Part shown: in pieces, positions 1-64,000 of the stretch | Layout: every line of letters starts with the position of its first letter | Position numbering within the stretch: the first letter of the stretch is position 1 | Assembly: GCA_006226495.1 (NCBI GenBank) | Contig: SBGU01000056.1 | Span: forward strand, 1-64,000 | DNA length: 64,000 nt | From: Alphaproteobacteria bacterium | GTDB lineage: Bacteria > Pseudomonadota > Alphaproteobacteria > Sphingomonadales > Kordiimonadaceae | Direction of reading: 5' to 3' | Program-made: the position numbers and the translations under genes | Notes under the pieces: model-generated | Seen by the model: the letters and a program-made list of their open reading frames with translations, nothing else | Databases searched by the model: none | Told to the model about the DNA's origin: nothing

Positions 1-257
1 TGCAGGCTGTCGTCGCCGTTGCCGCCCAGCAGGCTGTCATCGTCCGCGCCACCGCGCAGATCGTCGTCGTCGTTGCCGCCGTCGAGAACGTCATCACCAG
101 CGCCGCCAATGACCGTATCGTTGCCGTCTTCACCATAAAGGGTGTCGGCACCGGTACCGCCGCTCAGCGAGTCGTTACCAATATCGCCATAAAAAAGATC
201 GTCTTCGGCCGTGCCGAACATGCTGTCGTTACCAATCGTACCAAACAAGGTAGACAT
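1..257 (-). CDS. RTX-type calcium-binding repeat protein, N-terminal part (cut by window edge)
   Basis: The reading frame starts at the ATG at 257 behind a strong ribosome site (GGAGGAG at 261-268) and stays open to base 1, so only the first 85 residues are visible. They are wall-to-wall glycine/aspartate nonapeptides of the GGxGxDxLx type (for example GNDSLSGG and GGAGDDVLDGG), the hemolysin-type calcium-binding fold of RTX proteins. Such proteins are normally secreted by type I systems and fold on binding extracellular calcium. There is no signal peptide; the repeats start almost at residue 5. Function cannot be assigned without the rest. It lies downstream of, and in the same direction as, the capsule export operon, separated by 291 bp that hold no recognisable gene. 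Confidence 0.85.
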   Translation of the reverse strand, partial: MSTLFGTIGNDSMFGTAEDDLFYGDIGNDSLSGGTGADTLYGEDGNDTVIGGAGDDVLDGGNDDDDLRGGADDDSLLGGNGDDSL

Positions 258-548
258 AGTGCTCCTCCTAAAAGCTCCAAGAGTTTACTCAGGTCGGCCG
301 AACGCCCCCAAGTGACTCGTTAACTAAATTAGTTCCAGTTTGTCAACTGGATACCAGCTTTCCAGCCGCTGGCATATCCGCCTGCGTCCACAGTACGGAC
401 CAAACTTTTCACATCAATGAATTCTGTATTCGGTTCAACCTCTTCCACCACCCAATTCTTACAGACACATTACAGAACCGGTTTTATTTCACAAGCACGA
501 ACCCGCAGTTTCCTTCATGTTCCAACAGGTAAACGCGGCTTGCGCAAC

Positions 549-2222
549 TTACAAGCGCAAAATCACCCCGGCTGAGACAGCAATCTGGTACAGAACCGAC
601 GTGATATCCTTGGCCAACTGGAAGTGTTTGGTCTGCACACGCGGCAGCACAAAGATTTCGTCGCCGGGGCCGATATCGGTCCGGCGGCTGTCCAGCCGGC
701 GGTTTTCCAGTTTGTCGAAGGTACCGTCGCGGTGCAGGATCAGCACGTTCGAGCCACCGCTCGACTGCACAAAACCGCCCGCCAGGTCGATATAATCCTG
801 CGGTGTGCGATTCTCCTCGAACGCCATGGCGGTCGGGAACAGCACATCGCCATGCACCATGACCAGGTGGCTTTTGCGCGGAATGCGGATCACGTCGCCG
901 GATTCGAGCAGCAGGTCATTATAGATGGTCGGCGACCCGGCAAGGGTGACCTGGCCCCTGGGCTCGATCTGTTTGGCCCGCTCGACCCACTGCAACACAA
1001 GCTCGGCCTCGCGCTGGCGCAGACTGGCTTCTTCTGCCGTGTGGGAGCGCGCGGTCAGCACGCTGCTTTCAAGCGCACGCAACTGCGCCATCAGCATTTC
1101 TTTCTGGCGAATCTGCACACTTTTGCGGAACAACTGGATGGCTTCGGGCTGGGCGTCCGGGGTGTACTGGATATTTTTCAGCACATCCGACAGCCTGGCG
1201 CCGTAAGGCAGGATATATTCCTGGCGGCTCATATGCTCGCCTTCCACCCGCACGGAAATGGTGCCAGGCAGCTTGTCCGAGGTGGCTTCGATCACGTCGC
1301 CAGCTTCGACCGTCAGGTCATTCGCCAGTTCGAGGGGATAATATTCCACTTCCTCGTGGCTGCGGTTGTTGCGGTGGATGCGGATATGGGTCGCGCGCGA
1401 GGTTGGGCGCGCCATGGCCAGCACCTCGGAAACCTTCACATCCGGATGGTCGAATTCGAACAGGAACTGATTCTGCACAAGGCCCAGCACGCCAACCTGC
1501 GACTGCACAGCCTTCACCAGGATGGTGTCGCCGTCATAAAGCTGGAAGGTCGGCATCTTGCCCTCGAGCAGGAAATCATAAAGGTTGATTTCCTTCAGGG
1601 TCTTGCCCTGACGCAGCACCTCGACCGACGTGAAGCTGCCGCGCAGCCGGTCAATCCCGCCGGCGAGGTCCAGGAACCTGAGCACGCTGTCCGACGAATG
1701 GCCGGGATAAAGGCCGGGCTGCTTGACAAAACCGGTGACAAACACCTTGACGGGTTCGGCCCCGGACAGAGACGCATAGACACCGACGTTATTCTTGAAC
1801 ACACCCTGCACGGCCTTGGTGACAATCTCGTTCAGGTCGGCATTGCGCACCCCCGCAAGGGAAACCGGGCCGACCTTGGGCAGAAAGATATTGCCCTGGT
1901 TGTCGACCGCCACCTGGCCCTGGAATTCGTAACCACCCCACAACTGGATCGTGACCTGGTCACCGCTGGCCAACTGGTAGTCCGGGTTAAAGCCGGTGAA
2001 CTGGGCCTGCGAAAACTGGCCGTCGAAAATCCATTCGCCAAAGACCTTGTGTCCCTCAAGCGCCACCGTTTCCGTGGTGTCGGTCGGGCGCGCATCCTGA
2101 CCGATCGGGCCAACCTGGGCGCTTGCCGCGCCGGCGCCTGCCAAGAGGACAAAAAAGCCGAGGCAGGCGAGGACCACACGGGCCTGCATTCCAGCCGAGG
2201 TCCGGATGCCATCGTTAAACAT
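549..2222 (-). CDS. kpsD: Capsule polysaccharide export protein, KpsD/Wza-like
   Basis: Outer-membrane/periplasmic polysaccharide export protein that passes the capsule chain to the cell surface. 557 residues, the same length as E. coli KpsD (about 558). A hydrophobic export signal lies at about residues 12-36, ending in ASAQ. A poly-export domain follows at about 75-165 (YQLASGDQVTIQLWGG), then several SLBB-type segments (VTGFVKQPGLYPG; RVEGEHMSRQEYILP; VMVHGDVLFPTAM) and a helical, charged stretch near 385-430. The start overlaps the kpsE stop by 8 bp, with AAGGAG inside the end of kpsE. It is the last gene of the kpsF-M-T-E-D operon. The alternative is a generic Wza-family protein; the ABC-2 context favours KpsD. 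Confidence 0.85.
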   Translation of the reverse strand: MFNDGIRTSAGMQARVVLACLGFFVLLAGAGAASAQVGPIGQDARPTDTTETVALEGHKVFGEWIFDGQFSQAQFTGFNPDYQLASGDQVTIQLWGGYEFQGQVAVDNQGNIFLPKVGPVSLAGVRNADLNEIVTKAVQGVFKNNVGVYASLSGAEPVKVFVTGFVKQPGLYPGHSSDSVLRFLDLAGGIDRLRGSFTSVEVLRQGKTLKEINLYDFLLEGKMPTFQLYDGDTILVKAVQSQVGVLGLVQNQFLFEFDHPDVKVSEVLAMARPTSRATHIRIHRNNRSHEEVEYYPLELANDLTVEAGDVIEATSDKLPGTISVRVEGEHMSRQEYILPYGARLSDVLKNIQYTPDAQPEAIQLFRKSVQIRQKEMLMAQLRALESSVLTARSHTAEEASLRQREAELVLQWVERAKQIEPRGQVTLAGSPTIYNDLLLESGDVIRIPRKSHLVMVHGDVLFPTAMAFEENRTPQDYIDLAGGFVQSSGGSNVLILHRDGTFDKLENRRLDSRRTDIGPGDEIFVLPRVQTKHFQLAKDITSVLYQIAVSAGVILRL

Positions 2223-3357
2223 CGCGGTGCTCCTTCACGATTGCCACAACCAGGGACATGATGCCGTAGGCAAGGGACAACAGAACAAAAATGGTAAGCA
2301 GGTTATAGGCCCGCCGGGGATACAGCTCGTCTTCAGGCAGGCTGGCCGATTGCACGACCACCAGATGCTTCAGTTTCCTGTAGGCATCGACCCGGGTTTT
2401 CTCGAGCGTGGTGAAGGTCGCTTTATAGAGATCGAACGCAAATTCGCGTTGCAGGTCCAGCGCCTGGTAATCAAGCTGCAGCTCGCCGATCGAGCTCTTG
2501 TTGTCATTCTCGCCGGCGACCCTGGCTTGCTCGACCTTGAGCTGGCTTTCGATGGCGGCAATGCGGGCCCTGAGCGCAACCATCTCGGGCGCGCGTTCGT
2601 TCAGATAGCTCAACTGGGCCTTTTCTTCGGAACGCAGTTTCACAAGCTCGGCCCGAAGGTCTGCGATGATGGACTGGTAGCTCTGGCCTTCGGCCTGCGG
2701 GCTCAGGGTATGATTCTCGATCTGGAAACGTAGAAGCTTCTCGGAAGCGTCGGCCAGTTCGGCCTTGGCCCGATCAAGCTCGCTTTCGACGAACAGCACC
2801 TGCCGCGCTGCGATATCCTGGCCGACCCGGTTGATATAGCCTTCGCCCTGGCGCAGCAGCTCTTCGGTCAGATCCTTTGAAAACGCAGGGGTAAAGCCCA
2901 GGGCGCGCACACTCAGGATGCCCGACTGGTCGTCGACATTCAGAAGGACATGACTGCGGAAATATTTCAGGAAATCCTCGTCCGACGCATTGTCCGAAAG
3001 GCGCGAGATAAAGTCCCACTGCTTGTCGGCATAATGGGCGCGCACCCCCAGCTTTTCATCGACAATCAGCATAAGGTCGCGCGAATGAAGATAATCCGCC
3101 AACAGCCGCAGGTCCTGGCTGCTGCCACCACCCCCCAGCGCCAGCGACGCCACGCTGGGCATGCTGTCAAGCGCGTCGCCGCCGATGGATTTGACATAGA
3201 CCCTGGCTTCAGGGGCATAGCGGTTCGAGGCAAGGCCGACATAATAGACCAGGCACACCAGCCAGATGACAATAACCCAGAAAAAGGGTTTCTGCCGTTT
3301 CAGGTATGCTGCGGCGGTGCGCGCATGTTTTGCTGTTGTTTCTACCAACGTTTCCAC
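2215..3357 (-). CDS. kpsE: Capsule export inner-membrane protein KpsE
   Basis: Polysaccharide co-polymerase / membrane-fusion type protein linking the ABC exporter KpsMT to the outer-membrane KpsD. 380 residues (KpsE is about 382). One transmembrane helix near the N-terminus (about residues 25-47, FFWVIVIWLVCLVYYVGLA) and one at the C-terminus (about 350-372) flank a long periplasmic part that is coiled-coil-rich at about 170-300. The start is GTG at 3357, 3 bp after the kpsT stop; no strong ribosome site is visible, which suggests translational coupling. The order kpsT-kpsE-kpsD matches group 2/3-type capsule loci. Confidence 0.85.
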   Translation of the reverse strand: METLVETTAKHARTAAAYLKRQKPFFWVIVIWLVCLVYYVGLASNRYAPEARVYVKSIGGDALDSMPSVASLALGGGGSSQDLRLLADYLHSRDLMLIVDEKLGVRAHYADKQWDFISRLSDNASDEDFLKYFRSHVLLNVDDQSGILSVRALGFTPAFSKDLTEELLRQGEGYINRVGQDIAARQVLFVESELDRAKAELADASEKLLRFQIENHTLSPQAEGQSYQSIIADLRAELVKLRSEEKAQLSYLNERAPEMVALRARIAAIESQLKVEQARVAGENDNKSSIGELQLDYQALDLQREFAFDLYKATFTTLEKTRVDAYRKLKHLVVVQSASLPEDELYPRRAYNLLTIFVLLSLAYGIMSLVVAIVKEHRDV

Positions 3358-3360
3358 CCG

Positions 3361-4056
3361 TTATGTTGCCGGCCCACCCCGGCGGCTTCCGGCTTCATTT
3401 TCCCGGATATTCTTGAAGGCTTCGATAGCATCTTGCCGGCTGTCATACAACTGGGCTGACTTCCGACCAAGAACAAGCACATGTGTGTGACGTTCCGACA
3501 CATGTTCGGCCACACCGAACGTCGACACACAGGTTGACTGATCCATGATCTCGTCGACCAGGGGCTCGTATTTCCCGCGGTTCGCCCGCCCGCCGTAAGT
3601 GATCGGCCCGTCGAACAGCATAATGTCGAACTTGAAGGCCAGGCTGAAGGCCAGGTTGAGCGTCTTGCGGTCCGCATCCGAGACACTGCCCCAGTGCTGG
3701 CGCATCTGTGAACCAAGCCCGGTAAGGTCGGAAATGAAGGCAGACTTTTCGTCAAAATCCTCGACCCCCAGGATGCGGCAGATGAATCGGAGGTTCATGG
3801 CCACGGACATATGCTTTTCGAACCGCATCTTGGCGAAGATCCAGGAAACGGTGCCGGCGCGCCTTATACGCCCTCCGTCAGGGAAGTCGGTACCACCGAT
3901 GATATTGACGATGGTGGATTTGCCGGTGCCGGTGTCGCCCAGAATGGCCAAATGGGCACCGGCGGGAATTTCGAAGGACAGGTCATTCAGGACCTGTTTG
4001 CGTCGGCCCTGTTTGTTGCGGAAGGACCGGCTGATATTTTCAGCGGTGATCATCAT
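3361..4056 (-). CDS. kpsT: Capsule export ABC ATPase KpsT-like, degenerate catalytic motifs
   Basis: ATP-binding subunit partner of KpsM, 231 residues from the ATG at 4056, which overlaps the kpsM stop as ATGA; longer upstream extensions would lie within kpsM and are not needed. Walker A is intact (GDTGTGKST, about residue 38). The other ATPase motifs are unusual when compared with KpsT as I remember it: the signature (SSGM-type) reads SDADR, the Walker B catalytic Glu (VDE) is Gly (LFDGP), the following GD is GG, and the switch-His segment reads FGVAEHV instead of VSHS. Position in the operon leaves no doubt about kinship, but the protein may hydrolyse ATP poorly or in a non-standard way. 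Confidence 0.8.
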   Translation of the reverse strand: MMITAENISRSFRNKQGRRKQVLNDLSFEIPAGAHLAILGDTGTGKSTIVNIIGGTDFPDGGRIRRAGTVSWIFAKMRFEKHMSVAMNLRFICRILGVEDFDEKSAFISDLTGLGSQMRQHWGSVSDADRKTLNLAFSLAFKFDIMLFDGPITYGGRANRGKYEPLVDEIMDQSTCVSTFGVAEHVSERHTHVLVLGRKSAQLYDSRQDAIEAFKNIRENEAGSRRGGPAT

Positions 4057-4868
4057 GACGCTTTGACATACTCGCGCCAGCGCTGATGATAAAGGGCTAG
4101 GCCCAAACTCCAGACAGCGATCATCCAGGCGACATAATATTCCATGTCCAGGACCGGGCTGGTGTAGTGGGCAAACCACATTTCCCGAATGAATTCCATG
4201 GCATGGACCAGCGGATTGTAGGACAGCCAGGTGCGGTAGGGTTCGGGCACGACCGACATCGGGAAAAACACCGCAGACAGGAACAGCAGCGGCATGTTCA
4301 GCATCTTGAACAGCTTGTCCAACTCGCGGGCGTAGGAGGCCAGCATGGTAAACACCAGGCCAAGACCGAAGCCGAACAGCAGGATCATCAGAAGGCCAAG
4401 CAGGGTTTCGAGGATATGGTCCGGGATCGGATCATAGCCCAACCAGGCGAGGCCGAAGCCGATGATCAGGGCGACAATGCTTTCGATGACCACATTCATG
4501 CAGGCACGGGCCAGCATCACATCGAACAGCCCCACCTGCCTGAGATGCGACAGGCCGGAATGGATGTTCTTGGCGGTCATGGTTTCCCTGAGGCCGGCCT
4601 GAAACAGGCCCCGGAACGGCAGGAAAGCGGCGAAAACAAACAGCGGCGGTTCGATGAAGCCGAATTCACCGCGGCCACGGGCACCGAACATGCCCATGAA
4701 CAATACCATCATCAACAGGGGTTCAAGCAGGACCCAGATGGTGCCCATCTTGTATTCGCCGAACTGGCGATACATTTCCCGGACAGAAAGCGCAAAAATA
4801 ACGCTTTTCTGGACGGCAAAGGCTGAGCGTGTCTTCTGAACGGCACCGCTTGAGAGGCGAAGAGCCAA
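4053..4868 (-). CDS. kpsM: Capsule export ABC-2 permease KpsM
   Basis: Membrane permease of the capsule exporter, 271 residues (KpsM is about 258). About six hydrophobic segments follow a basic cytosolic N-terminus, with the ABC-2 layout (VLLEPLLMMVLFMGMFG near residue 47; LLFLSAVFFPMSVVPEPYR near 200; YNPLVHAMEFIRE after it). The start is TTG at 4868: GGAGAT in the end of kpsF lies 7 bases upstream, and the first in-frame ATG (residue 32) would lose the conserved SVREMYRQFGEYKMG segment. The gap to kpsF is 3 bp, and the 3' end overlaps kpsT. Confidence 0.88.
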   Translation of the reverse strand: MALRLSSGAVQKTRSAFAVQKSVIFALSVREMYRQFGEYKMGTIWVLLEPLLMMVLFMGMFGARGRGEFGFIEPPLFVFAAFLPFRGLFQAGLRETMTAKNIHSGLSHLRQVGLFDVMLARACMNVVIESIVALIIGFGLAWLGYDPIPDHILETLLGLLMILLFGFGLGLVFTMLASYARELDKLFKMLNMPLLFLSAVFFPMSVVPEPYRTWLSYNPLVHAMEFIREMWFAHYTSPVLDMEYYVAWMIAVWSLGLALYHQRWREYVKAS

Positions 4869-4871
4869 TCA

Positions 4872-5888
4872 TCAATCTCCGTGCATATAGATGCCGGCGT
4901 ATTGACCATCCTTGTCCACTGCCACCAGGAACTTGACTTCCTTGGCCCGCATTTCGTTTTCGGCCTCGTCGACAATGGCCGTCTTGCGGATGGTGGAGAA
5001 TTCCTTGCTCATACACTGGTAGGCCGTCACTTCACGCACGCGGCGGGTAACACGCAAGGCCACACCAAGCTGGCCTTTGGTCACGACACCCACGGGGCGG
5101 CGTTCATCGTCCACCACCACGGCGATGCCGGCCGGGCCGCCGGCCATTTCGGCCGCCAGCTCCAGCAGCACCATGCCCGGGTGCACCACAGGCACCGAGC
5201 CCGTGACCATGACATCCTCCACCTTCATCAGGAGGCGGCGGCCCAGCGAGCCACCGGGATGATAGCGGGCGAAGTCCTTGGCGTGGAAACCACGCAAGGT
5301 CATGAGCGCGATCGACAGCGCGTCGCCGATGGCAACCGTGACCACGATCGACGTGGTCGGCACCAGGTTGTTCGGGCAAACCTCTTCCGAGACCGGAATC
5401 TCGAGAACCACGTCCGCCGCGCGGCCGATGGTCGAGGATTTGGCGCCGGTGATGGCGATGATCTTGTTGCGGAAGGCCTTCAGGGACGGCAGAAGCTGGA
5501 CGATTTCCTGCGTTTCCCCGGAATAGGAGATCAGCAAGAGCGTATCGTCCGGCGTGACCATACCCAGGTCTCCGTGCGAGGCTTCGGCCGGATGCAGGAA
5601 GAAGGACGGCGTGCCGGTCGAGGCCAGAGTCGCCGAAATCTTGCGGGCCACATGGCCGGACTTGCCCATGCCGATAACGATCAGGTGCCCGCGGGTCTTG
5701 AGCGCCATCATGATGGCGTCGCGGTAGGCCTCATCGTCATAGGTCTGGGAAAGCCGCTCGAGGGCCTGGCCCTGCTTCAGGAAACTGCTGCCGATATGTT
5801 CCAGCGTGGCATGCAAATCCGCCTTCAGGCTGCTCGGCAGTTCAAGAATATTTTCTAAAGAATTATTTTCAGGCGCGGAGTTTCTCAT
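4872..5888 (-). CDS. kpsF: Arabinose-5-phosphate isomerase (KpsF/KdsD)
   Basis: Converts D-ribulose 5-phosphate to D-arabinose 5-phosphate, the first step towards Kdo. 338 residues from the ATG at 5888 (GGGGA six bases upstream); an upstream TTG at 5900 is less likely. The N-terminal SIS domain is clear (VIGMGKSGHVARKISATLAST; LHPAEASHGDLGM; LISYSGETQEI). A CBS pair follows at about 210-335 (VEDVMVTGSVPVV and a weaker second copy ending YAGIYMHGD). It is the first gene of the export operon; together with kdsA, kdsB and kdsC at 16.5-18.6 kb it completes the CMP-Kdo route. Confidence 0.92.
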   Translation of the reverse strand: MRNSAPENNSLENILELPSSLKADLHATLEHIGSSFLKQGQALERLSQTYDDEAYRDAIMMALKTRGHLIVIGMGKSGHVARKISATLASTGTPSFFLHPAEASHGDLGMVTPDDTLLLISYSGETQEIVQLLPSLKAFRNKIIAITGAKSSTIGRAADVVLEIPVSEEVCPNNLVPTTSIVVTVAIGDALSIALMTLRGFHAKDFARYHPGGSLGRRLLMKVEDVMVTGSVPVVHPGMVLLELAAEMAGGPAGIAVVVDDERRPVGVVTKGQLGVALRVTRRVREVTAYQCMSKEFSTIRKTAIVDEAENEMRAKEVKFLVAVDKDGQYAGIYMHGD

Positions 5889-6322
5889 AAAGATCCCCAA
5901 ATTTTCCGACTGAATCCGCTGATCAGGAATGATCTAAGTCTTTGATTCCTATAATGGTCAAATCCATATCACGGCGCCGCAACCCCAGGCTCCATCAGGA
6001 TGGCGGCACGCTATCACTCTCGGTTTGTATTCTCAACAAACCTGTCAATTTTAAGGCAATTTTCTAGTCTGCACGTTCTGGACACGTCGTTCCCCCCGCC
6101 ACAAACTTTGGCTGCCCCGGGTCTTCTATACGAACCCGACAGGCTTTCCAGTTTGCTTTTTATACGAAGGACAGGCCTGACCGCCTTTCCTTCCCGGCGT
6201 TGTTAATAACGGTGTATAATTAAAGAAATAAGCCAGCCCCGTCAACCTAGGCGATGTCGCGGCAGGCGCTATATTGTCTCTGAATTCCGCCGGAAGATGC
6301 AATCCCGTCACAAATGATGACA
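5889..6322. other. Intergenic region upstream of the kps export operon
   Basis: 434 bp without a convincing gene, between the kpsF start and the M23 peptidase stop. It is AT-richer than its surroundings (for example 6200-6235, with TATAAT at 6215-6220 and no matching -35 box at standard spacing). It probably holds the promoter and leader of the leftward kpsF-M-T-E-D operon. I could not place a promoter with confidence. Confidence 0.4.
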
Positions 6323-7342
6323 TCACTGTTGTGTGATGCGGATTTCCGAAACCAGCGTAACCGGCATCTCGCCGGGGGCTGCATTCGCCCGCACGCGGGT
6401 TATCTTGCCTTTCCAGACGCCGGCCATGAAGCCGCCTGCAGGCACGCGCCGCCCGATATATCTCAGGTCGAACTGGCGATCCCGGTCCATCTGGAACTCT
6501 TTCTGTACCGAGACTTTGCCGAGCGGGTCGGTGATCACCATCAGCCAGCGGTCGCCCTTGCGCACCCCAAAGGCACGCGACGCGAAAATCAGCATCGGCG
6601 CATTGGCCGGCAGGCTTTCGGGCGCCGCATCCCAGCGATTGTCGGCATTCAGTGGCTGAGCCGCGAACAAGGGCAGCAGCACAAGGTCCGGCTGGTAGGC
6701 GGGCGCAGACAGCCACAGGCTGGTGCTGGCCTGCCCGCCCGAACAGACATTGTCCATGGTGCCACCATCGAACGGGTCGATCACCTTGCCGCCGCGATAA
6801 AGGCCAAAATGCAGGTGCGGATATTCGGTCTGGCCCGAAAGCCCGATTTCGCCAATCTGCTGCCCGGCGCTCACACGCTCACCTTGCGCGACAGTCAGGC
6901 TGCCGTTCTTCATGTGGCAATAGCGGGCCTGGCTGCCGTCCTTATGGTCGATATAGACGGCATTGCCACAGCCACGGCCCTCGACCTCGTCGGCACCGCG
7001 TTCGCGGATCGACATGTCGGGTTCGCCGTCCCGGCGCGCGACCACCACGCCGTCCGCCGCCGCCAGCACCGGCACGCCGGCCTGCATGCGGCCAAGGTCT
7101 GACAGCAGGATATCGATGCCCTTGTGTCCGTCCTGGCTGCGCGGGCCGCACATATAGTCGCCGGCGCCGGGCCCCGGCACCCGGTCGACATAACGGGCGA
7201 TCCAGCAGTCCTTGCCATCGGTACAGGCAACCGGCCAGCGCAGGGCCTGCGCGGGCGTGCCGCTGTCTGCGGCCTGCGCGGCACCGCAACCGGAAAGCAA
7301 CAAAAGGCAGCTAAAGGCAACTGAGGAAAGAAAACGGGGCAT
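6323..7342 (-). CDS. M23-family metallopeptidase lipoprotein
   Basis: Putative peptidoglycan endopeptidase (LytM/M23 fold), about 339 residues from the ATG at 7342. The N-terminus is a lipoprotein signal with lipobox LLLLSGCG. The zinc motifs are both present: HKGID (HxxxD, about residue 85) and HLHFG (HxH, about 180). The C-terminal 130 residues form an extra beta-rich region. Four cysteines in the mature part (ACTDGKDCW, MCGP, GCGNA) may form disulfides. It stands between the two halves of the capsule locus and diverges from kpsS; a role in opening the wall for capsule assembly is only inferred. No good ribosome site is seen; a TTG at 7366 is the alternative start. Confidence 0.8.
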   Translation of the reverse strand: MPRFLSSVAFSCLLLLSGCGAAQAADSGTPAQALRWPVACTDGKDCWIARYVDRVPGPGAGDYMCGPRSQDGHKGIDILLSDLGRMQAGVPVLAAADGVVVARRDGEPDMSIRERGADEVEGRGCGNAVYIDHKDGSQARYCHMKNGSLTVAQGERVSAGQQIGEIGLSGQTEYPHLHFGLYRGGKVIDPFDGGTMDNVCSGGQASTSLWLSAPAYQPDLVLLPLFAAQPLNADNRWDAAPESLPANAPMLIFASRAFGVRKGDRWLMVITDPLGKVSVQKEFQMDRDRQFDLRYIGRRVPAGGFMAGVWKGKITRVRANAAPGEMPVTLVSEIRITQQ

Positions 7343-7572
7343 CGACGGTCCAGACAGTTTCGACAAGGAACAAGGGCACCAGTATCAGGCCAATCGAACA
7401 TGACCGCAATAGGGCGCCCCCTGATACGTGCCAGCACATGCCCAGCCGCCGTGCGGCGGCACCGTCCGGCGTTCATGCCCGGACAAAAGCGATTGAACCA
7501 CATGGGTACATTTGTTACTTCAAAGCCTTACAGACCATCCAGATCAACCGATGCGACGCGGCAGGAGAGCGC

Positions 7573-8877
7573 ATGACAGAGCAGGAACCCGCAACCGGCC
7601 ACCATGGCCCGGCTGTGCCGGTGCGGAACGTGCTGTTCCTGCAGGGTCTTGCCACACCCTATTTCCGCCTGCTGGCCGAAAAACTGAAGGCCGCCGGCCA
7701 CACCGTGCACCGGTTGAACTATTGCCCGGGTGACTGGCTTTTTGGCCCGCTGTCGGGCGGGTTTCGGGGCGAATGCACCAGCTATCGCGGACGGCAGAAA
7801 GACCTGCCGGCCTTTTACCGCCGCCTTTTTGCGGCGCGCGGCGTGGACACCATCCTCCTGTTCGGCGACTGCCGCCCTGTGCATGTGGACGCCATCACCG
7901 TGGCGGCTGAAATGGGCATCCGTGTCATGGCGTTCGAGGAAGGCTATACCCGGCCCGGCTGGATCACGCTCGAAGAAGACGGCACCAACTATTTCTCGCG
8001 CCTGCCACGCCTGCCGGAAGGCATCCGCGCTCTGGCCCAAGGTGCACAGCCGGCGCCCGACCTGCCGGTTGTGGGCACCGACATGTTTCGCCGCAGTTGG
8101 ATGGATGTCGCCAACCATGCGGTCAATATTCTGGGCCGGCCTTTCTATCCGCATTACCGCAGCCACCGGCCACAACCCATCCTGAAGGAACTGGGCGGCT
8201 GGGCGCGACGGCTGGTGCGCAAACGCCGCAACCGGCGCCTGAACGACGCCGTGCTGCAGCGCTATGAAACCGGCACCGAGCGCTATTATCTGGTGCCGCT
8301 GCAACTGAACACAGACTACCAGATTCGCATCCATTCCGACTTTCCGGACATGCCAACCTTCATCACCACCGTGCTGATGTCCTTTGCCGCGCGGGCGCCC
8401 AAAAACACCCGGCTTTTCTTCAAGAACCACCCGCTGGACAATGGCCTGGTACCCTATCGTCGGCTGATCACCGAACTGTCGGTATCGCTTGGGGTGACAG
8501 ACCGGGTCGATTTTGCGGCCGGTGGCGACCTTGGCATGTTCCTGGACAACAGCCTGGGCGTGGTGCTGGTGAACAGCACAGTGGGTTATGCGGCCCTGAA
8601 AGCCGGACGACCGATGAAGGTGATGGGCCGGGCGCTCTATAATATGCATGGCCTGTCGGACCAGCGACCACTGGATCAGTTCTGGAACAAGCCGCAGCCC
8701 CCCGAACATTCGCTTGCGCAGGACTTCCTGAACGTTATACGTACCTATACGCAAATTCGCGGTGACTTTTTCTCGCGCGAGGGTGCGGCGGTTGCGGTCG
8801 AAGGCGCGGCAGAGGTTATCGAAGGCCGGCGCCAGCGCCTGCCATTGCCGGTTGCGCCCCCGACGCCGAACCCATGA
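7573..8877 (+). CDS. kpsS: Capsule polysaccharide biosynthesis protein KpsS-like (Kdo transferase)
   Basis: Capsule_synth-family protein of the KpsS type, the enzyme that adds the first beta-Kdo of the linker to a lysophosphatidylglycerol acceptor. 434 residues (E. coli KpsS is about 389). The start ATG at 7573 has CAGGAGAG eight bases upstream; the open frame extends further back but that part is not protein-like. Recognisable segments are VLFLQG at residue 18, the FGDCRPVH turn, FEEGYTRPGWITLE, FKNHPLD and VNSTVGYAALKAGRP. The 3' end overlaps the next gene as ATGA, so the two are co-translated. Confidence 0.8.
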   Translation: MTEQEPATGHHGPAVPVRNVLFLQGLATPYFRLLAEKLKAAGHTVHRLNYCPGDWLFGPLSGGFRGECTSYRGRQKDLPAFYRRLFAARGVDTILLFGDCRPVHVDAITVAAEMGIRVMAFEEGYTRPGWITLEEDGTNYFSRLPRLPEGIRALAQGAQPAPDLPVVGTDMFRRSWMDVANHAVNILGRPFYPHYRSHRPQPILKELGGWARRLVRKRRNRRLNDAVLQRYETGTERYYLVPLQLNTDYQIRIHSDFPDMPTFITTVLMSFAARAPKNTRLFFKNHPLDNGLVPYRRLITELSVSLGVTDRVDFAAGGDLGMFLDNSLGVVLVNSTVGYAALKAGRPMKVMGRALYNMHGLSDQRPLDQFWNKPQPPEHSLAQDFLNVIRTYTQIRGDFFSREGAAVAVEGAAEVIEGRRQRLPLPVAPPTPNP

Positions 8878-10433
8878 ACGGCCCCATGATCCAGACCTTT
8901 GCCGCCATCATCCTTCTGTTCCCTTATGTGCTGGAAGCGTTGGTCGATATCGGGTTCAAGCGCCCCGCAGTCAGGCGGTCGCCCGCCTTTTATGTGCTGG
9001 TGCCGGTCACGTCGGCCCTGACTTACCTCAGCTTCGCCGCGCTGTTCGGCCACCCGGTCACCAGCTTCATCGCCTGGGCCTTCATCTATTGTGGCCTCAG
9101 CTTCACATCGAACCTTAAAAACAAGGTGCTGGGCGAACCCCTGGTGGCACCGGATCTCGAGACCACACGCCACCTGTTCATCTATCCCGAATTTTATGTG
9201 AATTATGTCGGCGCCTTCCGTTTTATCGGCACCCTGGTGCTGGTGGCCTCGGCCCTTCTGGCCGGCATCCTTCTGGAAACCTCGTTCGCAAGCCACCAGA
9301 CACTGGTGCCCGCGCCGCTTGGCTGGCTGATCGGCCTTGTCGGCTGGTGCCTGTTCCTGTGGCTTGGGGCCCGGCTTGTGCTGATGGTGGTGAACGAAGA
9401 CACGGCAGCGCGCTTTGGCATCACCTTCGATATCCGTACCGATGTCGCCCGTTTCGGCCTGTTTCCCCTGATGCTGATCTACGGCATCCTGCTTCTGGAA
9501 AAGAAGGACAAAAGCCATCTGGCCAACGCACCAGAGGTGAAGGCGAACGCATCCCCCCTGCCCGATCTTGTGGTGTTGCAGGCGGAATCCTATTTTGACG
9601 TGACCCGCCTTTATGGCCTGCTGCCGGACGGTGCCGCCCAGGGCTGGCCGGCGCTTGAGGACATCATCACCGGCGGTGTTGCCCATGGCAAACTGCATGT
9701 CCCGGTGTGGGGCGCCAGCACCATGCAAAGCGAATATGCCTTCCTGACCGGCATCCCGAACAGCGTGCTGGCGATCGACCGCATCAACCCCTACCTGCGC
9801 ATGCCAAAACGCGGCCTTGAAAGCATGGTCACCCGGCTGAAGGCCCTGGGCTACCGCACCGTGTGTGTGCACCCGGCCAAAAAGGAATTCTTCCGGCGCA
9901 ACACCGCGATCCCCGGCCTGGGCTTCGAAGAATTCATCGGACTTGAAGCCTTTGACGACGAGCAGCGTTTCGGCCCCTATATCTCTGATGCCGCCCTTGG
10001 CGACCATATCGAAACCCTGATTGCCGACCATCATGCCACATCGGACCAGCCGATCTTCGTGTTTGTCATCACCATCGAAAGCCATGGGCCGTGGGAGATG
10101 GGGCGCCTGAGCCGCTGGCTCGATGAAGAAGAGCTGAAAGCGGCAGAACCCACCGGCGACCATGCCTTTGCGCTCTATCGCCACCATATGGACCATGCCC
10201 TGGCCCTGTTCCGCCGCCTGGGCCCCGACGCGACCGCCGCGCGCCCGCGCGCCATGGCGCTGTACGGCGACCACCAACCCGCGCTCAGGGCGCTGTTCGA
10301 CAGCCATGGGCTGATCGAAGAGGAGGTGAATTACCTCCTCTGGACCAGCACCGGCACCCACCATGCGCCGGGCGATGTGAAAATCGAAAACCTCGCCGCC
10401 GAACTGCTGAAAGCTGCCGGGCTCAGGGACTGA
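8874..10433 (+). CDS. LtaS-like sulfatase-fold membrane transferase
   Basis: Membrane enzyme with about four N-terminal transmembrane helices (residues 1-215) followed by an extracytoplasmic alkaline-phosphatase/sulfatase fold, 519 residues. Family hallmarks are the start of the fold (LVVLQAESYFDVTR), the probable nucleophile Thr in WGASTMQSEYAFLTG, and the metal sites ESHGPW and YGDHQPAL. Relatives move phosphoglycerol or phosphoethanolamine groups onto glycans. Translational coupling to kpsS suggests it decorates the capsule or its lipid anchor; the donor and acceptor are unknown. A sulfate-transfer role cannot be excluded but is not what this family usually does. Confidence 0.75.
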   Translation: MNGPMIQTFAAIILLFPYVLEALVDIGFKRPAVRRSPAFYVLVPVTSALTYLSFAALFGHPVTSFIAWAFIYCGLSFTSNLKNKVLGEPLVAPDLETTRHLFIYPEFYVNYVGAFRFIGTLVLVASALLAGILLETSFASHQTLVPAPLGWLIGLVGWCLFLWLGARLVLMVVNEDTAARFGITFDIRTDVARFGLFPLMLIYGILLLEKKDKSHLANAPEVKANASPLPDLVVLQAESYFDVTRLYGLLPDGAAQGWPALEDIITGGVAHGKLHVPVWGASTMQSEYAFLTGIPNSVLAIDRINPYLRMPKRGLESMVTRLKALGYRTVCVHPAKKEFFRRNTAIPGLGFEEFIGLEAFDDEQRFGPYISDAALGDHIETLIADHHATSDQPIFVFVITIESHGPWEMGRLSRWLDEEELKAAEPTGDHAFALYRHHMDHALALFRRLGPDATAARPRAMALYGDHQPALRALFDSHGLIEEEVNYLLWTSTGTHHAPGDVKIENLAAELLKAAGLRD

Positions 10434-10445
10434 CACCCTGAATGC

Positions 10446-10476
10446 AAAAAGGCCGGAGCAATTGCCCCGGCCTTTT
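10446..10476. terminator. Bidirectional Rho-independent terminator
   Basis: The arms GGCCGG (10451-10456) and CCGGCC (10467-10472) are flanked by A5 on the left and T4 on the right. It sits exactly between the convergent stops of the LtaS-like gene and cysNC, so it can serve both strands. Confidence 0.9.
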
Positions 10477-10502
10477 CAGTATCTATTTGGTGGCGTCAGG
10501 CC

Positions 10503-12425
10503 TTAGCTCTGGCCGTTACCATTGGCGTTCAGATAGCCGTTTTGCTCGAGGTAACCGATGATCTTGTCGGCGCATTCTTCGGCTGACATCTTGGCGGTTT
10601 CCACATGGATTTCCGGGTTCAGCGGTGCTTCATACGGGCTGTCGAAGCCGGTGAAGTTCTTGATCTCGCCGGCTTTGGCTTTCTTGTACAGGCCTTTGGG
10701 GTCGCGGGTCGCACACACTTCGATCGGCGTGTCGACAAACACCTCGATAAACTCGCCGGCGTCCACAAGGCCCCGCACCATGTCGCGTTCCGCACGGAAC
10801 GGCGAGATGAAGCTGGTCATGACCATCAGGCCCGCATCGACCATCAGTTTCGACACTTCGCCGATACGGCGGATGTTTTCCACCCGGTCGGCGTCGGTGA
10901 AGCCCAAGTCCTTGTTCAGGCCATGGCGCACATTGTCGCCGTCCAGCACATAGGTGTGGCGGTGGCGGGCAAACAGGCGTTTTTCGATGATGTTGGCAAT
11001 CGTCGACTTGCCGGAACCCGAGAAGCCGGTGAACCACAGAACCGCCGGGCGCTGGTGTTTCATGTCGGCGCGGGCCGCCTTGTTCACATCCAGTGCCTGC
11101 CAGTGGATGTTCGACGCACGGCGCAGCGCAAAGTCGATCATGCCGGCGCCAACAGTGGTGTTGGTCAGGCGGTCGATGATGATGAAGGCACCGGTTTCGC
11201 GGTTCAGGCCGTAAGGATCGAACGCAATGCGCCGGTCCAGGCTGATGTTGCAGATGCCGATCTCGTTCAGGTCCAGCTTCTTCGCGGCCGTGTGTTCGAG
11301 CGTGTTGACATTGACCTTGTATTTCAGGTCGGTCACCACACCCGGCAGGGTTTTGGCCGCGGTCTTGAACAGATACGGACGGCCCGGCAGCATGGCGTCA
11401 GCCGCCATCCAGATGATCTTGGCTTCGAACTGGTCGGCCACTTCGGGCGGGTTGTCCTTGCCGGCGATCACGTCGCCGCGCGAGATGTCGATCTCGTCCT
11501 CAAGCGTGATGGTCACGGCTTCGCCGGCCACGGCTTCGTCAAGCTCGCCATCATAGGTGACGATGCTTTTGACCCGGCTTTCAACCGCGTTCGGCAGCGC
11601 CTTGATGGGGTCGCCCACCTTCACGGAACCGGACGCGATGGTGCCCGAAAAACCGCGGAAATCCAGGTTCGGGCGATTCACCCACTGAACCGGCATGCGG
11701 AACGGGCCTTCGGCGCGCACATCGTCCACCTTCACGGTTTCCAGATGGTGCATCAGGCTCGGGCCTTCGTACCAGGGCATCTTGTCGCTGGGCGCCAGGA
11801 TGTTATCGCCCCTCAAGGCGCTCATCGGGATCGACATGATTTCCGAGAAGCCGAAACCCTTCGCAAATTCGCGATATTCGATCTCGATATCGGTCAGCAC
11901 CTTCTGGCTATAGTCGACAAGGTCCATCTTGTTGACGGCCAGCACGATATGCTTGATGCCGAGCAAGGAAGCGATATAGCTGTGGCGGCGGGTCTGGGTC
12001 AGCACACCCTTGCGCGCGTCGATCAGCAGGATCGCGAGATCGGCGGTCGAGGCACCGGTTGCCATGTTGCGGGTATATTGTTCGTGGCCCGGCGTGTCGG
12101 CCACGATGAATTTACGCTTGTCTGTCGAGAAGAAGCGGTAGGCCACGTCGATGGTGATGCCCTGTTCGCGTTCAGCCGCCAGGCCGTCCACGAGAAGCGC
12201 AAAATCGATTTCCTGGCCTTGTGTGCCCATCTTCTTGCTGTCGGCCTCAAGGGCGTTCAACTGGTCTTCGAAAATGAGCTTGCTGTCATAAAGAAGCCGG
12301 CCAATGAGGGTCGACTTGCCATCATCCACGCTGCCGCAGGTGATGAAGCGCAGCATGGATTTTTCTTCCTGGGCCTTCAGGTAGGCGCCAATGTCCTCGG
12401 CGATCAGGTCGGACTGGTGAGCCAT
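10503..12425 (-). CDS. cysNC: Sulfate adenylyltransferase large subunit / adenylylsulfate kinase fusion
   Basis: Bifunctional enzyme: the CysN part is the GTPase of ATP sulfurylase, and the CysC part phosphorylates APS to PAPS. 640 residues, usual for the fusion. The GTPase G1 motif is GSVDDGKST (about residue 33), G3 is DTPGHEQY and G4 is NKMD. After the translation-factor-like domains, the APS kinase starts near residue 455 with P-loop GFSGSGKST, followed by [15 protein letters not shown]. It abuts cysD without a gap. Placed next to a sulfotransferase in a capsule locus, the PAPS is probably used for polysaccharide sulfation, although cysteine synthesis is also possible. Confidence 0.95.
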
Positions 12426-13331
12426 TTAGAAATACCCCTCTTGTTTTTTCTTTTCCATCGAGGCGGAGGCGTCATGGTCGATCACGCGGCCCTGGCGTTC
12501 GGAGGTACGGGTCAGCAGCATTTCCTGGATTACGGCGGTCAGGGTATCGGCGCTGCTCTCAACGGCGCCGGTCAGCGGATAGCAGCCGAGGGTACGGAAA
12601 CGCACCATCTTCATCTCGGGCACTTCGCCGTCCTTCAGCGGCATGCGCTCGTCATCAACCATGAACAGTTGGCCGTCGCGTTCGACGACCGGGCGTTCCT
12701 TGGCCAGATACAGCGGCACCATCGGGATGTTTTCAAGGTGGATATATTGCCAGATGTCCAGCTCGGTCCAGTTCGAAAGCGGGAAGACCCGGATGCTTTC
12801 GCCCTTGTTCTTGCGGGTGTTATAGAGGCTCCACAATTCCGGGCGCTGGTTCTTGGGGTCCCAGCGGTGCTGCGCGGAGCGGAACGAGAAAATGCGTTCC
12901 TTCGCGCGCGACTTTTCCTCGTCGCGCCGGGCGCCGCCGAAGGCCGCGTCGAAACCGTATTTGTTCAGCGCCTGTTTCAGCGCCTGGGTTTTCATGACAT
13001 CGGTATGATAGGCCGAACCATGGCTGAAGGGGCCAACGCCGGCTTCCACGCCTTCTTCGTTGATATGAACGATCAGGTTCAGGCCATATTCCTTGGCGAT
13101 CCGGTCACGGAATTCGATCATCTCCCGGAATTTCCAGGTGGTGTCGACATGCAGGATCGGGAACGGCGGCTTGGACGGATAGAAAGCCTTCATCGCCAGG
13201 TGCAGCATGACGCCGCTGTCCTTGCCGATGGAATAGAGCATTACGGGGTTTTCGGCTTCAGCCGCGACCTCGCGCATGATCTGGATGCTTTCGGCCTCGA
13301 GCCGCTTCAGGTGGGTCAGGGTCTTTGTCAT
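12426..13331 (-). CDS. cysD: Sulfate adenylyltransferase small subunit
   Basis: Catalytic subunit of ATP sulfurylase (sulfate + ATP to APS), partner of CysN. About 301 residues from the ATG at 13331, matching the usual 302; an ATG five codons upstream is also possible, and neither has a clear ribosome site. PAPS-reductase-like fold with the pyrophosphate loop [14 protein letters not shown] (about residue 35), [26 protein letters not shown] and the C-terminal [19 protein letters not shown]. The sequence is very close to E. coli CysD along its whole length. Confidence 0.95.
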
Positions 13332-13576
13332 GAAAACTGCCAGCAAATTTACAGTAAAGTTTCAGCCATAGGCTTTAAAGATGGCGAGGCTATAGCGCAA
13401 GGGGAAGCCCATGCAAAAGCCATTTTTTCTTTTTCCGGGGTTCAGGGCGCCTATTTTGGAAAATTTTTTCAATTATTTTCCAATGAAGACATATATCAAC
13501 GATTTGCGGCGAAATTCAGGCCGAATGTTCCAATAAGCCTGACAAAAGTGAGCCCAAAGCGGGGCCCAAAAGCCCG

Positions 13577-14344
13577 CTATTTCGCGCCTTTTCCGCCGGC
13601 CGGGCGCCAGCTTGCCATGTCATAACCGAAGCATTTGAAATCTTCCGCGAACTGGGTGGCCACCCTGTCCGCCAGCGTTTCTGTATAGAGGTCGCGCCAG
13701 GTGCTCTGCGCATCGGTCCGGTGCGGCACATGGGTAATCAACTCGTCCTTGACCGGAATGCCCGACAGCTCCTGCAGGGTTTCGATGTCCGCCGCAAAAT
13801 TGTCGAGCCGGCCGACAAAATCATGCTTCAGCCAGCGCGCGCAGGTCAGCAATGCCTGCGGTTTCCAGTGGTTGTTCAACTGGGCATGGTTCATGTGCGT
13901 GACCGCGCTGATGAACTGCTCGAAGCTGACATCGCGTTCCAGGTCGCCCTCGTCCCGTTCGATCAGACCCATGCGCCCGAGCACATTCAGGATCTGGACC
14001 TTTTCCGGCGCGCTGTTGATGATCTTGTCCTTGTAGGCCGACACCAGGCGCTCATACGGGTTGCGCACCATGGTGAAACGGAAGAAACCCTTGCCCCACA
14101 GGATGTTTTTCAGCATCGGGTCCGGCAACTGGTAGGGTTTGACAAAGACTGACTCTTCGATATGCGGGTGCGGCGGCGTTTTGGCGCCGGGCAGGTTGCG
14201 GCTTTCATAGGCAGACAGGGTCTTGCCCAGGGTGGAAGACGCCACCTTGGGGGTTTTGAAATAGACATATTTGTCCTTGAGCGAGATATTGACGAGCGTG
14301 TTAAAACCACGCACGGTCAGCATCCTGTGAATTTCCTGCAACAT
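13577..14344 (-). CDS. PAPS-dependent sulfotransferase (Sulfotransfer_2-like)
   Basis: Carbohydrate-type sulfotransferase, 255 residues. The 5'-phosphosulfate loop is visible near residue 30 (FKTPKVASSTLGKTL) and the 3'-phosphate motif near residue 90 (FTMVRNPYERLVSAYKDK), the two signatures of PAPS binding. There is no signal peptide, so it acts in the cytosol. It lies between cysD/cysNC, which make its donor, and kpsC. The likely substrate is the nascent capsule repeat or an oligosaccharide of the locus; this is inference from position. The start ATG at 14344 has AAGGA upstream. Confidence 0.82.
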   Translation of the reverse strand: MLQEIHRMLTVRGFNTLVNISLKDKYVYFKTPKVASSTLGKTLSAYESRNLPGAKTPPHPHIEESVFVKPYQLPDPMLKNILWGKGFFRFTMVRNPYERLVSAYKDKIINSAPEKVQILNVLGRMGLIERDEGDLERDVSFEQFISAVTHMNHAQLNNHWKPQALLTCARWLKHDFVGRLDNFAADIETLQELSGIPVKDELITHVPHRTDAQSTWRDLYTETLADRVATQFAEDFKCFGYDMASWRPAGGKGAK

Positions 14345-14392
14345 CCTGAAATTCCTTAAATAATCACCAGGCCGTTGAATAGCGCCCGGGCA

Positions 14393-16462
14393 TCAGCGCA
14401 ACAGCGCTTCAAGTACATATTTGACCTTGCGGAAAGGCTTCACCGCCTGCGCGAAGGCCCCCGCCTCTGCGGCGGCCTGCGCCTCGGCGGCAATATCGGT
14501 AATCAGCGCTTCGGGGCTGTAGCTGGTGCGCGCCGGCCATTCCACATAGCGGGCATAGATGCACAGAAGGCCGTAGACCAGCGCCTCGATGGGCAGGGTG
14601 CGGGTGCGGCGCGGGTGCGGACCCAGCCGGTCGGTGGTCAGGCCCCAGCCGGCATAGAAAGGCCGGCCATAGGTAACAACCGTGCGACCGCGCAACAGCG
14701 CCTCAAAGCCCGTAAGGCTGGTCATGGTATGGATTTCATCCACCGCCTCCAGACAGTCGATAATGTCGGCGCTGGTGATTATTTCGTCTACGCAACGATC
14801 CAGAACTTCCTTGGACACATTGCCAACCCGGTTGCCGGTGGCCACGTCCGGATGCGGCTTGAAGATGATATAGGCATCGGGCACCGACGCCCGCACGGCT
14901 TCCACCAGTGCAGCGTTTTTCTTCAACTCCGGCGAGCCATACTGGATCGAGGCATCGGTTTCCACCTGCCCCGGCACCAACAGCACCTTGCGGTTGCCGG
15001 CCCGCGCACGGAAGTCCAGCTTGCCGCGGTCGCCGACATTATATTTGCTGACCCGCGACGCCAGGATGCGGGCGATAAGCTGTTGCCCGCGCAACAGGTC
15101 GCGGTCGGCAAAGTCGTGCGTGTTCAGGAAATGCTCCAGGTCGCTGGGGGCACCACCGTCATAATAGATGCCGCGGCTGTCCAGCACCAGCGAACTGGGG
15201 CGCCGGAAATCGCTGCCAAGGCCCACCGAGCGCAGGAAACCGTCCTCCATGCGCCAGACCGGTACATGGGCCGGCACCTGCGCGGCTTCGGCATCATGTT
15301 TGCGGCCCCACAGCACGACAATGTCGTCCTGCCCGTACCGGATGCGGCCCAGACTGGCGGGCCTGACATGCTGTACGCTGCCAACACCGGGACCGAAAAA
15401 ACGCGGGGCAAACCGCCGGCGCCAGGGCGAAAAACCGACCGCAAGCGCGCGGCCCGCTTCCGGGCGCGGCAACTGCTTGTCGGCGGCGAGGATATCGAGC
15501 ACATCCTCCAGCTCTGCGGACGCGTGGGTGAAGGGGTCGATATAGCGGGAATAAAGGATGCAGGCGGCGGCGAACAGTTCGGCTAAGCTGCGTTTGGCCG
15601 TGCGGCGCGGGCAATTGATCTGGTCGTTGGTCAGGCCCCAGCCGGCATAAAACGGCATGCCGAAACAGGTGACCGGCTTGCCGGCAATCAGCGCCTCGAA
15701 GCCCATCTGGCTCGTGGCCACATAGACATGATCCACTTCGTTCATGAGCGTAAGCGGGTTCACATAATCGGCAATCAGCATCACCCTGTCAGGCAGGATA
15801 TGTTCGCCGAAATGGCTGCGCTTCTTGCCCACCAGAACGTCGGGGTGAACCTTGATCAGGATCTGGGCGTCCGGATGATCATGCAGGGCGGTGGCCAGCA
15901 TGGCCTGGAAACAATCGTCCCCCGCAAGGCCCATCTTCAGCGACAGGTCGCCAAAGGTCTGGTCGACAATCAGCACCTTCGGCCCGTGGAAACGCTCAAG
16001 CCGCGTGCGCAGGCTTTGCGGCAACGACAGCGGCGCCCGGTTATATTTGGACAGGCGCCAGCGACGGATGCGGTCCATCGCCGCGTCGGCGCGCGCGATC
16101 AGCTCGGGCGTGATCCAGTCGTCCCGGTTCAGAAGGCTTTCAAGGTCGCTGGGTGCCGTGGCGTCATAATAGATGCCGGTACGGTCCAGCACCATGGACA
16201 TGCGGCGCCCGTCGATGGCCGGGTGGCTGAGATAGGCAAAAAAGCCATCCTCAAGGTGCCAGTAGGGCAAAGCGGCTTTCTGGGCGAAGCGCTTGGCCGC
16301 GCGGGTGTTCTTTTTTTTACCCCAGCCGACAACCACATCGCCGTCGCGGGCATCGCCAAAGCCTTTTTTGACCGGGCGGCCCAAAAGCGCCGCGATCAGC
16401 GGGTCGCGGGCAATGCCGCTCGATGCCGTGAGCGCACGGCCCTTTTTGTCCGAGGCATTCAT
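14393..16462 (-). CDS. kpsC: Capsule polysaccharide biosynthesis protein KpsC (poly-Kdo linker synthase)
   Basis: Dual-domain beta-Kdo transferase that extends the poly-Kdo linker on the lipid anchor of ABC-exported capsules. 689 residues (E. coli KpsC is about 675). Two related halves are visible: around residues 45-330 and 345-660 the same segments recur (VVGWGKK / VVLWGRKHDAEA; YWHLEDGFFAYL / VWRMEDGFLRSVGLG; LVDQTFGDLS / LVPGQVETDAS; VTCFGMPFYAGWGLT / VVTYGRPFYAGWGLT). The start overlaps the kdsB stop as ATGA, so it is the last gene of kdsA-kdsC-kdsB-kpsC. Confidence 0.92.
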   Translation of the reverse strand: MNASDKKGRALTASSGIARDPLIAALLGRPVKKGFGDARDGDVVVGWGKKKNTRAAKRFAQKAALPYWHLEDGFFAYLSHPAIDGRRMSMVLDRTGIYYDATAPSDLESLLNRDDWITPELIARADAAMDRIRRWRLSKYNRAPLSLPQSLRTRLERFHGPKVLIVDQTFGDLSLKMGLAGDDCFQAMLATALHDHPDAQILIKVHPDVLVGKKRSHFGEHILPDRVMLIADYVNPLTLMNEVDHVYVATSQMGFEALIAGKPVTCFGMPFYAGWGLTNDQINCPRRTAKRSLAELFAAACILYSRYIDPFTHASAELEDVLDILAADKQLPRPEAGRALAVGFSPWRRRFAPRFFGPGVGSVQHVRPASLGRIRYGQDDIVVLWGRKHDAEAAQVPAHVPVWRMEDGFLRSVGLGSDFRRPSSLVLDSRGIYYDGGAPSDLEHFLNTHDFADRDLLRGQQLIARILASRVSKYNVGDRGKLDFRARAGNRKVLLVPGQVETDASIQYGSPELKKNAALVEAVRASVPDAYIIFKPHPDVATGNRVGNVSKEVLDRCVDEIITSADIIDCLEAVDEIHTMTSLTGFEALLRGRTVVTYGRPFYAGWGLTTDRLGPHPRRTRTLPIEALVYGLLCIYARYVEWPARTSYSPEALITDIAAEAQAAAEAGAFAQAVKPFRKVKYVLEALLR

Positions 16463-17211
16463 TGCCCCTGCTCCATGATCGAACGCACAAGCGCCAGGTC
16501 TTCCGCCGTATCCACCCCCGCCGGGGGGGCGTCGGCCACGGCTTCAACCATGATCTTCAACCCGTTCCAGAGCGCACGCAACTGTTCAAGGCTTTCCATC
16601 TGTTCGGTCGGCGCGGGCGGCAAGGCGGTCAGCGCCTTCAGGGTCGCCACCCTGTAGGCATAGATACCGATATGGCGCTGGTAGGGAAAGCGTTCCGGGT
16701 CCGGCCCGTCGCCGTCCCGGTGGTGGGGGATGGGCGCGCGCGAGAAGTAGGCCGCGAAGCCCGTATTGTCGGTCACCACTTTCACCACATTCGGGTTCAG
16801 GATATCAGCGGCATCGCGGATCGGGTGGCTGGCGGTCGCCATCGCGGCCGCGGGGTGCCGCGCAAGGCAATCTCCTACCAGCCGCACCAGGGCCGGCGGG
16901 ATCAGGGGCTCGTCGCCCTGTACATTCACCACGATCTCGTTGTCCGCCCACCCGCGCAGCATGGCCACTTCGGCGATGCGGTCGGTGCCGGAGGTATGAT
17001 CTTCGCGGGTGGCCACGGCCTGGCCGCCGAAGGCTTCAACCACCTTGAGGATGCGGGCATCGTCTGCCGCCACAAACACATCCGCAGGGTCGTTAACCGC
17101 CGCCACCGCACGGTCCCAGACATGGCGGATCATCGGCTGGCCGGCGATATCGGCCAGCGGTTTGCCCGGCAGGCGGCTTGAGGCATAACGCGCGGGGATG
17201 ACAATCTTCAT
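16459..17211 (-). CDS. kdsB: 3-deoxy-manno-octulosonate cytidylyltransferase
   Basis: Activates Kdo with CTP to CMP-Kdo, the donor used by KpsC and KpsS. 250 residues from the ATG at 17211, which overlaps the kdsC stop (ATGA); the longer frame upstream is not homologous. Family motifs: PARYASSRLPGKPL at the N-terminus, ATREDHTSGTDRIAE, NVQGDEPLI and HIGIYAYR. No missing residues were noticed. Confidence 0.95.
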   Translation of the reverse strand: MKIVIPARYASSRLPGKPLADIAGQPMIRHVWDRAVAAVNDPADVFVAADDARILKVVEAFGGQAVATREDHTSGTDRIAEVAMLRGWADNEIVVNVQGDEPLIPPALVRLVGDCLARHPAAAMATASHPIRDAADILNPNVVKVVTDNTGFAAYFSRAPIPHHRDGDGPDPERFPYQRHIGIYAYRVATLKALTALPPAPTEQMESLEQLRALWNGLKIMVEAVADAPPAGVDTAEDLALVRSIMEQGQ

Positions 17212-17723
17212 TGCACCAGTTCCGCCTGTCTGTCGGCATAAAGCGCTGCCAGGCTGGTGCCCATGCGGGCAGCGATATGCTCGCAAGCCTCGCGCACCGC
17301 GCCGCGCCCGCCTGTCGCCCGGGTAACAAGCGCCGCCGCGTCACGCACCACAGCCACCGCGTTCGCGGGGGCAATGGCAAACCCGCAGGCCTGCATGGCG
17401 GCAAGGTCGATCAGGTCGTCGCCCATGAAGGCGGCTTCCGAAAGGCTGACACCCCGGCTCGCGCAAATTTCCCGAAATGCTGAAAGTTTGTCATGGCAAT
17501 GCAGGCGCCGTTCGCTGATGCCAAGGTCGTCCAGCCGGCGTTCAAGCACCGCACTGCCGCGCCCCGACAGCACGGCAAGCTCGATACCCAGCCGCGCAAG
17601 CAGCTTCAGGCCAAGGCCGTCCTGGGCGTTGAAGGCTTTCATTTCCTCGCCGCCGGCGGTGTAATACAGCGTGCCGTCAGTCAGCACGCCATCCACATCC
17701 AGTGCAAGAAGCTTCAGGCGCAT
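17208..17723 (-). CDS. kdsC: 3-deoxy-D-manno-octulosonate 8-phosphate phosphatase
   Basis: HAD-family phosphatase that removes phosphate from Kdo-8-P, 171 residues. The catalytic motif I is DVDGVLTDG (residues 9-17), motif II is VLSGR, and the metal-binding motif is FMGDDLIDL (near residue 115). It is a compact HAD without a large cap, as usual for KdsC. It lies 4 bp after the kdsA stop and overlaps kdsB by 4 bp. Confidence 0.92.
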   Translation of the reverse strand: MRLKLLALDVDGVLTDGTLYYTAGGEEMKAFNAQDGLGLKLLARLGIELAVLSGRGSAVLERRLDDLGISERRLHCHDKLSAFREICASRGVSLSEAAFMGDDLIDLAAMQACGFAIAPANAVAVVRDAAALVTRATGGRGAVREACEHIAARMGTSLAALYADRQAELVQ

Positions 17724-17727
17724 GCCC

Positions 17728-18621
<894 letters not shown>

Positions 18622-18699
18622 TCAACTGACGTTCGCCATGGCTACCCCCAACCGGGCCAAAGCGCAAGACCGCTTGCAATTGAAGGCTTTACTTTAGGC

Positions 18700-19431
18700 C
18701 TATTCCGCCCGGTTTGACAGCGGGTCCGGGCGCCGGCTGGCCTTGACGATCTCGCAATCGAAATCCAGCTCGACCGGACGGGCCGATACAAAAGCCGCCA
18801 CCAACTGGTGTTCAGGCACATAATGGAACCAGATCATCGCGTCCGCGAGGCCCGCCAGTGTCGGCGCAATGAGCCGCGGCGGGCTGGCCGCCAGGTCCAG
18901 TTCAATCTGCCTGAGGTAGGGCATCAGCTTGCCGTCTTCCATCTTGACGAAGGATTCCCGGATCGCCCACAGGGTGAAGAACAGAAGCCGGCCCTCTTCC
19001 TCGGGCATGGCGGACAAAAGCAGCACATCCTCGGGCGGAAAACGCCGTTCAGCCACCCGGCGCCAGTCGACCGCATGGTCGACCTGCTGGATATCGATGC
19101 CCACGGGGCTGGCTTCGGATACCACAACAGCGGCGATGCCATCTTCGGCGGAACCGGTGTGCGAGACCGAAAAGAACGGCGGTTCGTCATCGGAAAAACC
19201 TTCGATATGCACACGCCCCGCGCCTTCCTGCAGCAGGGGCACGGCACCGGGCAGCAGGCCCATATAGTCGCCAAGCCGGGCGCGCAGCATGGAACGCGCG
19301 GTCACGAACGCCGGGCGCGCACCTTCATGCATGCTGGCCAGCCGGGCATGTTCGGAAGCGGAAAGAATGTCCTGCCCGTCCAGGGCGGGGTCTGCCGCGC
19401 GCACGGCAAATGTAACCTTCTTAAGGGACAA
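18700..19431 (-). CDS. 4'-phosphopantetheinyl transferase superfamily protein
   Basis: Probable Sfp-type enzyme that moves phosphopantetheine from CoA to a carrier protein serine. 243 residues. Hallmarks: FFSVSHTGSAEDG (about residue 85), VGIDIQQVDH (the GxD metal motif, about 110) and the WAIRESFVKMEDGKLM segment (WxxxESxxK, about 155). The start is TTG at 19431 with AGGAA six bases upstream; the first ATG would remove 33 residues. No carrier protein or synthase is in the window, so its target is unknown. The divergence from the compact AcpS size supports the Sfp class. Confidence 0.82.
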   Translation of the reverse strand: MSLKKVTFAVRAADPALDGQDILSASEHARLASMHEGARPAFVTARSMLRARLGDYMGLLPGAVPLLQEGAGRVHIEGFSDDEPPFFSVSHTGSAEDGIAAVVVSEASPVGIDIQQVDHAVDWRRVAERRFPPEDVLLLSAMPEEEGRLLFFTLWAIRESFVKMEDGKLMPYLRQIELDLAASPPRLIAPTLAGLADAMIWFHYVPEHQLVAAFVSARPVELDFDCEIVKASRRPDPLSNRAE

Positions 19432-19543
19432 GTGTTTCCTAAGCCTGAATTATTGCTGATCTTTTATGCCTGACGTCATGCCACGGAACAGCGTGAGCGG
19501 CAAGAGTCCTTGTCGCATGGCACCAGCCAAAACCAGGCGTGGC

Positions 19544-20119
19544 TCAGAAGCTTTTGCGGCCCTTGCCGGACGTGGGTGCGTGCTCGGCGTCCGTGCCGAC
19601 ATAGCTGTCCACATCCAGGGTCCAGTCCAGGTCGCGCACCAGGCGTTCCAGGGTCACGATATCGTCGCTGCCGCGGCAACCGGTGTTCCAGACCACAGTC
19701 TTTTTCCAGTCGCCGCTATTGACCTCGATGGTAATGGTGGGATGGTCGCTGGCCATAACCGTGCAGGTCTGGCCCGTATAATCGCCCTGCAATGCGCCGA
19801 AGCCGCGTTCCTCAAGGATGTCCAGCGCCTCGAGGAACCTCCCGGTCGATTGCTGGTCCAGCTTCTGGCCGCTGACCTTGGTGAAACGCCGGCCATAGAA
19901 TTCGACCCGGCCATCACCCCTGAGCGTGATATCAAACACCGGGCAGGCACCAAAACACGGGCCCTTCTTCAGGGCGATATAGTCCATACCGGTGGGATCG
20001 TGCGCGGGCGGCGTGGCCAGGTCCCCGGACTGTGCCGTGCTGCCGCTGCCGCAGGCTGCCAGCAGCAACGCCAATGCGGCCGTCGCCAGCCTGAAGGGCC
20101 GAAATCGGACCGGTCCCAT
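19544..20119 (-). CDS. Lipoprotein with DUF6438-like domain
   Basis: Predicted lipoprotein of unknown function, 191 residues from the ATG at 20119 (GAGGAG upstream). Signal peptide with lipobox LLLAACG at about residues 10-24. The mature part carries a segment typical of DUF6438 (ALKKGPCFGACPVFDITL with GRVEFYG) followed by DGRRF-type beta strands; four conserved cysteines are visible (CFGAC, TC, GC). It is divergent from the response regulator downstream at 20280. No pathway link is apparent. Confidence 0.65.
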   Translation of the reverse strand: MGPVRFRPFRLATAALALLLAACGSGSTAQSGDLATPPAHDPTGMDYIALKKGPCFGACPVFDITLRGDGRVEFYGRRFTKVSGQKLDQQSTGRFLEALDILEERGFGALQGDYTGQTCTVMASDHPTITIEVNSGDWKKTVVWNTGCRGSDDIVTLERLVRDLDWTLDVDSYVGTDAEHAPTSGKGRKSF

Positions 20120-20279
20120 AAAACACTCCTCTACCCAGACGCGAGCCATGTACAACACAGGGCCCATGCCCTAGAGTGTGGCGTCGGGTACCGCCTGCGT
20201 CAACATGGCAACTGGTTGTTCACCATGCGGTAAGTATTTTTTGATAGCGTCCAGTTCATCCGATTTAGAGATTTTTGTC

Positions 20280-21122
20280 ATGAGCAGCAGCCCGCAGAAA
20301 GCAGACAGCAGCAAAACCGCGCCGATGGCCGCCCCGCACCCCGTTCTGGTGGTTGAGGACAATCCGGTCATGTGCCAGATTCTGACCAAACTGCTGTCAC
20401 GCATGGGGGTGGCATACGAGATATCGCCAAACGGCAAGGATGCCGTGGACGGCGCCACCATCACCGATTATTCGCTGATCCTGATGGATATCATGATGCC
20501 GGACATGGACGGCATTGAAGCTGCCCGCAAGATCCGCCAATTGCCGGGAAAACGGGGCGAAGTGCCCATCATTGCCGTATCCGGCAACCATGATCCGGAC
20601 GATATCGCCCAATATGACGCTGTGGGCATGAACGGCCATATCAAGAAACCCGTCGGCCAATTCGCGCTGCGGGAAATTCTGGTCGAACATCTGGGCATCA
20701 ATCTCAAACAGGCTTCCACCGAAAGTATCCCCGGCGACCTTCGGGCCGCCCTTGAGGCCGAAGACGAACTGGATGTCCTGAACTGGGAAACCCTGAAGGA
20801 ATATGGCGCCATCCTCAAGGGCAAGCTGCCTGTGCTGCTGCGCGACTATTTACGCGCGGGGCCGGACCTGGTGTCCGACATCGGCGATGCGGTCCTTGAA
20901 AAGGATACCGAAACCCTGCGTTTCCTGGCCCACAAGCTGAAGTCCACCAGCCTGATCTTCGGCGCCGAATCCGTGTCGGAACTGGCGGCAAAACTGGAAA
21001 TCATGGCGCGCTCGGGCGAGATGGCGGATGCGCAGGCTGTCTATGGCGAGATGTTCATCTGTTACGAACGTACCCAGACCGTGCTCAGGAAAAAGCTGAC
21101 CCTGATGAAAAATCTGGGCTGA
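20280..21122 (+). CDS. Response regulator with receiver and C-terminal Hpt domain (copy 1)
   Basis: Two-domain phosphorelay protein, 280 residues. Receiver domain at about 20-140: acidic pocket VEDN, phospho-acceptor Asp in ILMDIMMPDMDG, Thr/Ser site AVSGN, Lys in KKPVG. A linker carries ELDVLNWETLKEY. The Hpt domain at about 185-275 has the phosphorylatable His in FLAHKLKSTS. There is no DNA-binding or enzymatic output, so it probably shuttles phosphate. No histidine kinase is nearby. The start was chosen at 20280, where the receiver fold begins. Paralogue of the next gene. Confidence 0.88.
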   Translation: MSSSPQKADSSKTAPMAAPHPVLVVEDNPVMCQILTKLLSRMGVAYEISPNGKDAVDGATITDYSLILMDIMMPDMDGIEAARKIRQLPGKRGEVPIIAVSGNHDPDDIAQYDAVGMNGHIKKPVGQFALREILVEHLGINLKQASTESIPGDLRAALEAEDELDVLNWETLKEYGAILKGKLPVLLRDYLRAGPDLVSDIGDAVLEKDTETLRFLAHKLKSTSLIFGAESVSELAAKLEIMARSGEMADAQAVYGEMFICYERTQTVLRKKLTLMKNLG

Positions 21123-21235
21123 CAGGCCGGCGTCGGGTGCGCACTATAGCCGGGATGGCGGATGGTAGAATGGTAAAATTTTACCTTTAACCGTTTGGTG
21201 AGAATTCCAACGCATAAGGCAGGTGTTGGGCCTGA

Positions 21236-22183
21236 ATGAGAGGATGGCCTGAAGGCCAGACAGACGTGGCGACACAATCCGGAAAAGACGCCAGAGGTGG
21301 CAAAAAAGACATGACGACCGCGACTGCCGCCAAGGCTGATGCCGCCACCGAAAGTGCGCCCAAAGCGGACGCCGCCCAAATTGTGCGCGGCAAGGAAGGC
21401 CATGCCCTGATTGCCGAAGACACAGCCGTCATGGCCAAGGTCCTGGCCGGCACCCTTGCACGCCTTGGTTTCAGTTTCGAGATCGCGACCACGGGCCGCG
21501 CCGCCGTCAAGATGGCCGCCGCCACCCGCTATGACGTCATTCTTATGGATGTCATCATGCCTGAAATGGACGGCCTGGCCGCCACCCACGCGATCCGTCG
21601 CCTGCCTGGGGACCGGGGCGATGTGCCCATCATCGCCGTCAGCACCAAGATGTCGGGGCCCGAAATCGAAAGCTACCTGGCCGTCGGCATTACCGACGTG
21701 ATCAAGAAGCCGGTCAATTCCATCAGCCTGCAGGCCCTTTTTGACAAGCATATCAAGAAGCAGGACGGCAGCCTGGCCAAAACCTCGGACCGCGAAGTCT
21801 GGCAGCGCGAAGGCGCGCAGAAAGACGAACTGGACATCCTGAACTGGGAAACCATGAACAGTTACAGCGCACTGTTCAAAAGCGGCATGAAGGGCATCCT
21901 GCAGGATTTCCTGATGGCGGCCCCGATCCTGATTTCGGAAATGGGCAAGGCCGTTGTGTTGGGCGACGACCAGAAAATCCATATGTTTGCCCACCAGCTC
22001 AAGTCCACCTCCGAAGTGTTCGGCGCGGAAACCGTATCGGACCTGGCGGCCCGGCTGGAACTGCTGGCGGAAAATGGCGACACCAAGCGCGCCGCCGTGC
22101 TGTATGCCAAGCTGAAGGCGGCCTACGCCGCCACCGAAGCGGTCCTGAAGAAAAAACTGGTGCTGCTGCAGAATATGGGCTGA
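21236..22183 (+). CDS. Response regulator with receiver and C-terminal Hpt domain (copy 2)
   Basis: Same architecture as the gene before it, 315 residues. Receiver (about 60-175): AEDT, ILMDVIMPEMDG, AVSTK, KKPVN. The linker repeats the motif ELDILNWETM, and the Hpt has MFAHQLKSTSEVFGAE with the acceptor His. The N-terminus has an Ala/Lys-rich low-complexity stretch (about 20-50) absent from copy 1. An alternative start at 21311 would shorten it by 25 residues. The high similarity over linker and Hpt indicates a tandem duplication. Confidence 0.87.
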   Translation: MRGWPEGQTDVATQSGKDARGGKKDMTTATAAKADAATESAPKADAAQIVRGKEGHALIAEDTAVMAKVLAGTLARLGFSFEIATTGRAAVKMAAATRYDVILMDVIMPEMDGLAATHAIRRLPGDRGDVPIIAVSTKMSGPEIESYLAVGITDVIKKPVNSISLQALFDKHIKKQDGSLAKTSDREVWQREGAQKDELDILNWETMNSYSALFKSGMKGILQDFLMAAPILISEMGKAVVLGDDQKIHMFAHQLKSTSEVFGAETVSDLAARLELLAENGDTKRAAVLYAKLKAAYAATEAVLKKKLVLLQNMG

Positions 22184-22390
22184 CCGCCCGTTCCCCCGAA
22201 AAATGAACAACCGCGCACACGCGGCGCTAATCATTTGTTCATCTTATGCGCCCTATAGTGGCATAACCGCACCATAAATGCGGCCCGCACGAGAGGTCGG
22301 CTGCGGGACGGGCCGATCATTAACAGGTGATTGGCTGATCCGGTTAACGGAAGGACCCGTCCCGCGCCGTTTCCTGTTTCCGCCCCATCG

Positions 22391-22807
22391 TCAGCGCTTT
22401 TTCCAGGTATCGCGGTTCACGCCTTTCAGTTTTTCAACCGTGCGCAAACCACCGAGGCCGAGCATGGACAGAAGCACGGTCACGAGCGTATCGCTGCCGC
22501 CCAGCGCGGGTGGTGCCGGCAGGTCGGGCAGGAAGGCGGCCTGCAGCCACAGGAACAGGTCGCGGCCGATGAATTGCCACGCCAGTGCGGCGCCGCACAC
22601 CCAGCCGACAAACGGGCGCCAGCCGGCGACAAAGATGCTGGGATGCGCAGCTTCGGCCTTGTTGATTTCCATCTGGCCGAGCCCGGCCTTCAGGATTTCC
22701 ATTTCCAGTTCATGCTCGAATGCCTGGCGGGCATTCTTGTCGGGGATCAGCTTGTCGAGCGGGCCTTTGACCACATCCAGAAGCGTGTCGAGGATCGGGA
22801 TACCCAT
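22391..22807 (-). CDS. Phage holin, 3-TM / GTA-type
   Basis: Probable holin of the phage module, 138 residues. A charged N-terminal helix (about 20-50) precedes two or three hydrophobic segments (FVAGWRPFVGWVCGAALAWQ, then LFLWLQAAFLP and VTVLLSMLGLGGL) and a basic tail (NRDTWKKR). The AGWRPFVGW pattern is typical of the 3TM holin family found in gene-transfer-agent and siphophage clusters. It is the last gene of the leftward structural operon, directly after the endopeptidase gene (3 bp gap). Confidence 0.75.
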   Translation of the reverse strand: MGIPILDTLLDVVKGPLDKLIPDKNARQAFEHELEMEILKAGLGQMEINKAEAAHPSIFVAGWRPFVGWVCGAALAWQFIGRDLFLWLQAAFLPDLPAPPALGGSDTLVTVLLSMLGLGGLRTVEKLKGVNRDTWKKR

Positions 22808-22810
22808 GGC

Positions 22811-23329
22811 CTATACCTCCGCCAGTTCGTGCGCCTGCACACCCGGAAGTGTGCGCCGGCCATCGGGGCCGGAATGGACGGAAAGCACCTCGGCCCTGTT
22901 CGGCCCCAGCCGCCGGTGCGAGATATGGACCCAGTGGTTGGCACGGCCATCGGCGCGCAGGCGGGTTTCATAGATAAGCTGGTCGAACGGCAGGTCCGGA
23001 TGGTTGGCGAGCGTGAGGGCGACATCGAAGGTCCTGAGCCCCGCCACAATGAAATCCGCCGCTTCGCCATAAAGATGCTGGCTGTCCGCCGCCCCGCCCA
23101 CCAGGCGATTGAGCGCCGCCGAACGGTAGCCGGATGTGATGATGACCGGCCGGCCAAACAGTGCGCGCACGGGTTCCAGCACCCGGTCGCACAAGGCCTT
23201 CAGGTTGGCGATTTCGCTCACGTCCCGTGGCAGGTTATAGACCTGGTTGCGGCGCGCCATTTCGCTGCGGGTGAATTCGGGCAACGCAAAATTGGGTGAA
23301 AGCTGCATGAAGGGTTCGATGCGCATCAT
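22811..23329 (-). CDS. M15-family peptidase, phage endolysin-type
   Basis: Predicted zinc L,D-/D,D-carboxypeptidase-like endolysin (Peptidase_M15_3 group), 172 residues from the ATG at 23329, which overlaps the upstream stop as ATGA. Zinc and catalytic motifs: SQHLYGEAADF (HxxxxxxD) and HWVHIS (HxH), with ITSGYRSAALN upstream. There is no signal peptide; release would depend on the adjacent holin. A longer upstream frame overlaps the preceding gene and is not homologous. Confidence 0.82.
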   Translation of the reverse strand: MMRIEPFMQLSPNFALPEFTRSEMARRNQVYNLPRDVSEIANLKALCDRVLEPVRALFGRPVIITSGYRSAALNRLVGGAADSQHLYGEAADFIVAGLRTFDVALTLANHPDLPFDQLIYETRLRADGRANHWVHISHRRLGPNRAEVLSVHSGPDGRRTLPGVQAHELAEV

Positions 23330-23583
23330 GGCAGCCACCCCAGCTTGTCGGCGACCAGGAATACCAGAAGCCCGCACAGTTGCGCGAGCGCGGCCAACAA
23401 CAGCTTGATCGCCAGCGCCCAGCGGCGGCCGCATTCTTCCTCGTGCCGTTCGATACGGTCGAGCGCGAGGGTCGCCTTCAGAAGCGCGGCGTTGGCGGTG
23501 CGGCTGCCTTCCGTCTGTTCGGTGGCCGCGGTGAAAAATTCGCGTTTATAGGTGGCGCCTGCGGGCGCCGTGTCGGGTGTCAT
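23326..23583 (-). CDS. Small phage membrane protein, lysis cassette
   Basis: 85 residues: a charged N-terminal helix followed by one C-terminal transmembrane segment (AIKLLLAALAQLCGLLVFLVA, about 58-78). It is not recognised by family. Its place immediately before the endopeptidase and holin, overlapping the former by 4 bp, suggests an accessory lysis protein (holin partner or spanin-like). Start ATG at 23583. Confidence 0.6.
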   Translation of the reverse strand: MTPDTAPAGATYKREFFTAATEQTEGSRTANAALLKATLALDRIERHEEECGRRWALAIKLLLAALAQLCGLLVFLVADKLGWLP

Positions 23584-23610
23584 TTCGCACCTCCAGTCGG
23601 GGGGAAAAGA

Positions 23611-23632
23611 AAAAGGCGCCGGAAGGCGCCCC
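23611..23632 (-). terminator. Rho-independent terminator inside the late operon
   Basis: Perfect stem GGCGCC (23615-23620 / 23625-23630) with a 4-base loop; read leftward it is followed by T5 then CTTTTC. It lies just after the 114-residue gene and before the lysis cassette, so it may separate tail and lysis expression. Confidence 0.8.
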
Positions 23633-23655
23633 GTTTGTTTGCAGGTGTGTGCGGC

Positions 23656-24000
23656 CTAAAGCGCCGCAAGCTGGCTGAAATAGCGGAAGGCGCGCGCTGC
23701 CTCGTCGGCCAGAATGGCATCCAGCGCGCTGGCCGGCGTTCCGTCCGACTGGCCCAGCATGAAACTGTGTTCCGCCGCCGGCGGCATCACCGGTTCGCCC
23801 GCCAGTTCGGCATAGGCGCCGGCCGCATCCACAATCACCGGGCGGACGGTCCATTTAACCAGGGCGCCCTGCCGGTCGCCCACGATGGTCAGTTTCACAT
23901 GCAGGCTGTCGGTGCCGTCGGTCGCGGTGAACAGCCGCTGGTTGGCGCCCAGGCTGGAGCCGGCGCCAGAGGTTACGTCGTTGGTGATGATCTCGCTCAT
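23656..24000 (-). CDS. Phage protein of unknown function downstream of the J-like gene
   Basis: 114 residues, no signal or membrane segment, acidic, beta-rich appearance (HVKLTIVGDRQGALVKW). Start ATG at 24000 with GAGGA upstream, 9 bp after the stop of the J-like gene. Not recognised; the position suggests a minor tail or tail-tip accessory protein. Confidence 0.55.
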   Translation of the reverse strand: MSEIITNDVTSGAGSSLGANQRLFTATDGTDSLHVKLTIVGDRQGALVKWTVRPVIVDAAGAYAELAGEPVMPPAAEHSFMLGQSDGTPASALDAILADEAARAFRYFSQLAAL

Positions 24001-24009
24001 GGCATGTCC

Positions 24010-27000
24010 TCAGGGTTTATAGACCGTATTGTGGGTGAAGATGCGGGCGCCCGCTTCCGTGCCGGCGGCATAGCTGGTGTCGTTGATGCTGATGCGCACC
24101 ACGGCCTGCCGCCGGGCGGGCCGGACCGCGAGCACCCGTTCGAAACGGAAGATGCCGTCCAGCAGCACACCGACCGTAAGCCCCGCACATTCCGGCGCCT
24201 TCACGGTGCCCCGTTCAGAGGTCACCACCGGCGCATCGGTGCTGACCACCACGCGGGCCGACCGGGTGACCAGCTCGACACAATTGGCCATGTGGCGGCC
24301 AAGGGCGGTGACCGGGGTTTGCCCGATGGGTTCCATGGTGTCGGACATGGCGTCCAGCAGGTCGCCCACCGCCACATCGCGGGCGCGCAGGTCGGCGCGC
24401 AGCCACATGCTTTCGGCCACGCACGCCTCGCCGGGGCTGGTGCTGCCGCCGCCGCTGCCGCCGCTGGTGCCGGTGGTATAGCTGCCGAAATACAGCCGAT
24501 CCTCGCCCGTGAGCGCGGTCACAAGCGCTGTGGTGGCCTGATAGCTGCCGCCGCCGTCCAGGTTCGTATCGTCGCGGTAGATATGGTATTTGGTGGCATA
24601 CGCGAGGCCGGATACCGAACCTGACGGATAGCTTATGGTGGTGCCACCGACCCTGAGCACAGAGGCCCGCAAATCGATGCGCGCCGAACCCGACAGGTCG
24701 GTCCAGCCCGAAATGGGCACCACATTGAAACCCGCACCCAGCCCGGCCGCCTGCGTGCCCCGAAGCCGCGTCCCGTTCTGCAACCGGCCACCGCCGTCGA
24801 GGCCCGCGCCAACACGACCATCGGTCAGTTCGCCCGGCCGGTCGGCGACATCGCTGTCCCAGCTTGTTTGCCCCAGAATGCGGAAATGCAGGTTGTCGAA
24901 CACCACGGTACCGGTGAAGGCGCCGGCAGGCAAAAGCGACCAACTGCCCATGACAAAAATCTCGATTTCCGTGATGGCATTGCCGCCCGCGCGCGCTGTG
25001 AACAGCAGCCGCTGCCAGGTGTCGGTAACCGCCTCAGGCACCAGCTTGGTGTCCACATAACCGCTGGCATGATGCAGCCGCACAGTCACCCCCGGCAGCC
25101 CGGCGCTGCGGGCCACCAGATAGATGTCCACGGTACCGACAATATAGCTGCCCGCCGGCAACGGCGTTTCCAGCACCGCACTGTGGCGCATGCCGACCGA
25201 GCTACCGGCACAGGAATACCGCACAGCATATTGCCCGACCCGCACAAGGCTGGTTTCCTTCGTCGGCGTCGTGCTGCCGGACCAGTTGCTCCAGCCGTCG
25301 GGGAAGCTGCCGGACCAGGCCGCAAAGGCCGGGTTGAACCCCAGCACCACATCGTCGTTCGACTGGATGATCTGGTCATACGGAATGCCCGCAACACCGG
25401 CCCAGTTGGCTGTCTGGCCAAGGCCGGCACCATCCGAAAGCTGGCTGGTGTTGGTGACATAATTGGCATTCAATGCACCGGTATAAAGCCCGCCACCTGT
25501 GCGCCTCAGGAGCCCCGCACCGTCCGCCACCGTGCTCGTCAGGCTGGACGGGTGCAGCAGCGTGCCATTGTCTTCGGTCAGCGCAAAACCGGTTTCGGCC
25601 TGGGTGCGCACGGTCGAGGCCGCCACGCCGTCCACCGCAGCCACATCGGCCGCCGTGTTTTCACCGGTGACGTCCGCCGCGCCAAAATAACCGACGACGA
25701 CGCCGGTAATTTCGAACCGCTTGCCGGTTTGGGTGGTGGGGTCGAACCGGAAACGGGTGATGATGTTGGTCAGATAGTCGTTGCCGCCCGCCGCCAGTTC
25801 CCGCATGTCGAAAACCAATATCGCCCATTTGCCTGCGACAAATGTCTGGCTGGGCAACTGGGCATAATAGCTGCCATGAAAGCCGTGCCCGCCCTGGACG
25901 GAATAATAGAGTTTCGGCGCCGTGGTGATATCGGCATCCAGCGCCCGCATATGCACCCGGATGGCATAATAAAGCGAACCATCAACCGACTGGCTGGCCG
26001 GGGAAATGAATTGTGGTGTGCCGGATGCGGCCCCGGTCATGACCAGGCTGTCATAGCCCGGTGTCAGGGTGGCGTTCAGCGCCGTCCAGCCATTGTCTGC
26101 CCCGCCCCGAAAACCCCAGCGCTGGCCCGCGACACCAACAACCGAATGGGCATCGATACCGTCCTGCCCGTCATCGCCCTGTGGCCCTGTCGGGCCTGTA
26201 GGGCCAGTCGGCCCTTGCGCGCCATCGTCCCCCGCGTCGCCCTGCGGGCCCTGTTCGCCAGGGGCGCCGGTTTCGCCCTGCGGCCCCTGCTCGCCGGTCA
26301 GGCGCACGGGGGCGGACCATGTGCCGACAAGCGTGCCGGTTCCGTCGAACGTGGCGGTGATCATCCACAGCGGATCGCTGCCTGCAGGCGGGGCATCGAA
26401 CCAGCTTGCGGGCACCACCGGGTCGGGCGTCGTGGCCGCGCGCAGGAACCGGTAATCGACATGCGCGCCATCCGTACCGGCCTCGCCCACAATGCGCATG
26501 GCCGGACCCCACTGGCCGGCGGCGGTCAGTTGCCGCATGTAAAGATGGCTGGCGTCGTCGAAAGCGCTGACCCATGGCCCGGCGCTGTCGGCGGCATATT
26601 CCACCGTCAGGGGCGCACCCGCCGCCGCCATCAGCCGCCAATAGGCCGTATCGGTGGGCAGGATACCGGAGGCCGGTTCGGTACCGAAGAAATAATAGCT
26701 GCTGCCGCCGTAAGCCGCGATATCGCCATACTGGTACAAAAAGCCGGGGTCATAATCGCCCTGGTGCATGTTGCGGGTGGCTTCCGGCATGCTGGGTGGT
26801 ACCCAGCGCACCAGCGCCTGCCCTTCGGTGAGCGACAGGCCTTTCACATAAACCGTGTCGGTCGCGGACACGCCGGACAGGTTGCGGGCTTCAAGCTGCA
26901 ACACCACCTTCGTTGCCCCCGCAGGCCAGATGGCGAACACGGCAATGCGTCCGTCTGTCGGATAAACCCAGTCCCCGCCCACAAGGCCGATCTGTGTGCC

Positions 27001-30000
27001 GCCATTATTGATGAACTTCAGCCGCAGCCGGGCCTGGAACACGCCACCTGTCGCCAATGACACGGCGGCGGAAAAAGCCACCGAATCCTCAGCCACCATG
27101 GCGACCTGGGTGCCGATCACGGTGAACAGGGACTTGGTCACATTGCCGGTTGACGGCCCAAGGGCGTAGCTCAGCCCCTCCTTGGTGCCGGACATCATCC
27201 ACAACAGGTTGCCGCTGCCCGCCGCGTCGTTCAGCACCCGGTTGGGGTCGGATTCCACACTCAGGGTCGCCGTCACATGGCTGCTGGCCGACGGCGGTTT
27301 GGCGGCCCCGGTTGCGGACACGGCCACCACGGCAAATTCAACAACCTCACCCGCCGAAAATGTCTGCGGCAGCAGGAATTCCTGGTCCGCCGTCGTGCCA
27401 TACAGCCGGTAGGCGCTTTCGCTGATGCCGCCATGCACTTCCGTGCGTTTTTCGAAAATACGGAATGTCTGCGCGCCAACGCCGCCCACGGCAGGCCGCC
27501 AGGACAGGCTGACCTGCAGGCTTTCCACCCCGCCGTCCGCCACCAGGCTTTCGCTGATCGAAAGACCGGTCACCACACCCGGCGCGGCGCCCGCATCCAC
27601 CGGCACATCGGCGCTGTAGGCCGGGAACACCGGCAACGAGTCTGTCGCCACATCATGGATGTGGTTCGCGAGGTCCGCGACGGTGATAAGTGCCGTCAGG
27701 TCGGCACCCGGGCGGATATCGGTGATCACCACATCGCGCGCCACCTGTTCCGACAGGCCGAAGATTGCCAGGTCGCCCGCCTGCAGGCCATGGTCCGGCA
27801 CACTGGCCGTGAAGGTGACAATGTCGCTTTCGCCCGTGCTGGTAACGATGCCGGCATTCAGCACCATGTCGCCCCACCTTGCCCGGCGCACGGACAGGCA
27901 ATAGCTTTTGCCGGCCTGCATGACCGCGGGTTCATCCAGCCGCACACCAAGGGCACGGCCCGACCCGTCCTCCAGCACCTCAAGTACCCGGGCGCCCGGA
28001 AAATCGTCTGCACTTTCGCCAGCCGCCGTGCGCGGCACATCATGCTTCAACAGTACATAGTCGCCGATATTGTTATGGAGCGCATCCACCCCGGCGGTGA
28101 AGCTGATCACCTCGGCCCGGGCGCGCGCGGCCCGCAGGTAATAGCTGCCGAACTCCCAGGCGCGCCAGCGTTCGGTCAGCCCCGCGCCGACAATGGCGGT
28201 GATGTCGGTCGCGTTGGCTTCGCCGTAACCATCGGCATAGGCGATCACGTCGCTGGTCTGGAAATCATTGTCGCGGTCGGCAATCTGCACCGACACGCCG
28301 TGCGGCTGCGGCGCCAGCGCAATATTGCCCGACAGCCGGTTGATGTTGCGGGGCGTGAAAATGCCCAGGGGTTCGGCCTGCACACGGTCCATCGCCACAC
28401 CCAGAAGGCCCGAAGGCGCCGCCACCCGTGCGCGCCCGCACTGGGCAATTTCCGACAGTACGTCCCTGAGCCGCGTGCTGCCGGTGAAAATGCGGTCATA
28501 GGCAAAACGGGGTTCGCTGGCGACCCGGCTGTCGGCCCCGTCGCACACATCGCGCCAGGCCAGGATACTGTCGGTATCCAGCGCAGACAGCGGCAACTGC
28601 CGCTTGGCCGGGCCGCCGGGTCGTTTCACGTCGCCCGCGCCGGGCAGGTCTGGGTCCTGCCAGGTGCCATAGCCGTGCGCGGCATAAACAAAAGCATAGG
28701 CCGGGTTCGAGGACAGGTGTTTGGCCATGTCGCCGCCCAATGCGCGCGTGGTGTGCGGATAGACCCAGCCGCCGTTTTCATGGATCGGCATATAGCGCTG
28801 CACCCGGACCGACAGGTTTGACACCCCGCCCGGTTTCTGGTCATTGAGCGGCAGTTCGATGGCCAGAAGCGCCACGCCCTTCATGCGCACCGGCGCCGTG
28901 TGGCGCACCGAGCGCAGTTCCCACACCTTGACCGTGTCGACAGTCTGGGTATTGGCGTTTTCGTCCGGCAGCGGCGTTGTGCGACGCACACGGATTTCAT
29001 ATTGCCCGCGCGCCGGGAAATCCATGCTGATCGGGAAACTGCGCGGCTTCGCCACCTTGTCGCTGACCGAATAGACATTGCTGCTGCCAGCTTGGGTAAA
29101 ACCCGCCGGCGCGCTTTCCTCAAGCGCGCGTCGCTGGCTGAATTTCACACCCGTGTTGCCGCCATAAACATAATTGCCGGGCGGGTTCAGCCAGGTGCCG
29201 CTGCCCTGGGCGCGGTATTCCACCTCGAACGAAACCGTGCGCACGGTTTTTTTGTTCTTCTTGTCATAGGCGACCAGCCCATATTCGAACAGCAGTTCCA
29301 ATTCGGCCCGGTCGGTGTTCTGGCCTGTGGTCAGCACATGCCAGTCGCCCGGCAGCAGGGTTGGCTGGCTGGTGGCATCGGGCTGCACATCGTCGGTATA
29401 GATGCCGATCGGGGCTTCGTCCGGCCAGCCTTCCACCATATCCAGCCGCACGTCCCGAAATTCATCAATGGCGGTATTGCCAATACGCAGGCTGGCCATA
29501 TCCACCTTCAGGGGGCCGTGGCCCAGGCAGAAAAGCGCGGTCTGTACCCTGTTTTCACCATTGCCGCGCGTGATGGGCAGCGCCGCCATCGGCGGGTAGA
29601 AGCGCACATCCCCCATGGGCACCGGCACCGCCGCACCGGGCGAGAGCGTGTTGCTGAGCGCACCAAGATGGGTTTCGGCCTGATCCGTATCCGGCTTCGG
29701 CAGCTTCACGGGCACCAGTGCATTGATGGCCGCTGCCCCCAGCACCGCCACCGCGCCGGTGACCACATGCGCAAGCGAACTGCTGGCCGAATAGGTGACC
29801 GATATGATGCCTTCAGGACTGATACTGGCGACGGTGGTGCTGAGCTCGGACGCGACCAGCGGTCCAAGATAAAGCGCCGCCATGATGACCCCCAGCATCA
29901 GCACCGAACGCAGGATCTTGCCGCCGCCACCCTGCGGCACCAACTCAACCATCAGGAATTCGCCGGCCCCAAGGACCGTGCTGTGCCAGTCGCGGTGTGC

Positions 30001-30219
30001 CACAACACGGGTTTCAACCTTGCCGCCTGCGCCCAGCCGCTGGACGCGGACCATCAGGCTTTGGTGCAGCGCCGCCGGGATGTTGCCGTCGATGGCCTGC
30101 CACACGGTCGTGCCGGCGCGGAACTGGCGCGTGCGCACCCGGTCGAAGCCGCGGGTGCCGGCATGCATGGTCACGCCGCGGTTTTCGCTGCGGCGCAGGG
30201 GCGCGTGATGTTGGTGCAT
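24010..30219 (-). CDS. J-like phage tail tip/host-specificity protein with collagen-like stretch and C-terminal Hint-like domain
   Basis: Giant tail-tip protein, about 2069 residues from the ATG at 30219 (overlaps the NlpC/P60 stop as TGATG). The N-terminal part holds a hydrophobic pair near residues 100-130 and then regions typical of lambda J-type proteins (about 150-900), followed by a fibronectin-III-like segment (about 890-1000). At 26152-26295 there are 16 uninterrupted Gly-X-Y triplets, a collagen-like rod. Beta-rich carbohydrate-binding-like modules follow. The last 137 residues (24010-24423) start with a Cys (CVAES) and end in FTHNTVYKP, resembling a Hint (intein/hedgehog) fold. The protein should decide receptor binding. 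The domain limits are estimates. Confidence 0.8.
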   Translation of the reverse strand: MHQHHAPLRRSENRGVTMHAGTRGFDRVRTRQFRAGTTVWQAIDGNIPAALHQSLMVRVQRLGAGGKVETRVVAHRDWHSTVLGAGEFLMVELVPQGGGGKILRSVLMLGVIMAALYLGPLVASELSTTVASISPEGIISVTYSASSSLAHVVTGAVAVLGAAAINALVPVKLPKPDTDQAETHLGALSNTLSPGAAVPVPMGDVRFYPPMAALPITRGNGENRVQTALFCLGHGPLKVDMASLRIGNTAIDEFRDVRLDMVEGWPDEAPIGIYTDDVQPDATSQPTLLPGDWHVLTTGQNTDRAELELLFEYGLVAYDKKNKKTVRTVSFEVEYRAQGSGTWLNPPGNYVYGGNTGVKFSQRRALEESAPAGFTQAGSSNVYSVSDKVAKPRSFPISMDFPARGQYEIRVRRTTPLPDENANTQTVDTVKVWELRSVRHTAPVRMKGVALLAIELPLNDQKPGGVSNLSVRVQRYMPIHENGGWVYPHTTRALGGDMAKHLSSNPAYAFVYAAHGYGTWQDPDLPGAGDVKRPGGPAKRQLPLSALDTDSILAWRDVCDGADSRVASEPRFAYDRIFTGSTRLRDVLSEIAQCGRARVAAPSGLLGVAMDRVQAEPLGIFTPRNINRLSGNIALAPQPHGVSVQIADRDNDFQTSDVIAYADGYGEANATDITAIVGAGLTERWRAWEFGSYYLRAARARAEVISFTAGVDALHNNIGDYVLLKHDVPRTAAGESADDFPGARVLEVLEDGSGRALGVRLDEPAVMQAGKSYCLSVRRARWGDMVLNAGIVTSTGESDIVTFTASVPDHGLQAGDLAIFGLSEQVARDVVITDIRPGADLTALITVADLANHIHDVATDSLPVFPAYSADVPVDAGAAPGVVTGLSISESLVADGGVESLQVSLSWRPAVGGVGAQTFRIFEKRTEVHGGISESAYRLYGTTADQEFLLPQTFSAGEVVEFAVVAVSATGAAKPPSASSHVTATLSVESDPNRVLNDAAGSGNLLWMMSGTKEGLSYALGPSTGNVTKSLFTVIGTQVAMVAEDSVAFSAAVSLATGGVFQARLRLKFINNGGTQIGLVGGDWVYPTDGRIAVFAIWPAGATKVVLQLEARNLSGVSATDTVYVKGLSLTEGQALVRWVPPSMPEATRNMHQGDYDPGFLYQYGDIAAYGGSSYYFFGTEPASGILPTDTAYWRLMAAAGAPLTVEYAADSAGPWVSAFDDASHLYMRQLTAAGQWGPAMRIVGEAGTDGAHVDYRFLRAATTPDPVVPASWFDAPPAGSDPLWMITATFDGTGTLVGTWSAPVRLTGEQGPQGETGAPGEQGPQGDAGDDGAQGPTGPTGPTGPQGDDGQDGIDAHSVVGVAGQRWGFRGGADNGWTALNATLTPGYDSLVMTGAASGTPQFISPASQSVDGSLYYAIRVHMRALDADITTAPKLYYSVQGGHGFHGSYYAQLPSQTFVAGKWAILVFDMRELAAGGNDYLTNIITRFRFDPTTQTGKRFEITGVVVGYFGAADVTGENTAADVAAVDGVAASTVRTQAETGFALTEDNGTLLHPSSLTSTVADGAGLLRRTGGGLYTGALNANYVTNTSQLSDGAGLGQTANWAGVAGIPYDQIIQSNDDVVLGFNPAFAAWSGSFPDGWSNWSGSTTPTKETSLVRVGQYAVRYSCAGSSVGMRHSAVLETPLPAGSYIVGTVDIYLVARSAGLPGVTVRLHHASGYVDTKLVPEAVTDTWQRLLFTARAGGNAITEIEIFVMGSWSLLPAGAFTGTVVFDNLHFRILGQTSWDSDVADRPGELTDGRVGAGLDGGGRLQNGTRLRGTQAAGLGAGFNVVPISGWTDLSGSARIDLRASVLRVGGTTISYPSGSVSGLAYATKYHIYRDDTNLDGGGSYQATTALVTALTGEDRLYFGSYTTGTSGGSGGGSTSPGEACVAESMWLRADLRARDVAVGDLLDAMSDTMEPIGQTPVTALGRHMANCVELVTRSARVVVSTDAPVVTSERGTVKAPECAGLTVGVLLDGIFRFERVLAVRPARRQAVVRISINDTSYAAGTEAGARIFTHNTVYKP
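26152..26295 (-). repeat. Collagen-like Gly-X-Y repeat region in the J-like protein
   Basis: Sixteen consecutive Gly-X-Y triplets rich in Gln, Pro, Asp and Thr (GEQ, GPQ, GET, GAP ... GPT, GPQ, GDD, GQD, GID). Such stretches form trimeric collagen-like rods in phage fibres. The DNA is accordingly repetitive, with a high chance of length variation. Confidence 0.9.
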
Positions 30220-30656
30220 CAGCTTCTGGTCCTTGCTCTGAAAAATCCCTGGAGGCGGGGCCGCCACAGCGGTCCCATGTAATTTTCCGGCGTGCTGTCG
30301 GTGCCCGCGCGGGTGTGCAGCATGCGCCCGGGCGCGAGATAAAGGCCGACATGGTAAAAAAGCGTGGGTGTACCGAAGGCGAGAATGTCGCCGAACCGGG
30401 GCGCGGCGACCTGCCGCCAGGTCGGGCGCTCTGCCTCGGCGGTCATCACCGCGCCTGCGGTGCGCGGGTTTTCAACATCCGGCACCAACCCTTGAAGGCG
30501 CGGCAGGCGAATACCCAGCACCTCGGCATGGAACAGCCAGACAAGGCCGTAACAGTCAGCGCCTTGCCGGTCGCGCCCGTCAGGCACAAACGGGATGCCC
30601 AGCCAGTCGGTCAGGCAAAAGCCGTCAGCCGGGGAACAGGCCGGGGAAACGGGCAT
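30219..30656 (-). CDS. Phage NlpC/P60-type cell-wall peptidase (tail)
   Basis: Tail-associated cysteine peptidase, about 145 residues from an ATG at 30656. Catalytic Cys in GADCYGLVWLF (about residue 35) and His in YHVGLYLAPGRMLHT (about 105). The start overlaps the end of the preceding gene by 32 bp and has only a weak ribosome site, so the exact start is uncertain. In lambda-like and GTA clusters this gene lies just before the J/tip gene, as here; it probably cuts peptidoglycan during DNA entry. Confidence 0.78.
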   Translation of the reverse strand: MPVSPACSPADGFCLTDWLGIPFVPDGRDRQGADCYGLVWLFHAEVLGIRLPRLQGLVPDVENPRTAGAVMTAEAERPTWRQVAAPRFGDILAFGTPTLFYHVGLYLAPGRMLHTRAGTDSTPENYMGPLWRPRLQGFFRARTRS

Positions 30657-31110
30657 TGTCCATCTTCGCTTCGGGCCAGGCCTGGTCAAGCTCGACCACC
30701 GGATACAGGTCACCGGTCACGGCCTCTGCGGTCCAACTGACATTCCTGAGCACCAGATGCCAGGGGCCGTGCTGGATATCGCCCGGGGCCGCCGCCAGCG
30801 CCACATCGATGACCACCTCGACCGACGTATCGGACGCCGCCAGCGGGCGCACGGCATCGGTGATCAGCCGGTCCACGTTCGGCAGGCTGATGCGGGCGAT
30901 GCCGGCCATGCGTTCATGCTGGCCCGGCAGGCTGATATCGAACATCAGGCCACGATAGGTTTGGCCATCCCGCACCACATCGGCGCTGTTGCGCACAATG
31001 CGCAAGGGGCCGTCCTCGATGTCCGGGTGGTCGATCAACAGATACACCAGCCACACCGCGTCCGTGCTTTCGGCAAAGGCGGCCTGAAGACCGTTGTTAT
31101 CCAGGGTCAT
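30625..31110 (-). CDS. Phage minor tail protein, DUF1833-like
   Basis: 161 residues from the ATG at 31110, which overlaps the previous stop (ATGA). Pattern typical of DUF1833: an N-terminal AFAESTDAVWLVYLLIDHPD, then RIVRNSADVVRDGQTYRGLMF and SLPNVDRLITDAVRPL. Probably part of the tail-tip baseplate, comparable in position to lambda M/L-type proteins. Biochemical role unknown. Confidence 0.7.
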   Translation of the reverse strand: MTLDNNGLQAAFAESTDAVWLVYLLIDHPDIEDGPLRIVRNSADVVRDGQTYRGLMFDISLPGQHERMAGIARISLPNVDRLITDAVRPLAASDTSVEVVIDVALAAAPGDIQHGPWHLVLRNVSWTAEAVTGDLYPVVELDQAWPEAKMDNARFPGLFPG

Positions 31111-31463
31111 GACGGCATTTCCTCCAGCTTCAAGCGCACACGCCACAGGCCGCGTGTCTGTTCGGCAAGCTCGGGTTCGCCCGCGATGCGGAAGGTACGC
31201 GGCACACCAAACGGGTCCGACAGGCCGGAAAAGGGCAAGGTGCCCTGCTGCAATGTGTCTTCATAGAAGCTCAGGAACGCCGCAGCCGCACTTTCGCCCA
31301 TGCTGATGGAAACCTCGTGCTGGCGCACCGCCACTGTTGCGCGCCGGCGCTCGATGGTGGGGCCCACGGCGGGCTGGAAGCTGACCTTGTTGGCCTGCGG
31401 CCGTACCCGGCCACCAAAATCGAGCGCGCTGGGCACTGCACCCGGCCAGATCTTGATTGTCAT
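31107..31463 (-). CDS. Phage minor tail protein
   Basis: 118 residues, beta-rich, without signal or membrane segment. It lies 3 bp after the tape-measure stop and overlaps the DUF1833-like gene. The first residues (MTIKIWPGAVPS) and the TFRIAGEPELAE ... WRVRLKLEEMP end resemble small distal-tail proteins placed after the tape measure. Assignment is by position. Confidence 0.62.
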   Translation of the reverse strand: MTIKIWPGAVPSALDFGGRVRPQANKVSFQPAVGPTIERRRATVAVRQHEVSISMGESAAAAFLSFYEDTLQQGTLPFSGLSDPFGVPRTFRIAGEPELAEQTRGLWRVRLKLEEMPS

Positions 31464-31466
31464 GCC

Positions 31467-32513
31467 CTATACTCCCTGTGCGCGCAGGCCAAACCGCAGG
31501 GACGCGGCGTCGGCAATTTCGCCGCCGCGCGCCATGTTTTCCGCCACACGGCCGATCAGCACATCGATGATGTCGCCGCCGTCCGGGCCGCGCCTGCGGG
31601 TGGTGCGCGCTTCCATGCCCGAATGGTTGTTGATGATGACCTTGGTCTCCGCGCGGTCAGGTGCCTTGGCCGGCAGGGGTGCGGCCTGCGCGGGCGCCAG
31701 AAGGCCGGTCATGACCCGGCCGGTGGCCGCGGCGTTCACCACCGTCGCCATGTCGTCCGGCACCAGCAGTTCGGGGCCGCGTTCGCCCACCAGGTTCAGC
31801 CGGCCCGGCTGGATACGCCCGCCGGAGGCCGAACCCATCGGCTTTTCACTGGTCAGCGGTTTCGGGAACAGCATGCTGGTGATGCCGTCGAAAATGCCGC
31901 CGACACCACCCTTGATCAGGTCGCCGAGCTTGGAACGGATCGCCGCGGCGATGCCATCTGCCACCGCCTTGAAAATGGCTTTCAGGCTGGTGCCCAGATT
32001 GGCGAAATCCACCTTCACCTGCGCGGTGGCGCCTTTGACGGAATCGACCGTCTGGTCCCAGAATTTTTCGGCGGCCGACTTGGCCTCCTCCTCTTTCGTA
32101 TCGTCGGGCGCTGCTGCCAGAAGTGCCTTCAGGGCTGTGGCCAACTGGGCAAGCGTCAGGTCCGTTGATGCCTCCGGCGTGTTGGCGCTGTCCTGCCGGG
32201 CCGGGTTCGTCGGGGGTTCGAGGGTGGTTTCGGTCCGGTCCGGGGTCGGCACATCCGGCGGCTGAATTGCGGCGCGGTACCCGGAGAAAAGTTGCTGCAA
32301 CAGCGAGCTTGTCGCCGTGTCAAAGAATTTGCCGGTGCCACCCAGGACACCTTGTTCCGACGTATCCATACTGTCCCAGCCCGCATGTGCGGCACGCTTC
32401 ACCTTGGGCAGCAGATAGTCAAACACCTCCAGCAGGTCTTCGCTGTGCTTGCGCAGCCCGGCGGCAATTTCATGCAGCCTGCCGCTGTTGGCCTGTTCGT
32501 TTTCTTCGGTCAC
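31467..32513 (-). CDS. Phage tail tape-measure-like protein (short)
   Basis: 348 residues, start GTG at 32513 overlapping the stop of the frameshifted chaperone frame (GTGA). Helical N-terminal half, a hydrophobic middle (about 170-225, FKAVADGIAAAIRSKLGDL ... GGIFDGITSMLF), then a C-terminal part with LVGERGPELLVPDD, a segment seen at the end of many lambda-type tape measures. It is short for a tape measure, implying either a very short tail or a protein that is only the C-terminal class. No other candidate is present in the operon. Confidence 0.68.
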   Translation of the reverse strand: MTEENEQANSGRLHEIAAGLRKHSEDLLEVFDYLLPKVKRAAHAGWDSMDTSEQGVLGGTGKFFDTATSSLLQQLFSGYRAAIQPPDVPTPDRTETTLEPPTNPARQDSANTPEASTDLTLAQLATALKALLAAAPDDTKEEEAKSAAEKFWDQTVDSVKGATAQVKVDFANLGTSLKAIFKAVADGIAAAIRSKLGDLIKGGVGGIFDGITSMLFPKPLTSEKPMGSASGGRIQPGRLNLVGERGPELLVPDDMATVVNAAATGRVMTGLLAPAQAAPLPAKAPDRAETKVIINNHSGMEARTTRRRGPDGGDIIDVLIGRVAENMARGGEIADAASLRFGLRAQGV

Positions 32514-33051
32514 AAATCATGCCTTTCGATAAGGGTGGCCAGTTCGGCCCGGGTCATGCCGTCCGCCCCCGTGGCGGCTGGGCCAAGCCGGGTGGCCAGC
32601 ATGGTCAACAGTTCCGGCAGGCTGGCGACAAAAAGCGTGGCCGGACACCAGCCCAAGAGGGCGCCGGCTTCCAGCACCCAGCCCCAGTCGCTTATGGCTT
32701 CGGGGGCGGCGTCTGCTTTCCCGGCGCCAGCGCCCTGGCGCTTTCGGGTGGGGTCAGGCTGGTTTCAAGGCAGCCGGCAATGGCCTCTGCCGCCGGCACA
32801 ATGCCGGCCTTGACGATGGTTTCGGCAGCCTTTTTGACAGCGGCCCGATCGGTGAAATCACCGCCGGTCATGGCCAGATACAGAAGCGCCATGTCGGCCA
32901 GCCGGCCTTCGGGCAGCCGCTCGGCCAGGAAGGGCACAAGGCCCATGCCCAGATGGTCTTCAAGGTCGATCATGGTGCCGATGTCAAGGCGCAGGCGCAC
33001 GGTGCGTGCCCCTACTTTCAAGGCGGTCTCGCCGCTCAGCTTGCGGGCCAT
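32510..33051 (-). CDS. Frameshifted tail chaperone (gpGT-type), -1 product
   Basis: A -1 shift at GGGAAAG (32722 down to 32716, zero frame G GGA AAG, the same heptamer as in lambda G-T) joins the first 112 residues of the 119-residue chaperone to a 68-codon frame that runs to the TGA at 32510-32512, giving about 180 residues. The downstream frame has no ATG/GTG/TTG before its conserved-looking domain (SDWGWVLEAGALLGW ... MTRAELATLIERHDL), and a TGA lies in that frame about 50 bases upstream of the slip. It then overlaps the tape-measure start. An internal GTG (VLEAG) is the only alternative start and would lose DWGW. Confidence 0.75.
32692..33051 (-). CDS. Phage tail assembly chaperone (gpG-type, Phage_TAC_11-like)
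   Basis: 119 residues, non-shifted product. The layout is that of gene-transfer-agent/HK97-type tail chaperones: an N-terminal beta part (KLSGETALKVGARTVRLRLDIG), then MIDLEDHLGMGLVPFLAERLP and helices. It sits between the major tail protein (9 bp gap) and the tape measure, the universal place for this gene. The C-terminal Pro-rich tail (QTPPPKP) lies after the slip site and is replaced in the frameshift product. Confidence 0.8.
   Translation of the reverse strand: MARKLSGETALKVGARTVRLRLDIGTMIDLEDHLGMGLVPFLAERLPEGRLADMALLYLAMTGGDFTDRAAVKKAAETIVKAGIVPAAEAIAGCLETSLTPPESARALAPGKQTPPPKP
32716..32722 (-). promoter_or_regulatory. Putative -1 ribosomal frameshift site GGGAAAG
   Basis: Reads G GGA AAG in the zero frame of the tail chaperone (codons 111-112). 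Re-pairing one base back gives GGG AAA and enters the open -1 frame. The zero-frame stop follows only 22 bases later. Confidence 0.75.
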
Positions 33052-33059
33052 GGTGCGCC

Positions 33060-33467
33060 CTATGCCGCCGGCGTGAAGCTGATATCACCCGCAGATTCGA
33101 GGGCAATATTATAGGTAACCTCGCCATTATGGTTGCCAGCCATATCCAGCGACCGGATGGCAAAGGCACCGGTGTAGGCCCCAAGACCGGGTGCCATGAT
33201 CTTGCACATCGGGTGGGTGCCCGCCATGGCGTGGCCGTGCGCCACCTCGAACTGTGCGTCGCCCAGGAACACGCCATTGCCGGATGTGGACAGTTGCCTC
33301 AGGCCCGTGTCGGCCATCAGTTGGCGGAAAGCGCCGCTGTCCTTGGTCGAAACATCCGCCGTTTCATTGTTGATGGTGAAGCTGTTGGTGCGGAAGCCGC
33401 CGATGGTTTCATAGTCGCTGCCATCGTGGATCTGCAAAATCAGGTCGCGGCCTTTTTGCGCGGTCAT
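33060..33467 (-). CDS. Phage major tail tube protein
   Basis: 135 residues from the ATG at 33467 with AAGGAG upstream; the 15 extra residues of the longer frame are not needed. Segments typical of TP901-1/GTA major tail proteins: GRDLILQIHDGSDYETIGGFRTNSFTIN cut here as two parts, ETADVSTKDSGAFRQLM, and a C-terminal ALESAGDISFTPA. It precedes the tail chaperone by 8 bp. Expected to be the most abundant tail subunit. Confidence 0.83.
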   Translation of the reverse strand: MTAQKGRDLILQIHDGSDYETIGGFRTNSFTINNETADVSTKDSGAFRQLMADTGLRQLSTSGNGVFLGDAQFEVAHGHAMAGTHPMCKIMAPGLGAYTGAFAIRSLDMAGNHNGEVTYNIALESAGDISFTPAA

Positions 33468-33500
33468 GGGTCTGGTCTCCTTCAGGGGGTGAACAAAAGG

Positions 33501-33529
33501 CATGCCGGGCACAATCTGAACCCGGCATG
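33501..33529 (-). terminator. Inverted repeat between the antisense cassette and the major tail gene
   Basis: Perfect 9-bp arms CATGCCGGG (33501-33509) and CCCGGCATG (33521-33529), loop 11. Read leftward it is followed by CCTTTTGTTC, so it may stop leftward transcripts that have crossed the rightward cassette; it could also be an operator. Confidence 0.5.
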
Positions 33530-33612
33530 ATACACTTTATTATTGCACTCGCGCGCGCCATGGCCTTAGCATCCGGCCCAGGGACACGTTGGGGGACACT
33601 TGGAGGCTAAGC

Positions 33613-33960
33613 ATGAACAACACGGCAAAAGCATTTGTGGGCGGCATCCTGACCGGTGCCGTTTTAGCCGGCGGCGGACTTTACCTTTACGAAAGCCGGA
33701 CATCCGATACGGACGCGGCCAGAGCGGTTCTGGGCGCGCCCGTGACCGGCAGCATCGACTGCGCAGCCCGCGCGACCGAGCTGACCGAACGGCTGTCCGA
33801 ACTCAAGGAACAACTGAAAGTGGTTCCCGCCACCATTCCGGCAGACGAAAATGACCCCGCCAAGGGCGAGACCGTGAACCGGCTGTATGAACAGTTGATG
33901 CTGGAAACCATCGAGGCGACGACTGAGTTGCAGAAGCTGGAAAGCTGCACGGCATCTTGA
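33613..33960 (+). CDS. Membrane-anchored small helical protein with two cysteines (cassette gene 1)
   Basis: 115 residues, unknown family. Start ATG at 33613 with GGAGG upstream. One N-terminal transmembrane helix (about 7-26, VGGILTGAVLAGGGLYLY), then a charged periplasmic part: a Cys at about 50 (SIDCAARATEL), helix, a Pro-rich turn (VVPATIPADENDPAKG), second helix, and a Cys near the C-terminus (KLESC). This looks like a helical hairpin closed by a disulfide. It is transcribed against the phage operon and is followed by two genes of similar design. Confidence 0.75.
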   Translation: MNNTAKAFVGGILTGAVLAGGGLYLYESRTSDTDAARAVLGAPVTGSIDCAARATELTERLSELKEQLKVVPATIPADENDPAKGETVNRLYEQLMLETIEATTELQKLESCTAS

Positions 33961-34052
33961 TCCTTTTTCAAAGCTGAAACATTCTACTGGCAACCGGCCA
34001 CCGCATATGCTGCGGATGGCCACTTGCCAGAAACACCAGCATGGAAGCCGTC

Positions 34053-34442
34053 ATGAAATCCTATCTTGTTGCCAGCCTTGTCCTTGCCAGCCTTTCCCTG
34101 CCCGTCGCGGCGCAGGACAAAACCGACGAACTGTCCGCCCTTCGGGAAGAAGTATCCGCCATGCGGGCCGAGATGATGTCGCTGAATAGCAAGCTGGCCG
34201 ACATGCAGTCGCTTCTGAAGGACATGAATGGCACCATCCTGAAGATGCGCGCTGCCGCCCTGGAGGCAGAAGCCGCCACCGCGAACGCCAAGGATTGCGA
34301 AACCCGGCTTGGCGACCTGAAATCCAAGCAGGACAAGCTCCTGAGCCTCGGTTACCGGCCGGAACACCCGGACCTCAGGAACATTGCCGCCGTTATCAAA
34401 CAGCTTGAAGCCACCTGTGGCGAGGCCGGCACCGCCCAATAG
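34053..34442 (+). CDS. Secreted small coiled-coil protein with two cysteines (cassette gene 2)
   Basis: 129 residues from the ATG at 34053 (GGAAG upstream; an ATG at 34041 is possible). Cleavable signal peptide (KSYLVASLVLASLSLPVAAQ). The mature protein is a long coiled coil (LREEVSAMRAEMMSLNSKLADMQ ... written in part) followed by the same hairpin layout as gene 1: DCETRL, helix, a turn with GYRPEHPDL, helix, LEATC. Unknown family. Confidence 0.72.
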   Translation: MKSYLVASLVLASLSLPVAAQDKTDELSALREEVSAMRAEMMSLNSKLADMQSLLKDMNGTILKMRAAALEAEAATANAKDCETRLGDLKSKQDKLLSLGYRPEHPDLRNIAAVIKQLEATCGEAGTAQ

Positions 34443-34466
34443 GCCCCGCAGACACCCGGAGGAACC

Positions 34467-34985
34467 ATGAACAGCCGCATTGCCAATACCTGCCTGCCCC
34501 TGATCGCCCTTGGCCTGGTTGGCCAACTGGGGCTTGAGGTTTATGACCGGGTTCACTCAGCTTATGCAGAGCGGGGTCTGACCGAATGGCTGACCTCGCT
34601 TGCGGAACAGCGAACGCAAATTGAAAGCGGGTCCAGTGTGTCGGTGGACGGTGAAGTCATCGTCGACGGCATCACTGCAGATGGCAAAGGTTGGCAAAGT
34701 ACCCGACTGGTCAATGTAGCCACGTCCATGCCCGATGTCGCCCGCTGCGAGGACGCCCTCGCGATGCAGCAGGCGAATATCGACGCGATCAAGAAAAAGG
34801 TCGACCTGTTTGCCGAAACCCGCCTAGCCATGGACCTGCCGGGCCCCGAGGCCGCTGCGAAAAAGCTCCAGTGGGAAAAGGAAGATATGGCCCTGCACCG
34901 CAATGCCCGCCTTGAATGGATTGGGGCACAGCGTGTTCTCGACCAGATGCGCATCCAGTGCAAGCCTGAGGCCGACGCCGGTTAG
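34467..34985 (+). CDS. Membrane-anchored small helical protein with two cysteines (cassette gene 3)
   Basis: 172 residues, GGAGG just upstream of the ATG. One N-terminal hydrophobic helix (about 9-24, LPLIALGLVGQLGLEVY), a short beta-like stretch (VDGEVIVDGITADGKG), then the cassette pattern: VARCED, long helix, a turn with DLPGPEA, long helix, MRIQC close to the end. Its last codons overlap the convergent tail-terminator gene by 4 bp. Unknown family. Confidence 0.72.
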   Translation: MNSRIANTCLPLIALGLVGQLGLEVYDRVHSAYAERGLTEWLTSLAEQRTQIESGSSVSVDGEVIVDGITADGKGWQSTRLVNVATSMPDVARCEDALAMQQANIDAIKKKVDLFAETRLAMDLPGPEAAAKKLQWEKEDMALHRNARLEWIGAQRVLDQMRIQCKPEADAG

Positions 34986-35395
34986 GCACCTGCAAACAGG
35001 CTTGCCCGGTATCGCAGGTGGCCAAGGGTCCGGCTGCCGGCATCGCTGGCCTGCTGGCTGATCTCCGCGCTTTCAAGTACCAGCGAGATCAGCACAAAAC
35101 CCGCCACATTCAGGGCGACCTGTTGTAGCACCCGGTCGGTGATCGCCATCAATTCCTTCATGTCCATCTGGCCGGGGTCTGCCGACCAAAGCTGGAGCTC
35201 GAACATGATCGCTGCCCCTGAACGGTCCTTGGTGCCCAGGTCACGGGCTTCCGTCGGTCCCATTGTCAGGAACGGGTAACGCGCGCATTCCGGCACCGCG
35301 TCATAAAGGCCGGTCAGCCGCGCCATCAGTTCGGGGTCGGCCGCAAGCACCGCAAACAGGGCCTCCTGCAGCGCGGCGGCACTTTCCATGCTCAT
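34982..35395 (-). CDS. Phage tail terminator / tail completion protein (DUF3168-like)
   Basis: 137 residues from the ATG at 35395 with AAGGAGG upstream. Typical DUF3168 layout: AAALQEALFAVLAADPELMARL, then TMGPTEARDLGTKD, FELQLWS and the helix before VLQQV. Such proteins cap the tail tube. It stands between the head-tail adaptor and the major tail gene, as in HK97-like phages, but here the rightward cassette separates it from the major tail gene. Confidence 0.8.
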   Translation of the reverse strand: MSMESAAALQEALFAVLAADPELMARLTGLYDAVPECARYPFLTMGPTEARDLGTKDRSGAAIMFELQLWSADPGQMDMKELMAITDRVLQQVALNVAGFVLISLVLESAEISQQASDAGSRTLGHLRYRASLFAGA

Positions 35396-35408
35396 CCTGG
35401 CCTCCTTC

Positions 35409-35732
35409 TCAATCAGGCGCTTCGGTGGCGGCCAGTTCCAGGAACTGGCGGTTGCTGCCGGTTTCGCGGCTGGCCGTAACCCGGTAGCGCCGCGCCCGCC
35501 ATTCCAGGTACCGTGTGGCCGCATAGCCCGGCATGTTATGGACCGTGGCCCGGATGTGGCGCGCGGCCACAGGCCTGCCGTCCGCGACCGCAATCGGTGC
35601 CGCCTCTGTCTCGACCGCGGCATAGACCATGGCGATGATCGGGGTCAGGCGCACCTGCCGGCCACCGGACAGCGGCACCCGTTCCTCACCCATCAGCACC
35701 AGGCTTTCCCGCATTTTGCCAAGCGCGGTCAC
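35409..35732 (-). CDS. Phage head-tail adaptor (SPP1 gp16-like)
   Basis: 107 residues from a GTG at 35732 that overlaps the connector stop as GTGA. Pattern of head-tail joining proteins: MRESLVLMGEERVPLSGGRQ, ATVHNMPGYAATRYLEWRARRYRV and NRQFLELAATEA. The longer frame upstream is out-of-frame readthrough of the connector gene and was rejected. Confidence 0.78.
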   Translation of the reverse strand: MTALGKMRESLVLMGEERVPLSGGRQVRLTPIIAMVYAAVETEAAPIAVADGRPVAARHIRATVHNMPGYAATRYLEWRARRYRVTASRETGSNRQFLELAATEAPD

Positions 35733-36367
35733 AGCTTCAGCTCCCGGTAGGGTTTCAAAATGCCGGCGGCACCGCTGGCGCCCAGGGCAACCGCCATATC
35801 TTCGTCGCCCCGATGGCAATAAAGCCGGGCAACCAGCATCAGCATGGCCTGCCGGACTGCGGCCGGCACATGGTTCCAGCTCGGGCCGAACCCGGCGGTC
35901 AGCCGGATACGGATACCGTCTGCCGCCCGGCCCGGCGCCGGCCAGCCGAAGCCCTGTTTGCGGTAAAGCCCCGGCGCGTGCCCTGGTTTCAGGTACCAGT
36001 TTTCGGCGGGCCATTCGGTCTCGGCACCGTCCGCTGCAACGCTGTATATACCGGCAATCTGCCGGACCGGCCGCACCGGCAGGCACAGGAACTGCTGTGC
36101 CCGTGCCAGGTCGGCCATCGCACCGTCGCGCACGCCGTTCCACCAGGGTGTGCCATCCGCCGGCATGCCGGGCCACTGGTCCAGCCACAGGTCCATGTCG
36201 CGGTCCAGGAGCATCAGGCCGGTATGCTGTTCGACCATCTCGCGCACTGTGGTGACCAGGGCACCCAGGGTGGCATCCTCCGACTCATCGGTGACACGCA
36301 GGTGGTCCTTCACTTCCTGCAGCAGCAGGGGTTCGGCCAACGGGCCGGAAATAATGTCCGTGCGCAT
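35729..36367 (-). CDS. Phage head-tail connector (gp6-like)
   Basis: 212 residues. The N-terminal part (LLLQEVKDHLRVTDESEDATL) and the helical end (AVRQAMLMLVARLYCHRGD) are typical of gp6-like / phiE125 gp8 connectors that sit under the portal. The start is 1 bp after the preceding gene's stop. Confidence rests on both motif and position. Confidence 0.8.
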   Translation of the reverse strand: MRTDIISGPLAEPLLLQEVKDHLRVTDESEDATLGALVTTVREMVEQHTGLMLLDRDMDLWLDQWPGMPADGTPWWNGVRDGAMADLARAQQFLCLPVRPVRQIAGIYSVAADGAETEWPAENWYLKPGHAPGLYRKQGFGWPAPGRAADGIRIRLTAGFGPSWNHVPAAVRQAMLMLVARLYCHRGDEDMAVALGASGAAGILKPYRELKL

Positions 36368-36368
36368 C

Positions 36369-36644
36369 TCAGACCTCCATCACGCGGATGGCAAGGCTGC
36401 GTTCGGCGGTGCGACCGGCGTCCGTGCTGATGCGGCAGCTCAGCCGGCAGCGCTCGCCCGCCGTGCCGCCCGAAACAAACACACCCTCCACCGCGCCGGC
36501 GGACAGAGTGTCTTCCAGATTGAGCGCCGCTTCTGGCTCGATGGTCCAGAGCGCACTTTCGATGCTTTCCCCGGCGCTCAGCCAGGCCGACCAGTCAAAG
36601 CTATAGTCAACCCGGGACGCCGGGTCCTTGGCAAAAACAGGCAT
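36369..36644 (-). CDS. Small phage Ig-like/fibre-associated protein
   Basis: 91 residues, beta-sandwich-like pattern (VDYSFDWSAWL, ALWTIEPEAAL, CRLSCRISTDAGRTAERSLAIRV). Similar short proteins occur next to connectors in alphaproteobacterial phages and resemble Ig-like head fibres. No firm family call. Start ATG at 36644. Confidence 0.6.
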   Translation of the reverse strand: MPVFAKDPASRVDYSFDWSAWLSAGESIESALWTIEPEAALNLEDTLSAGAVEGVFVSGGTAGERCRLSCRISTDAGRTAERSLAIRVMEV

Positions 36645-36671
36645 GGATTATCCTTTCGGGGTTGGGGGCCG

Positions 36672-37118
36672 TCAGGCGCGCCCAAGATGGAACCAGCCGG
36701 CATCGGCAGGTGCTATGCTAAAGCGGCTTCGTACCGCCTCGACCGCCCCGTCCGCCAGTTGCTGGATGCCGAGAAGTGTTGCTGATGCAACAAGTTTGGC
36801 GGGGCTGCCAAAGGCCAGAACCATGTATCCCGCTGGCCCGATATCGACCGGATCGCCCCATATCAGGGGGTCACTCCTGAACGCGACACCGCCCGTGACC
36901 CGCTCCAGCCGGGCACCGGTCAATGCCAGGCGGCGGTAATTTCCGCCTTCCATTTCAAAGGCTTGCACATCCGCAAGCTGGCAGTGCGCGGCGAGATCCG
37001 GCACATGGTCCGGCCGCAGCAACATGGCTGTCAGGGCCGCTCCGTCCAGCGGGGGCAGGCTACCCTCGCCAAGGCTGGCGATAACACTGTCATAAAGTAG
37101 AAAACTGCCCGGGGTCAT
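36672..37118 (-). CDS. Phage protein of unknown function
   Basis: 148 residues, no signal or membrane helix, start ATG at 37118 overlapping the stop of the preceding gene (ATGA). Beta-rich middle (GGVAFRSDPLIWGDPVDIGPAG cut in two visible halves) with an N-terminal LLYDSVIASLGEGSLPPL. Not recognised. It sits between the fibre-like gene and the connectors, so a head or tail fibre accessory is possible. Confidence 0.55.
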   Translation of the reverse strand: MTPGSFLLYDSVIASLGEGSLPPLDGAALTAMLLRPDHVPDLAAHCQLADVQAFEMEGGNYRRLALTGARLERVTGGVAFRSDPLIWGDPVDIGPAGYMVLAFGSPAKLVASATLLGIQQLADGAVEAVRSRFSIAPADAGWFHLGRA

Positions 37119-37342
37119 GTCACAACCCTTTGCTCATGAGCAATGCCTGCAGCCATCGTCGGAGCGGGTATCAGGATCGAGGAACGCTGCCGAGCGCCAG
37201 CCTGCCGGCGTCGGTCAAGACTGCTCGTGTCCGCGGCTGCCACGGCACAGACGGGCGCATAGGCAGCCACCTTCCCGGCACGCCCAATTTGAGTGAAAGG
37301 TCGGCGCGTCGCGGCGCAAACCGGAGATTCGGCCAAAATCAT
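37115..37342 (-). CDS. Small phage protein of unknown function
   Basis: 75 residues from the ATG at 37342 with GGAG eight bases upstream. Ala/Arg-rich, without a visible domain. The ATGA overlap with the next gene and the short gap to the fibre-like gene argue that it is translated, but composition alone would not support it. Confidence 0.4.
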   Translation of the reverse strand: MILAESPVCAATRRPFTQIGRAGKVAAYAPVCAVAAADTSSLDRRRQAGARQRSSILIPAPTMAAGIAHEQRVVT

Positions 37343-37377
37343 CGCAGGGTCTCCAAAGGTCAAAGGCGAGGGAACGA

Positions 37378-38916
37378 TCAGACGTCGTCAGCAAGCGTTT
37401 TGATAACACCATTGCCGAATCGAGCCTTGAGCGCACCATCTGCGGCATCCAGAAACAGGACCACCTTGCCGGCAATTGCAACAGGCGGCGTAGCCTGCGC
37501 CGCCAAGGCAAGTGGCGCCAGAACATCGATATGGTCCGTATCGAGGCGCATGCTGTCAGTTGTATCATGGGCGAACACGATAGGCCCGGCGCCACCGCCC
37601 CCGAGAGCTTGACTGGCAATGCGGCTTTCCGTCCCGGACTGGCTGATATCCAGACAGGTGCCGCTACTATTGCTTTCCTGGCCGAGCAGGCGAATGCCGG
37701 TATCGATCGCGGACCCTGCAGGCGTAAGTTGCAGCAGTATCCCGCTGTCCGCCCCCGCCGGCGCCATCCGCAGGATGCCGTCCGGTGTAAGCAAGGACCC
37801 GGCAGGCGCCAGCTTCAGGTTGCCGGAGAGACTGGTCGTCAGCCCGCTGTCGATATTGATGGCATCATTGATGCCAATTCTAAATTTGATATGACTCGGC
37901 AAATATAGATGACTAGGGCCGAAAAGGACGACGTTGCCACCAGAGCTTGGCGATGAACTGCCGGACACATTTAATTGCCCGATTGTCGGACTAGCATTCC
38001 TGATTTGGCCCGCGGCAGGCAATACAAGGTCCCGCGCGATGCTGACGTCGCCTGTCGCGCCGGCGGTCAGGGCCGGTGTGCCATTGGTAACAAGATACAG
38101 TTCGCCATTGCCATTTCCGGCCAGACCGCTGTCAGTGTCGGCGCTGTTCGGCAGCAAGGTTGGCAGGTTCACGCCGGCCGGCCCGGCAACAAGCTGCGGG
38201 CCACCCGCGCTGCCCTGGTAGCGCAAGCCTGTTGCGTTCAGGCGCCAGCTTTCGACGCCATCGCATGTAAAGCCGATCTCGTCGGTCCCGGGCGAATAGA
38301 TGCCTGTCGCGCTGCCTGTACCAATAGCCACGGCCGGTGTGGAGATCGAACCGGCTGTCAATTGCAGAGGCCCCGCCAGCGATACTGTACCAGCCCCATC
38401 AGCCGGATCGAGGCTCAGGAGTGCGGTCCCATCTGCCCCCTGGAACTGGACCGTGCCGTCAGCGACTAGCCGCGCCTGTGGCGCGCCCAACCCATCCTCA
38501 AGCCGATATTCCACGGCGCTGACAGTTCGGTCTTTCAGTTTTACACCGTCAGCCGTAACACCGGCGCCCGGTGTCCTTTCGAGCAGCGTATCGGTCTGCC
38601 AGCTAGCACTTTCCAGAAACCCGGCCGTTACGGCCACAAACACCCGGGCATTGCCGGACAGCGAGATAGCGACAGCGCCTGCCTTCAGATACTGGCCATC
38701 CAGCAGGGTTTCCTGCACCAAAGTGCGCAGAAGCCGCCCCGCCGTAAAAGTGCCGGTGCCGATTTCGTAATTGTCGCCGTCCTCAACCACATAGGACACC
38801 GTGTCACCGTCCGCGAAGGCATCGGCAAAGCCGACAAAGCCGGCCATGGCACCCGCGAGCGTGATATCGCCCGTTCCGACCGTGGTTGTATATTCGCGCA
38901 CCCTGTTTGCAAGCAT
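37378..38916 (-). CDS. Phage tail-fibre/head-fibre-like repeat protein
   Basis: 512 residues from the ATG at 38916; an ATG at 38967 lies inside a strong hairpin and is less likely. The N-terminus (LANRVREYTTTVGTGDITLAGA) is a motif found at the start of many phage structural proteins of fibre type, and it is followed by long Gly/Ala/Thr/Ser-rich beta repeats. The C-terminus KVVLFLDAADGALKARFGNG is typical of fibres. It lies between the capsid gene and the connectors, an unusual place, so it may be a capsid-surface fibre. Confidence 0.65.
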   Translation of the reverse strand: MLANRVREYTTTVGTGDITLAGAMAGFVGFADAFADGDTVSYVVEDGDNYEIGTGTFTAGRLLRTLVQETLLDGQYLKAGAVAISLSGNARVFVAVTAGFLESASWQTDTLLERTPGAGVTADGVKLKDRTVSAVEYRLEDGLGAPQARLVADGTVQFQGADGTALLSLDPADGAGTVSLAGPLQLTAGSISTPAVAIGTGSATGIYSPGTDEIGFTCDGVESWRLNATGLRYQGSAGGPQLVAGPAGVNLPTLLPNSADTDSGLAGNGNGELYLVTNGTPALTAGATGDVSIARDLVLPAAGQIRNASPTIGQLNVSGSSSPSSGGNVVLFGPSHLYLPSHIKFRIGINDAINIDSGLTTSLSGNLKLAPAGSLLTPDGILRMAPAGADSGILLQLTPAGSAIDTGIRLLGQESNSSGTCLDISQSGTESRIASQALGGGGAGPIVFAHDTTDSMRLDTDHIDVLAPLALAAQATPPVAIAGKVVLFLDAADGALKARFGNGVIKTLADDV

Positions 38917-38950
38917 GCTGGTCGTGTCCTTGTCATATCTGGAAAGGGAC

Positions 38951-38975
38951 AGGGCGGGATATGGCATCCCGCCCT
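38951..38975 (-). terminator. Strong hairpin downstream of the capsid gene
   Basis: Perfect 10-bp stem AGGGCGGGAT/ATCCCGCCCT with a 5-base loop, 31 bp after the capsid stop. Read leftward it is followed by GTCCCTTTCC, a weak T-tract. It probably acts as a partial terminator or mRNA 3'-end stabiliser that raises capsid mRNA over later genes. Confidence 0.65.
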
Positions 38976-39006
38976 GACGGTGTCTTCCGTGGTGTCACAC
39001 CCGGCC

Positions 39007-40134
39007 TCAGGCCGCTGCAAATTTCAGGAGCTTGAGGGCTTCATCGTTCACCAGCGCACCGCCCACACGCCGGGTGGCATAGAAATGCACATAGGGCTTG
39101 TTGGTATAGGGGTCCCTGAGCACGCGGGTGCCCGTGCGTTCAACCAGCGTATAGGCACGGCTGAAGTTGCCGAAGGCAATGGCGAGCGCATCGGTGGCCA
39201 CATCCGGCATATCCTCGGCCTCGACCACCGGATAACCCAGCAGCCGGTCCGGCTGGCCTTCCGCAAGGCCGGCGCGCCAGATGAAATTGCCGTCCGCATC
39301 CTTGAACTTGCGTACCACCGCGAGCGTTTTGCTGTTCATGACAAACGATGCACCCTGCCTGTAGCGCGCCCCCAGCGCATGCACCAGGTCGATCAGGATA
39401 TCCGCCGGGTCGGTGGCAGGGAAAGCCCCGTCCACGCCGGTGACCACATGCTGGATCTGGCCGAAGGTGCGGCTGCCGTCCGCTGCGGCGCTGGTTGTAT
39501 AGGTCAGGAAACCCTTGGGCTTGTTGGTACCGTCGCCGGATACGATGGCGGCCCCTTCCTGCGCCGCGAATTCTTCGGCCACTTCTTCACTGAGCCAGGC
39601 TTCGGCATCAAATTTCATGTCGTCGAGCGCACGCTGGGTCGCTGCTGCATTGGCATACAGTTCGCCCGGCACGATAGCGACTTCCTTGAGGCTGGGGGTC
39701 GCGGTCGCCGCCCTGCCGTCGGTTTCGCCGACCCAGCCCGACGTGGCACCACCGGCACTTACGAGGCGCTTGTAGTCGGATGTATCGATCGTCTTGACCT
39801 TGACAAGCCCACGCAGCGGCGACAGCGCCTTCAACTGCTTTTCGATCTCATTGTCGATGATGGTGGGCACGGCATAGCCGCCATTGCCACCCGTGGTGGT
39901 GGAAATGGCTTTCAGTTCGAGGGCCTTCAGCGCATCGGTATCGCCCTTCATCATGAAGCCCTGCAGGAAGGCGGCCTTGTGTTCGGCGGCATCGCTGGCC
40001 ACACAGTCGGGTGATGCACCAGGCCGGGCAAGGTTGGTCTCGAGCGTGTCGAGCCGCCCCTGGAGGCTGAGGATGCCGGTTTCCGCCGAACGCGAATAGT
40101 CATCAATGGCGGTCTTGAGGTCGGTCATGTCCAT
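39007..40134 (-). CDS. Phage major capsid protein, HK97 fold
   Basis: 375 residues. Coiled-coil delta-like N-terminus (about 1-70: LKTAIDDYSRSAETGILSL), then the HK97 fold starting GGNGGYAVPTIIDNEIEKQL, with the E-loop/spine segments SGWVGETDGRAATATPSLKEV, ATQRALDDMKFDAEAWLSEEV, and the C-terminal RVLRDPYTNKPYVHFYATRRVGG. The N-terminal part is the expected scaffold removed by the prohead protease. AAAGGA lies upstream of the ATG. Confidence 0.92.
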   Translation of the reverse strand: MDMTDLKTAIDDYSRSAETGILSLQGRLDTLETNLARPGASPDCVASDAAEHKAAFLQGFMMKGDTDALKALELKAISTTTGGNGGYAVPTIIDNEIEKQLKALSPLRGLVKVKTIDTSDYKRLVSAGGATSGWVGETDGRAATATPSLKEVAIVPGELYANAAATQRALDDMKFDAEAWLSEEVAEEFAAQEGAAIVSGDGTNKPKGFLTYTTSAAADGSRTFGQIQHVVTGVDGAFPATDPADILIDLVHALGARYRQGASFVMNSKTLAVVRKFKDADGNFIWRAGLAEGQPDRLLGYPVVEAEDMPDVATDALAIAFGNFSRAYTLVERTGTRVLRDPYTNKPYVHFYATRRVGGALVNDEALKLLKFAAA

Positions 40135-40648
40135 GACGTTTTGGTCCTTTCATCAGGTGGGGTTGGCATTCCCACGCGGGAACACCTGTTGACTGGCCGC
40201 CCGCCCGCCGCTTCGGGACAAAGGTCATGCCAAAGAAAAAGCCTGCGTCGCCGGCGTCCGGCACGCGGGGCAAATCAAACTCATGTAGCCGTCAGGCGCG
40301 GCAGGGGCGGCCGGCTCACGACTGGTCTTGCCGAAGCCACCGATGCCTGGCGCCACAGGGCCGCGCGCGCCTTGCCGGTTGTGCGAGACAATGACCGGTT
40401 GTCAATTGCCGAATTTCCGGTTACGTTCCTGTTTTGTTCAAGTGTGAATACGAATTCAGGGGCTGATGCACGCATGACCGCCCAAGCAAACAGGGTTCCA
40501 GACAACGGGAGACAATCTGATGCCTGACAAATTTGGCGATCCGGACAAATTCTATACGTCACCCTATTTCAGGGGTTTCGTTTTCGGCGTGGTTGTAACC
40601 CTGATCCTGACCAATATTTTTGGCGGTAGCTGACGGGCGGACGAACAC
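40135..40648. other. Intergenic region between capsid and protease genes
   Basis: 514 bp that would normally be only a short gap in this gene order. It holds the capsid ribosome site, a stem-loop in the capsid leader (TTCCC-ACGC-GGGAA at 40169-40182 within CAGGTG/CACCTG arms at 40154-40159 and 40183-40188), and a rightward 37-codon gene at 40520. Nothing else was supported; open frames on either strand at 40227-40560 lack protein-like composition. Confidence 0.5.
40520..40633 (+). CDS. Small single-pass membrane protein inside the head operon
   Basis: 37 residues, ATG at 40520 with GGGAGA eight bases upstream. A polar N-terminus (MPDKFGDPDKFYTSPYFR) is followed by one transmembrane helix (GFVFGVVVTLILTNIFGG). 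It is transcribed against the head genes. Unknown; could be a small phage moron-like membrane protein. Confidence 0.55.
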   Translation: MPDKFGDPDKFYTSPYFRGFVFGVVVTLILTNIFGGS

Positions 40649-41572
40649 TCAGGTGACCGAAAAATCGTAGGAGGTGCTGCCGCGCAATGCCTCGATCTCG
40701 ACCTGCAGGCTTTTGGTGATCGACCCGTGCCGCCCACCAAGCATCATTTCGGCCACGCCGGCGTCCTCGTCCCGAACCTGCAGGCGTTCACTGAGGTGCC
40801 CCTTGCGGCCCGCATCGCCGTACAGCAGGGCGGAGCGGGCAATCGGGCCGTTTTCGCCCCAGAAATGATATTCAATCCGGGCATTGAAATCGACATCGGG
40901 ATCGCGCGGCCGGATCGAGACGGTGATCCACGCCTTGCTGATGCTGTAAAACATGCTGTAGCGGGTTTTCCGCCCTTCGTAGGCATCCATTACCTTGCTG
41001 TTCTTGCGTTCAAAGCCGGTCAGCCTTGCCCGGCGCGTCTGCAGGTGCTGCACCAGGGAAGCGATATCATCGCCGCCCGGCGCGCGGCCCGCCGTCATGC
41101 CGGCGCTTTTTACGGCAGAGACACGGGCCAGGTCGTTCGCCGGGAAGGTGACGAGGGAGATTTCCATCAGGTCGGCGCGGGTGATGGTGCGCACGCCACT
41201 GGCGGCGTCGCGCGCGGCGTCGCGTGCCACAAAGCCGATGGACAGGCCGTCAAGCGCGCCCATTTTCAGAAGCGCATAGGCTTCGAGCCCCCGGCCGGTC
41301 ATCGACAGGCGGCCTTCCACATACAGGCCGTGCTCGTCCTCGCGCACCAGGTCGAACCGGCCGATGGGTTCCTTGGCGTCATGTTGCCACAACAGAACAG
41401 GCATGCGGGCCTTCAGGCTTTCGGTGAAGGCGCCGCGCGCGACAATGTCGCCGTCCCGGTCCAGGTTGCCGAAAATGGCGCCATAACCTGAAAAGCTTCC
41501 GGGCGCGGCCCCGGTTTTTACTTCGAGCGGCAGTTCGAGGATCTGGCGGTCCAGGGTAGTTGTGGGGGGCAT
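40649..41572 (-). CDS. HK97-type prohead protease with a C-terminal extension
   Basis: 307 residues. The N-terminal about 165 residues are the U35 prohead protease: LPLEVKTGAAPGSFSGYG start, catalytic His in LLWQHDAKEPIGR and catalytic Ser in LDGLSIGF, then MEISLVTFPAND. The normal end is a helix at about 185 (QHLQTRRARLTGFERK). Here another 115 residues follow (from about VMDAYEGRK), beta-rich, with aromatic segments such as YHFWGENGPIARSALLYGD, not part of the protease fold I know. Start ATG at 41572 with AAAGG upstream. Confidence 0.85.
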   Translation of the reverse strand: MPPTTTLDRQILELPLEVKTGAAPGSFSGYGAIFGNLDRDGDIVARGAFTESLKARMPVLLWQHDAKEPIGRFDLVREDEHGLYVEGRLSMTGRGLEAYALLKMGALDGLSIGFVARDAARDAASGVRTITRADLMEISLVTFPANDLARVSAVKSAGMTAGRAPGGDDIASLVQHLQTRRARLTGFERKNSKVMDAYEGRKTRYSMFYSISKAWITVSIRPRDPDVDFNARIEYHFWGENGPIARSALLYGDAGRKGHLSERLQVRDEDAGVAEMMLGGRHGSITKSLQVEIEALRGSTSYDFSVT

Positions 41573-41607
41573 GCTCTGGCGACCTTTCTGTGAATATTGT
41601 GCGATAT

Positions 41608-41717
41608 CCTGCCCGCTGGCAGGCTCAGGGCGAACAGTGTTGATGGCGCGAACGAGGCGAAAACACCCGCCCGCGCCCGCTGTTCTGTCCCGTTCGGGCT
41701 GAGCTTGTCGAAGCCCA
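41608..41717. repeat. Diverged pair of palindromic repeat arms between protease and portal genes
   Basis: The arm at 41689-41715 (CGTTCGGGCTGAGCTTGTCG core) is the same sequence as the arms at 44.6-45.7 kb; the inverted partner at about 41611-41636 (GCAGGCTCAGGGCGAACAG core) is diverged. A single unit of the REP-like family described below, inserted in the only non-overlapping gap of the head genes. Confidence 0.8.
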
Positions 41718-41766
41718 AGCCGTGGGGCGCCCTGCCTCTCGCAGGGCCAAACGTGCCGGGACGGTG

Positions 41767-42933
41767 TCAGTCTGTGCCTTCGCGACCGCCCTTGCTCCAG
41801 CCCAGCGCATCGCGCTTTTCATCGCGGCTGAGGAAGTCGGCGCTGTTGATGCGGTTGAATTTTTCGGCACGCTTGGCCTCGAGCGCCGGTATGTCGTCGA
41901 GATCGGGCACCAGCTTCAGGCCGCCGCCGAAGCGGGGGCCAAGCCAGTGGCTGAGTTCATTGAGGATATCGAGCACCAGGGGGATGACCGTGTCTTCCCA
42001 CAGGCTTTGCCGCGCTTCGGCATAGTTGGCATAGGTCTGGGCGTCGGGCACACCCAGCATCTGGGGCGGCACACCAAAGGCCTGCGCGATTTCGCGGGCC
42101 GACATATTCTTGGCCGAAGCCCAGTCCATATCCTTGGGCGACAGGCCCATGCCTTCCCACTTCAGCCCGCCTTCCAAAAGGAGGGGCCGGCCTGCATTCA
42201 CGGGACCCGTGTGCCGGTCTTCGACCTGCGCCTTCAGGTGGCGGAACTGTTCGTCGGTCAGGCCGCTGTCCGCCCCGTCCTGATACAGCACCCCTGACGG
42301 CGTGCCGCCATTCTGGATCAGCGCCAGGTTCCAGCGGCTGCCATCGTTATGCGCATCCACCGCCATGGCCGCGGCTTCAAGGGGCGCCAGGCCATACCAG
42401 TCTGACAGCGGGTTGAAACTTTTGAGATGCAGCACATCGGCGGCACCAAAACGCTGGCAGATGCCGCCCACCCGCTGTTCAAACCCTGCGGGCAGGCCGT
42501 CCCGGCCTTCAAGCACCGCCATGGTGTCGGGCCTCAGGAGCCACAGTTCCCTGGGCGGCCTGCCGTCCGGCCCCACTGCCAGCGCATAGGCATTGCCCGC
42601 AATCAGATAATAGCCCGCCAGATTATAGAGGAAATTTTCACCCCTGAGGCGCGGGTTCGGGCGGCGGATAAGAGCCAGGAGCGGATGGTCCACCAGTTCC
42701 TCGTCGCCCCGGAAACACAGGACCGGCACACTGGCCACCGCGCGGGCCACCAGGTTGACGGCCCGGAAGGCCACCACATTCTGGCGGTAACCTTCGTCGG
42801 CCAGCCGGTCGTATCGGCGCGGGGTGCCAATGGCCTGCCCCGGCCCGACCCGGGTGAACAAGGGGCGTGCCCCGCTTGCCGGTTCGGCGGCCTTGGTGTC
42901 GGTACGGCCAAACAGCCGGTCGATCATGCGCAT
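41767..42933 (-). CDS. Phage portal protein, HK97 family
   Basis: 388 residues, normal for the family. N-terminal MIDRLFGR, then FRAVNLVARAVASVPV, HPLLALIRRPNP, NFLYNLAGYYLIAGNAYAL, LKSFNPLSDWYGLAPLEAA, and FGVPPQMLGVPDAQTYANY. Forms the dodecameric DNA gate at one capsid vertex. It is 3 bp after the terminase stop, with GGGAGC before the ATG. Confidence 0.92.
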   Translation of the reverse strand: MRMIDRLFGRTDTKAAEPASGARPLFTRVGPGQAIGTPRRYDRLADEGYRQNVVAFRAVNLVARAVASVPVLCFRGDEELVDHPLLALIRRPNPRLRGENFLYNLAGYYLIAGNAYALAVGPDGRPPRELWLLRPDTMAVLEGRDGLPAGFEQRVGGICQRFGAADVLHLKSFNPLSDWYGLAPLEAAAMAVDAHNDGSRWNLALIQNGGTPSGVLYQDGADSGLTDEQFRHLKAQVEDRHTGPVNAGRPLLLEGGLKWEGMGLSPKDMDWASAKNMSAREIAQAFGVPPQMLGVPDAQTYANYAEARQSLWEDTVIPLVLDILNELSHWLGPRFGGGLKLVPDLDDIPALEAKRAEKFNRINSADFLSRDEKRDALGWSKGGREGTD

Positions 42934-42936
42934 GGG

Positions 42937-44235
42937 TCAAAGCTCCCTGATATTCGGGGTGAATTTCGGTTTCAGCATCAGTTCGGTGATGGCCCAGACA
43001 AGGGCGTCCACCCGGTCGGGGCTGGCGCCTGACAGACCTTCCGGCGTGAAGGCGCACATCTGGTCCTCAAGCGCCGGGAAGGCGCCCGCATGGTGCACCC
43101 GGCCCTGTTCATAAAGCGCGGCCACCGGTTCGGCACGCACGACCTTGCCCCGTGTGGCATGCACGGCGCGCACGGGCACGCCCGGGTCGACCTGCGCGAT
43201 CAGGGCCGCAACCATGGCGCCGCCCTGGTTCGTTTCGGCAACGATACGATCGGCCTTCAGCCGGTGATACAGGGCCACGGCCCGGGCGGCCCACCCGTGC
43301 GGCGACAGGCCGCGGCTGGTGTCGTCGGCCAGCACATAGGCATGGCCGTCGGCGCCTAGGCCCGCGGCCACAAGGCCACATTCGTCGGCCTTTTCACCGG
43401 AACTGGCGGGCGGGTCCACCGCCACCACAAGGCGGCAGAGCGCGGGGGCCGCGTCCGCGCGGCAGGCTTCAAGGCCGGCGCGGGACCACAGGGCCCCGGG
43501 CACATCTTCCAGAATTTCGGCCAGCAGTTCCTGCCGGCCAAGGCGCGTGCCTTCATAGCGGCGCACAATGTCGCGCGCGAAGGCCGGCGCCAGGTTGTCG
43601 AGGTTATCAAACGTGCTGCCGCGCGTGACATGCACATGCGCATCGGCAATCAACCGCTTCAGCACCGGCACCGGCTTTGGTGTGGTGGTGACCACGGTGC
43701 GCGGGCTTTCCCCAAGGCGCAGGCCGAACATCAGCATGTCCCACGCGGCTTCGCCCATGCGCCAGGCGCACAGTTCGTCGGCCCAGGCGGCATCATGCTG
43801 CGGCCCGCGCAGGCGTTCGGGTTCTTCGGCGCTATAGAGCGTGGCCACGGCGCCGTTCGGCCAGGTCAGCAGGCGTTTGGACGGTTCGAAGCGCGGGCGT
43901 GCCCACGGCGGGCATATGGCCAGAAGGCCGCTTTCGCCTTCCACCATCACCGCCCGGGCGTCGTTCATGGTGGGGGCAACAAGCGCGATATGCCGGGCCT
44001 TGCCGCCCTCGACCAGCGCTCGCACCCATTCGGCGCCCGTGCGGGTTTTGCCGAACCCGCGCCCGGCCAATATCAGCCAGTGCCGCCAGCCGCCTTTGGG
44101 TGCCACCTGGTTCGGCCGCGCCCAGAAGGGCCAGTCGAACTTCAGGGCCGCCGCTTCAGTCGGTGTCAGCGACGACAGGAAGCGCTGGCGCTGTTCCTTC
44201 GTCAGCGACCGCACGGAATTTGCGCAGAAGGTCAT
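42937..44235 (-). CDS. Phage terminase large subunit
   Basis: DNA-packaging ATPase/nuclease, 432 residues from the ATG at 44235 (GAAGAGG seven bases upstream), overlapping the small-subunit gene by 80 bp. Walker A LAGRGFGKTRTGAEW (about residue 57), Walker B AAWADELCAW, coupling motif VVTTTPKP. Nuclease acidic residues in VVAVDPPAS, IVAETNQGG and DRVDALVWA. The region LTPTEAAALKFDWPFWARPNQ before Walker A is typical of GTA-type large terminases and supports the start before the overlap. Confidence 0.92.
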   Translation of the reverse strand: MTFCANSVRSLTKEQRQRFLSSLTPTEAAALKFDWPFWARPNQVAPKGGWRHWLILAGRGFGKTRTGAEWVRALVEGGKARHIALVAPTMNDARAVMVEGESGLLAICPPWARPRFEPSKRLLTWPNGAVATLYSAEEPERLRGPQHDAAWADELCAWRMGEAAWDMLMFGLRLGESPRTVVTTTPKPVPVLKRLIADAHVHVTRGSTFDNLDNLAPAFARDIVRRYEGTRLGRQELLAEILEDVPGALWSRAGLEACRADAAPALCRLVVAVDPPASSGEKADECGLVAAGLGADGHAYVLADDTSRGLSPHGWAARAVALYHRLKADRIVAETNQGGAMVAALIAQVDPGVPVRAVHATRGKVVRAEPVAALYEQGRVHHAGAFPALEDQMCAFTPEGLSGASPDRVDALVWAITELMLKPKFTPNIREL

Positions 44236-44620
44236 GCTTTGCCTCTTCAAGCTCGGTTTCGCAAATGGCGGCTGGCGCATCCTTGCCGCCGCCATATTTT
44301 TCAGGCTTCCGCGCCTTCAGAAGCTGCATCAGCATCGTGTCGGAAAATTCGCGCACATGGCCCACCACCTCGCCGCCCCGGAACACCGGTTTTTCGGTGC
44401 CCTTGACCGCGCGGCGCAGGGCTTCGTCCTCCAGCGCGTCGGCGCCCATGGCCCAGGCGGCATCCCATTCGCGCGCGAACACGATGCTCTGGTGGCGCCA
44501 GCGGTAGGGTGTGGCCCGGTCGATGCCCGCGGCTTCGGCGGCACCGCCCACCGAATAGCCAGCCGCCAACGCCTCCAGAAACGCGCGCTGCACCGCGCTC
44601 GGGTGAAATCGCCGTGGCAT
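44156..44620 (-). CDS. Phage terminase small subunit-like, HTH
   Basis: 154 residues from the ATG at 44620 with AAGGA six bases upstream (an ATG at 44641 also exists). An N-terminal helix-turn-helix (FLEALAAGYSVGGAAEAAGIDRATPYRW) is followed by LKARKPEKYG, a motif of small terminases and related DNA-binding packaging proteins. First gene of the leftward structural operon. Confidence 0.78.
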   Translation of the reverse strand: MPRRFHPSAVQRAFLEALAAGYSVGGAAEAAGIDRATPYRWRHQSIVFAREWDAAWAMGADALEDEALRRAVKGTEKPVFRGGEVVGHVREFSDTMLMQLLKARKPEKYGGGKDAPAAICETELEEAKHDLLRKFRAVADEGTAPALPVVADTD

Positions 44621-44663
44621 GGGTTTTCCTTTTGTTTTCATCTAAAATCGCCCCCTGCATCCT

Positions 44664-44895
44664 GCCCTTCGACGGGCTCAGGGCGAGCGGTGGTTGGTAT
44701 GAACATGGGTTACCGCGACCTCGCTCCGCCGTTCGGGCTGAGCTTGTCGAAGCCCAAGACCAAAGGGCTCACACCTGACCTGCAACCATGCCGCCCTGCA
44801 TCCTGCCCTTCGACAGGCTCAGGGCGAGCGGGGTTGGTATGCACATGGATTACCGCGACCTCGCGCCGCCGTTCGGGCTGAGCTTGTCGAAGCCC
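44664..44895. repeat. REP-like paired palindromic repeats, cluster I (two units)
   Basis: Two tandem units about 142 bp apart. Each unit has a forward arm (CCCTTCGAC-x-GGCTCAGGGCGA core, at 44664-44690 and 44806-44831) and an inverted arm (GTTCGGGCTGAGCTTGTCG core, at 44729-44755 and 44869-44895). The DNA between the arms is also conserved (GGTTGGTATG ... TACCGCGACCTCGC). Lies between the terS start and the GIY-YIG gene. Confidence 0.92.
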
Positions 44896-44995
44896 GGGAT
44901 CAAAGGGCAGCACATTGCCGTGTTTACGATGCTGCCGGAGTGCCATAGGATTGCAGGGCATTCGCACTATTGCGGCATCCATATTGGATCAATCG

Positions 44996-45298
44996 ATGGC
45001 TTTCTGGGTTTACATCCTGAAATGTGCCAACGGCAGCTATTACACCGGCCATACCGAAGACCTTGAGCGCCGCATGGCAGAGCACCAGACCGGCACGCCT
45101 GTTTGCTACACCACGACCCGGCGGCCCATTGCACTTGTATTCAGCCAGGCCTGTGCATCGCGCGCTGAGGCCCTGGCCAGCGAACGCCAGATCAAGGGCT
45201 GGTCCCGCGCTAAAAAGACGGCCCTGATTGCCGGCGACTGGGACCAACTCAAGATGCTGGCGCGGACATCGACGCCCCATACCCCAGATTCTGAATAA
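44996..45298 (+). CDS. GIY-YIG nuclease domain protein
   Basis: Small stand-alone GIY-YIG protein, 100 residues. The motif pair reads FWVYILKC ... YYTGHT (the GIY and YIG parts), the catalytic Arg lies in DLERRMAEHQTG and the metal Glu in ASERQIKGWSRAKK. There is no other domain. It is bracketed on both sides by REP-like repeat units (two left, three right), which separates it from the phage operon and from the GT61 gene. The frame could start further left, but homologous sequence begins at the ATG at 44996. Confidence 0.85.
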   Translation: MAFWVYILKCANGSYYTGHTEDLERRMAEHQTGTPVCYTTTRRPIALVFSQACASRAEALASERQIKGWSRAKKTALIAGDWDQLKMLARTSTPHTPDSE

Positions 45299-45327
45299 CC
45301 ATGACAGGTTTGTGCCCCTGCATCCTG

Positions 45328-45732
45328 CCCTTCGACGGGCTCAGGGCGAGCGGGGTTAATTTTTCAATTTGCTTTCAGCCACACCACTCCGCCCCACCAC
45401 CCCACCGCCGTTCGGGCTGAGCCTGTCGAAGCCCAGGATCAAAGGGCTCGCATTTTACCCGCACGAACACCGCCCTGCATCCAGCCCTTCGACAAGCTCA
45501 GGGCGAACGAGGTTAATTTTTCAACTTGGTTCCAGCGCTGCCGCTTCGCTCCACCACCTCGCCACCGTTCGGGCTGAGCCTGTCGAAGCCCAGGACCAAC
45601 GGGCTCGCATTTTACCCGCCCAACACACCGCCCTGCATCCCGCCCTTCGACAAGCTCAGGGCGAACGGGGTTGGTATGCACATGGATTACCGCGAGCCCG
45701 CTCCGCCGTTCGGGCGGAGCCTGTCGAAGCCC
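45328..45732. repeat. REP-like paired palindromic repeats, cluster II (three units)
   Basis: Three tandem units (forward arms at 45328-45354, 45483-45509, 45642-45668; inverted arms at 45408-45435, 45565-45591, 45705-45732), spaced about 155-160 bp. Inner spacers are of two kinds: units 3 and 4 share GGTTAATTTTTCAA, unit 5 shares the GGTTGGTATGCACATGGA type with cluster I. Inter-unit DNA is also repeated (GGGCTCGCATTTTACCCGC), so whole units were copied, not arms alone. Confidence 0.92.
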
Positions 45733-45866
45733 GGGAGCAAGGGGCTCGCTGGTCGTCGCTGCACCGGATTTTTGCGGGATTTGAGGTCGCGCCGTGCCGT
45801 GGGCGCAAGAGGTCATTTCATCTGTCCTTATGGTGCACCAAAGGCGGTTCGGGTGCAAGTTATTTT

Positions 45867-45881
45867 TTACGTTTTTCGTAA
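45867..45881. promoter_or_regulatory. Palindromic operator candidate TTACG-TTTTT-CGTAA
   Basis: 15-bp perfect palindromic arms, 87 bp before the GT61 start. Identical to the site at 55605-55619 and the same arms as the two sites in front of the S24-type repressor gene. AT-rich surroundings in otherwise G+C-rich DNA. Confidence 0.7.
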
Positions 45882-45967
45882 TTTTTGTCTGTGCCAGCTT
45901 TTTTGGGTGTGCGGTCATGTGTGCCCTTGCCGCCTGCAGGCGAAACCCGATAGATAGGGGGCAGGCA

Positions 45968-47173
45968 ATGTCGCCCGCACATCCAGGCCCAGGTGGAATG
46001 ACCGAACTTTCCTTCAGCGTTGATTATGCACCGGACCTGGCCGACTTCGCAGCGGTCCTGGACCGCGAGGGCATGCAGTTCACGCCCTACAGCGCCTTCT
46101 ATGAGGTGGAGACCACACCCGAGGACCGTTTCAACCCGAAACTGGCCGTCGGCGGGCACGACGTCACCACCAACTGGCTGAAACGGTATTTCAAATACCA
46201 GTCGCGCGGTACCAACCGGCTGGGTGTGCTGTCCTGCGCCAATATGCGGGTCACAGAAGAATGGGGCCTTGCGGTGGCACCCAGCGGGCTTGCGGTCACC
46301 GGCATGCATGGTTTCGGCTGGAATTTCCGGCATTTTGGCGTGCTGGCCGGCTCAAGTGCCACCACCACCAAGGACCAGGCCAGTTTCAGCCTGCCGGTGC
46401 GCGACCGCAAGACCGTGGCGCTGGAAGGCACCGCCGCCATGCTGTCCTTCCCCGGGGCGCTGACATACGGCCACTGGATCGTGGATGTGGCCGGGCGCAT
46501 GGAAATCCTGAACGCACTTGTGGACATGAACCTGATCGAGCATTTCCTGCTGCCGCGTGTGGCGTCCTGGATGCGGCCGTTCCTGGTGGCTTATGGCATC
46601 CGGCCCGACCGCATTGTCGAACTGGACGCCGGCACGATATACGAGGTGCCCAAACTGCTGGTGCCGACCACCCTGTCGCACCAGCCGGGCGGCACCCTGC
46701 CGATCCGCCTGGCGCGCGTGGTGTTCCGGCGTCTGGCGGCCATCAACCGCCAGTGGGGCAAGACCACAGGGCGCAAAAAGCGGGCTGAAACACCGCTCGT
46801 TTTCCTGGCCCACACGCGCCAGACATCGGGCGCGGGACGCGAAATTGCCAACCTTGACCAGCTTCTGGCGCTGGTGAAGGAAAAAAAAGGCAAGGTGGTC
46901 GACCCCCTCCAGATGTCCCTTGCGGACCTTGCGGCAGAGCTTTCGGGGGCCCGCCTGGTGGTGGCGCAGGATTCGTCCGTTCTGCACAATATCATCTTCG
47001 CGCCGGCTGATATCTTGCTCATTGAAACCGAACGGCGGCACAATCTGCTGCACCCGTCGATCCAGGAGGCCATCGGTCGCAGGCTGGCCTACTTCCCGTG
47101 CGGCAAATCCGACCAGGGCTGGCACCTGGACCTGCCCAGGTTCCAGCCGCTCCTGGAACGCCTTTTAAAGTGA
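45968..47173 (+). CDS. Glycosyltransferase family 61 (DUF563) protein
   Basis: 401 residues from the ATG at 45968 (AGGGGGCAGG upstream); the longer upstream frame has no homologous look. GT61/DUF563 pattern: N-terminal variable part, then SFPGALTYGHWIVDVAGRMEIL, TLSHQPGG, VFLAHTRQT, VVAQDSSVLHNIIFAP and LIETERRHN near the end. It transfers an unknown sugar and is cytosolic by the absence of a signal. It is outside the capsule locus and has the TTACG-N5-CGTAA operator about 90 bp upstream, so it may be controlled by the phage-type repressor, for example to alter surface glycans. Confidence 0.78.
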   Translation: MSPAHPGPGGMTELSFSVDYAPDLADFAAVLDREGMQFTPYSAFYEVETTPEDRFNPKLAVGGHDVTTNWLKRYFKYQSRGTNRLGVLSCANMRVTEEWGLAVAPSGLAVTGMHGFGWNFRHFGVLAGSSATTTKDQASFSLPVRDRKTVALEGTAAMLSFPGALTYGHWIVDVAGRMEILNALVDMNLIEHFLLPRVASWMRPFLVAYGIRPDRIVELDAGTIYEVPKLLVPTTLSHQPGGTLPIRLARVVFRRLAAINRQWGKTTGRKKRAETPLVFLAHTRQTSGAGREIANLDQLLALVKEKKGKVVDPLQMSLADLAAELSGARLVVAQDSSVLHNIIFAPADILLIETERRHNLLHPSIQEAIGRRLAYFPCGKSDQGWHLDLPRFQPLLERLLK

Positions 47174-47230
47174 CAGCCCCAACTTTGTAGCCCATAGTCG
47201 TGCCAGAACAACCGTGGGGAGTTGTATCCG

Positions 47231-48064
47231 ATGATAGCGAAATCCTGGTCTGCGGCCGGCCTTTTGCTGGCGGCAGTATGCGCCGGTGCCGCGAACGCAA
47301 ACGATTGCGCCTTTGACGGGCTGGACATGCCCGCCTTCACCGAAGCACCCGGGTTCGACAAGCCCTTCATCTTCGTGGGCGAAATGCATGGCACGACCGA
47401 AACACCCACCTTCACCGCAGCGCTGGCGTGCCAACTGGCGGCTGAGGGCCTGAGCGTGCTGGTGGCCCTTGAACAGCCGCAGAATGTGCAACTGCCCATG
47501 CGCCAGGACGACGGCCATTATGCCTTCGCGCTGGATGACGACGGCCTTTCGGAACGCTACTGGTTCCGCAAAAAACCGGACGGCCGCACCAGCGCCGCCA
47601 TGCTGGCGATGATCGACCGGCTGCAGGAACTGGCGGCGGACGACAATGCCCGCATCGACATACAGGGTGTGGACATACCCTGGGAGGACGATGAAATGAC
47701 CATCGACCGCGATGGCCATATGGCAGAAAACATCCAGGCGCTGTGGTCCACCGACCGGTACGACCGGGTGGTGGTGCTGGCCGGCAATTACCATACCCGC
47801 CTGCCGGGCGACAAGGTCATGGACACCATTGTCGCGGGGGTCGATCATGACCAGGACGACAGCTACAGCGTCGCTGTCCGGTCACCCAGGGGGCAGATCT
47901 GGGCCTGCATGGGCGCCACCTGCGGCGAACAGGACATGGGTGGCGGCAAGGGCCCCGACAGGCCAATCCTGCAAACCGTTGCAGACGAATACCGGGCGGC
48001 CACGCCCTACAGCGCCGTGCTGTGGTTGCCGCATTTCACGGCATCACCCCCGGCGCTGCCCTGA
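47231..48064 (+). CDS. Secreted TIKI/ChaN-superfamily protein
   Basis: 277 residues from the ATG at 47231 (GGGGAG nine bases upstream). Signal peptide with ...AGAANA cleavage. The first motif FIFVGEMHGTTETP (Glu and His) and the later LAGNYHTRLPGD (His) match the GxxH ... H layout of the EreA/ChaN/TIKI hydrolase-like superfamily. The two Cys near the C-terminus (WACMGATCGEQ) may pair. Substrate unknown: haem-binding, peptidase or esterase roles occur in relatives. Confidence 0.65.
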   Translation: MIAKSWSAAGLLLAAVCAGAANANDCAFDGLDMPAFTEAPGFDKPFIFVGEMHGTTETPTFTAALACQLAAEGLSVLVALEQPQNVQLPMRQDDGHYAFALDDDGLSERYWFRKKPDGRTSAAMLAMIDRLQELAADDNARIDIQGVDIPWEDDEMTIDRDGHMAENIQALWSTDRYDRVVVLAGNYHTRLPGDKVMDTIVAGVDHDQDDSYSVAVRSPRGQIWACMGATCGEQDMGGGKGPDRPILQTVADEYRAATPYSAVLWLPHFTASPPALP

Positions 48065-48085
48065 AGGCCGGGGCACGCCGGCGGC

Positions 48086-48658
48086 TTATTCAGCGACCAC
48101 TCCTTCAGGCAGGGCAGGAAGCGGCGGCACACCGAACCCGAGATCAAAATAGCCGACCTCCTGGATATGGCCGGGTTTCCAGACCGCCCGTTCGCGGCTG
48201 TTGACCAGTTCCATGCTTTTTTCGCGGTTGGCGGTGGTCTGGCCCATGCCCAGCACATATTTCGGGTTGCCGTACCGGTCCGCAAGCGGCAGTGCCACTG
48301 TTTCCAGATTATACACCAACCCGTCGGCAAACGTGACCAGGCGCACCAGCCTGCCACCACAGGGCTGGTTGAAATAACCATCGATGAAATCGGCGAAAAA
48401 ATCGCGCTCGCTGTCCGGATAGATATCGAACAGGTTCACGCCGGTCAGGCTCTGGCCGGCGGCGCCGCCCACATCGCTGCCGGCAAGCCGGGTGATCAGC
48501 ACATGGCGCGACCGGCGTTCACCAATGAAGATAATCGGCAGAAGCCGCGCCACCCGGGCCGGGTTGAAGCTGCGTTTCAGGGGGATATGCGCCGGCCCCT
48601 TTGGCAGGGAATGCCAGTGTTCCAGCAGTTGTTCGAGGGGCCTGTCAAGTGCACGCAT
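48086..48658 (-). CDS. PAS_5-type sensory domain protein, paralogue 1
   Basis: 190 residues, a single PAS-like domain with no output domain (PF07310-like). The family layout is visible: N-terminal helix LLEHWHSLP, RSFNPARVARLLPIIFIGERR, RLAGSDVGGAAGQSLTGVN, NQPCGGRLVRLVTFADG, then LPLADRYGNPKYVLGMG and the end motif YFDLGFGVPPLP. The start at 48658 has GGAAGG nine bases upstream. It is the leftmost and most diverged of six tandem copies, separated from copy 2 by a rightward small gene. Confidence 0.75.
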   Translation of the reverse strand: MRALDRPLEQLLEHWHSLPKGPAHIPLKRSFNPARVARLLPIIFIGERRSRHVLITRLAGSDVGGAAGQSLTGVNLFDIYPDSERDFFADFIDGYFNQPCGGRLVRLVTFADGLVYNLETVALPLADRYGNPKYVLGMGQTTANREKSMELVNSRERAVWKPGHIQEVGYFDLGFGVPPLPALPEGVVAE

Positions 48659-48818
48659 GGCCATGTGCCTTCCGCCCCGGCCCCCACCGCGCGCATAAGC
48701 AAAAGCCATTATAGCCTGAAGCCGCCGTTCATCCCAGATAAATGCGAGATGTGCGAAGGTCTTTTCTCGTCTCGAAAATCCGGGTATAACATCCCCCGGG
48801 AGAAGGGGAGACTGTGTT

Positions 48819-48938
48819 ATGCGTCATCATACCTGCACAAATGCCCGCCCGGGCCATGGCATTGTTGCCCTTATGGGGCTGTTCGTGTTTTTTGCCATTA
48901 TCGGTTACGCGCTGTATTACAGCCTGGCCGCGGCCTGA
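48819..48938 (+). CDS. Small single-pass membrane protein
   Basis: 39 residues, ATG at 48819 with AAGGGGAG eight bases upstream. Polar N-terminus with HH and one Cys, then one transmembrane helix (IVALMGLFVFFAIIGYALYY). Unknown; lies in the gap between PAS_5 copies 1 and 2 on the opposite strand. Confidence 0.55.
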   Translation: MRHHTCTNARPGHGIVALMGLFVFFAIIGYALYYSLAAA

Positions 48939-49018
48939 CGGCGGCGACAACCGAATGAAGCCTGACCGCCGGAGCCTGCGCCCCGGCAGCCTTTGCCGAA
49001 CATGAAACAGGGTTGCGT

Positions 49019-49585
49019 TCAGGCCGAAGCGCGCTGAAGCCGCGCTTTCACCGCGTCTGCTGCGGGCACGCCGAAGCCAAGGTCGATCAGGTCGATATCC
49101 CGAACCGTGAACATCTTCACCTTGCTGTCGCCGCCGATATCCTGCGTGTGCGACGACCGGCGCATGGCCATCAGGCCCAGGATATATTTCACGTCACCGT
49201 CGTCCGACGCCAGCGGCAGGTTCAGGCTGTGCATGTCAAACTGGCGGCCATTGTTGAAGGTCACTTCCCGGTGCAGCCGGGCGCCGCAGGGCTGGCCGCA
49301 CAGCGCGCTGGTGACATCGGCGAAAAAGCCCCACTGGCTCTGGTCATACAGGTCAAGATAGTTCAGCCCCGTGATGCTGCGGCCCATCACCGCCTCGATC
49401 GCGGTGCCGGCAATGCGCACATGCAGGTCCATTTCCTGCCGCTGTTCAACAATGAACACATAGGGCAGAAGCCGCGCCACGCGCATGGGGTTGAATCGTC
49501 GCCGGCGGGGGACCTGGCCACCCTCTTCCTGTTGCAGGGCCCGCCAGTAGGCCAGCATTTCGTCGAATTGTTGCTGCTGCAACAT
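49019..49585 (-). CDS. PAS_5-type sensory domain protein, paralogue 2
   Basis: 188 residues from the ATG at 49585 with GGAG upstream. Motifs of the family: FDEMLAYWRALQQ, RRFNPMRVARLLPYVFIVE, HVRIAGTAIEAVMGRSITGLNYLDLY, GQPCGARLHREVTFNNG, LPLASDDGDVKYILGLMA, DLIDLGFGVPAAD. No additional domain, no membrane segment. A PAS-only protein likely senses a ligand or works by binding a partner. Confidence 0.8.
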   Translation of the reverse strand: MLQQQQFDEMLAYWRALQQEEGGQVPRRRRFNPMRVARLLPYVFIVEQRQEMDLHVRIAGTAIEAVMGRSITGLNYLDLYDQSQWGFFADVTSALCGQPCGARLHREVTFNNGRQFDMHSLNLPLASDDGDVKYILGLMAMRRSSHTQDIGGDSKVKMFTVRDIDLIDLGFGVPAADAVKARLQRASA

Positions 49586-49666
49586 GGGGTACTCCGATAC
49601 TCTTAACAAAACTCTCAATAGGCGCTTTGTACCGGAAACCCATGAAGGGTGCCTTAACAAGTAGGG

Positions 49667-50221
49667 TTAATTTTCAATTGGGGACGCCGCACCCCGCACC
49701 AGGGCCGGCCTGGTTTCAGGTACCCCGAAACCCAGGTCCAGCCAGGACAGGCGGATATCGGCCATGTCCACCTCGTCCGGCGGGCCGTAAACCGGCTGCA
49801 CATTGGCGATACCGACACTGAAGCGCACCTGCCCGTCGCTGTCGGCCAGCGGCAGGCCCAGTGCCCGCACCCGGTACAGCGGATCGGACAGGATCTGCAT
49901 ATGCCGGTCCAGAACCACACCACAGGGGGTGTTCGCCAGCCCCTCGAACATGTCGGCATGCAGGTCCCATTCCGATTTGTCGTGCCGGTCCAGTATGTTG
50001 GTATTGGTTGCCGGCTGGCTGGTGGCGCCGTCCAGCGCCGTGCCGGTCAGGCGCGCGACCAGTTGGTAGCGGCTTTTGCGTTCGATAATATAGATGAAGG
50101 GCAACAGGCGCGGCACCGCCATGGGATTGAACTGCTGGCGGGCCGGAACCGGCCTGCCCGACGCGGCCTGGAGCTGCCGCCAATAAGTGAGAAGCTGGTT
50201 GAAAAAATCGTCGCGTGGCAC
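49667..50221 (-). CDS. PAS_5-type sensory domain protein, paralogue 3
   Basis: 184 residues, start GTG at 50221 with GGGGGAA upstream. Same layout as its neighbours: LLTYWRQLQAASG, QQFNPMAVPRLLPFIYIIE, ARLTGTALDGATSQPATNTNILD, NTPCGVVLDRH, LPLADSDGQVRFSVGI and DLGFGVPETRP. The GxNYLD segment is altered (NTNILD), suggesting a changed pocket. Confidence 0.78.
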   Translation of the reverse strand: MPRDDFFNQLLTYWRQLQAASGRPVPARQQFNPMAVPRLLPFIYIIERKSRYQLVARLTGTALDGATSQPATNTNILDRHDKSEWDLHADMFEGLANTPCGVVLDRHMQILSDPLYRVRALGLPLADSDGQVRFSVGIANVQPVYGPPDEVDMADIRLSWLDLGFGVPETRPALVRGAASPIEN

Positions 50222-50387
50222 AGATTCCCCCGGTCCGGTCCGGCGGTACCCTGGTCCGCCATAGTATGGTTAACATAACATTAACTATACGCCCGTCTGT
50301 ACCTGACAAAGATGAATCCAGCCTGAACGGCGATATTTTTTGCAACCCTGGCCCGAACACATCGGGCGGCGTGTCGGCCCGGTGGCA

Positions 50388-50915
50388 TCAGGGCGCGGGC
50401 ACGCCGTATCCGAGGTCCAGGAAATTCATGCCATAGGTCTGGGAGCTTGCGTTGCCTGACGGCGCCTTGCGCGGATCGCCCTGGCGTACCCGCGGGTGGA
50501 TAAGCCCGATGATATATCGGACCTCGCCCGCCTCGGTCGCCAGCGGCAGGGCCAGCGACAGCGCGCGGTAACCATGGCCTGATGTGGTGGTGACCATGCG
50601 GTCCATCCAGCCGCCGCAGGGCTGGCCAACGACGGCACCAAAATAGCGGTCATACGCCGGCCATTCATTTTCGGGATAGTAGGACAGGTAATTCTGACCG
50701 GTCAGCGGGCGGGTCGCAAGCGCATCGAGCGCCGTGCCCACAAGCCGCACATGCAGGTCAAACCGGTCCCGGCGTTCCAGAAGGAAGATGCTGGGCAGCA
50801 GCCAGGGCACATCCATGGGGTTGAACCGGCGCCGGCTGGGCACCGTGCCGCATTCGCTTTTCAGATGTTGCCAGTAATCGACAAGGTCGGTGAAATCCTG
50901 GTCCGTGTGCAGCAT
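50388..50915 (-). CDS. PAS_5-type sensory domain protein, paralogue 4
   Basis: 175 residues from the ATG at 50915 (GGAGACGG upstream). DLVDYWQHLKSECG, RRFNPMDVPWLLPSIFLLE, VRLVGTALDALATRPLTGQNYLSYY, GQPCGGWMDRMVT, LPLATEAGEVRYIIGLIHP and the end DLGYGVPAP. Single PAS-like domain. Confidence 0.8.
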   Translation of the reverse strand: MLHTDQDFTDLVDYWQHLKSECGTVPSRRRFNPMDVPWLLPSIFLLERRDRFDLHVRLVGTALDALATRPLTGQNYLSYYPENEWPAYDRYFGAVVGQPCGGWMDRMVTTTSGHGYRALSLALPLATEAGEVRYIIGLIHPRVRQGDPRKAPSGNASSQTYGMNFLDLGYGVPAP

Positions 50916-51002
50916 GGGCCGTCTCCAGATGCCGGGAACACAGTATGCCGCATGTATCCTAACATCTGGTGAACTTCCGCCCGCGATACGGGCATGCCAT
51001 GC

Positions 51003-51572
51003 CTAACCCGCCGTATCGGGGCGCCATGCGTCGTTCGGCGGCACACCAAAGCCGATGTCGATATAGCTGACATCGCGAATTTCCGAGCGGATATACAGGG
51101 CGGGCGCCTGTATGCCGGCCAGGAAGTCCGACCGGATGCTCATGAGCCCGATGATATATTTGACCTCGCCGTCCCGGGCTGAAAGCGGCAGGCCGATCTG
51201 GCGCATATTGTGTGTTTTGCCGTCCTGGAAGGTGGCGCGCCGCACCAGCCGCCCGCCGCAGGGCCGACCGCAGATTTCTTTCGCCAGCCCCAGGAAAAAC
51301 GCACGGTCGCCCGGTTCGCAGAAATCGAGATAGTTTTCCCCGGTCATGGCCCGCCCCATGGCGCCGTCAAGCGCCGTACCCGACAGGCGCACATGCAGAT
51401 TGTCCGGTGCCCTGAGTTCGAGCATATAGACAAACGGCAGCATCAGCCGCACCTGCATGGGGTTGAAGGCCACGCGCGACGGCACCAGCGCATCCGGCGC
51501 CTGCAGGCTGCGCCAGTAGGCCAGGAACGACTCGAACTCGTCGGCTCGCGGTATGGGTGTGGTATCCATCAT
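51003..51572 (-). CDS. PAS_5-type sensory domain protein, paralogue 5
   Basis: 189 residues. FLAYWRSLQAPDA, VAFNPMQVRLMLPFVYMLE, VRLSGTALDGAMGRAMTGENYLDF, GRPCGGRLVRRATFQDG, LPLSARDGEVKYIIGLMS and the end YIDIGFGVPPND. Closest in pattern to paralogue 2. Confidence 0.8.
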   Translation of the reverse strand: MMDTTPIPRADEFESFLAYWRSLQAPDALVPSRVAFNPMQVRLMLPFVYMLELRAPDNLHVRLSGTALDGAMGRAMTGENYLDFCEPGDRAFFLGLAKEICGRPCGGRLVRRATFQDGKTHNMRQIGLPLSARDGEVKYIIGLMSIRSDFLAGIQAPALYIRSEIRDVSYIDIGFGVPPNDAWRPDTAG

Positions 51573-51671
51573 CGGACCAGATTAAGGCGGATTTCGTTAA
51601 AAGGGAACAAACACCTGAGGTAGTACGCGCTTTCCGCGCCGCGGCCTGCGTCGCCGCAGAATGCGGGCCGC

Positions 51672-52229
51672 TCATATACCATCCAGCCCGGCAATCCTGA
51701 GCGGTGGCGGCGCGCCGTAACCGATGTCGAAAAAACTGATACCCAGGTTGTGAGACCGGGCCAGGGGCGCGGGGCGCATCTCACGCTGCCCCGCGTCGAT
51801 TTCCATACCGAACAGGCCAACAAGGTAACGGGGCGCACCGGCCCTGTCGGCCAGCGGCAGCACCAGGCTTTCGGTATGGAAACTTTCACCGGTTTCGATG
51901 ACCAGGTCGCGCTGTACGCGACAACCGCAGGGCACGGTGCAGGTGGTTTCGGTGCCGCGTCCGAAATCGGCCCATTCTTCTTCCGGATAAAAGGACAGGA
52001 AGTTGCGCCCGGTCATGGGGGTGACCATCACCCGGTCAAGCGCCGAGCCGGTGAACAGCACATGCAGGTCGGTCCAGCCCCTGACCTCGAACAGGAACAT
52101 CATGGGCATCAGGTGTGGCACCTGCGTGACGGAAAAAGCCGACCTTGCGGGCAAACCACCGTCGCCCGCGTCGTGCAATCGCCGCCAATAGGCAACCAGG
52201 TCTTTATAGTCCTTGTTGCTAACCAGCAT
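51672..52229 (-). CDS. PAS_5-type sensory domain protein, paralogue 6
   Basis: 185 residues from the ATG at 52229, with a run of G six bases upstream. DLVAYWRRLHDAGD, SAFSVTQVPHLMPMMFLFE (the FNPM motif is lost), FTGSALDRVMVTPMTGRNFLSFY, TVPCGCRVQRDLVI, LPLADRAGAPRYLVGLFG and the end FFDIGYGAPPP. First PAS gene after the phage-type genes DUF6362 and DUF1376 on the same strand. Confidence 0.78.
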   Translation of the reverse strand: MLVSNKDYKDLVAYWRRLHDAGDGGLPARSAFSVTQVPHLMPMMFLFEVRGWTDLHVLFTGSALDRVMVTPMTGRNFLSFYPEEEWADFGRGTETTCTVPCGCRVQRDLVIETGESFHTESLVLPLADRAGAPRYLVGLFGMEIDAGQREMRPAPLARSHNLGISFFDIGYGAPPPLRIAGLDGI

Positions 52230-52313
52230 TTTAACCCCCAATAGGCCCCTCCTTTATACAACAGCGTCCCCTTCTTGCCAACGCCGGGGGGCCTGGTTTG
52301 CAAAAGTTCGCGC

Positions 52314-52829
52314 TCAGGCCTGCAGGGCAACCAGCGCCGCCAGCCACTGAAGGCCGGCGTCGTAGCGCCTTTTGAGGGTCCAGCGAGACAGGCCAAGCCC
52401 CAGCGAGCGCCGCACCTTGGCCCAGGGTATGCGGGACTGGGCCTCGCCGTCCTGGTGCCAGGCCGCAAAAAACAGGATGCGGCGATCCAGCATGTCAGGC
52501 AGCAGCAGTAGAAGGTCCAGGGTCGGCTGCATCTGGTCGACCTCGTGGGCGCTGATACGCACCCGGCGCCGGGCTTGAAGGCTGGTCAGGCTTTCGCCGG
52601 CATAATCACCGCCTTCCGACCGGGTTTCCGGCCACAGGCAGCCGCGCATGCGCCGGAAGCCGGCTTCACGGTCCGGCAGGCGCCTGAGGGTCCATGTGGC
52701 GGACACCAGCCGCGTCTCGAGGGTATGCACCAACCGTTCCCTGAGCGGTGCCCCGGGGTCCGCCTGCACGTCGGCCAGCAGGCCGCGGGCCGTGGCCACA
52801 AGGGCCCTGTCGCTTTGTTTCGCTTTCAT
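52314..52829 (-). CDS. Phage-type DUF6362-like DNA-binding protein
   Basis: 171 residues. Layout of DUF6362-type proteins: a helical TLRRLPDREAGFRRMRGCLWPET segment, SAHEVDQMQPTLDLLLLL and a C-terminal RSLGLGLSRWTLKRRYDAGL resembling a helix-turn-helix. Such genes occur among early or regulatory genes of alphaproteobacterial prophages. It follows the DUF1376 gene on the same strand (41-bp gap). Exact role unknown. Confidence 0.6.
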   Translation of the reverse strand: MKAKQSDRALVATARGLLADVQADPGAPLRERLVHTLETRLVSATWTLRRLPDREAGFRRMRGCLWPETRSEGGDYAGESLTSLQARRRVRISAHEVDQMQPTLDLLLLLPDMLDRRILFFAAWHQDGEAQSRIPWAKVRRSLGLGLSRWTLKRRYDAGLQWLAALVALQA

Positions 52830-52870
52830 GGTCTGTCCTCTCGCTGTTGGTATTTTTTCCAGGTGTGGCC

Positions 52871-53845
52871 CTAGTCCCGGCGCCAGCGCCAGAGCGGGCC
52901 ATACCGCGCCCGGATTTCAGTCGGGATGTCCGGGTTCAGGGCTTCCCGGGGGTCGGGTCCCAACTCGGCCGGCAGGAAATGCGGATGCCCGGGCCCGATA
53001 TGCCAGTTGCGGGAGATATAATCCCCCCGGAAGCGGCTGTCGGCATCACCCAGGAACTGGCGCCAGTCGTCGGCGCTATCACGGTCAAACGCGCGCTTGG
53101 GCGGCGGGGCCGGGCGGCTGGCCGCGTGGGCCGCACCGGCCTTCAGGGCGCCAAGCCGCCTGTCCCGGGCTTCCAGCACCGCCTTCGAATAATAGTTCAG
53201 ATGGCCGGGCCGCTGGCCCGCGCGCGCCAGTTCCCGGCTGCCCAGCCGCACGAGCACAGGCAGGATATCGGCATCCAGGTCGGCACCGGCCTCAAGCCAG
53301 CCCGACACCGGGGATGTATCGCAACAATCCCCGTCAAGGCCGGCGGCGGCAGCAGCCGCCTGCACGGCACGAGCGACAGGGTCGACTTCTGCCACAGGCT
53401 TTGGTTCTGGTTTCTGGTTCTGGAGTCTGGTTGGCACATTTTCGCCAGCACCGTCGCCACCCCCACCGCCTGAAGCGGTCGCTGGCGCCGGTTGCCGTGC
53501 CGCCCGAAGGGCTGCGCGCACACGGCCACCCTTGGCGCCATTGGCCCGGTTTTTCGCCACCCGTTCCTGCACGCCTTCATAAACAGCCGTCAGTTTTTTC
53601 TGCCGCCACAAGCCACCATCGATATCGAAAAAATCTGCCAGCACGGGCCTGAGGCGGCGCCAGCGCACGGTGCCCACCCCGACAATGCGGGCCAAGGCGC
53701 GATTATCGTCCTTCAGGGCACAGCCCCGCGTGCGCCAGGCACACATCAGCAACAACAGGTACGCGCCATGTTCTTCCGTCGTCAGGTGCCGCGTGTCGGC
53801 CAGGTAGGCGTCGGTAAACAGGGGCAGCGCGGGAAATTCAGCCAT
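52871..53845 (-). CDS. DUF1376 phage replication-type protein
   Basis: 324 residues from the ATG at 53845 (AAAGGG upstream). N-terminal DUF1376 domain (about 1-90): FPALPLFTDAYLADTRHLTTEEHGAYLLLL, DNRALARIVGV, FFDIDGGLWRQKKL. A basic, Ala-rich linker with GGGGGD follows, then a C-terminal part seen in phage replication-initiation proteins (LNYYSKAVLEARD). It is divergent from the S24-type repressor; the shared 130-bp gap contains two TTACG-N5-CGTAA operators. Confidence 0.75.
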   Translation of the reverse strand: MAEFPALPLFTDAYLADTRHLTTEEHGAYLLLLMCAWRTRGCALKDDNRALARIVGVGTVRWRRLRPVLADFFDIDGGLWRQKKLTAVYEGVQERVAKNRANGAKGGRVRAALRAARQPAPATASGGGGGDGAGENVPTRLQNQKPEPKPVAEVDPVARAVQAAAAAAGLDGDCCDTSPVSGWLEAGADLDADILPVLVRLGSRELARAGQRPGHLNYYSKAVLEARDRRLGALKAGAAHAASRPAPPPKRAFDRDSADDWRQFLGDADSRFRGDYISRNWHIGPGHPHFLPAELGPDPREALNPDIPTEIRARYGPLWRWRRD

Positions 53846-53894
53846 CAGGGGGCCCTTTCGCGGGATTGGCATTGACTTCGAGACCCGATTATGA

Positions 53895-53909
53895 TTACGT
53901 TATTCGTAA
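53895..53909. promoter_or_regulatory. Operator candidate TTACG-TTATT-CGTAA (repressor gene, distal)
   Basis: Perfect 5-bp arms. Its centre is 33 bp (about three helix turns) from the next site; both lie between the divergent DUF1376 and S24-repressor genes, the normal place for an autoregulating phage-type repressor. Confidence 0.8.
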
Positions 53910-53927
53910 GTTATTGCAATCAGAAAA

Positions 53928-53942
53928 TTACGATTAACGTAA
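53928..53942. promoter_or_regulatory. Operator candidate TTACG-ATTAA-CGTAA (repressor gene, proximal)
   Basis: Perfect 5-bp arms, ending 36 bp before the ATG of the repressor gene. A half-site (CGTGA) follows at 53964-53968. Confidence 0.8.
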
Positions 53943-53977
53943 ATTGTTCTGATCGCCATTATTCGTGAGGGCGCAAG

Positions 53978-54685
53978 ATGCCGACACAGGACTGGATACG
54001 CACCGCACTGAAAGAACAGGGCCGCAAGCTGAAGGATGTGGCCGAAGCGCTGGATATCGCGCCGCCGCGGGTGAGCGATATCCTGAAAGGCACGCGCGAA
54101 GTGCAGGCCGACGAGGTGATGCCGCTGGCGAGCCTTCTGGGCCTGTCGCCCCAGTCGCTGCTCAAAAGCCTGGCGGTCGGTGAACGCAGCCTGGTGCCGG
54201 GTACCGAAGCCCGCAGCCTGAAGGTATTGGGCCAGTTGGCCGGCGACGGCAGCCTTTCGCCGCTGCCAGCAGACCTGGGTTTTGCCGACGTGGCCTGCCC
54301 GCCCGATGTGGCGCGCACCGACGGGCTTTATTGTTACATGCTGGCCGATGCTTCGATGGCGCGGGAAATCCGCCCGGGCAGCCTGATCATCGCGGCCGAC
54401 CCCAAGCGCCATTATGCGCCCATCGCGCCTGGCGCCATCCTTTTGCTGGACCTGCCATCAGGGGCCCGGCTGGTGCGCCAGTATGTGCGCACGGACGCGG
54501 GCGAAGACTGGCTGGTGCCGCTGCCGGACACACCGAACCCGGCCTATGCCAGCCTGCGCTTCAGCCTGCTGCCGGACGGCCTGGGCCCGGACCTGCCGCA
54601 AGGGGCGTTTGGCATCAAACATGTGGCTGGTGTGGTGATGTGGGTGCATACCCGCATGGGCGTTCGCCCTGCAAGCGGCGCCTAA
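53978..54685 (+). CDS. HTH-S24 phage-type repressor
   Basis: 235 residues, start ATG at 53978 with GAGGG upstream. N-terminal helix-turn-helix (KLKDVAEALDIAPPRVSDILKG, about 16-40 in two stretches) and a C-terminal LexA/CI-like S24 fold (about 115-230). The Ser nucleophile is present (ADASMAREIRPGSLI), but the place of the Lys base (usually VKR) reads ARLVRQYVR, with Arg. It may therefore not cleave itself as LexA/CI does. It probably binds the TTACG-N5-CGTAA sites in front of itself, DUF1376, GT61 and the solute-binding gene. Confidence 0.82.
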   Translation: MPTQDWIRTALKEQGRKLKDVAEALDIAPPRVSDILKGTREVQADEVMPLASLLGLSPQSLLKSLAVGERSLVPGTEARSLKVLGQLAGDGSLSPLPADLGFADVACPPDVARTDGLYCYMLADASMAREIRPGSLIIAADPKRHYAPIAPGAILLLDLPSGARLVRQYVRTDAGEDWLVPLPDTPNPAYASLRFSLLPDGLGPDLPQGAFGIKHVAGVVMWVHTRMGVRPASGA

Positions 54686-55422
54686 CGCGCGACGGCACGG
54701 CCCTGGCTCGAGACACTGTTGATGCCATCGATAAAATGGCGGCTGCGGGCCGATGCATGGCACAGAACCCTGTTCACAAGCGTTACCAGCGGCGCACTGC
54801 CCAGCCGGACGGCATTATGGGGCGCTGCCACCAGCCCTTCTTCGACCGGCGGGCCCAGGGTCACGGCGTCGACGCGGCCACCATCCAGCATCGCCACCAG
54901 CGCCTGGTAGGTGGGCACAAACTGCCAGCGCACATGGCTGACATTGCCAAAATCGAAAAACCGCTCGGCCCCTTCAAGGGTGGCGGCAGTGCGCACATCA
55001 GCCAGTTCCTTGATACCGGCGTCCGCCCGCACATACAGCCAGTGTTCGCTTATTGTCACCGGAATGCTGATGATATCGTCGTCATGCACGGGTTTGGCGA
55101 TGGACATGATGCAACTGTCCGGGTCGCGGGTGTACCGCAGGAACGCCCGCCTGACCGGGGTGCGCACAACGGTGAAGGCCACACCGGTTTCCGACAGCAG
55201 CGCCAGCGCACGGGCCGCGCCTTCGGTGGGACGGCTGTTTTCGTCCGAATAATAGCCGATCGGCCAATAGATGCGGATCGGCTTTTCCTTGCCGCCGGTG
55301 CCCGCAGACGCACCGGGCGCGGGCAGGGCCACCGGTTCCGGCGTCATGGCAAAGGCTGGCACTTGCACCCCCAACAGGTACAGTAGCATGCTTTTAACCG
55401 CCAAATGACGTCCCAGTCCCAT
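54682..55422 (-). CDS. Secreted solute-binding protein (SBP family 3-like), copy 1
   Basis: 246 residues from the ATG at 55422 (GGGAGTGG upstream). Signal peptide MGLGRHLAVKSMLLYLLGV..AFA. The mature protein has SBP_bac_3-type segments (RIYWPIGYYSDENSRPTEG, TVVRTPVRRAFLRYTRDPD, ALVAMLDGGRVDAVTLGP). There is no transporter gene adjacent, so it could be an orphan or a sensor-type binding protein. Two TTACG-type sites lie 149-197 bp upstream. Its end overlaps the repressor end by 4 bp. Confidence 0.7.
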   Translation of the reverse strand: MGLGRHLAVKSMLLYLLGVQVPAFAMTPEPVALPAPGASAGTGGKEKPIRIYWPIGYYSDENSRPTEGAARALALLSETGVAFTVVRTPVRRAFLRYTRDPDSCIMSIAKPVHDDDIISIPVTISEHWLYVRADAGIKELADVRTAATLEGAERFFDFGNVSHVRWQFVPTYQALVAMLDGGRVDAVTLGPPVEEGLVAAPHNAVRLGSAPLVTLVNRVLCHASARSRHFIDGINSVSSQGRAVAR

Positions 55423-55570
55423 CCGGTCCACTCCCAATCGCACCGATATTGGCACGGTCGGATGGATAATCGGTTAATGAAAGTGGCACAAACACGAATT
55501 CTGCGCCGCAGCCCTGCGCCTGGTGCAACCCATGGACATTCGGACACAACCGGGTACCGCAACACCCATT

Positions 55571-55585
55571 TTACGATTTCCGATA
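55571..55585. promoter_or_regulatory. Degenerate operator candidate TTACG-ATTTC-CGATA
   Basis: One arm perfect, the other changed (CGATA). It lies 34 bp centre-to-centre from the perfect site at 55605, the same spacing as in front of the repressor gene. Confidence 0.55.
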
Positions 55586-55604
55586 TTTTTCGCTTGCCTT
55601 TAAT

Positions 55605-55619
55605 TTACGTTTTTCGTAA
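55605..55619. promoter_or_regulatory. Operator candidate TTACG-TTTTT-CGTAA
   Basis: Identical to the site at 45867. Upstream of the leftward solute-binding gene and at the left edge of the structured, gene-free region to the right. Confidence 0.75.
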
Positions 55620-55699
55620 CTTTATCTCACCGGCCACGACGGCGGCGGGGACATGGTGCCAATGCAGCGGCCTGGAAAGGCGCCGGCAAAGGCGAAGCC

Positions 55700-56328
55700 C
55701 CCGGCCGATCGGTCCCGATGCGGCATCCAGGCGCCCCCTCCTCCCCCCAAGGGTGCCGCATCGGGGTCCGGGCCGCGGCGGCGGGCATGGCCGAATGGCC
55801 GGCCCGCAACCGCCCTGCCCCGCACCGTGGCGGCACCCCTTCCTGATGTTCCCCGCGCGCACAAGCCGGGGGCGGGGTGAACCGGCCCGGCTGCCTGCCC
55901 TTTCCCCGGGGGCGGGCAGCCACGGACCGGAACCGCACAAAACATTGAAATACATGACTTTTTTCACCACCCCATGACTGCCCGCCACGCCCGTGCCGGA
56001 TTCATGGTGAATAAAGTGTAAAAAAATCGCCCCTGCATTCTCAAATCCCGAAAGCCCGTCGTCTCAGTATCAGACACTTGGTCGATGGAAGAGTTTCCTC
56101 TTGCCGTGCCAATGGCACCAAAGGTTGTGACCCGGTTCTGCTGTCGTTGTCCCCCCAGGGCGGCCGGCAGACCGGGCACTCCCCGGAGGTTCGCCACACG
56201 GCACTGACCAGTGGCCGGGGTACCTTTTCCCAACCGTTCTGGGTACCCCGGCCCTTTCCTATTCCAACCTCGCGACTAGTCCTCCCGAGGCTATGCCGGC
56301 GCCGCAGCAATGGGGCGCCGGCTTTCTT
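55700..56328 (+). ncRNA. Candidate structured RNA region ending in a terminator
   Basis: About 630 bp without a convincing gene but with a run of strong stem-loops: 12-bp arms CCCGATGCGGCA/TGCCGCATCGGG (55714-55725 and 55754-55765), 12-bp arms at 55889-55900 and 55910-55921 with one G-U if read rightward, small hairpins in 56060-56215 (GTGCC-AAT-GGCAC; AAGAG-TTTC-CTCTT), 12-bp arms GGCCGGGGTACC/GGTACCCCGGCC (56213-56224 and 56242-56253) and a final terminator. The G-U pair and the T-run after the last stem both point to rightward transcription. The extent and start are not defined; a proline/arginine-rich 75-codon frame at 55653 was considered and judged weak. Confidence 0.4.
56295..56328 (+). 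terminator. Rho-independent terminator, rightward
   Basis: Perfect 9-bp stem GCCGGCGCC/GGCGCCGGC with a 10-base loop, followed by TTTCTTGT. No rightward gene ends here, so it should terminate a non-coding transcript. Confidence 0.75.
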
Positions 56329-56500
56329 GTCGGGTTCTGCCCGGCCCTGCCCCCGGCAAAGAAAAACCGCCGGCACGATGGTCGTGCAGGCGGTGTAAGG
56401 GTCGCACACGGGTAGGGTGTGGGTGGGAAAGGGTGTTGGCCTCGAAGGCGATGGGGATGGTTTCTTGTTGTTATCCGCCTTGAAAGGGGGGGGGCGGGCG

Positions 56501-56869
56501 TCAGGTCGGGAACGCCGCCTTCAGTTCGTCAAGCTCGCGCTCGTGCCGGCGCTGCATGTTTTTCTTTTCGGCCACCTGGTCCTTCTGCAACTGGAGCTTT
56601 TCCTTCTCCGGCATTTTGGCTGCGGCCTGGAGCGCCTTTTCGTGCTCCATGATCATATCGTTCCATTCTTCATTCTGGCGCTGCTTCAGTTCACGGAGCT
56701 TGCGCGCGAATTCCAGATCGTCCTTGGTCGCCTGCGCGATCTCGGTCGTCGAACGCATTTCGGTTTCACCGGCCAGGGCGGGGCGCGTCGGCACACCCGC
56801 CGCCATCATGAAACCAACAAGGCCCGCCGTGACTGCGGGCGCCATCAACAGTTTTGTCCTGTGCGTCAT
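56501..56869 (-). CDS. Secreted Lys/Glu-rich helical protein
   Basis: 122 residues from the ATG at 56869 (GGGAGACG nine bases upstream). N-terminal signal peptide (KLLMAPAVTAGLVGFMMAAG ... ALA), then an almost continuous charged helix (LRELKQRQNEEWNDM, KALQAAAKMPEKEKLQLQKDQ). No Cys. Unknown family; its layout (short exported coiled coil) is like periplasmic chaperone-type or spanin-like helices. It has a 420-bp upstream region with strong stem-loops. Confidence 0.65.
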   Translation of the reverse strand: MTHRTKLLMAPAVTAGLVGFMMAAGVPTRPALAGETEMRSTTEIAQATKDDLEFARKLRELKQRQNEEWNDMIMEHEKALQAAAKMPEKEKLQLQKDQVAEKKNMQRRHERELDELKAAFPT

Positions 56870-57293
56870 CACATCGTCTCCCAAGCGCATAGCCCTTGGG
56901 AGATCTTGTACCACCGACACGCGCAGCAAGTGGGGCAGGAAGGTGACCAAAAATGGGCATCATGGTTAACATGCTGTTTACACATGGAAACATCTGGCGA
57001 AGGACAGTCATTTTTTTGGAAAGGACGCGCGAATGCAGGGCCCATAAATGAGAAAGAGACCGTCTTTTTCCGAGGTGCGTGAACTTGGGGGGACGGCACG
57101 TCGGGGACGGTCTCTCGGCTCAGGAGGAGTATTTTCCTGGACACCTTGTGCTCGGTTAGGAGCAAGGTGTGAGTACTGCTGCACCGGATTGCCGTCATCG
57201 TTTGTGCGACGACATGGTGCATGCATGCGATAAACGGAAGTGGGGTGCCGTTACGGCACCGGGGTTCAGGGGCGCGCCTGCACCCCATGCCCC
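56870..57293 (-). other. Leader/intergenic region with stem-loops
   Basis: 424 bp between the solute-binding gene (copy 2) and the Lys/Glu-rich protein. It holds a perfect 10-bp stem AGAGACCGTC/GACGGTCTCT (57055-57064 and 57106-57115), a bulged 11-bp hairpin at 57141-57170 (ACACCTT ... AAGGTGT with inner GCTC/GAGC), a small CAGGA/TCCTG stem at 57121-57139 and GGTGCCG-TTA-CGGCACC near 57244. The last is close to the stop of the SBP gene. The 57055 stem, read leftward, is followed by TTCTCATTTAT. No open frame was supported. Confidence 0.45.
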
Positions 57294-58187
57294 TCAGCGC
57301 AGTTTCAGGTGTGGCATGCGCCGGCCCGCCGCCACCCGGATCTGGGTCCTGTCTGCCCCGGCCGCGGGCATGATGGCATTCAGCGCTTCTTCATCCAGAT
57401 GCGCCGGCACCACCCCGGCCCGTGCCAACTGCGCCTGATAGGCACTGTCCTCGCGCATTTCGGCAAGGCGGGTGTTCAGCCGGCCCACCAGCGCCTCGGT
57501 TTCCGGCTTGCGGTGGCAGACCAGCGCTATGCCCACATTCAGAAAACTGAAATGCGGATCGAAGGCCGGCACCTTTTCGCCCAGGTTCGCGAACACCAGC
57601 CCGGTATCCGGCATCATGCCCGACATCAGGTCCACCCGGCCGGTCAGCAGCATGCGCGCCTTGTCGCTTTCGTCATTCACGCCCAGAAGGGTGGCGCCGG
57701 CGCCTTTCAGCAGTTCGGCCATCACCGATCCGTTGGGGATGGCGATGCTTTTGCCCTTGAGGTCGGCCATGCTGTGGGGCGGTTCCTGCCCGGGCCGCGC
57801 GAACAGATGGGTGCTGACCTCGAACAACTGCCCGGTCTCGATAAGGCTGCTGCCGTCGCCGACATGGCCCCCCGCCGTCAGCACATCGATGGACGACGGA
57901 TACAGGCAATCGCCCTGCCCCGCCAGGAAGCGCGCCTTGGCCCGTTTGTAGGGCATCAACTGATAGGAAGCCTGGTCGCCTTCATGCGCAAGGAGCGCCG
58001 ACGCGACCTCGTTATAAAAACCGCTGCCGTCCTGCGCCAGCGTCAAACCCCAGACGGTCGCGTAAATGACCGGCGCCGCCTGATTGTGGGTTTCCGCCTC
58101 TTTTGCCTGTATGGCAGTCGCTGAAAACAGCGCCGCCAATAAGCCGGAAACCATCCAGAATGCTATACGCAACAATACTTCACCCAA
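57294..58187 (-). CDS. Secreted solute-binding protein (SBP family 3-like), copy 2
   Basis: 297 residues from a TTG at 58187; an ATG at 58154 would leave an incomplete signal peptide. Signal sequence (LLRIAFWMVSGLLAALF), then SBP_bac_3-type segments: GFYNEVASALLAHEGDQ, YQLMPYKRAKARFLAGQGDCLYP, LKGKSIAIPNGSVMAELL and a C-terminal ALVGRLNTRLAEMREDS. As with copy 1 there is no adjacent permease. Both copies lie close to PAS_5-like genes. Confidence 0.75.
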   Translation of the reverse strand: MGEVLLRIAFWMVSGLLAALFSATAIQAKEAETHNQAAPVIYATVWGLTLAQDGSGFYNEVASALLAHEGDQASYQLMPYKRAKARFLAGQGDCLYPSSIDVLTAGGHVGDGSSLIETGQLFEVSTHLFARPGQEPPHSMADLKGKSIAIPNGSVMAELLKGAGATLLGVNDESDKARMLLTGRVDLMSGMMPDTGLVFANLGEKVPAFDPHFSFLNVGIALVCHRKPETEALVGRLNTRLAEMREDSAYQAQLARAGVVPAHLDEEALNAIMPAAGADRTQIRVAAGRRMPHLKLR

Positions 58188-58495
58188 GCCTGATTACACC
58201 CTAGGCTGGGACCTTCCGGTTTCTGTTTGCGCCCTCTACGGTGCCCCCGCACCACAAGAACGCGACCAGATAGGTCCCGTCCTCTCCGCTGAGGACGTTC
58301 GCAAGCTTTTGCCCCGTGTTCAATGACAGAATTGTGAAACAGCGACCGCATACCGGCATTTTTATGCAATTTCGATTGCGGGCCCGGCCCGGCTCGCGCC
58401 CGGCAGGAAGCCGCTGCATCCTGAAGCTGCATGCTCGCGCCGCCCGTGCCGAAACCGCACGGGACCATGTGGCGGGACTCGCCCGCGGGGTGTGG
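58188..58495. other. Intergenic region between solute-binding and PAS_5-like genes
   Basis: 308 bp in which I see no gene, RNA or clear promoter. It probably carries the promoter of the leftward solute-binding gene near 58190-58240. Confidence 0.4.
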
Positions 58496-59044
58496 TCAGA
58501 CCGTGTCGGGGATGCGGCGGCGGATGCCCGAATAGATGAAAAACTGGCTGATGGTTTCACCGTCTTCCGAGAAGGGTATATAAAGCACCCGCACGGTCAG
58601 GAACGGTTTGCCGCCCGACAGGCCGATGCTTTCGCCCAGCGCCGGACGCCCGGTTTCTATGCAGTGGCTGGCAATTTCGCGGACCCGCGCCAGCGCCGCA
58701 CCGTCATGATAGCTGCTGATCATCTTGCCCGTGGCTTCGCCGTACAGGCCGGCGATATCGGTGCCCATCAGGCGGTAGCTGGCGTCGGTGAAGCGGCCAT
58801 CCGTGTCATAGACCGCATCCAGGATGGTGATGCGCGGCAACAGGCGCGCCATGGCGGACGGCACAAGATCGGCCCGGCGGTTGAAAGCCCGGCCCTGCCG
58901 CTTGTCGGCAAAATAGCCAAGCACGAAGCGCATATTGTCGCTGAGGTCAGGGCAAAGCGCAGCGTCCTGCACCTTGAAGCTGGCCACGCCGTCCAAGAGC
59001 GCCCCAAACGGATTTCGCACCATGTCAAACGAGGATGTCTTCAC
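58496..59044 (-). CDS. PAS_5-type sensory domain protein, paralogue 7 (diverged)
   Basis: 182 residues from a GTG at 59044 with GGAG five bases upstream. Same fold family as the array at 48-52 kb (ADLVPSAMARLLPRITILDAVYD, YRLMGTDIAGLYGEATGKMI, ETGRPALGESIGL, LYIPFSEDGETISQFFIY) but without the GFGVP end motif, and with about 40 extra N-terminal residues. Single domain, cytosolic. Confidence 0.7.
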   Translation of the reverse strand: MKTSSFDMVRNPFGALLDGVASFKVQDAALCPDLSDNMRFVLGYFADKRQGRAFNRRADLVPSAMARLLPRITILDAVYDTDGRFTDASYRLMGTDIAGLYGEATGKMISSYHDGAALARVREIASHCIETGRPALGESIGLSGGKPFLTVRVLYIPFSEDGETISQFFIYSGIRRRIPDTV

Positions 59045-59168
59045 ACACACTCCCGCCACTGCACGACTATACGCAGGCAGGCACACACCCGTGCGCCTGC
59101 CGCAAGTATGACAGCATTGACGGTGATTGCCAGCACAAGCTTGGCGCGGCTGGCAACCTGAAGGGGTC

Positions 59169-59894
59169 CTATCCCCCGAGCCGCGCGGCCAGGTGGCGCA
59201 TCAGAACGCCATGCAGATCAGGGGCTTCGCCCGTGTCGGCCGCGACCCCGCCCTTGTTGTAGATCAGCCGTTCGCGGGCGATCCAGAAGGTTTCCTGAAA
59301 GGCGGTCAGCACGTCTTCGGCATCCCGGCCGGCGAATCGCGCGTCCGCGGCCACCATGTGGGCGGCATAGCGTTCAAGCGCCCGGTCGAAGCGCACGCCC
59401 AGCCCGAACAGGCTTTTTTCCGGCGCCCCCGGCCCCGCCATCTTGGTCGCGATATCCAGCGCCCGGACAATGCCGGCATGGCTGTGCAGCAGCCGTATCA
59501 TCAGGCTGACCAGGATGCCCGGCGCATCCGCCAGCAGCGCCGGACAGATGCGGAATTCGGCAACCAGGCCATCGATCGTGCGGTCGCATTCTTCGGCCAG
59601 CCGTTCATCCAGGCAGCCCAACAGCGCCGACTTGTCGGAAAAGCGGTTGTAGAAAGCCCCCACCGATGCCCGCGCCTGTTTGACAATGTCCTGTACCGAT
59701 ACCTCGTGCCACTGGCGTTCGGCCAACAGGCCCTCTGCCGCATCCAGGAACCGGTAGAAGGTGCGCCGGCTGCGCCTTTGTGCCGGCTGCTGTGCATGAT
59801 GGTTATAGATCCAGGATGCGCTGCCGAATGCATTTGCCGCCGAAGCGCCCATCGCCGCATGCGCCGCCTCACCCAAACCCGTTGTTGATGCCAT
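59169..59894 (-). CDS. TetR/AcrR-family transcriptional regulator
   Basis: 241 residues from the ATG at 59894. The N-terminal 40 residues are an Ala-rich extension; the helix-turn-helix follows at about 48-95 (FLDAAEGLLAERQWHEVSVQDIV, ARASVGAFYNRFSDKSALL), then a helical ligand-binding domain. A rightward extension to 60176 is open but not homologous. It may bind the inverted repeat at 60225-60242. Its targets are unknown; neither neighbour is a typical efflux gene. Confidence 0.82.
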   Translation of the reverse strand: MASTTGLGEAAHAAMGASAANAFGSASWIYNHHAQQPAQRRSRRTFYRFLDAAEGLLAERQWHEVSVQDIVKQARASVGAFYNRFSDKSALLGCLDERLAEECDRTIDGLVAEFRICPALLADAPGILVSLMIRLLHSHAGIVRALDIATKMAGPGAPEKSLFGLGVRFDRALERYAAHMVAADARFAGRDAEDVLTAFQETFWIARERLIYNKGGVAADTGEAPDLHGVLMRHLAARLGG

Positions 59895-60570
59895 ACGTCT
59901 GTAACCCCCGTTATTTGACACCCGGATGCGGGCGCCGCCTGCCCCGGCCGCGCCAGACACCCTCTCGGGCACGAGCCCCCGCCCGTGCCGACCGTACCGT
60001 CCCGCACGCACCCGGCCCCACCCGCCCCGCAATTCGCGAAAGGCAAGCCTGTGCCACGCCGGCAAACGGCCGGCCACTGGTGCGCAACATTCCCAGGGTT
60101 TCGCCCGCCCCACCACCGGCGCGCCGCCCGGCCCCACATTCACAATGCCGCAACAAGCCCGCCAACAGCGAAACAATGACGTTCCCTGTTTTCATATAGT
60201 TAACATATAGAAAAGAACCAGAATACTTGTTCTATTACAAGTGAAAAAATGATGCCCATGGCCGGCGGCGGGGATGCCGCGCAAATTCCGGGTTTGCATA
60301 TAAGCTGAGAAATTTTACGCAATAATCGAGAATGCGTGCCCAACATCGCATGGCCCGAAAGGGCGCCAGCCGTAAAATGGGCACCGTACATTTGGGCCAC
60401 ACTTCTGGCGCACGTCATCGCCGCTCATGTGCCAGCCATTACCGTGCTATGCGATCACAAATGCTGAGGCGAATCGATGTCTGAGCCACTGAAAGCGAGG
60501 ATGCATGGCTGGATACCAGTCACACACTTGTGCATCGCCACCACGAACGGCAGAAAAATCACATGTCAGC
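59895..60570. other. Intergenic region, composition change
   Basis: 676 bp without a supported gene. The left part (to 60180) is very G+C-rich; from 60190 it turns AT-rich (TATAGTTAACATATA at 60195-60209). It contains an inverted repeat at 60225-60242. The dehydratase gene after it has a different codon flavour from the region before it, so this may be the edge of a transferred block. Confidence 0.4.
60225..60242. promoter_or_regulatory. Inverted repeat, possible TetR-family operator
   Basis: ACTTGT-TCTATT-ACAAGT, perfect 6-bp arms in AT-rich DNA upstream of the leftward TetR gene (331 bp from its start). Confidence 0.4.
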
Positions 60571-62121
60571 TCAAAGCATGGCCCCCATGTCCCAAGGGGC
60601 GAATTCCTCATCACCGTAACCGAGGCGCTCGCTGCAGGTCCGGTGCCCGGACGCGGTCCGGATAATTTCTTCAAAGATGCGGGCACCCGCGGCCTCAACC
60701 GTTTCGTCGCCATCGAGGACTGTGCCGCAATTGATGTCCATGTCGTCAGGCATGCGACGGAACAACTCGGAATTGCTCGCCAGCTTCAGGGAAGGTGTTG
60801 GTTTGCAGCCGAAGGCCGAGCCACGACCGGTGGTGAAACACATGACGGTGGCCCCACCGGCGACTTGCGCTGTCGCGCCGACCGGATCGAAGGCCGGCGC
60901 ATCCATGAAGACGAGGCCACGCTCGGTCACCCGTTCGGCATAATTATAGACCGCCATCAGATTGGTGGTACCGCCCTTGGCGATCGAGCCCAGTGATTTC
61001 TCGAAAATTGTCGTCAGCCCCCCTGCCTTGTTGCCGGGCGAAGGATTGTTGTTGATAACGAGACCATTGCGAGCAGCGAAGGCCTCCCACCATTTCACGC
61101 AGGAGACGAGTTTTTCGCCGACTTCCTTGCTGATCGCACGACGGGTCAGCACATGTTCGGCGCCGTAGCATTCCGTCGTTTCCGAAAGGATGGCGGTTGC
61201 GCCCTGTGCAATAAGAAGGTCGACGGCGACACCAAGGGCGGCGTTGACACTGACACCCGAATAGCCGTCGGAACCGCCGCATTGCAGCGCCACTTTCAAT
61301 TCGCTCACCGGCACGGGCACGCGCTGGACATTGTTCGCCCGCTCGAGAGCGGCTTCCACACGCGCGATGCCCGCGCGGACAGTTGCGGCGGTGCCACCCG
61401 ACTGCTGAATGACCAGCGTGTCGCCCGACGCGCCGCCAAGCACACCGGTAAGATCACCGATCTCGCAACCAAGACCGATGACAATCACCTGGGCGAAATT
61501 CGGATGCGCCGCATATCCCGCGATGCAGCGGCGGAGCGCCTCGACACCCTCCACCTTGGCATCGAGACCGCAGCCACGTTTGTGCGTCAGGGAAACGACA
61601 CCATCGACATTTGGATAGTCGTCCAGCCGTCCACGGAAATGATCAGCAACCATTCGGGCGACCGTCGCCGAACAGTTTACGCTCGATATCACACCGATAT
61701 AATTGCGGGTCGCGACACGCCCGTCTTCGCGCACGATGCCCTGAAACGTGCGTTTCTCGGCCGCGACCGGTGTGGGGCGCACATCCGAACAGAACGCATA
61801 ATCGCGTGCGAAATCGAGCATCTCAAGATTATGGAGATGGATATGCGCACCAGCCTCGATATCGACAGAGGCGGCGCCGATCAGCGAATTATATCGTTTA
61901 ATGGCATCGCCCTTCACAAGTGCCCGACGAGCGATCTTGTGACCCGCCGGGACATCGTCCCGAGCGACTATCCCGTCGCGCAAAAGCTCGCCTTTGGCAA
62001 TTGGCCGCAGGGCGATCAGGACATCATCAGCCGCGTTCAGCAACAGCGTTGAGGGCTTGTCGACCGGTTGCTTTGTTTCCGATCCGTCCGTGCCCGAAGA
62101 AGACACAAAATCTTTTGTCAT
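60571..62121 (-). CDS. UxaA-family altronate/galactarate-type dehydratase
   Basis: Predicted iron-dependent sugar-acid dehydratase, 516 residues from the ATG at 62121 (GGGAACGG upstream). N-terminal SAF domain (about 20-110: VLIALRPIAKGELL ... HKIARRALVKGDAI) and C-terminal UxaA domain (about 125-515: GRVATRNYIGVISSVNCSATV, SLTHKRGCGLDA, VIGLGCEIGDLTG, LQCGGSDGYSGVS, ETTECYGAEHVLTRRA, NNNPSPGNKAGGLTTI). The exact substrate (altronate, galactarate or another) cannot be told. It diverges from a Crp/Fnr regulator that may control it. Confidence 0.88.
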   Translation of the reverse strand: MTKDFVSSSGTDGSETKQPVDKPSTLLLNAADDVLIALRPIAKGELLRDGIVARDDVPAGHKIARRALVKGDAIKRYNSLIGAASVDIEAGAHIHLHNLEMLDFARDYAFCSDVRPTPVAAEKRTFQGIVREDGRVATRNYIGVISSVNCSATVARMVADHFRGRLDDYPNVDGVVSLTHKRGCGLDAKVEGVEALRRCIAGYAAHPNFAQVIVIGLGCEIGDLTGVLGGASGDTLVIQQSGGTAATVRAGIARVEAALERANNVQRVPVPVSELKVALQCGGSDGYSGVSVNAALGVAVDLLIAQGATAILSETTECYGAEHVLTRRAISKEVGEKLVSCVKWWEAFAARNGLVINNNPSPGNKAGGLTTIFEKSLGSIAKGGTTNLMAVYNYAERVTERGLVFMDAPAFDPVGATAQVAGGATVMCFTTGRGSAFGCKPTPSLKLASNSELFRRMPDDMDINCGTVLDGDETVEAAGARIFEEIIRTASGHRTCSERLGYGDEEFAPWDMGAML

Positions 62122-62446
62122 TGTCCGTTCCCGAGGTTGTGGTTGTCCATCCGTGTGGAGAAGGCGGCAATGCCGGGCCGAACAGTGCCCCAGCCGTTGC
62201 CACGCAATATTCTCCGCACGCTGGAAACCGGAGCGATATAGAGCCGGTCTTCGGTGTCGAATGACCGTCCTGCTCAATAGCGCTTCCCGGGGCGGAACTA
62301 CTGTAAAGCTTGTTACAATAGCTGGATTTTCAGTGGTGAGCTGGATATCCTGTTGCTCGTGCTTTGTAGCAAGATCGCGGTTAGGAGCTTATGACCCAGC
62401 ACGATATCTCCATGGTTTGCGCCCAGTTTTGGGCGCTGCGGATATC
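62122..62446. other. Divergent promoter region between dehydratase and Crp/Fnr genes
   Basis: 325 bp without a gene. It contains the inverted repeat at 62302-62317 and a perfect 7-bp hairpin GCGCCCA-GTTT-TGGGCGC (62419-62436) immediately before the Crp/Fnr start, where it could mask the ribosome site. Confidence 0.45.
62302..62317. promoter_or_regulatory. Inverted repeat TGTAA-N6-TTACA, possible Crp/Fnr-type site
   Basis: Perfect 5-bp arms with a 6-bp spacer in the divergent gap of a Crp/Fnr-family gene; size and symmetry fit a dimer of that family. Confidence 0.5.
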
Positions 62447-63181
62447 ATGATCCGGCGTTCGATTTCCGCTCCGGAGACGCCAGGCGATCGTCAGCCGGCA
62501 GTCTCGTTCGAGAACATGCCGGTTCCCGGCGTGGAAACGGATATCCTGCAATGGCTATCCCCCGAGGTACGGACTGCGGTCGCGAGTGCAGCGGTGCGGC
62601 GCCGTGTCGGAGCGGGTGGATTCATTTTCCAGCACGGCGATTCCGGCAGTGCGATGTATCGGGTACTTGAAGGAACGGTACGTCTCTCGCTCATGCGTGT
62701 CGATGGCTACCAGATGATTTATGCCCTGCTCGGTCCTGGCGAATGCATCGCCGCAAGCAGCCTTATCGACAATCATCCGCTCCCGCAAACGGCCGAGGCG
62801 CTTGACGATGTTCAGCTCCAGGTTATCGGGATGGGCGCGTTCACCAAATTGAGGGAGGACTATCGCGAGTTCGATAATGCCCTGCTGCATCTGTTTGCCC
62901 GCCGGTTGCGCACGCTCAGCATTCATATCGGGACCGCAAGGCTCGCCGACCTTTCCAGTCAGATCGTGCTTCGCCTTCTCGAATTGGCGAAGCGCGATTC
63001 CCGCGGCCGCCTTATTGCAACCGTAACCCACACGGAACTGGCAATGTTCGTAAGTGTGTCGCGCCAGTCCATCCATCGGGTCCTCAAGACCCTCACGACA
63101 GAAGGGCTGATTGCCCTGCACTATGGATCAATCGAACTGCTGCACCTTGAGGGACTGAAGGCCAAGGCAGAATTCCTGTGA
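62447..63181 (+). CDS. Crp/Fnr-family transcriptional regulator
   Basis: 244 residues from the ATG at 62447; the ribosome site is weak and the open frame extends far upstream without homologous sequence. Cyclic-nucleotide-binding-like beta-roll (about 35-145: IFQHGDSGSAMYRVLEGTVRL, GYQMIYALLGPGECIAASSL), dimer helix (NALLHLFARRLRTLSIHIG) and HTH_Crp (LAMFVSVSRQSIHRVLKTL). No Cys cluster as in Fnr, so it is not an iron-sulfur sensor. Likely local regulator of the dehydratase and/or amidase. Confidence 0.85.
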   Translation: MIRRSISAPETPGDRQPAVSFENMPVPGVETDILQWLSPEVRTAVASAAVRRRVGAGGFIFQHGDSGSAMYRVLEGTVRLSLMRVDGYQMIYALLGPGECIAASSLIDNHPLPQTAEALDDVQLQVIGMGAFTKLREDYREFDNALLHLFARRLRTLSIHIGTARLADLSSQIVLRLLELAKRDSRGRLIATVTHTELAMFVSVSRQSIHRVLKTLTTEGLIALHYGSIELLHLEGLKAKAEFL

Positions 63182-63289
63182 CCGCCAGCGGGCAGACTTC
63201 AGCCGCTGCGTCAGGACACAGCGGCTTGGATATTGCCATAACCAGGTTGTGAATTGGACGTGGGGGCCCGGACCGAGCCCCAGATCGTC

Positions 63290-64000
63290 TTACGCTCGGG
63301 CGTCGAAAGGCAGGGTCAGGCGAGGGCTGCGCTGCTCTGCAGTATAACCAACCTTCAGAAGCCCGGCTTCATCGAACGGGCGGGCAACAAGCTGTATGCC
63401 GAAGGGCAACCCATCCATGTCGAGCCCATTGGGAAGCGACAGGGTCGGATGGCCGCTGAAATTGAGCGGCGCAGTGAACGCCAGGGCGGCAGCATATGCT
63501 TCGGCCGGAACATCCGGCTCGACCGCCAACATGGCCAGGGGTGGAATACGCGACCCGATACCGGGGAGCAGGAGATAGTCAGCCTTGTCAAAGGCGATAT
63601 CCAATGCTGTGCGGCTGCGCCGACGCGCCGCGGTTGCCCGCAGCAGATCGTCCGCCGTCGTTTGCTCCCCTATGGTCAGAAGCTCACGCACATTCCTGCC
63701 GAACAAATCAATATTTTGTCGAAACTTGTCCCGCCCATAGGCCTGCAAGGCTTCGGACCCGCCCACTGTAAGCCAGTGATGGCAGACCTCGGGTATCTTC
63801 AGCAGGTCTACGGGCACCACCTGCATGCCCGCCTCTTCGAGCCTGGCGACGGCTGCAAGCGTTGCTTCAACAACCTCAGGCTCGGCATAGGTCTCGAAAT
63901 ATTGGACATCGATGCCGAGGCGCAAGCCCCGCACATTTTCGGAGATCGTCGCGAGCGGATCGACAAGCGCCGCATCGGCACTGAAGGGGTCGCCCTGGTC
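63290..64000 (-). CDS. Amidase signature-family enzyme, C-terminal part (cut by window edge)
   Basis: About 236 C-terminal residues; the frame is open to base 64000, so the catalytic Ser-cisSer-Lys region lies outside. Family features seen: the DQGDPFSA segment (like the DPRDP of amidases) near the window edge, LRLGIDVQYFET, ALDIAFDKADYLLLPG, AFTAPLNFSGHPTLSLPNGLDMDGLPFGIQLVARPFDE. Hydrolyses an amide bond of unknown substrate. Confidence 0.85.
   Translation of the reverse strand, partial: DQGDPFSADAALVDPLATISENVRGLRLGIDVQYFETYAEPEVVEATLAAVARLEEAGMQVVPVDLLKIPEVCHHWLTVGGSEALQAYGRDKFRQNIDLFGRNVRELLTIGEQTTADDLLRATAARRRSRTALDIAFDKADYLLLPGIGSRIPPLAMLAVEPDVPAEAYAAALAFTAPLNFSGHPTLSLPNGLDMDGLPFGIQLVARPFDEAGLLKVGYTAEQRSPRLTLPFDARA

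Follow-up and report, generated by a model that had tools for sequence, protein, structure and literature searches.

A TTACG-N5-CGTAA palindrome as the probable operator of a CI-like repressor in a phage-derived element of Kordiimonadaceae

The window, the whole 64-kb stretch of DNA analyzed here, comes from a marine bacterium that is a relative of Kordiimonas. It carries a structural cluster encoding TerS, TerL, portal, prohead protease, capsid, connectors, tail tube, NlpC/P60, and a TipJ-like tail protein. Two early genes, a divergent repressor gene, and copies of the palindrome TTACG-N5-CGTAA lie nearby, and together these features form what looks like a phage-derived element (hereafter the element; Table 1). 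A few plus-strand ORFs are inserted within the structural cluster. The locus was compared across 29 Kordiimonadaceae genomes, namely this one and 28 others.

Table 1. Positions of genes and putative control features in the window
Feature	Positions	Strand	Evidence
Structural cluster including terS	24010..44641	-	Profile matches, gene order kept in relatives
terS, first gene of structural cluster	44156..44641	-	PHROG terminase small subunit, E 4e-30
Late box TTGCACC-N14-TGCACCATA, reading towards terS	45829..45858	-	Conservation
Putative operator of late (structural) promoter, directly upstream of late box	45867..45881	.	Palindrome, conservation
Early gene 2, DUF6362-like	52314..52829	-	29.3 bits, below Pfam cut-off of 31
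Early gene 1, DUF1376 (PHROG primosomal-protein families)	52871..53872	-	Pfam, PHROG
Putative operator, early/repressor control region	53895..53909	.	Palindrome, conservation
Putative operator, early/repressor control region	53928..53942	.	Palindrome, conservation
Repressor gene, XRE/lambda-CI-like (N-terminal HTH, S24-like C-terminal domain)	53978..54685	+	Pfam, orthologs, AF2/Foldseek
Putative degenerate upstream operator of third unit (2 mismatches)	55571..55585	.	Palindrome search
Sigma70-like promoter of third unit (-35 TTGCCT, 17 bp, -10 TAACTT)	55594..55622	+	Geometry conserved
Putative operator within 17-bp spacer of third promoter	55605..55619	.	Palindrome, promoter geometry
Covarying RNA hairpin (motif CGCGC-NNN-AGC), leader of third unit	55850..55876	+	Covariation

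The four perfect palindromes reported in the original prediction (45867, 53895, 53928, and 55605) are all present, as are the degenerate copy at 55571, which differs by two mismatches, and the spacings of 33 and 34 bp between paired sites. No further site with one mismatch or fewer was found in the 64-kb window; shuffling the window 100 times gave 0.61 such matches on average, with four reached once. The whole genome (4,320,207 bases, 4.32 Mb) has five perfect copies, of which four lie inside this 10 kb. The fifth (C1:27860) was dropped as a regulatory target because it is inside a 406-aa ORF. Allowing up to one mismatch gives 21 places genome-wide, so the hundreds of copies that would have spoken against a small regulon are not seen. 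On reading through this list, the core was all A/T in 5/5 perfect copies and in 0/16 imperfect ones. Across the genomes, 38 of 44 perfect sites with an all-A/T core lie inside the element among the matches listed. This count was made by eye; two of the four sites in G006 are probably one region on two overlapping contigs, and C127:79 was assigned to the element solely because its contig carries early genes.

Orthologs of the repressor are present in 24 of the 28 other family genomes, and the one in Kordiimonas marina is 73% identical. The N-terminal helix-turn-helix matches HTH_3 (PF01381) with 34.8 bits against a cut-off of 23. The AF2 model has a pLDDT of 89; its best Foldseek matches, with E from 4e-6 to 2e-4, are the repressors of lambda and 186. 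The global TM scores against these are just 0.3–0.4, which perhaps reflects a different placement of the two domains in the model; the lambda C-terminal domain alone gives a TM of 0.66 by target. The model thus suggests that the protein shares the overall fold of CI-type repressors. Twenty-three of the 25 orthologs were aligned at the Ser–Lys autopeptidase dyad, with positions assigned by alignment spacing. Arginine occupies the position of the catalytic lysine in all 23, and the serine is kept in 19 (the other four have T, C, V, and V). The S24-like domain therefore appears to lack the dyad, its lysine being replaced by arginine. Because the catalytic lysine is missing, release from repression would probably not depend on RecA-stimulated self-cleavage.

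Comparison of the genomes shows two or three sites in front of the repressor and the divergent early genes. In 22 of 25 genomes, the 110 bp ahead of the repressor start contain one or more sites with no more than one mismatch; shuffles gave means of at most 0.02 per genome. This agrees with the claim that the repressor's own gene and the early phage genes are targets. With up to two mismatches, sites lie directly upstream of the repressor in 24 of the 25 repressor-bearing genomes; G023 and G024 have 2-mismatch sites only, and G019 keeps the ortholog with the sites absent. The DUF1376 gene stands beside the repressor in most relatives of the genus, and the DUF6362-like gene adjoins terS in compact relatives. 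Binding of the 53978 protein to the palindrome is itself deduced from sequence, which leaves room for a different host regulator that binds the palindrome while the neighbouring repressor is incidental. We regard this as highly improbable, given the position of the sites in 24 of 25 genomes. As candidates for a wider regulon, six loci of relatives were inspected in which a perfect site lies elsewhere than in the element. No neighbour gene common to them was seen, which also argues against such a regulator; the wider regulon was dropped.

The site at 45867 had been assigned to a GT61 glycosyltransferase gene, with leftward transcription towards terS as the alternative. It is the alternative that is strongly supported. 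The palindrome abuts a conserved late box that reads to terS, and it is therefore the putative operator of terS rather than that of the glycosyltransferase. A perfect late box precedes terS or terL in 17 of the 29 family genomes. The pattern was derived from 12 of these 17, so that the remaining ones are independent. In all 16 genomes of the genus that were examined, the late operator stands beside the late box (diverged in G004 and G010). It is missing in the genomes of other genera that were checked (G020, G022, G023, and G027), where the late box is retained.

A third group of sites lies downstream of the repressor. Twenty of 25 genomes have sites with up to one mismatch in the 2 kb that follow the gene (shuffle means at most 0.10 per genome), and the palindrome sits in the 17-bp spacer of a promoter in 20 of the 21 genomes with sites there. 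The copy in this genome is the weakest (7 of 12). The leader behind this promoter contains an RNA hairpin, for which 18 of the 29 genomes each have one convincing match; G010, G022, and G023 lack it. Its alignment has 93.7% of cells paired. Double-change cells number 16, compared to 3.9 in shuffles (reached in 0 of 500), and four pairs are changed on both sides, a number equalled by 51 of 500 shuffles. The hairpin matches no described Rfam family: the 64-kb window has no gathering match, and a search of 10 loci (9 with the hairpin) at E up to 1 returned only a sub-threshold match to pRNA (E 0.83), located in the repressor gene. A small, fast-evolving protein follows the leader in 13 of 21 genomes. 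It was not recognised in this genome. G000, G004, G006, G007, G011, and G022 have no recognisable one; G002 is doubtful, and G009 could not be judged because its contig ends.

The phage side of the original prediction is thus borne out, whereas its extension to surface sugars and uptake is not supported. Control of GT61 and of an exported solute-binding protein by the same repressor was suggested by the sites that precede the two genes in this genome, by 117 bp for GT61 (start at 45998) and by about 150–180 bp for the 'solute-binding' gene, and G004, G010, and G011 also carry a gene of the latter type between repressor and operators. However, a GT61 relative occurs in only 1 of 24 relatives' loci (some of which stop short of terS), 2.3 kb from the site there, and relatives of the 'solute-binding' gene occur in 3 of 24. 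At both genes the sites belong to conserved promoters of the opposite direction; that at 55605 reads rightward, away from the 'solute-binding' gene (54682–55422), which has no Pfam or PHROG match to bear out its label. Both genes were therefore rejected as conserved targets, and it is very doubtful that the repressor steers them. A secondary leftward effect on the 'solute-binding' gene is possible because this gene starts near the operators in G004, G010, G011, and this genome.

The element could also be an ordinary, still-inducible temperate prophage with a normal CI-type immunity region, conserved through repeated infection by one phage group. A CI-like repressor, a DUF1376 replication-type gene, and a full head–tail cluster would fit this, as would TerL relatives in phages (up to 57% identity) and G008, which has a full TerL and two more TerL pieces (60–61% identity), possibly from a second related phage. 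Against this stands the inheritance of the element. TerL is present in 26 of 29 family genomes, with a single match in 24 of these, and the gene order is kept across the relatives. TerL was lost in G002 and G004, yet both retain the repressor and operators. The 211-kb contig of the element (C47) has no tyrosine integrase, compared to four PF00589 matches elsewhere in the genome; this search for an integration module covered tyrosine integrases. In six close pairs, dS of the element is within about 2.5-fold of that of recA, the only host marker used, and omega of its genes is 0.02–0.28, indicating purifying selection; dS reaches 2.5 times that of recA in G021–G028. Agreement between the recA tree and those of the element is only moderate (Mantel r 0.45–0.56). 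The repressor itself is almost absent from phage records (one weak match) and was found in one of 2.9 million viral contigs in a pattern-limited scan. We consider the inducible prophage unlikely. Synteny, the lack of a tyrosine integrase on the contig, purifying selection, and dS near that of recA make the element look vertically inherited in the host lineage and GTA-like, that is, a domesticated prophage or gene-transfer-agent-like cluster of the Kordiimonas family.

The palindrome is almost confined to the element, where it marks the control region, the shell genes, and the hairpin transcript. It therefore looks like the off-switch of a long-kept virus, not a surface-sugar switch. Very probably it is the operator through which the CI-like repressor shuts three promoter regions of one vertically inherited, phage-derived element that looks domesticated. 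This reading draws on features seen in the sequence itself: the sites, their conservation, the promoter geometry, the hairpin covariation, and co-divergence. We infer from these that the repressor binds the palindromes and that binding represses. One of the three regions would comprise the repressor's own promoter and the early promoter of DUF1376 and the DUF6362-like gene, which points the other way. Another, downstream of the repressor gene, is the source of the hairpin transcript, and the last is the late promoter of the capsid–tail cluster, where the operator adjoins the late box. After release, the late genes might be turned on with the help of either the third unit or the DUF6362-like protein. 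What began as one palindrome can thus be tested as a switch of three promoters in a phage cluster kept by most of the family.

More tentatively, and with the odds somewhat against it, Kordiimonadaceae may have their own undescribed GTA lineage, domesticated independently of RcGTA, with a non-self-cleaving CI-type repressor placed directly on the early, late, and RNA-leader promoters and with the leader hairpin as a new RNA family that takes part in the induction switch. If the cluster makes particles that carry host DNA, gene transfer agents would have arisen independently once more, here with a control circuit simpler and more direct than that of Caulobacter and with a conserved structured RNA in addition.

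The lambda CI and phage 186 systems share the overall fold and likewise have promoters that diverge from a region with two or three operators; here, in contrast, the catalytic lysine is an arginine, and operators are also found at the late promoter and the third unit. The HTH of the repressor also resembles that of DdrO of Deinococcus, the second best PDB sequence by profile; DdrO is not known to have an S24 domain. Several of the RDRM sites described for DdrO include TTACG or CGTAA half-sites, but the RDRM is a 17-bp palindrome, compared to 15 bp with a 5-bp core here, and DdrO controls DNA repair genes (PMC8533742). RogA, as described, represses the gene transfer agent of Caulobacter crescentus, combines an HTH with an S24-like domain lacking key cleavage residues, and binds at the promoter of the gafYZ activator, a region with GGAA-N4-TTCC repeats (PMC9632790). 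By this description the two repressors share the domain arrangement with a cleavage-dead S24-like domain and a similar size (213 aa for RogA, 235 aa here), and both come from alphaproteobacteria, where they would guard a phage cluster that has been domesticated; the conserved sites differ, being TTACG-N5-CGTAA here and also present at the late structural promoter. The element looks GTA-like yet without the RcGTA marker: the GTA_TIM tail protein (PF13547) was found in 0 of 29 family genomes with a positive Caulobacter control, and the tail end here is of the DUF1833/NlpC/TipJ type. RcGTA has a short tape measure, and the gene at this position of the structural cluster, assigned by position only, encodes 348 aa. 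At the level of genes, the element resembles the RcGTA-type gene transfer agents of alphaproteobacteria in being inherited vertically and under purifying selection and in having HK97-type head genes and a GTA-gp10-type protein; the last matches PF11836, a family not exclusive to GTAs, with 30.9 bits against a cut-off of 27.8.

The four perfect TTACG-N5-CGTAA palindromes and the degenerate one were recovered in the window where the original prediction had placed them, with the same spacings between paired copies. A genome-wide search allowing one mismatch, which it had proposed, gave 21 places in the 4.32 Mb assembly (60 contigs). Five of these are perfect, and four of the five lie within the same 10 kb of the window. 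The 5-bp core is A/T only in all five perfect sites and in none of the 16 imperfect ones, each of which carries one or more G or C there. Among 99 sites pooled over relatives (at most one mismatch), the core is 95% A+T and the flanks are A/T-rich.

Features of the window and of two related loci
Feature	Sequence	Position
Late site (perfect palindrome)	window	45867
Control-region sites (perfect)	window	53895, 53928
Third-unit sites (degenerate; perfect)	window	55571; 55605
Repressor gene	window	53978..54685 (+)
Repeats	window	44651-45745
GIY-YIG ORF	window	44996-45298
PAS_5 genes, six in tandem	window	48086-52241
Seventh PAS_5 gene	window	58496
GC-rich hairpin	window	~56210-56255
Gene at tape-measure position	window	31467-32513
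Doubled operator + late box	L061	14776, 16171
Doubled operator + late box	L062	4144, 5540

Within the genus, the leftmost palindrome (the late site) is followed by a short A/T-rich stretch, a late box (TTGCACC-N14-TGCACCATA) and terS. The late box is perfect in 17 of the 29 family genomes, ahead of terS or terL, and occurs twice in G016; the pattern was defined from 12 of these 17. Operator and late box occur together in 16 genomes (G000, G002-G005, G007, G008 and G010-G018), including G004 and G010, in which the box has diverged. The late site reads exactly TTACGAAAAACGTAA in 10 of the 16, is perfect with a different core in G008, and is one mismatch off in G005, G013, G014, G015 and G018. 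Four genomes of other genera (G020, G022, G023 and G027) keep the late box and have lost the operator. The original prediction had offered, as an alternative, that this site serves leftward transcription towards terS. The conservation of site, late box and terS across the genus argues strongly for that alternative, and the site is best described as a putative late operator of terS. In G012 and G016, operator and late box are present in two copies, 1.4 kb apart; because of this doubling, an additional gene may be under late control there.

The late site lies ca. 140-330 bp from the start of the terS match in relatives and 1226 bp from terS in the window. The gap in the window holds three direct-repeat families, which also pair as inverted repeats, and a GIY-YIG ORF between the late promoter and terS. 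The repeats are 110-147 nt each, with the inverted pairing CCGTTCGGGCTGAGC...GTCGAAGCCC. Among the genomes compared, only the window has such a wide gap.

For 24 relatives, we took as much as 20 kb surrounding the repressor and mapped the window's genes and sites onto it; loci that stopped short of terS were lengthened. The order is third unit, repressor, the early genes DUF1376 and DUF6362-like, PAS_5 genes in many loci, late site, terS, terL and portal. The loci of several other genera gave no DUF1376. In the window, the tandem PAS_5 genes lie between the early genes and GT61; relatives carry them at the same place in varying number. Putative operators, mostly two or three per genome, lie approximately 80, 50 and 25 bp upstream of the repressor start. 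Counting the window's own genome, such a site is present in 22 of 25 genomes at up to one mismatch and in 24 at up to two; G019 has none at either threshold.

An ortholog of the repressor was found in 24 of the 28 other family genomes searched (all except G001, G003, G025 and G026). That of Kordiimonas marina, the sole relative found in the named genome collection, is 73% identical. In the wider order, seven of the 69 genomes searched had weak matches (E 4e-7 to 6e-4). In the AF2 model (pLDDT 89), an HTH is joined to a beta-rich C-terminal domain, with the lambda and 186 repressors as top solved-structure matches. DdrO ranks high among the HTH folds matched, and a profile of the HTH alone against PDB sequences ranks 3trb first (E 4e-5) and DdrO second (E 7e-5). 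TTACG or CGTAA half-sites, like those of the window operator, also occur in several DdrO sites, but within a 17-bp palindrome (PMC8533742). The lysine position of the S24-like domain is arginine in all 23 orthologs that the alignment took in (of 25), and the serine is substituted in four of them. Loss of key cleavage residues is likewise reported for RogA, which represses the activator genes gafYZ in the gene transfer agent system of Caulobacter (PMC9632790). These activators in turn switch on the gene transfer agent cluster (PMC11150451).

A site with at most one mismatch lies within 2 kb downstream of the repressor in 20 of 25 genomes, and these third-unit sites are mostly paired or tripled, 31-35 bp apart. 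In the 21 genomes with sites there (G023 on 2-mismatch sites), we scanned the 44 bp surrounding the last site for the strongest sigma70 match. The last site falls within a 17-bp promoter spacer in 20 of 21; in G022 the spacer is 18 bp. The -35 element begins 10 or 11 bp upstream of the operator, and the promoter points away from the repressor. At least 8 of 12 consensus letters are matched in 20 of 21 genomes, the window's copy being the weakest with 7. Since 33% of shuffles also reach 8, the constant geometry is the stronger argument for a promoter.

Downstream of this promoter, a simple coding score finds few reading frames. The motif CGCGC-N3-5-AGC is present in 18 of the 21 genomes examined (not in G010, G022 or G023). 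Choosing these 18 hairpin sequences by the motif fixed its letters in advance; variation was possible in the outer stem, which covaries. Over eight pairs, 93.7% of cells are paired, with 16 double-change cells versus 3.9 in shuffles and a covariation score of 0.353 versus 0.129 (each reached by 0 of 500 shuffles). Versions displaced by 1-3 columns scored much lower. Four pairs changed on both sides, a count equalled by 51 of 500 shuffles. A covariance model trained on the 18 sequences recovers all of them, with a single match per genome, and gives four additional matches (E 0.06-0.45); nine of the 29 genomes had no match among 150 candidates scored per genome. Rfam gave no match in this region. 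An HMM seeded with six copies finds a small, fast-evolving protein further downstream in 13 of the 21 genomes (several start positions are unclear), with a possible additional copy in G002 seen by eye only. Family and fold searches gave no family or clear fold match for it, and it was not recognised in the window. A strong, GC-rich hairpin in the window (-28.6 kcal/mol, z -4.65) could be the terminus of the third transcript.

We propose that a CI-type repressor incapable of self-cleavage would keep the early, late and leader promoters off. Upon its loss or antagonism, the early genes and the leader transcript would be switched on, and the late box would fire. The DUF6362-like protein is conserved near terS (20 orthologs aligned). 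It is our first guess for the late-box activator, with the third-unit protein as the second.

TerL is present in 26 of 29 family genomes, with one match in 24. In G006 the gene is split into two pieces on a single contig. In G008 a full copy (locus L078) is accompanied by two pieces of 60-61% identity on contigs C31 and C183, which may come from a second related phage or from contamination. TerL was not found genome-wide in G002, G004 or G019. In G002 and G004 (L102 and L103), the 20 kb examined hold no other structural gene apart from a terS piece in G002; repressor, operators and late operator are retained despite the missing TerL. Head and tail gene order is conserved wherever loci extend that far. 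For terL, portal, capsid, repressor and the DUF6362-like gene, dS in six close pairs is similar to the recA value (between the window and G011 of the same genus, 0.69-1.01 against 0.84 for recA), with departures of up to 2.5-fold and omega of 0.02-0.28; the gene set was incomplete for some pairs and one dS was saturated. Element distances correlate with recA distances (r 0.45-0.56, permutation p 0.0002-0.0018).

The contig that holds the window carries no tyrosine integrase. Unlike RcGTA, the element lacks the GTA_TIM marker in all 29 family genomes. Compared with phage records, TerL is up to 57% identical, and the repressor gave a single weak match. A pattern-limited scan of IMG/VR contigs found the repressor in one and the DUF6362-like gene in three, one of them the repressor contig; an additional contig (L140) carries terS, late box and operator. 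We know of no description of the element within the literature searched on Kordiimonas, or on Kordiimonadales together with gene transfer agents. At the tape-measure position, the window has a gene of only 348 aa with no Pfam match, thus suggesting a short tail. The protease-capsid gap is approximately 12 kb in G020 and 9.5 kb in G027 (L092 and L097), and this interval may be a hot spot for insertions within the structural genes.
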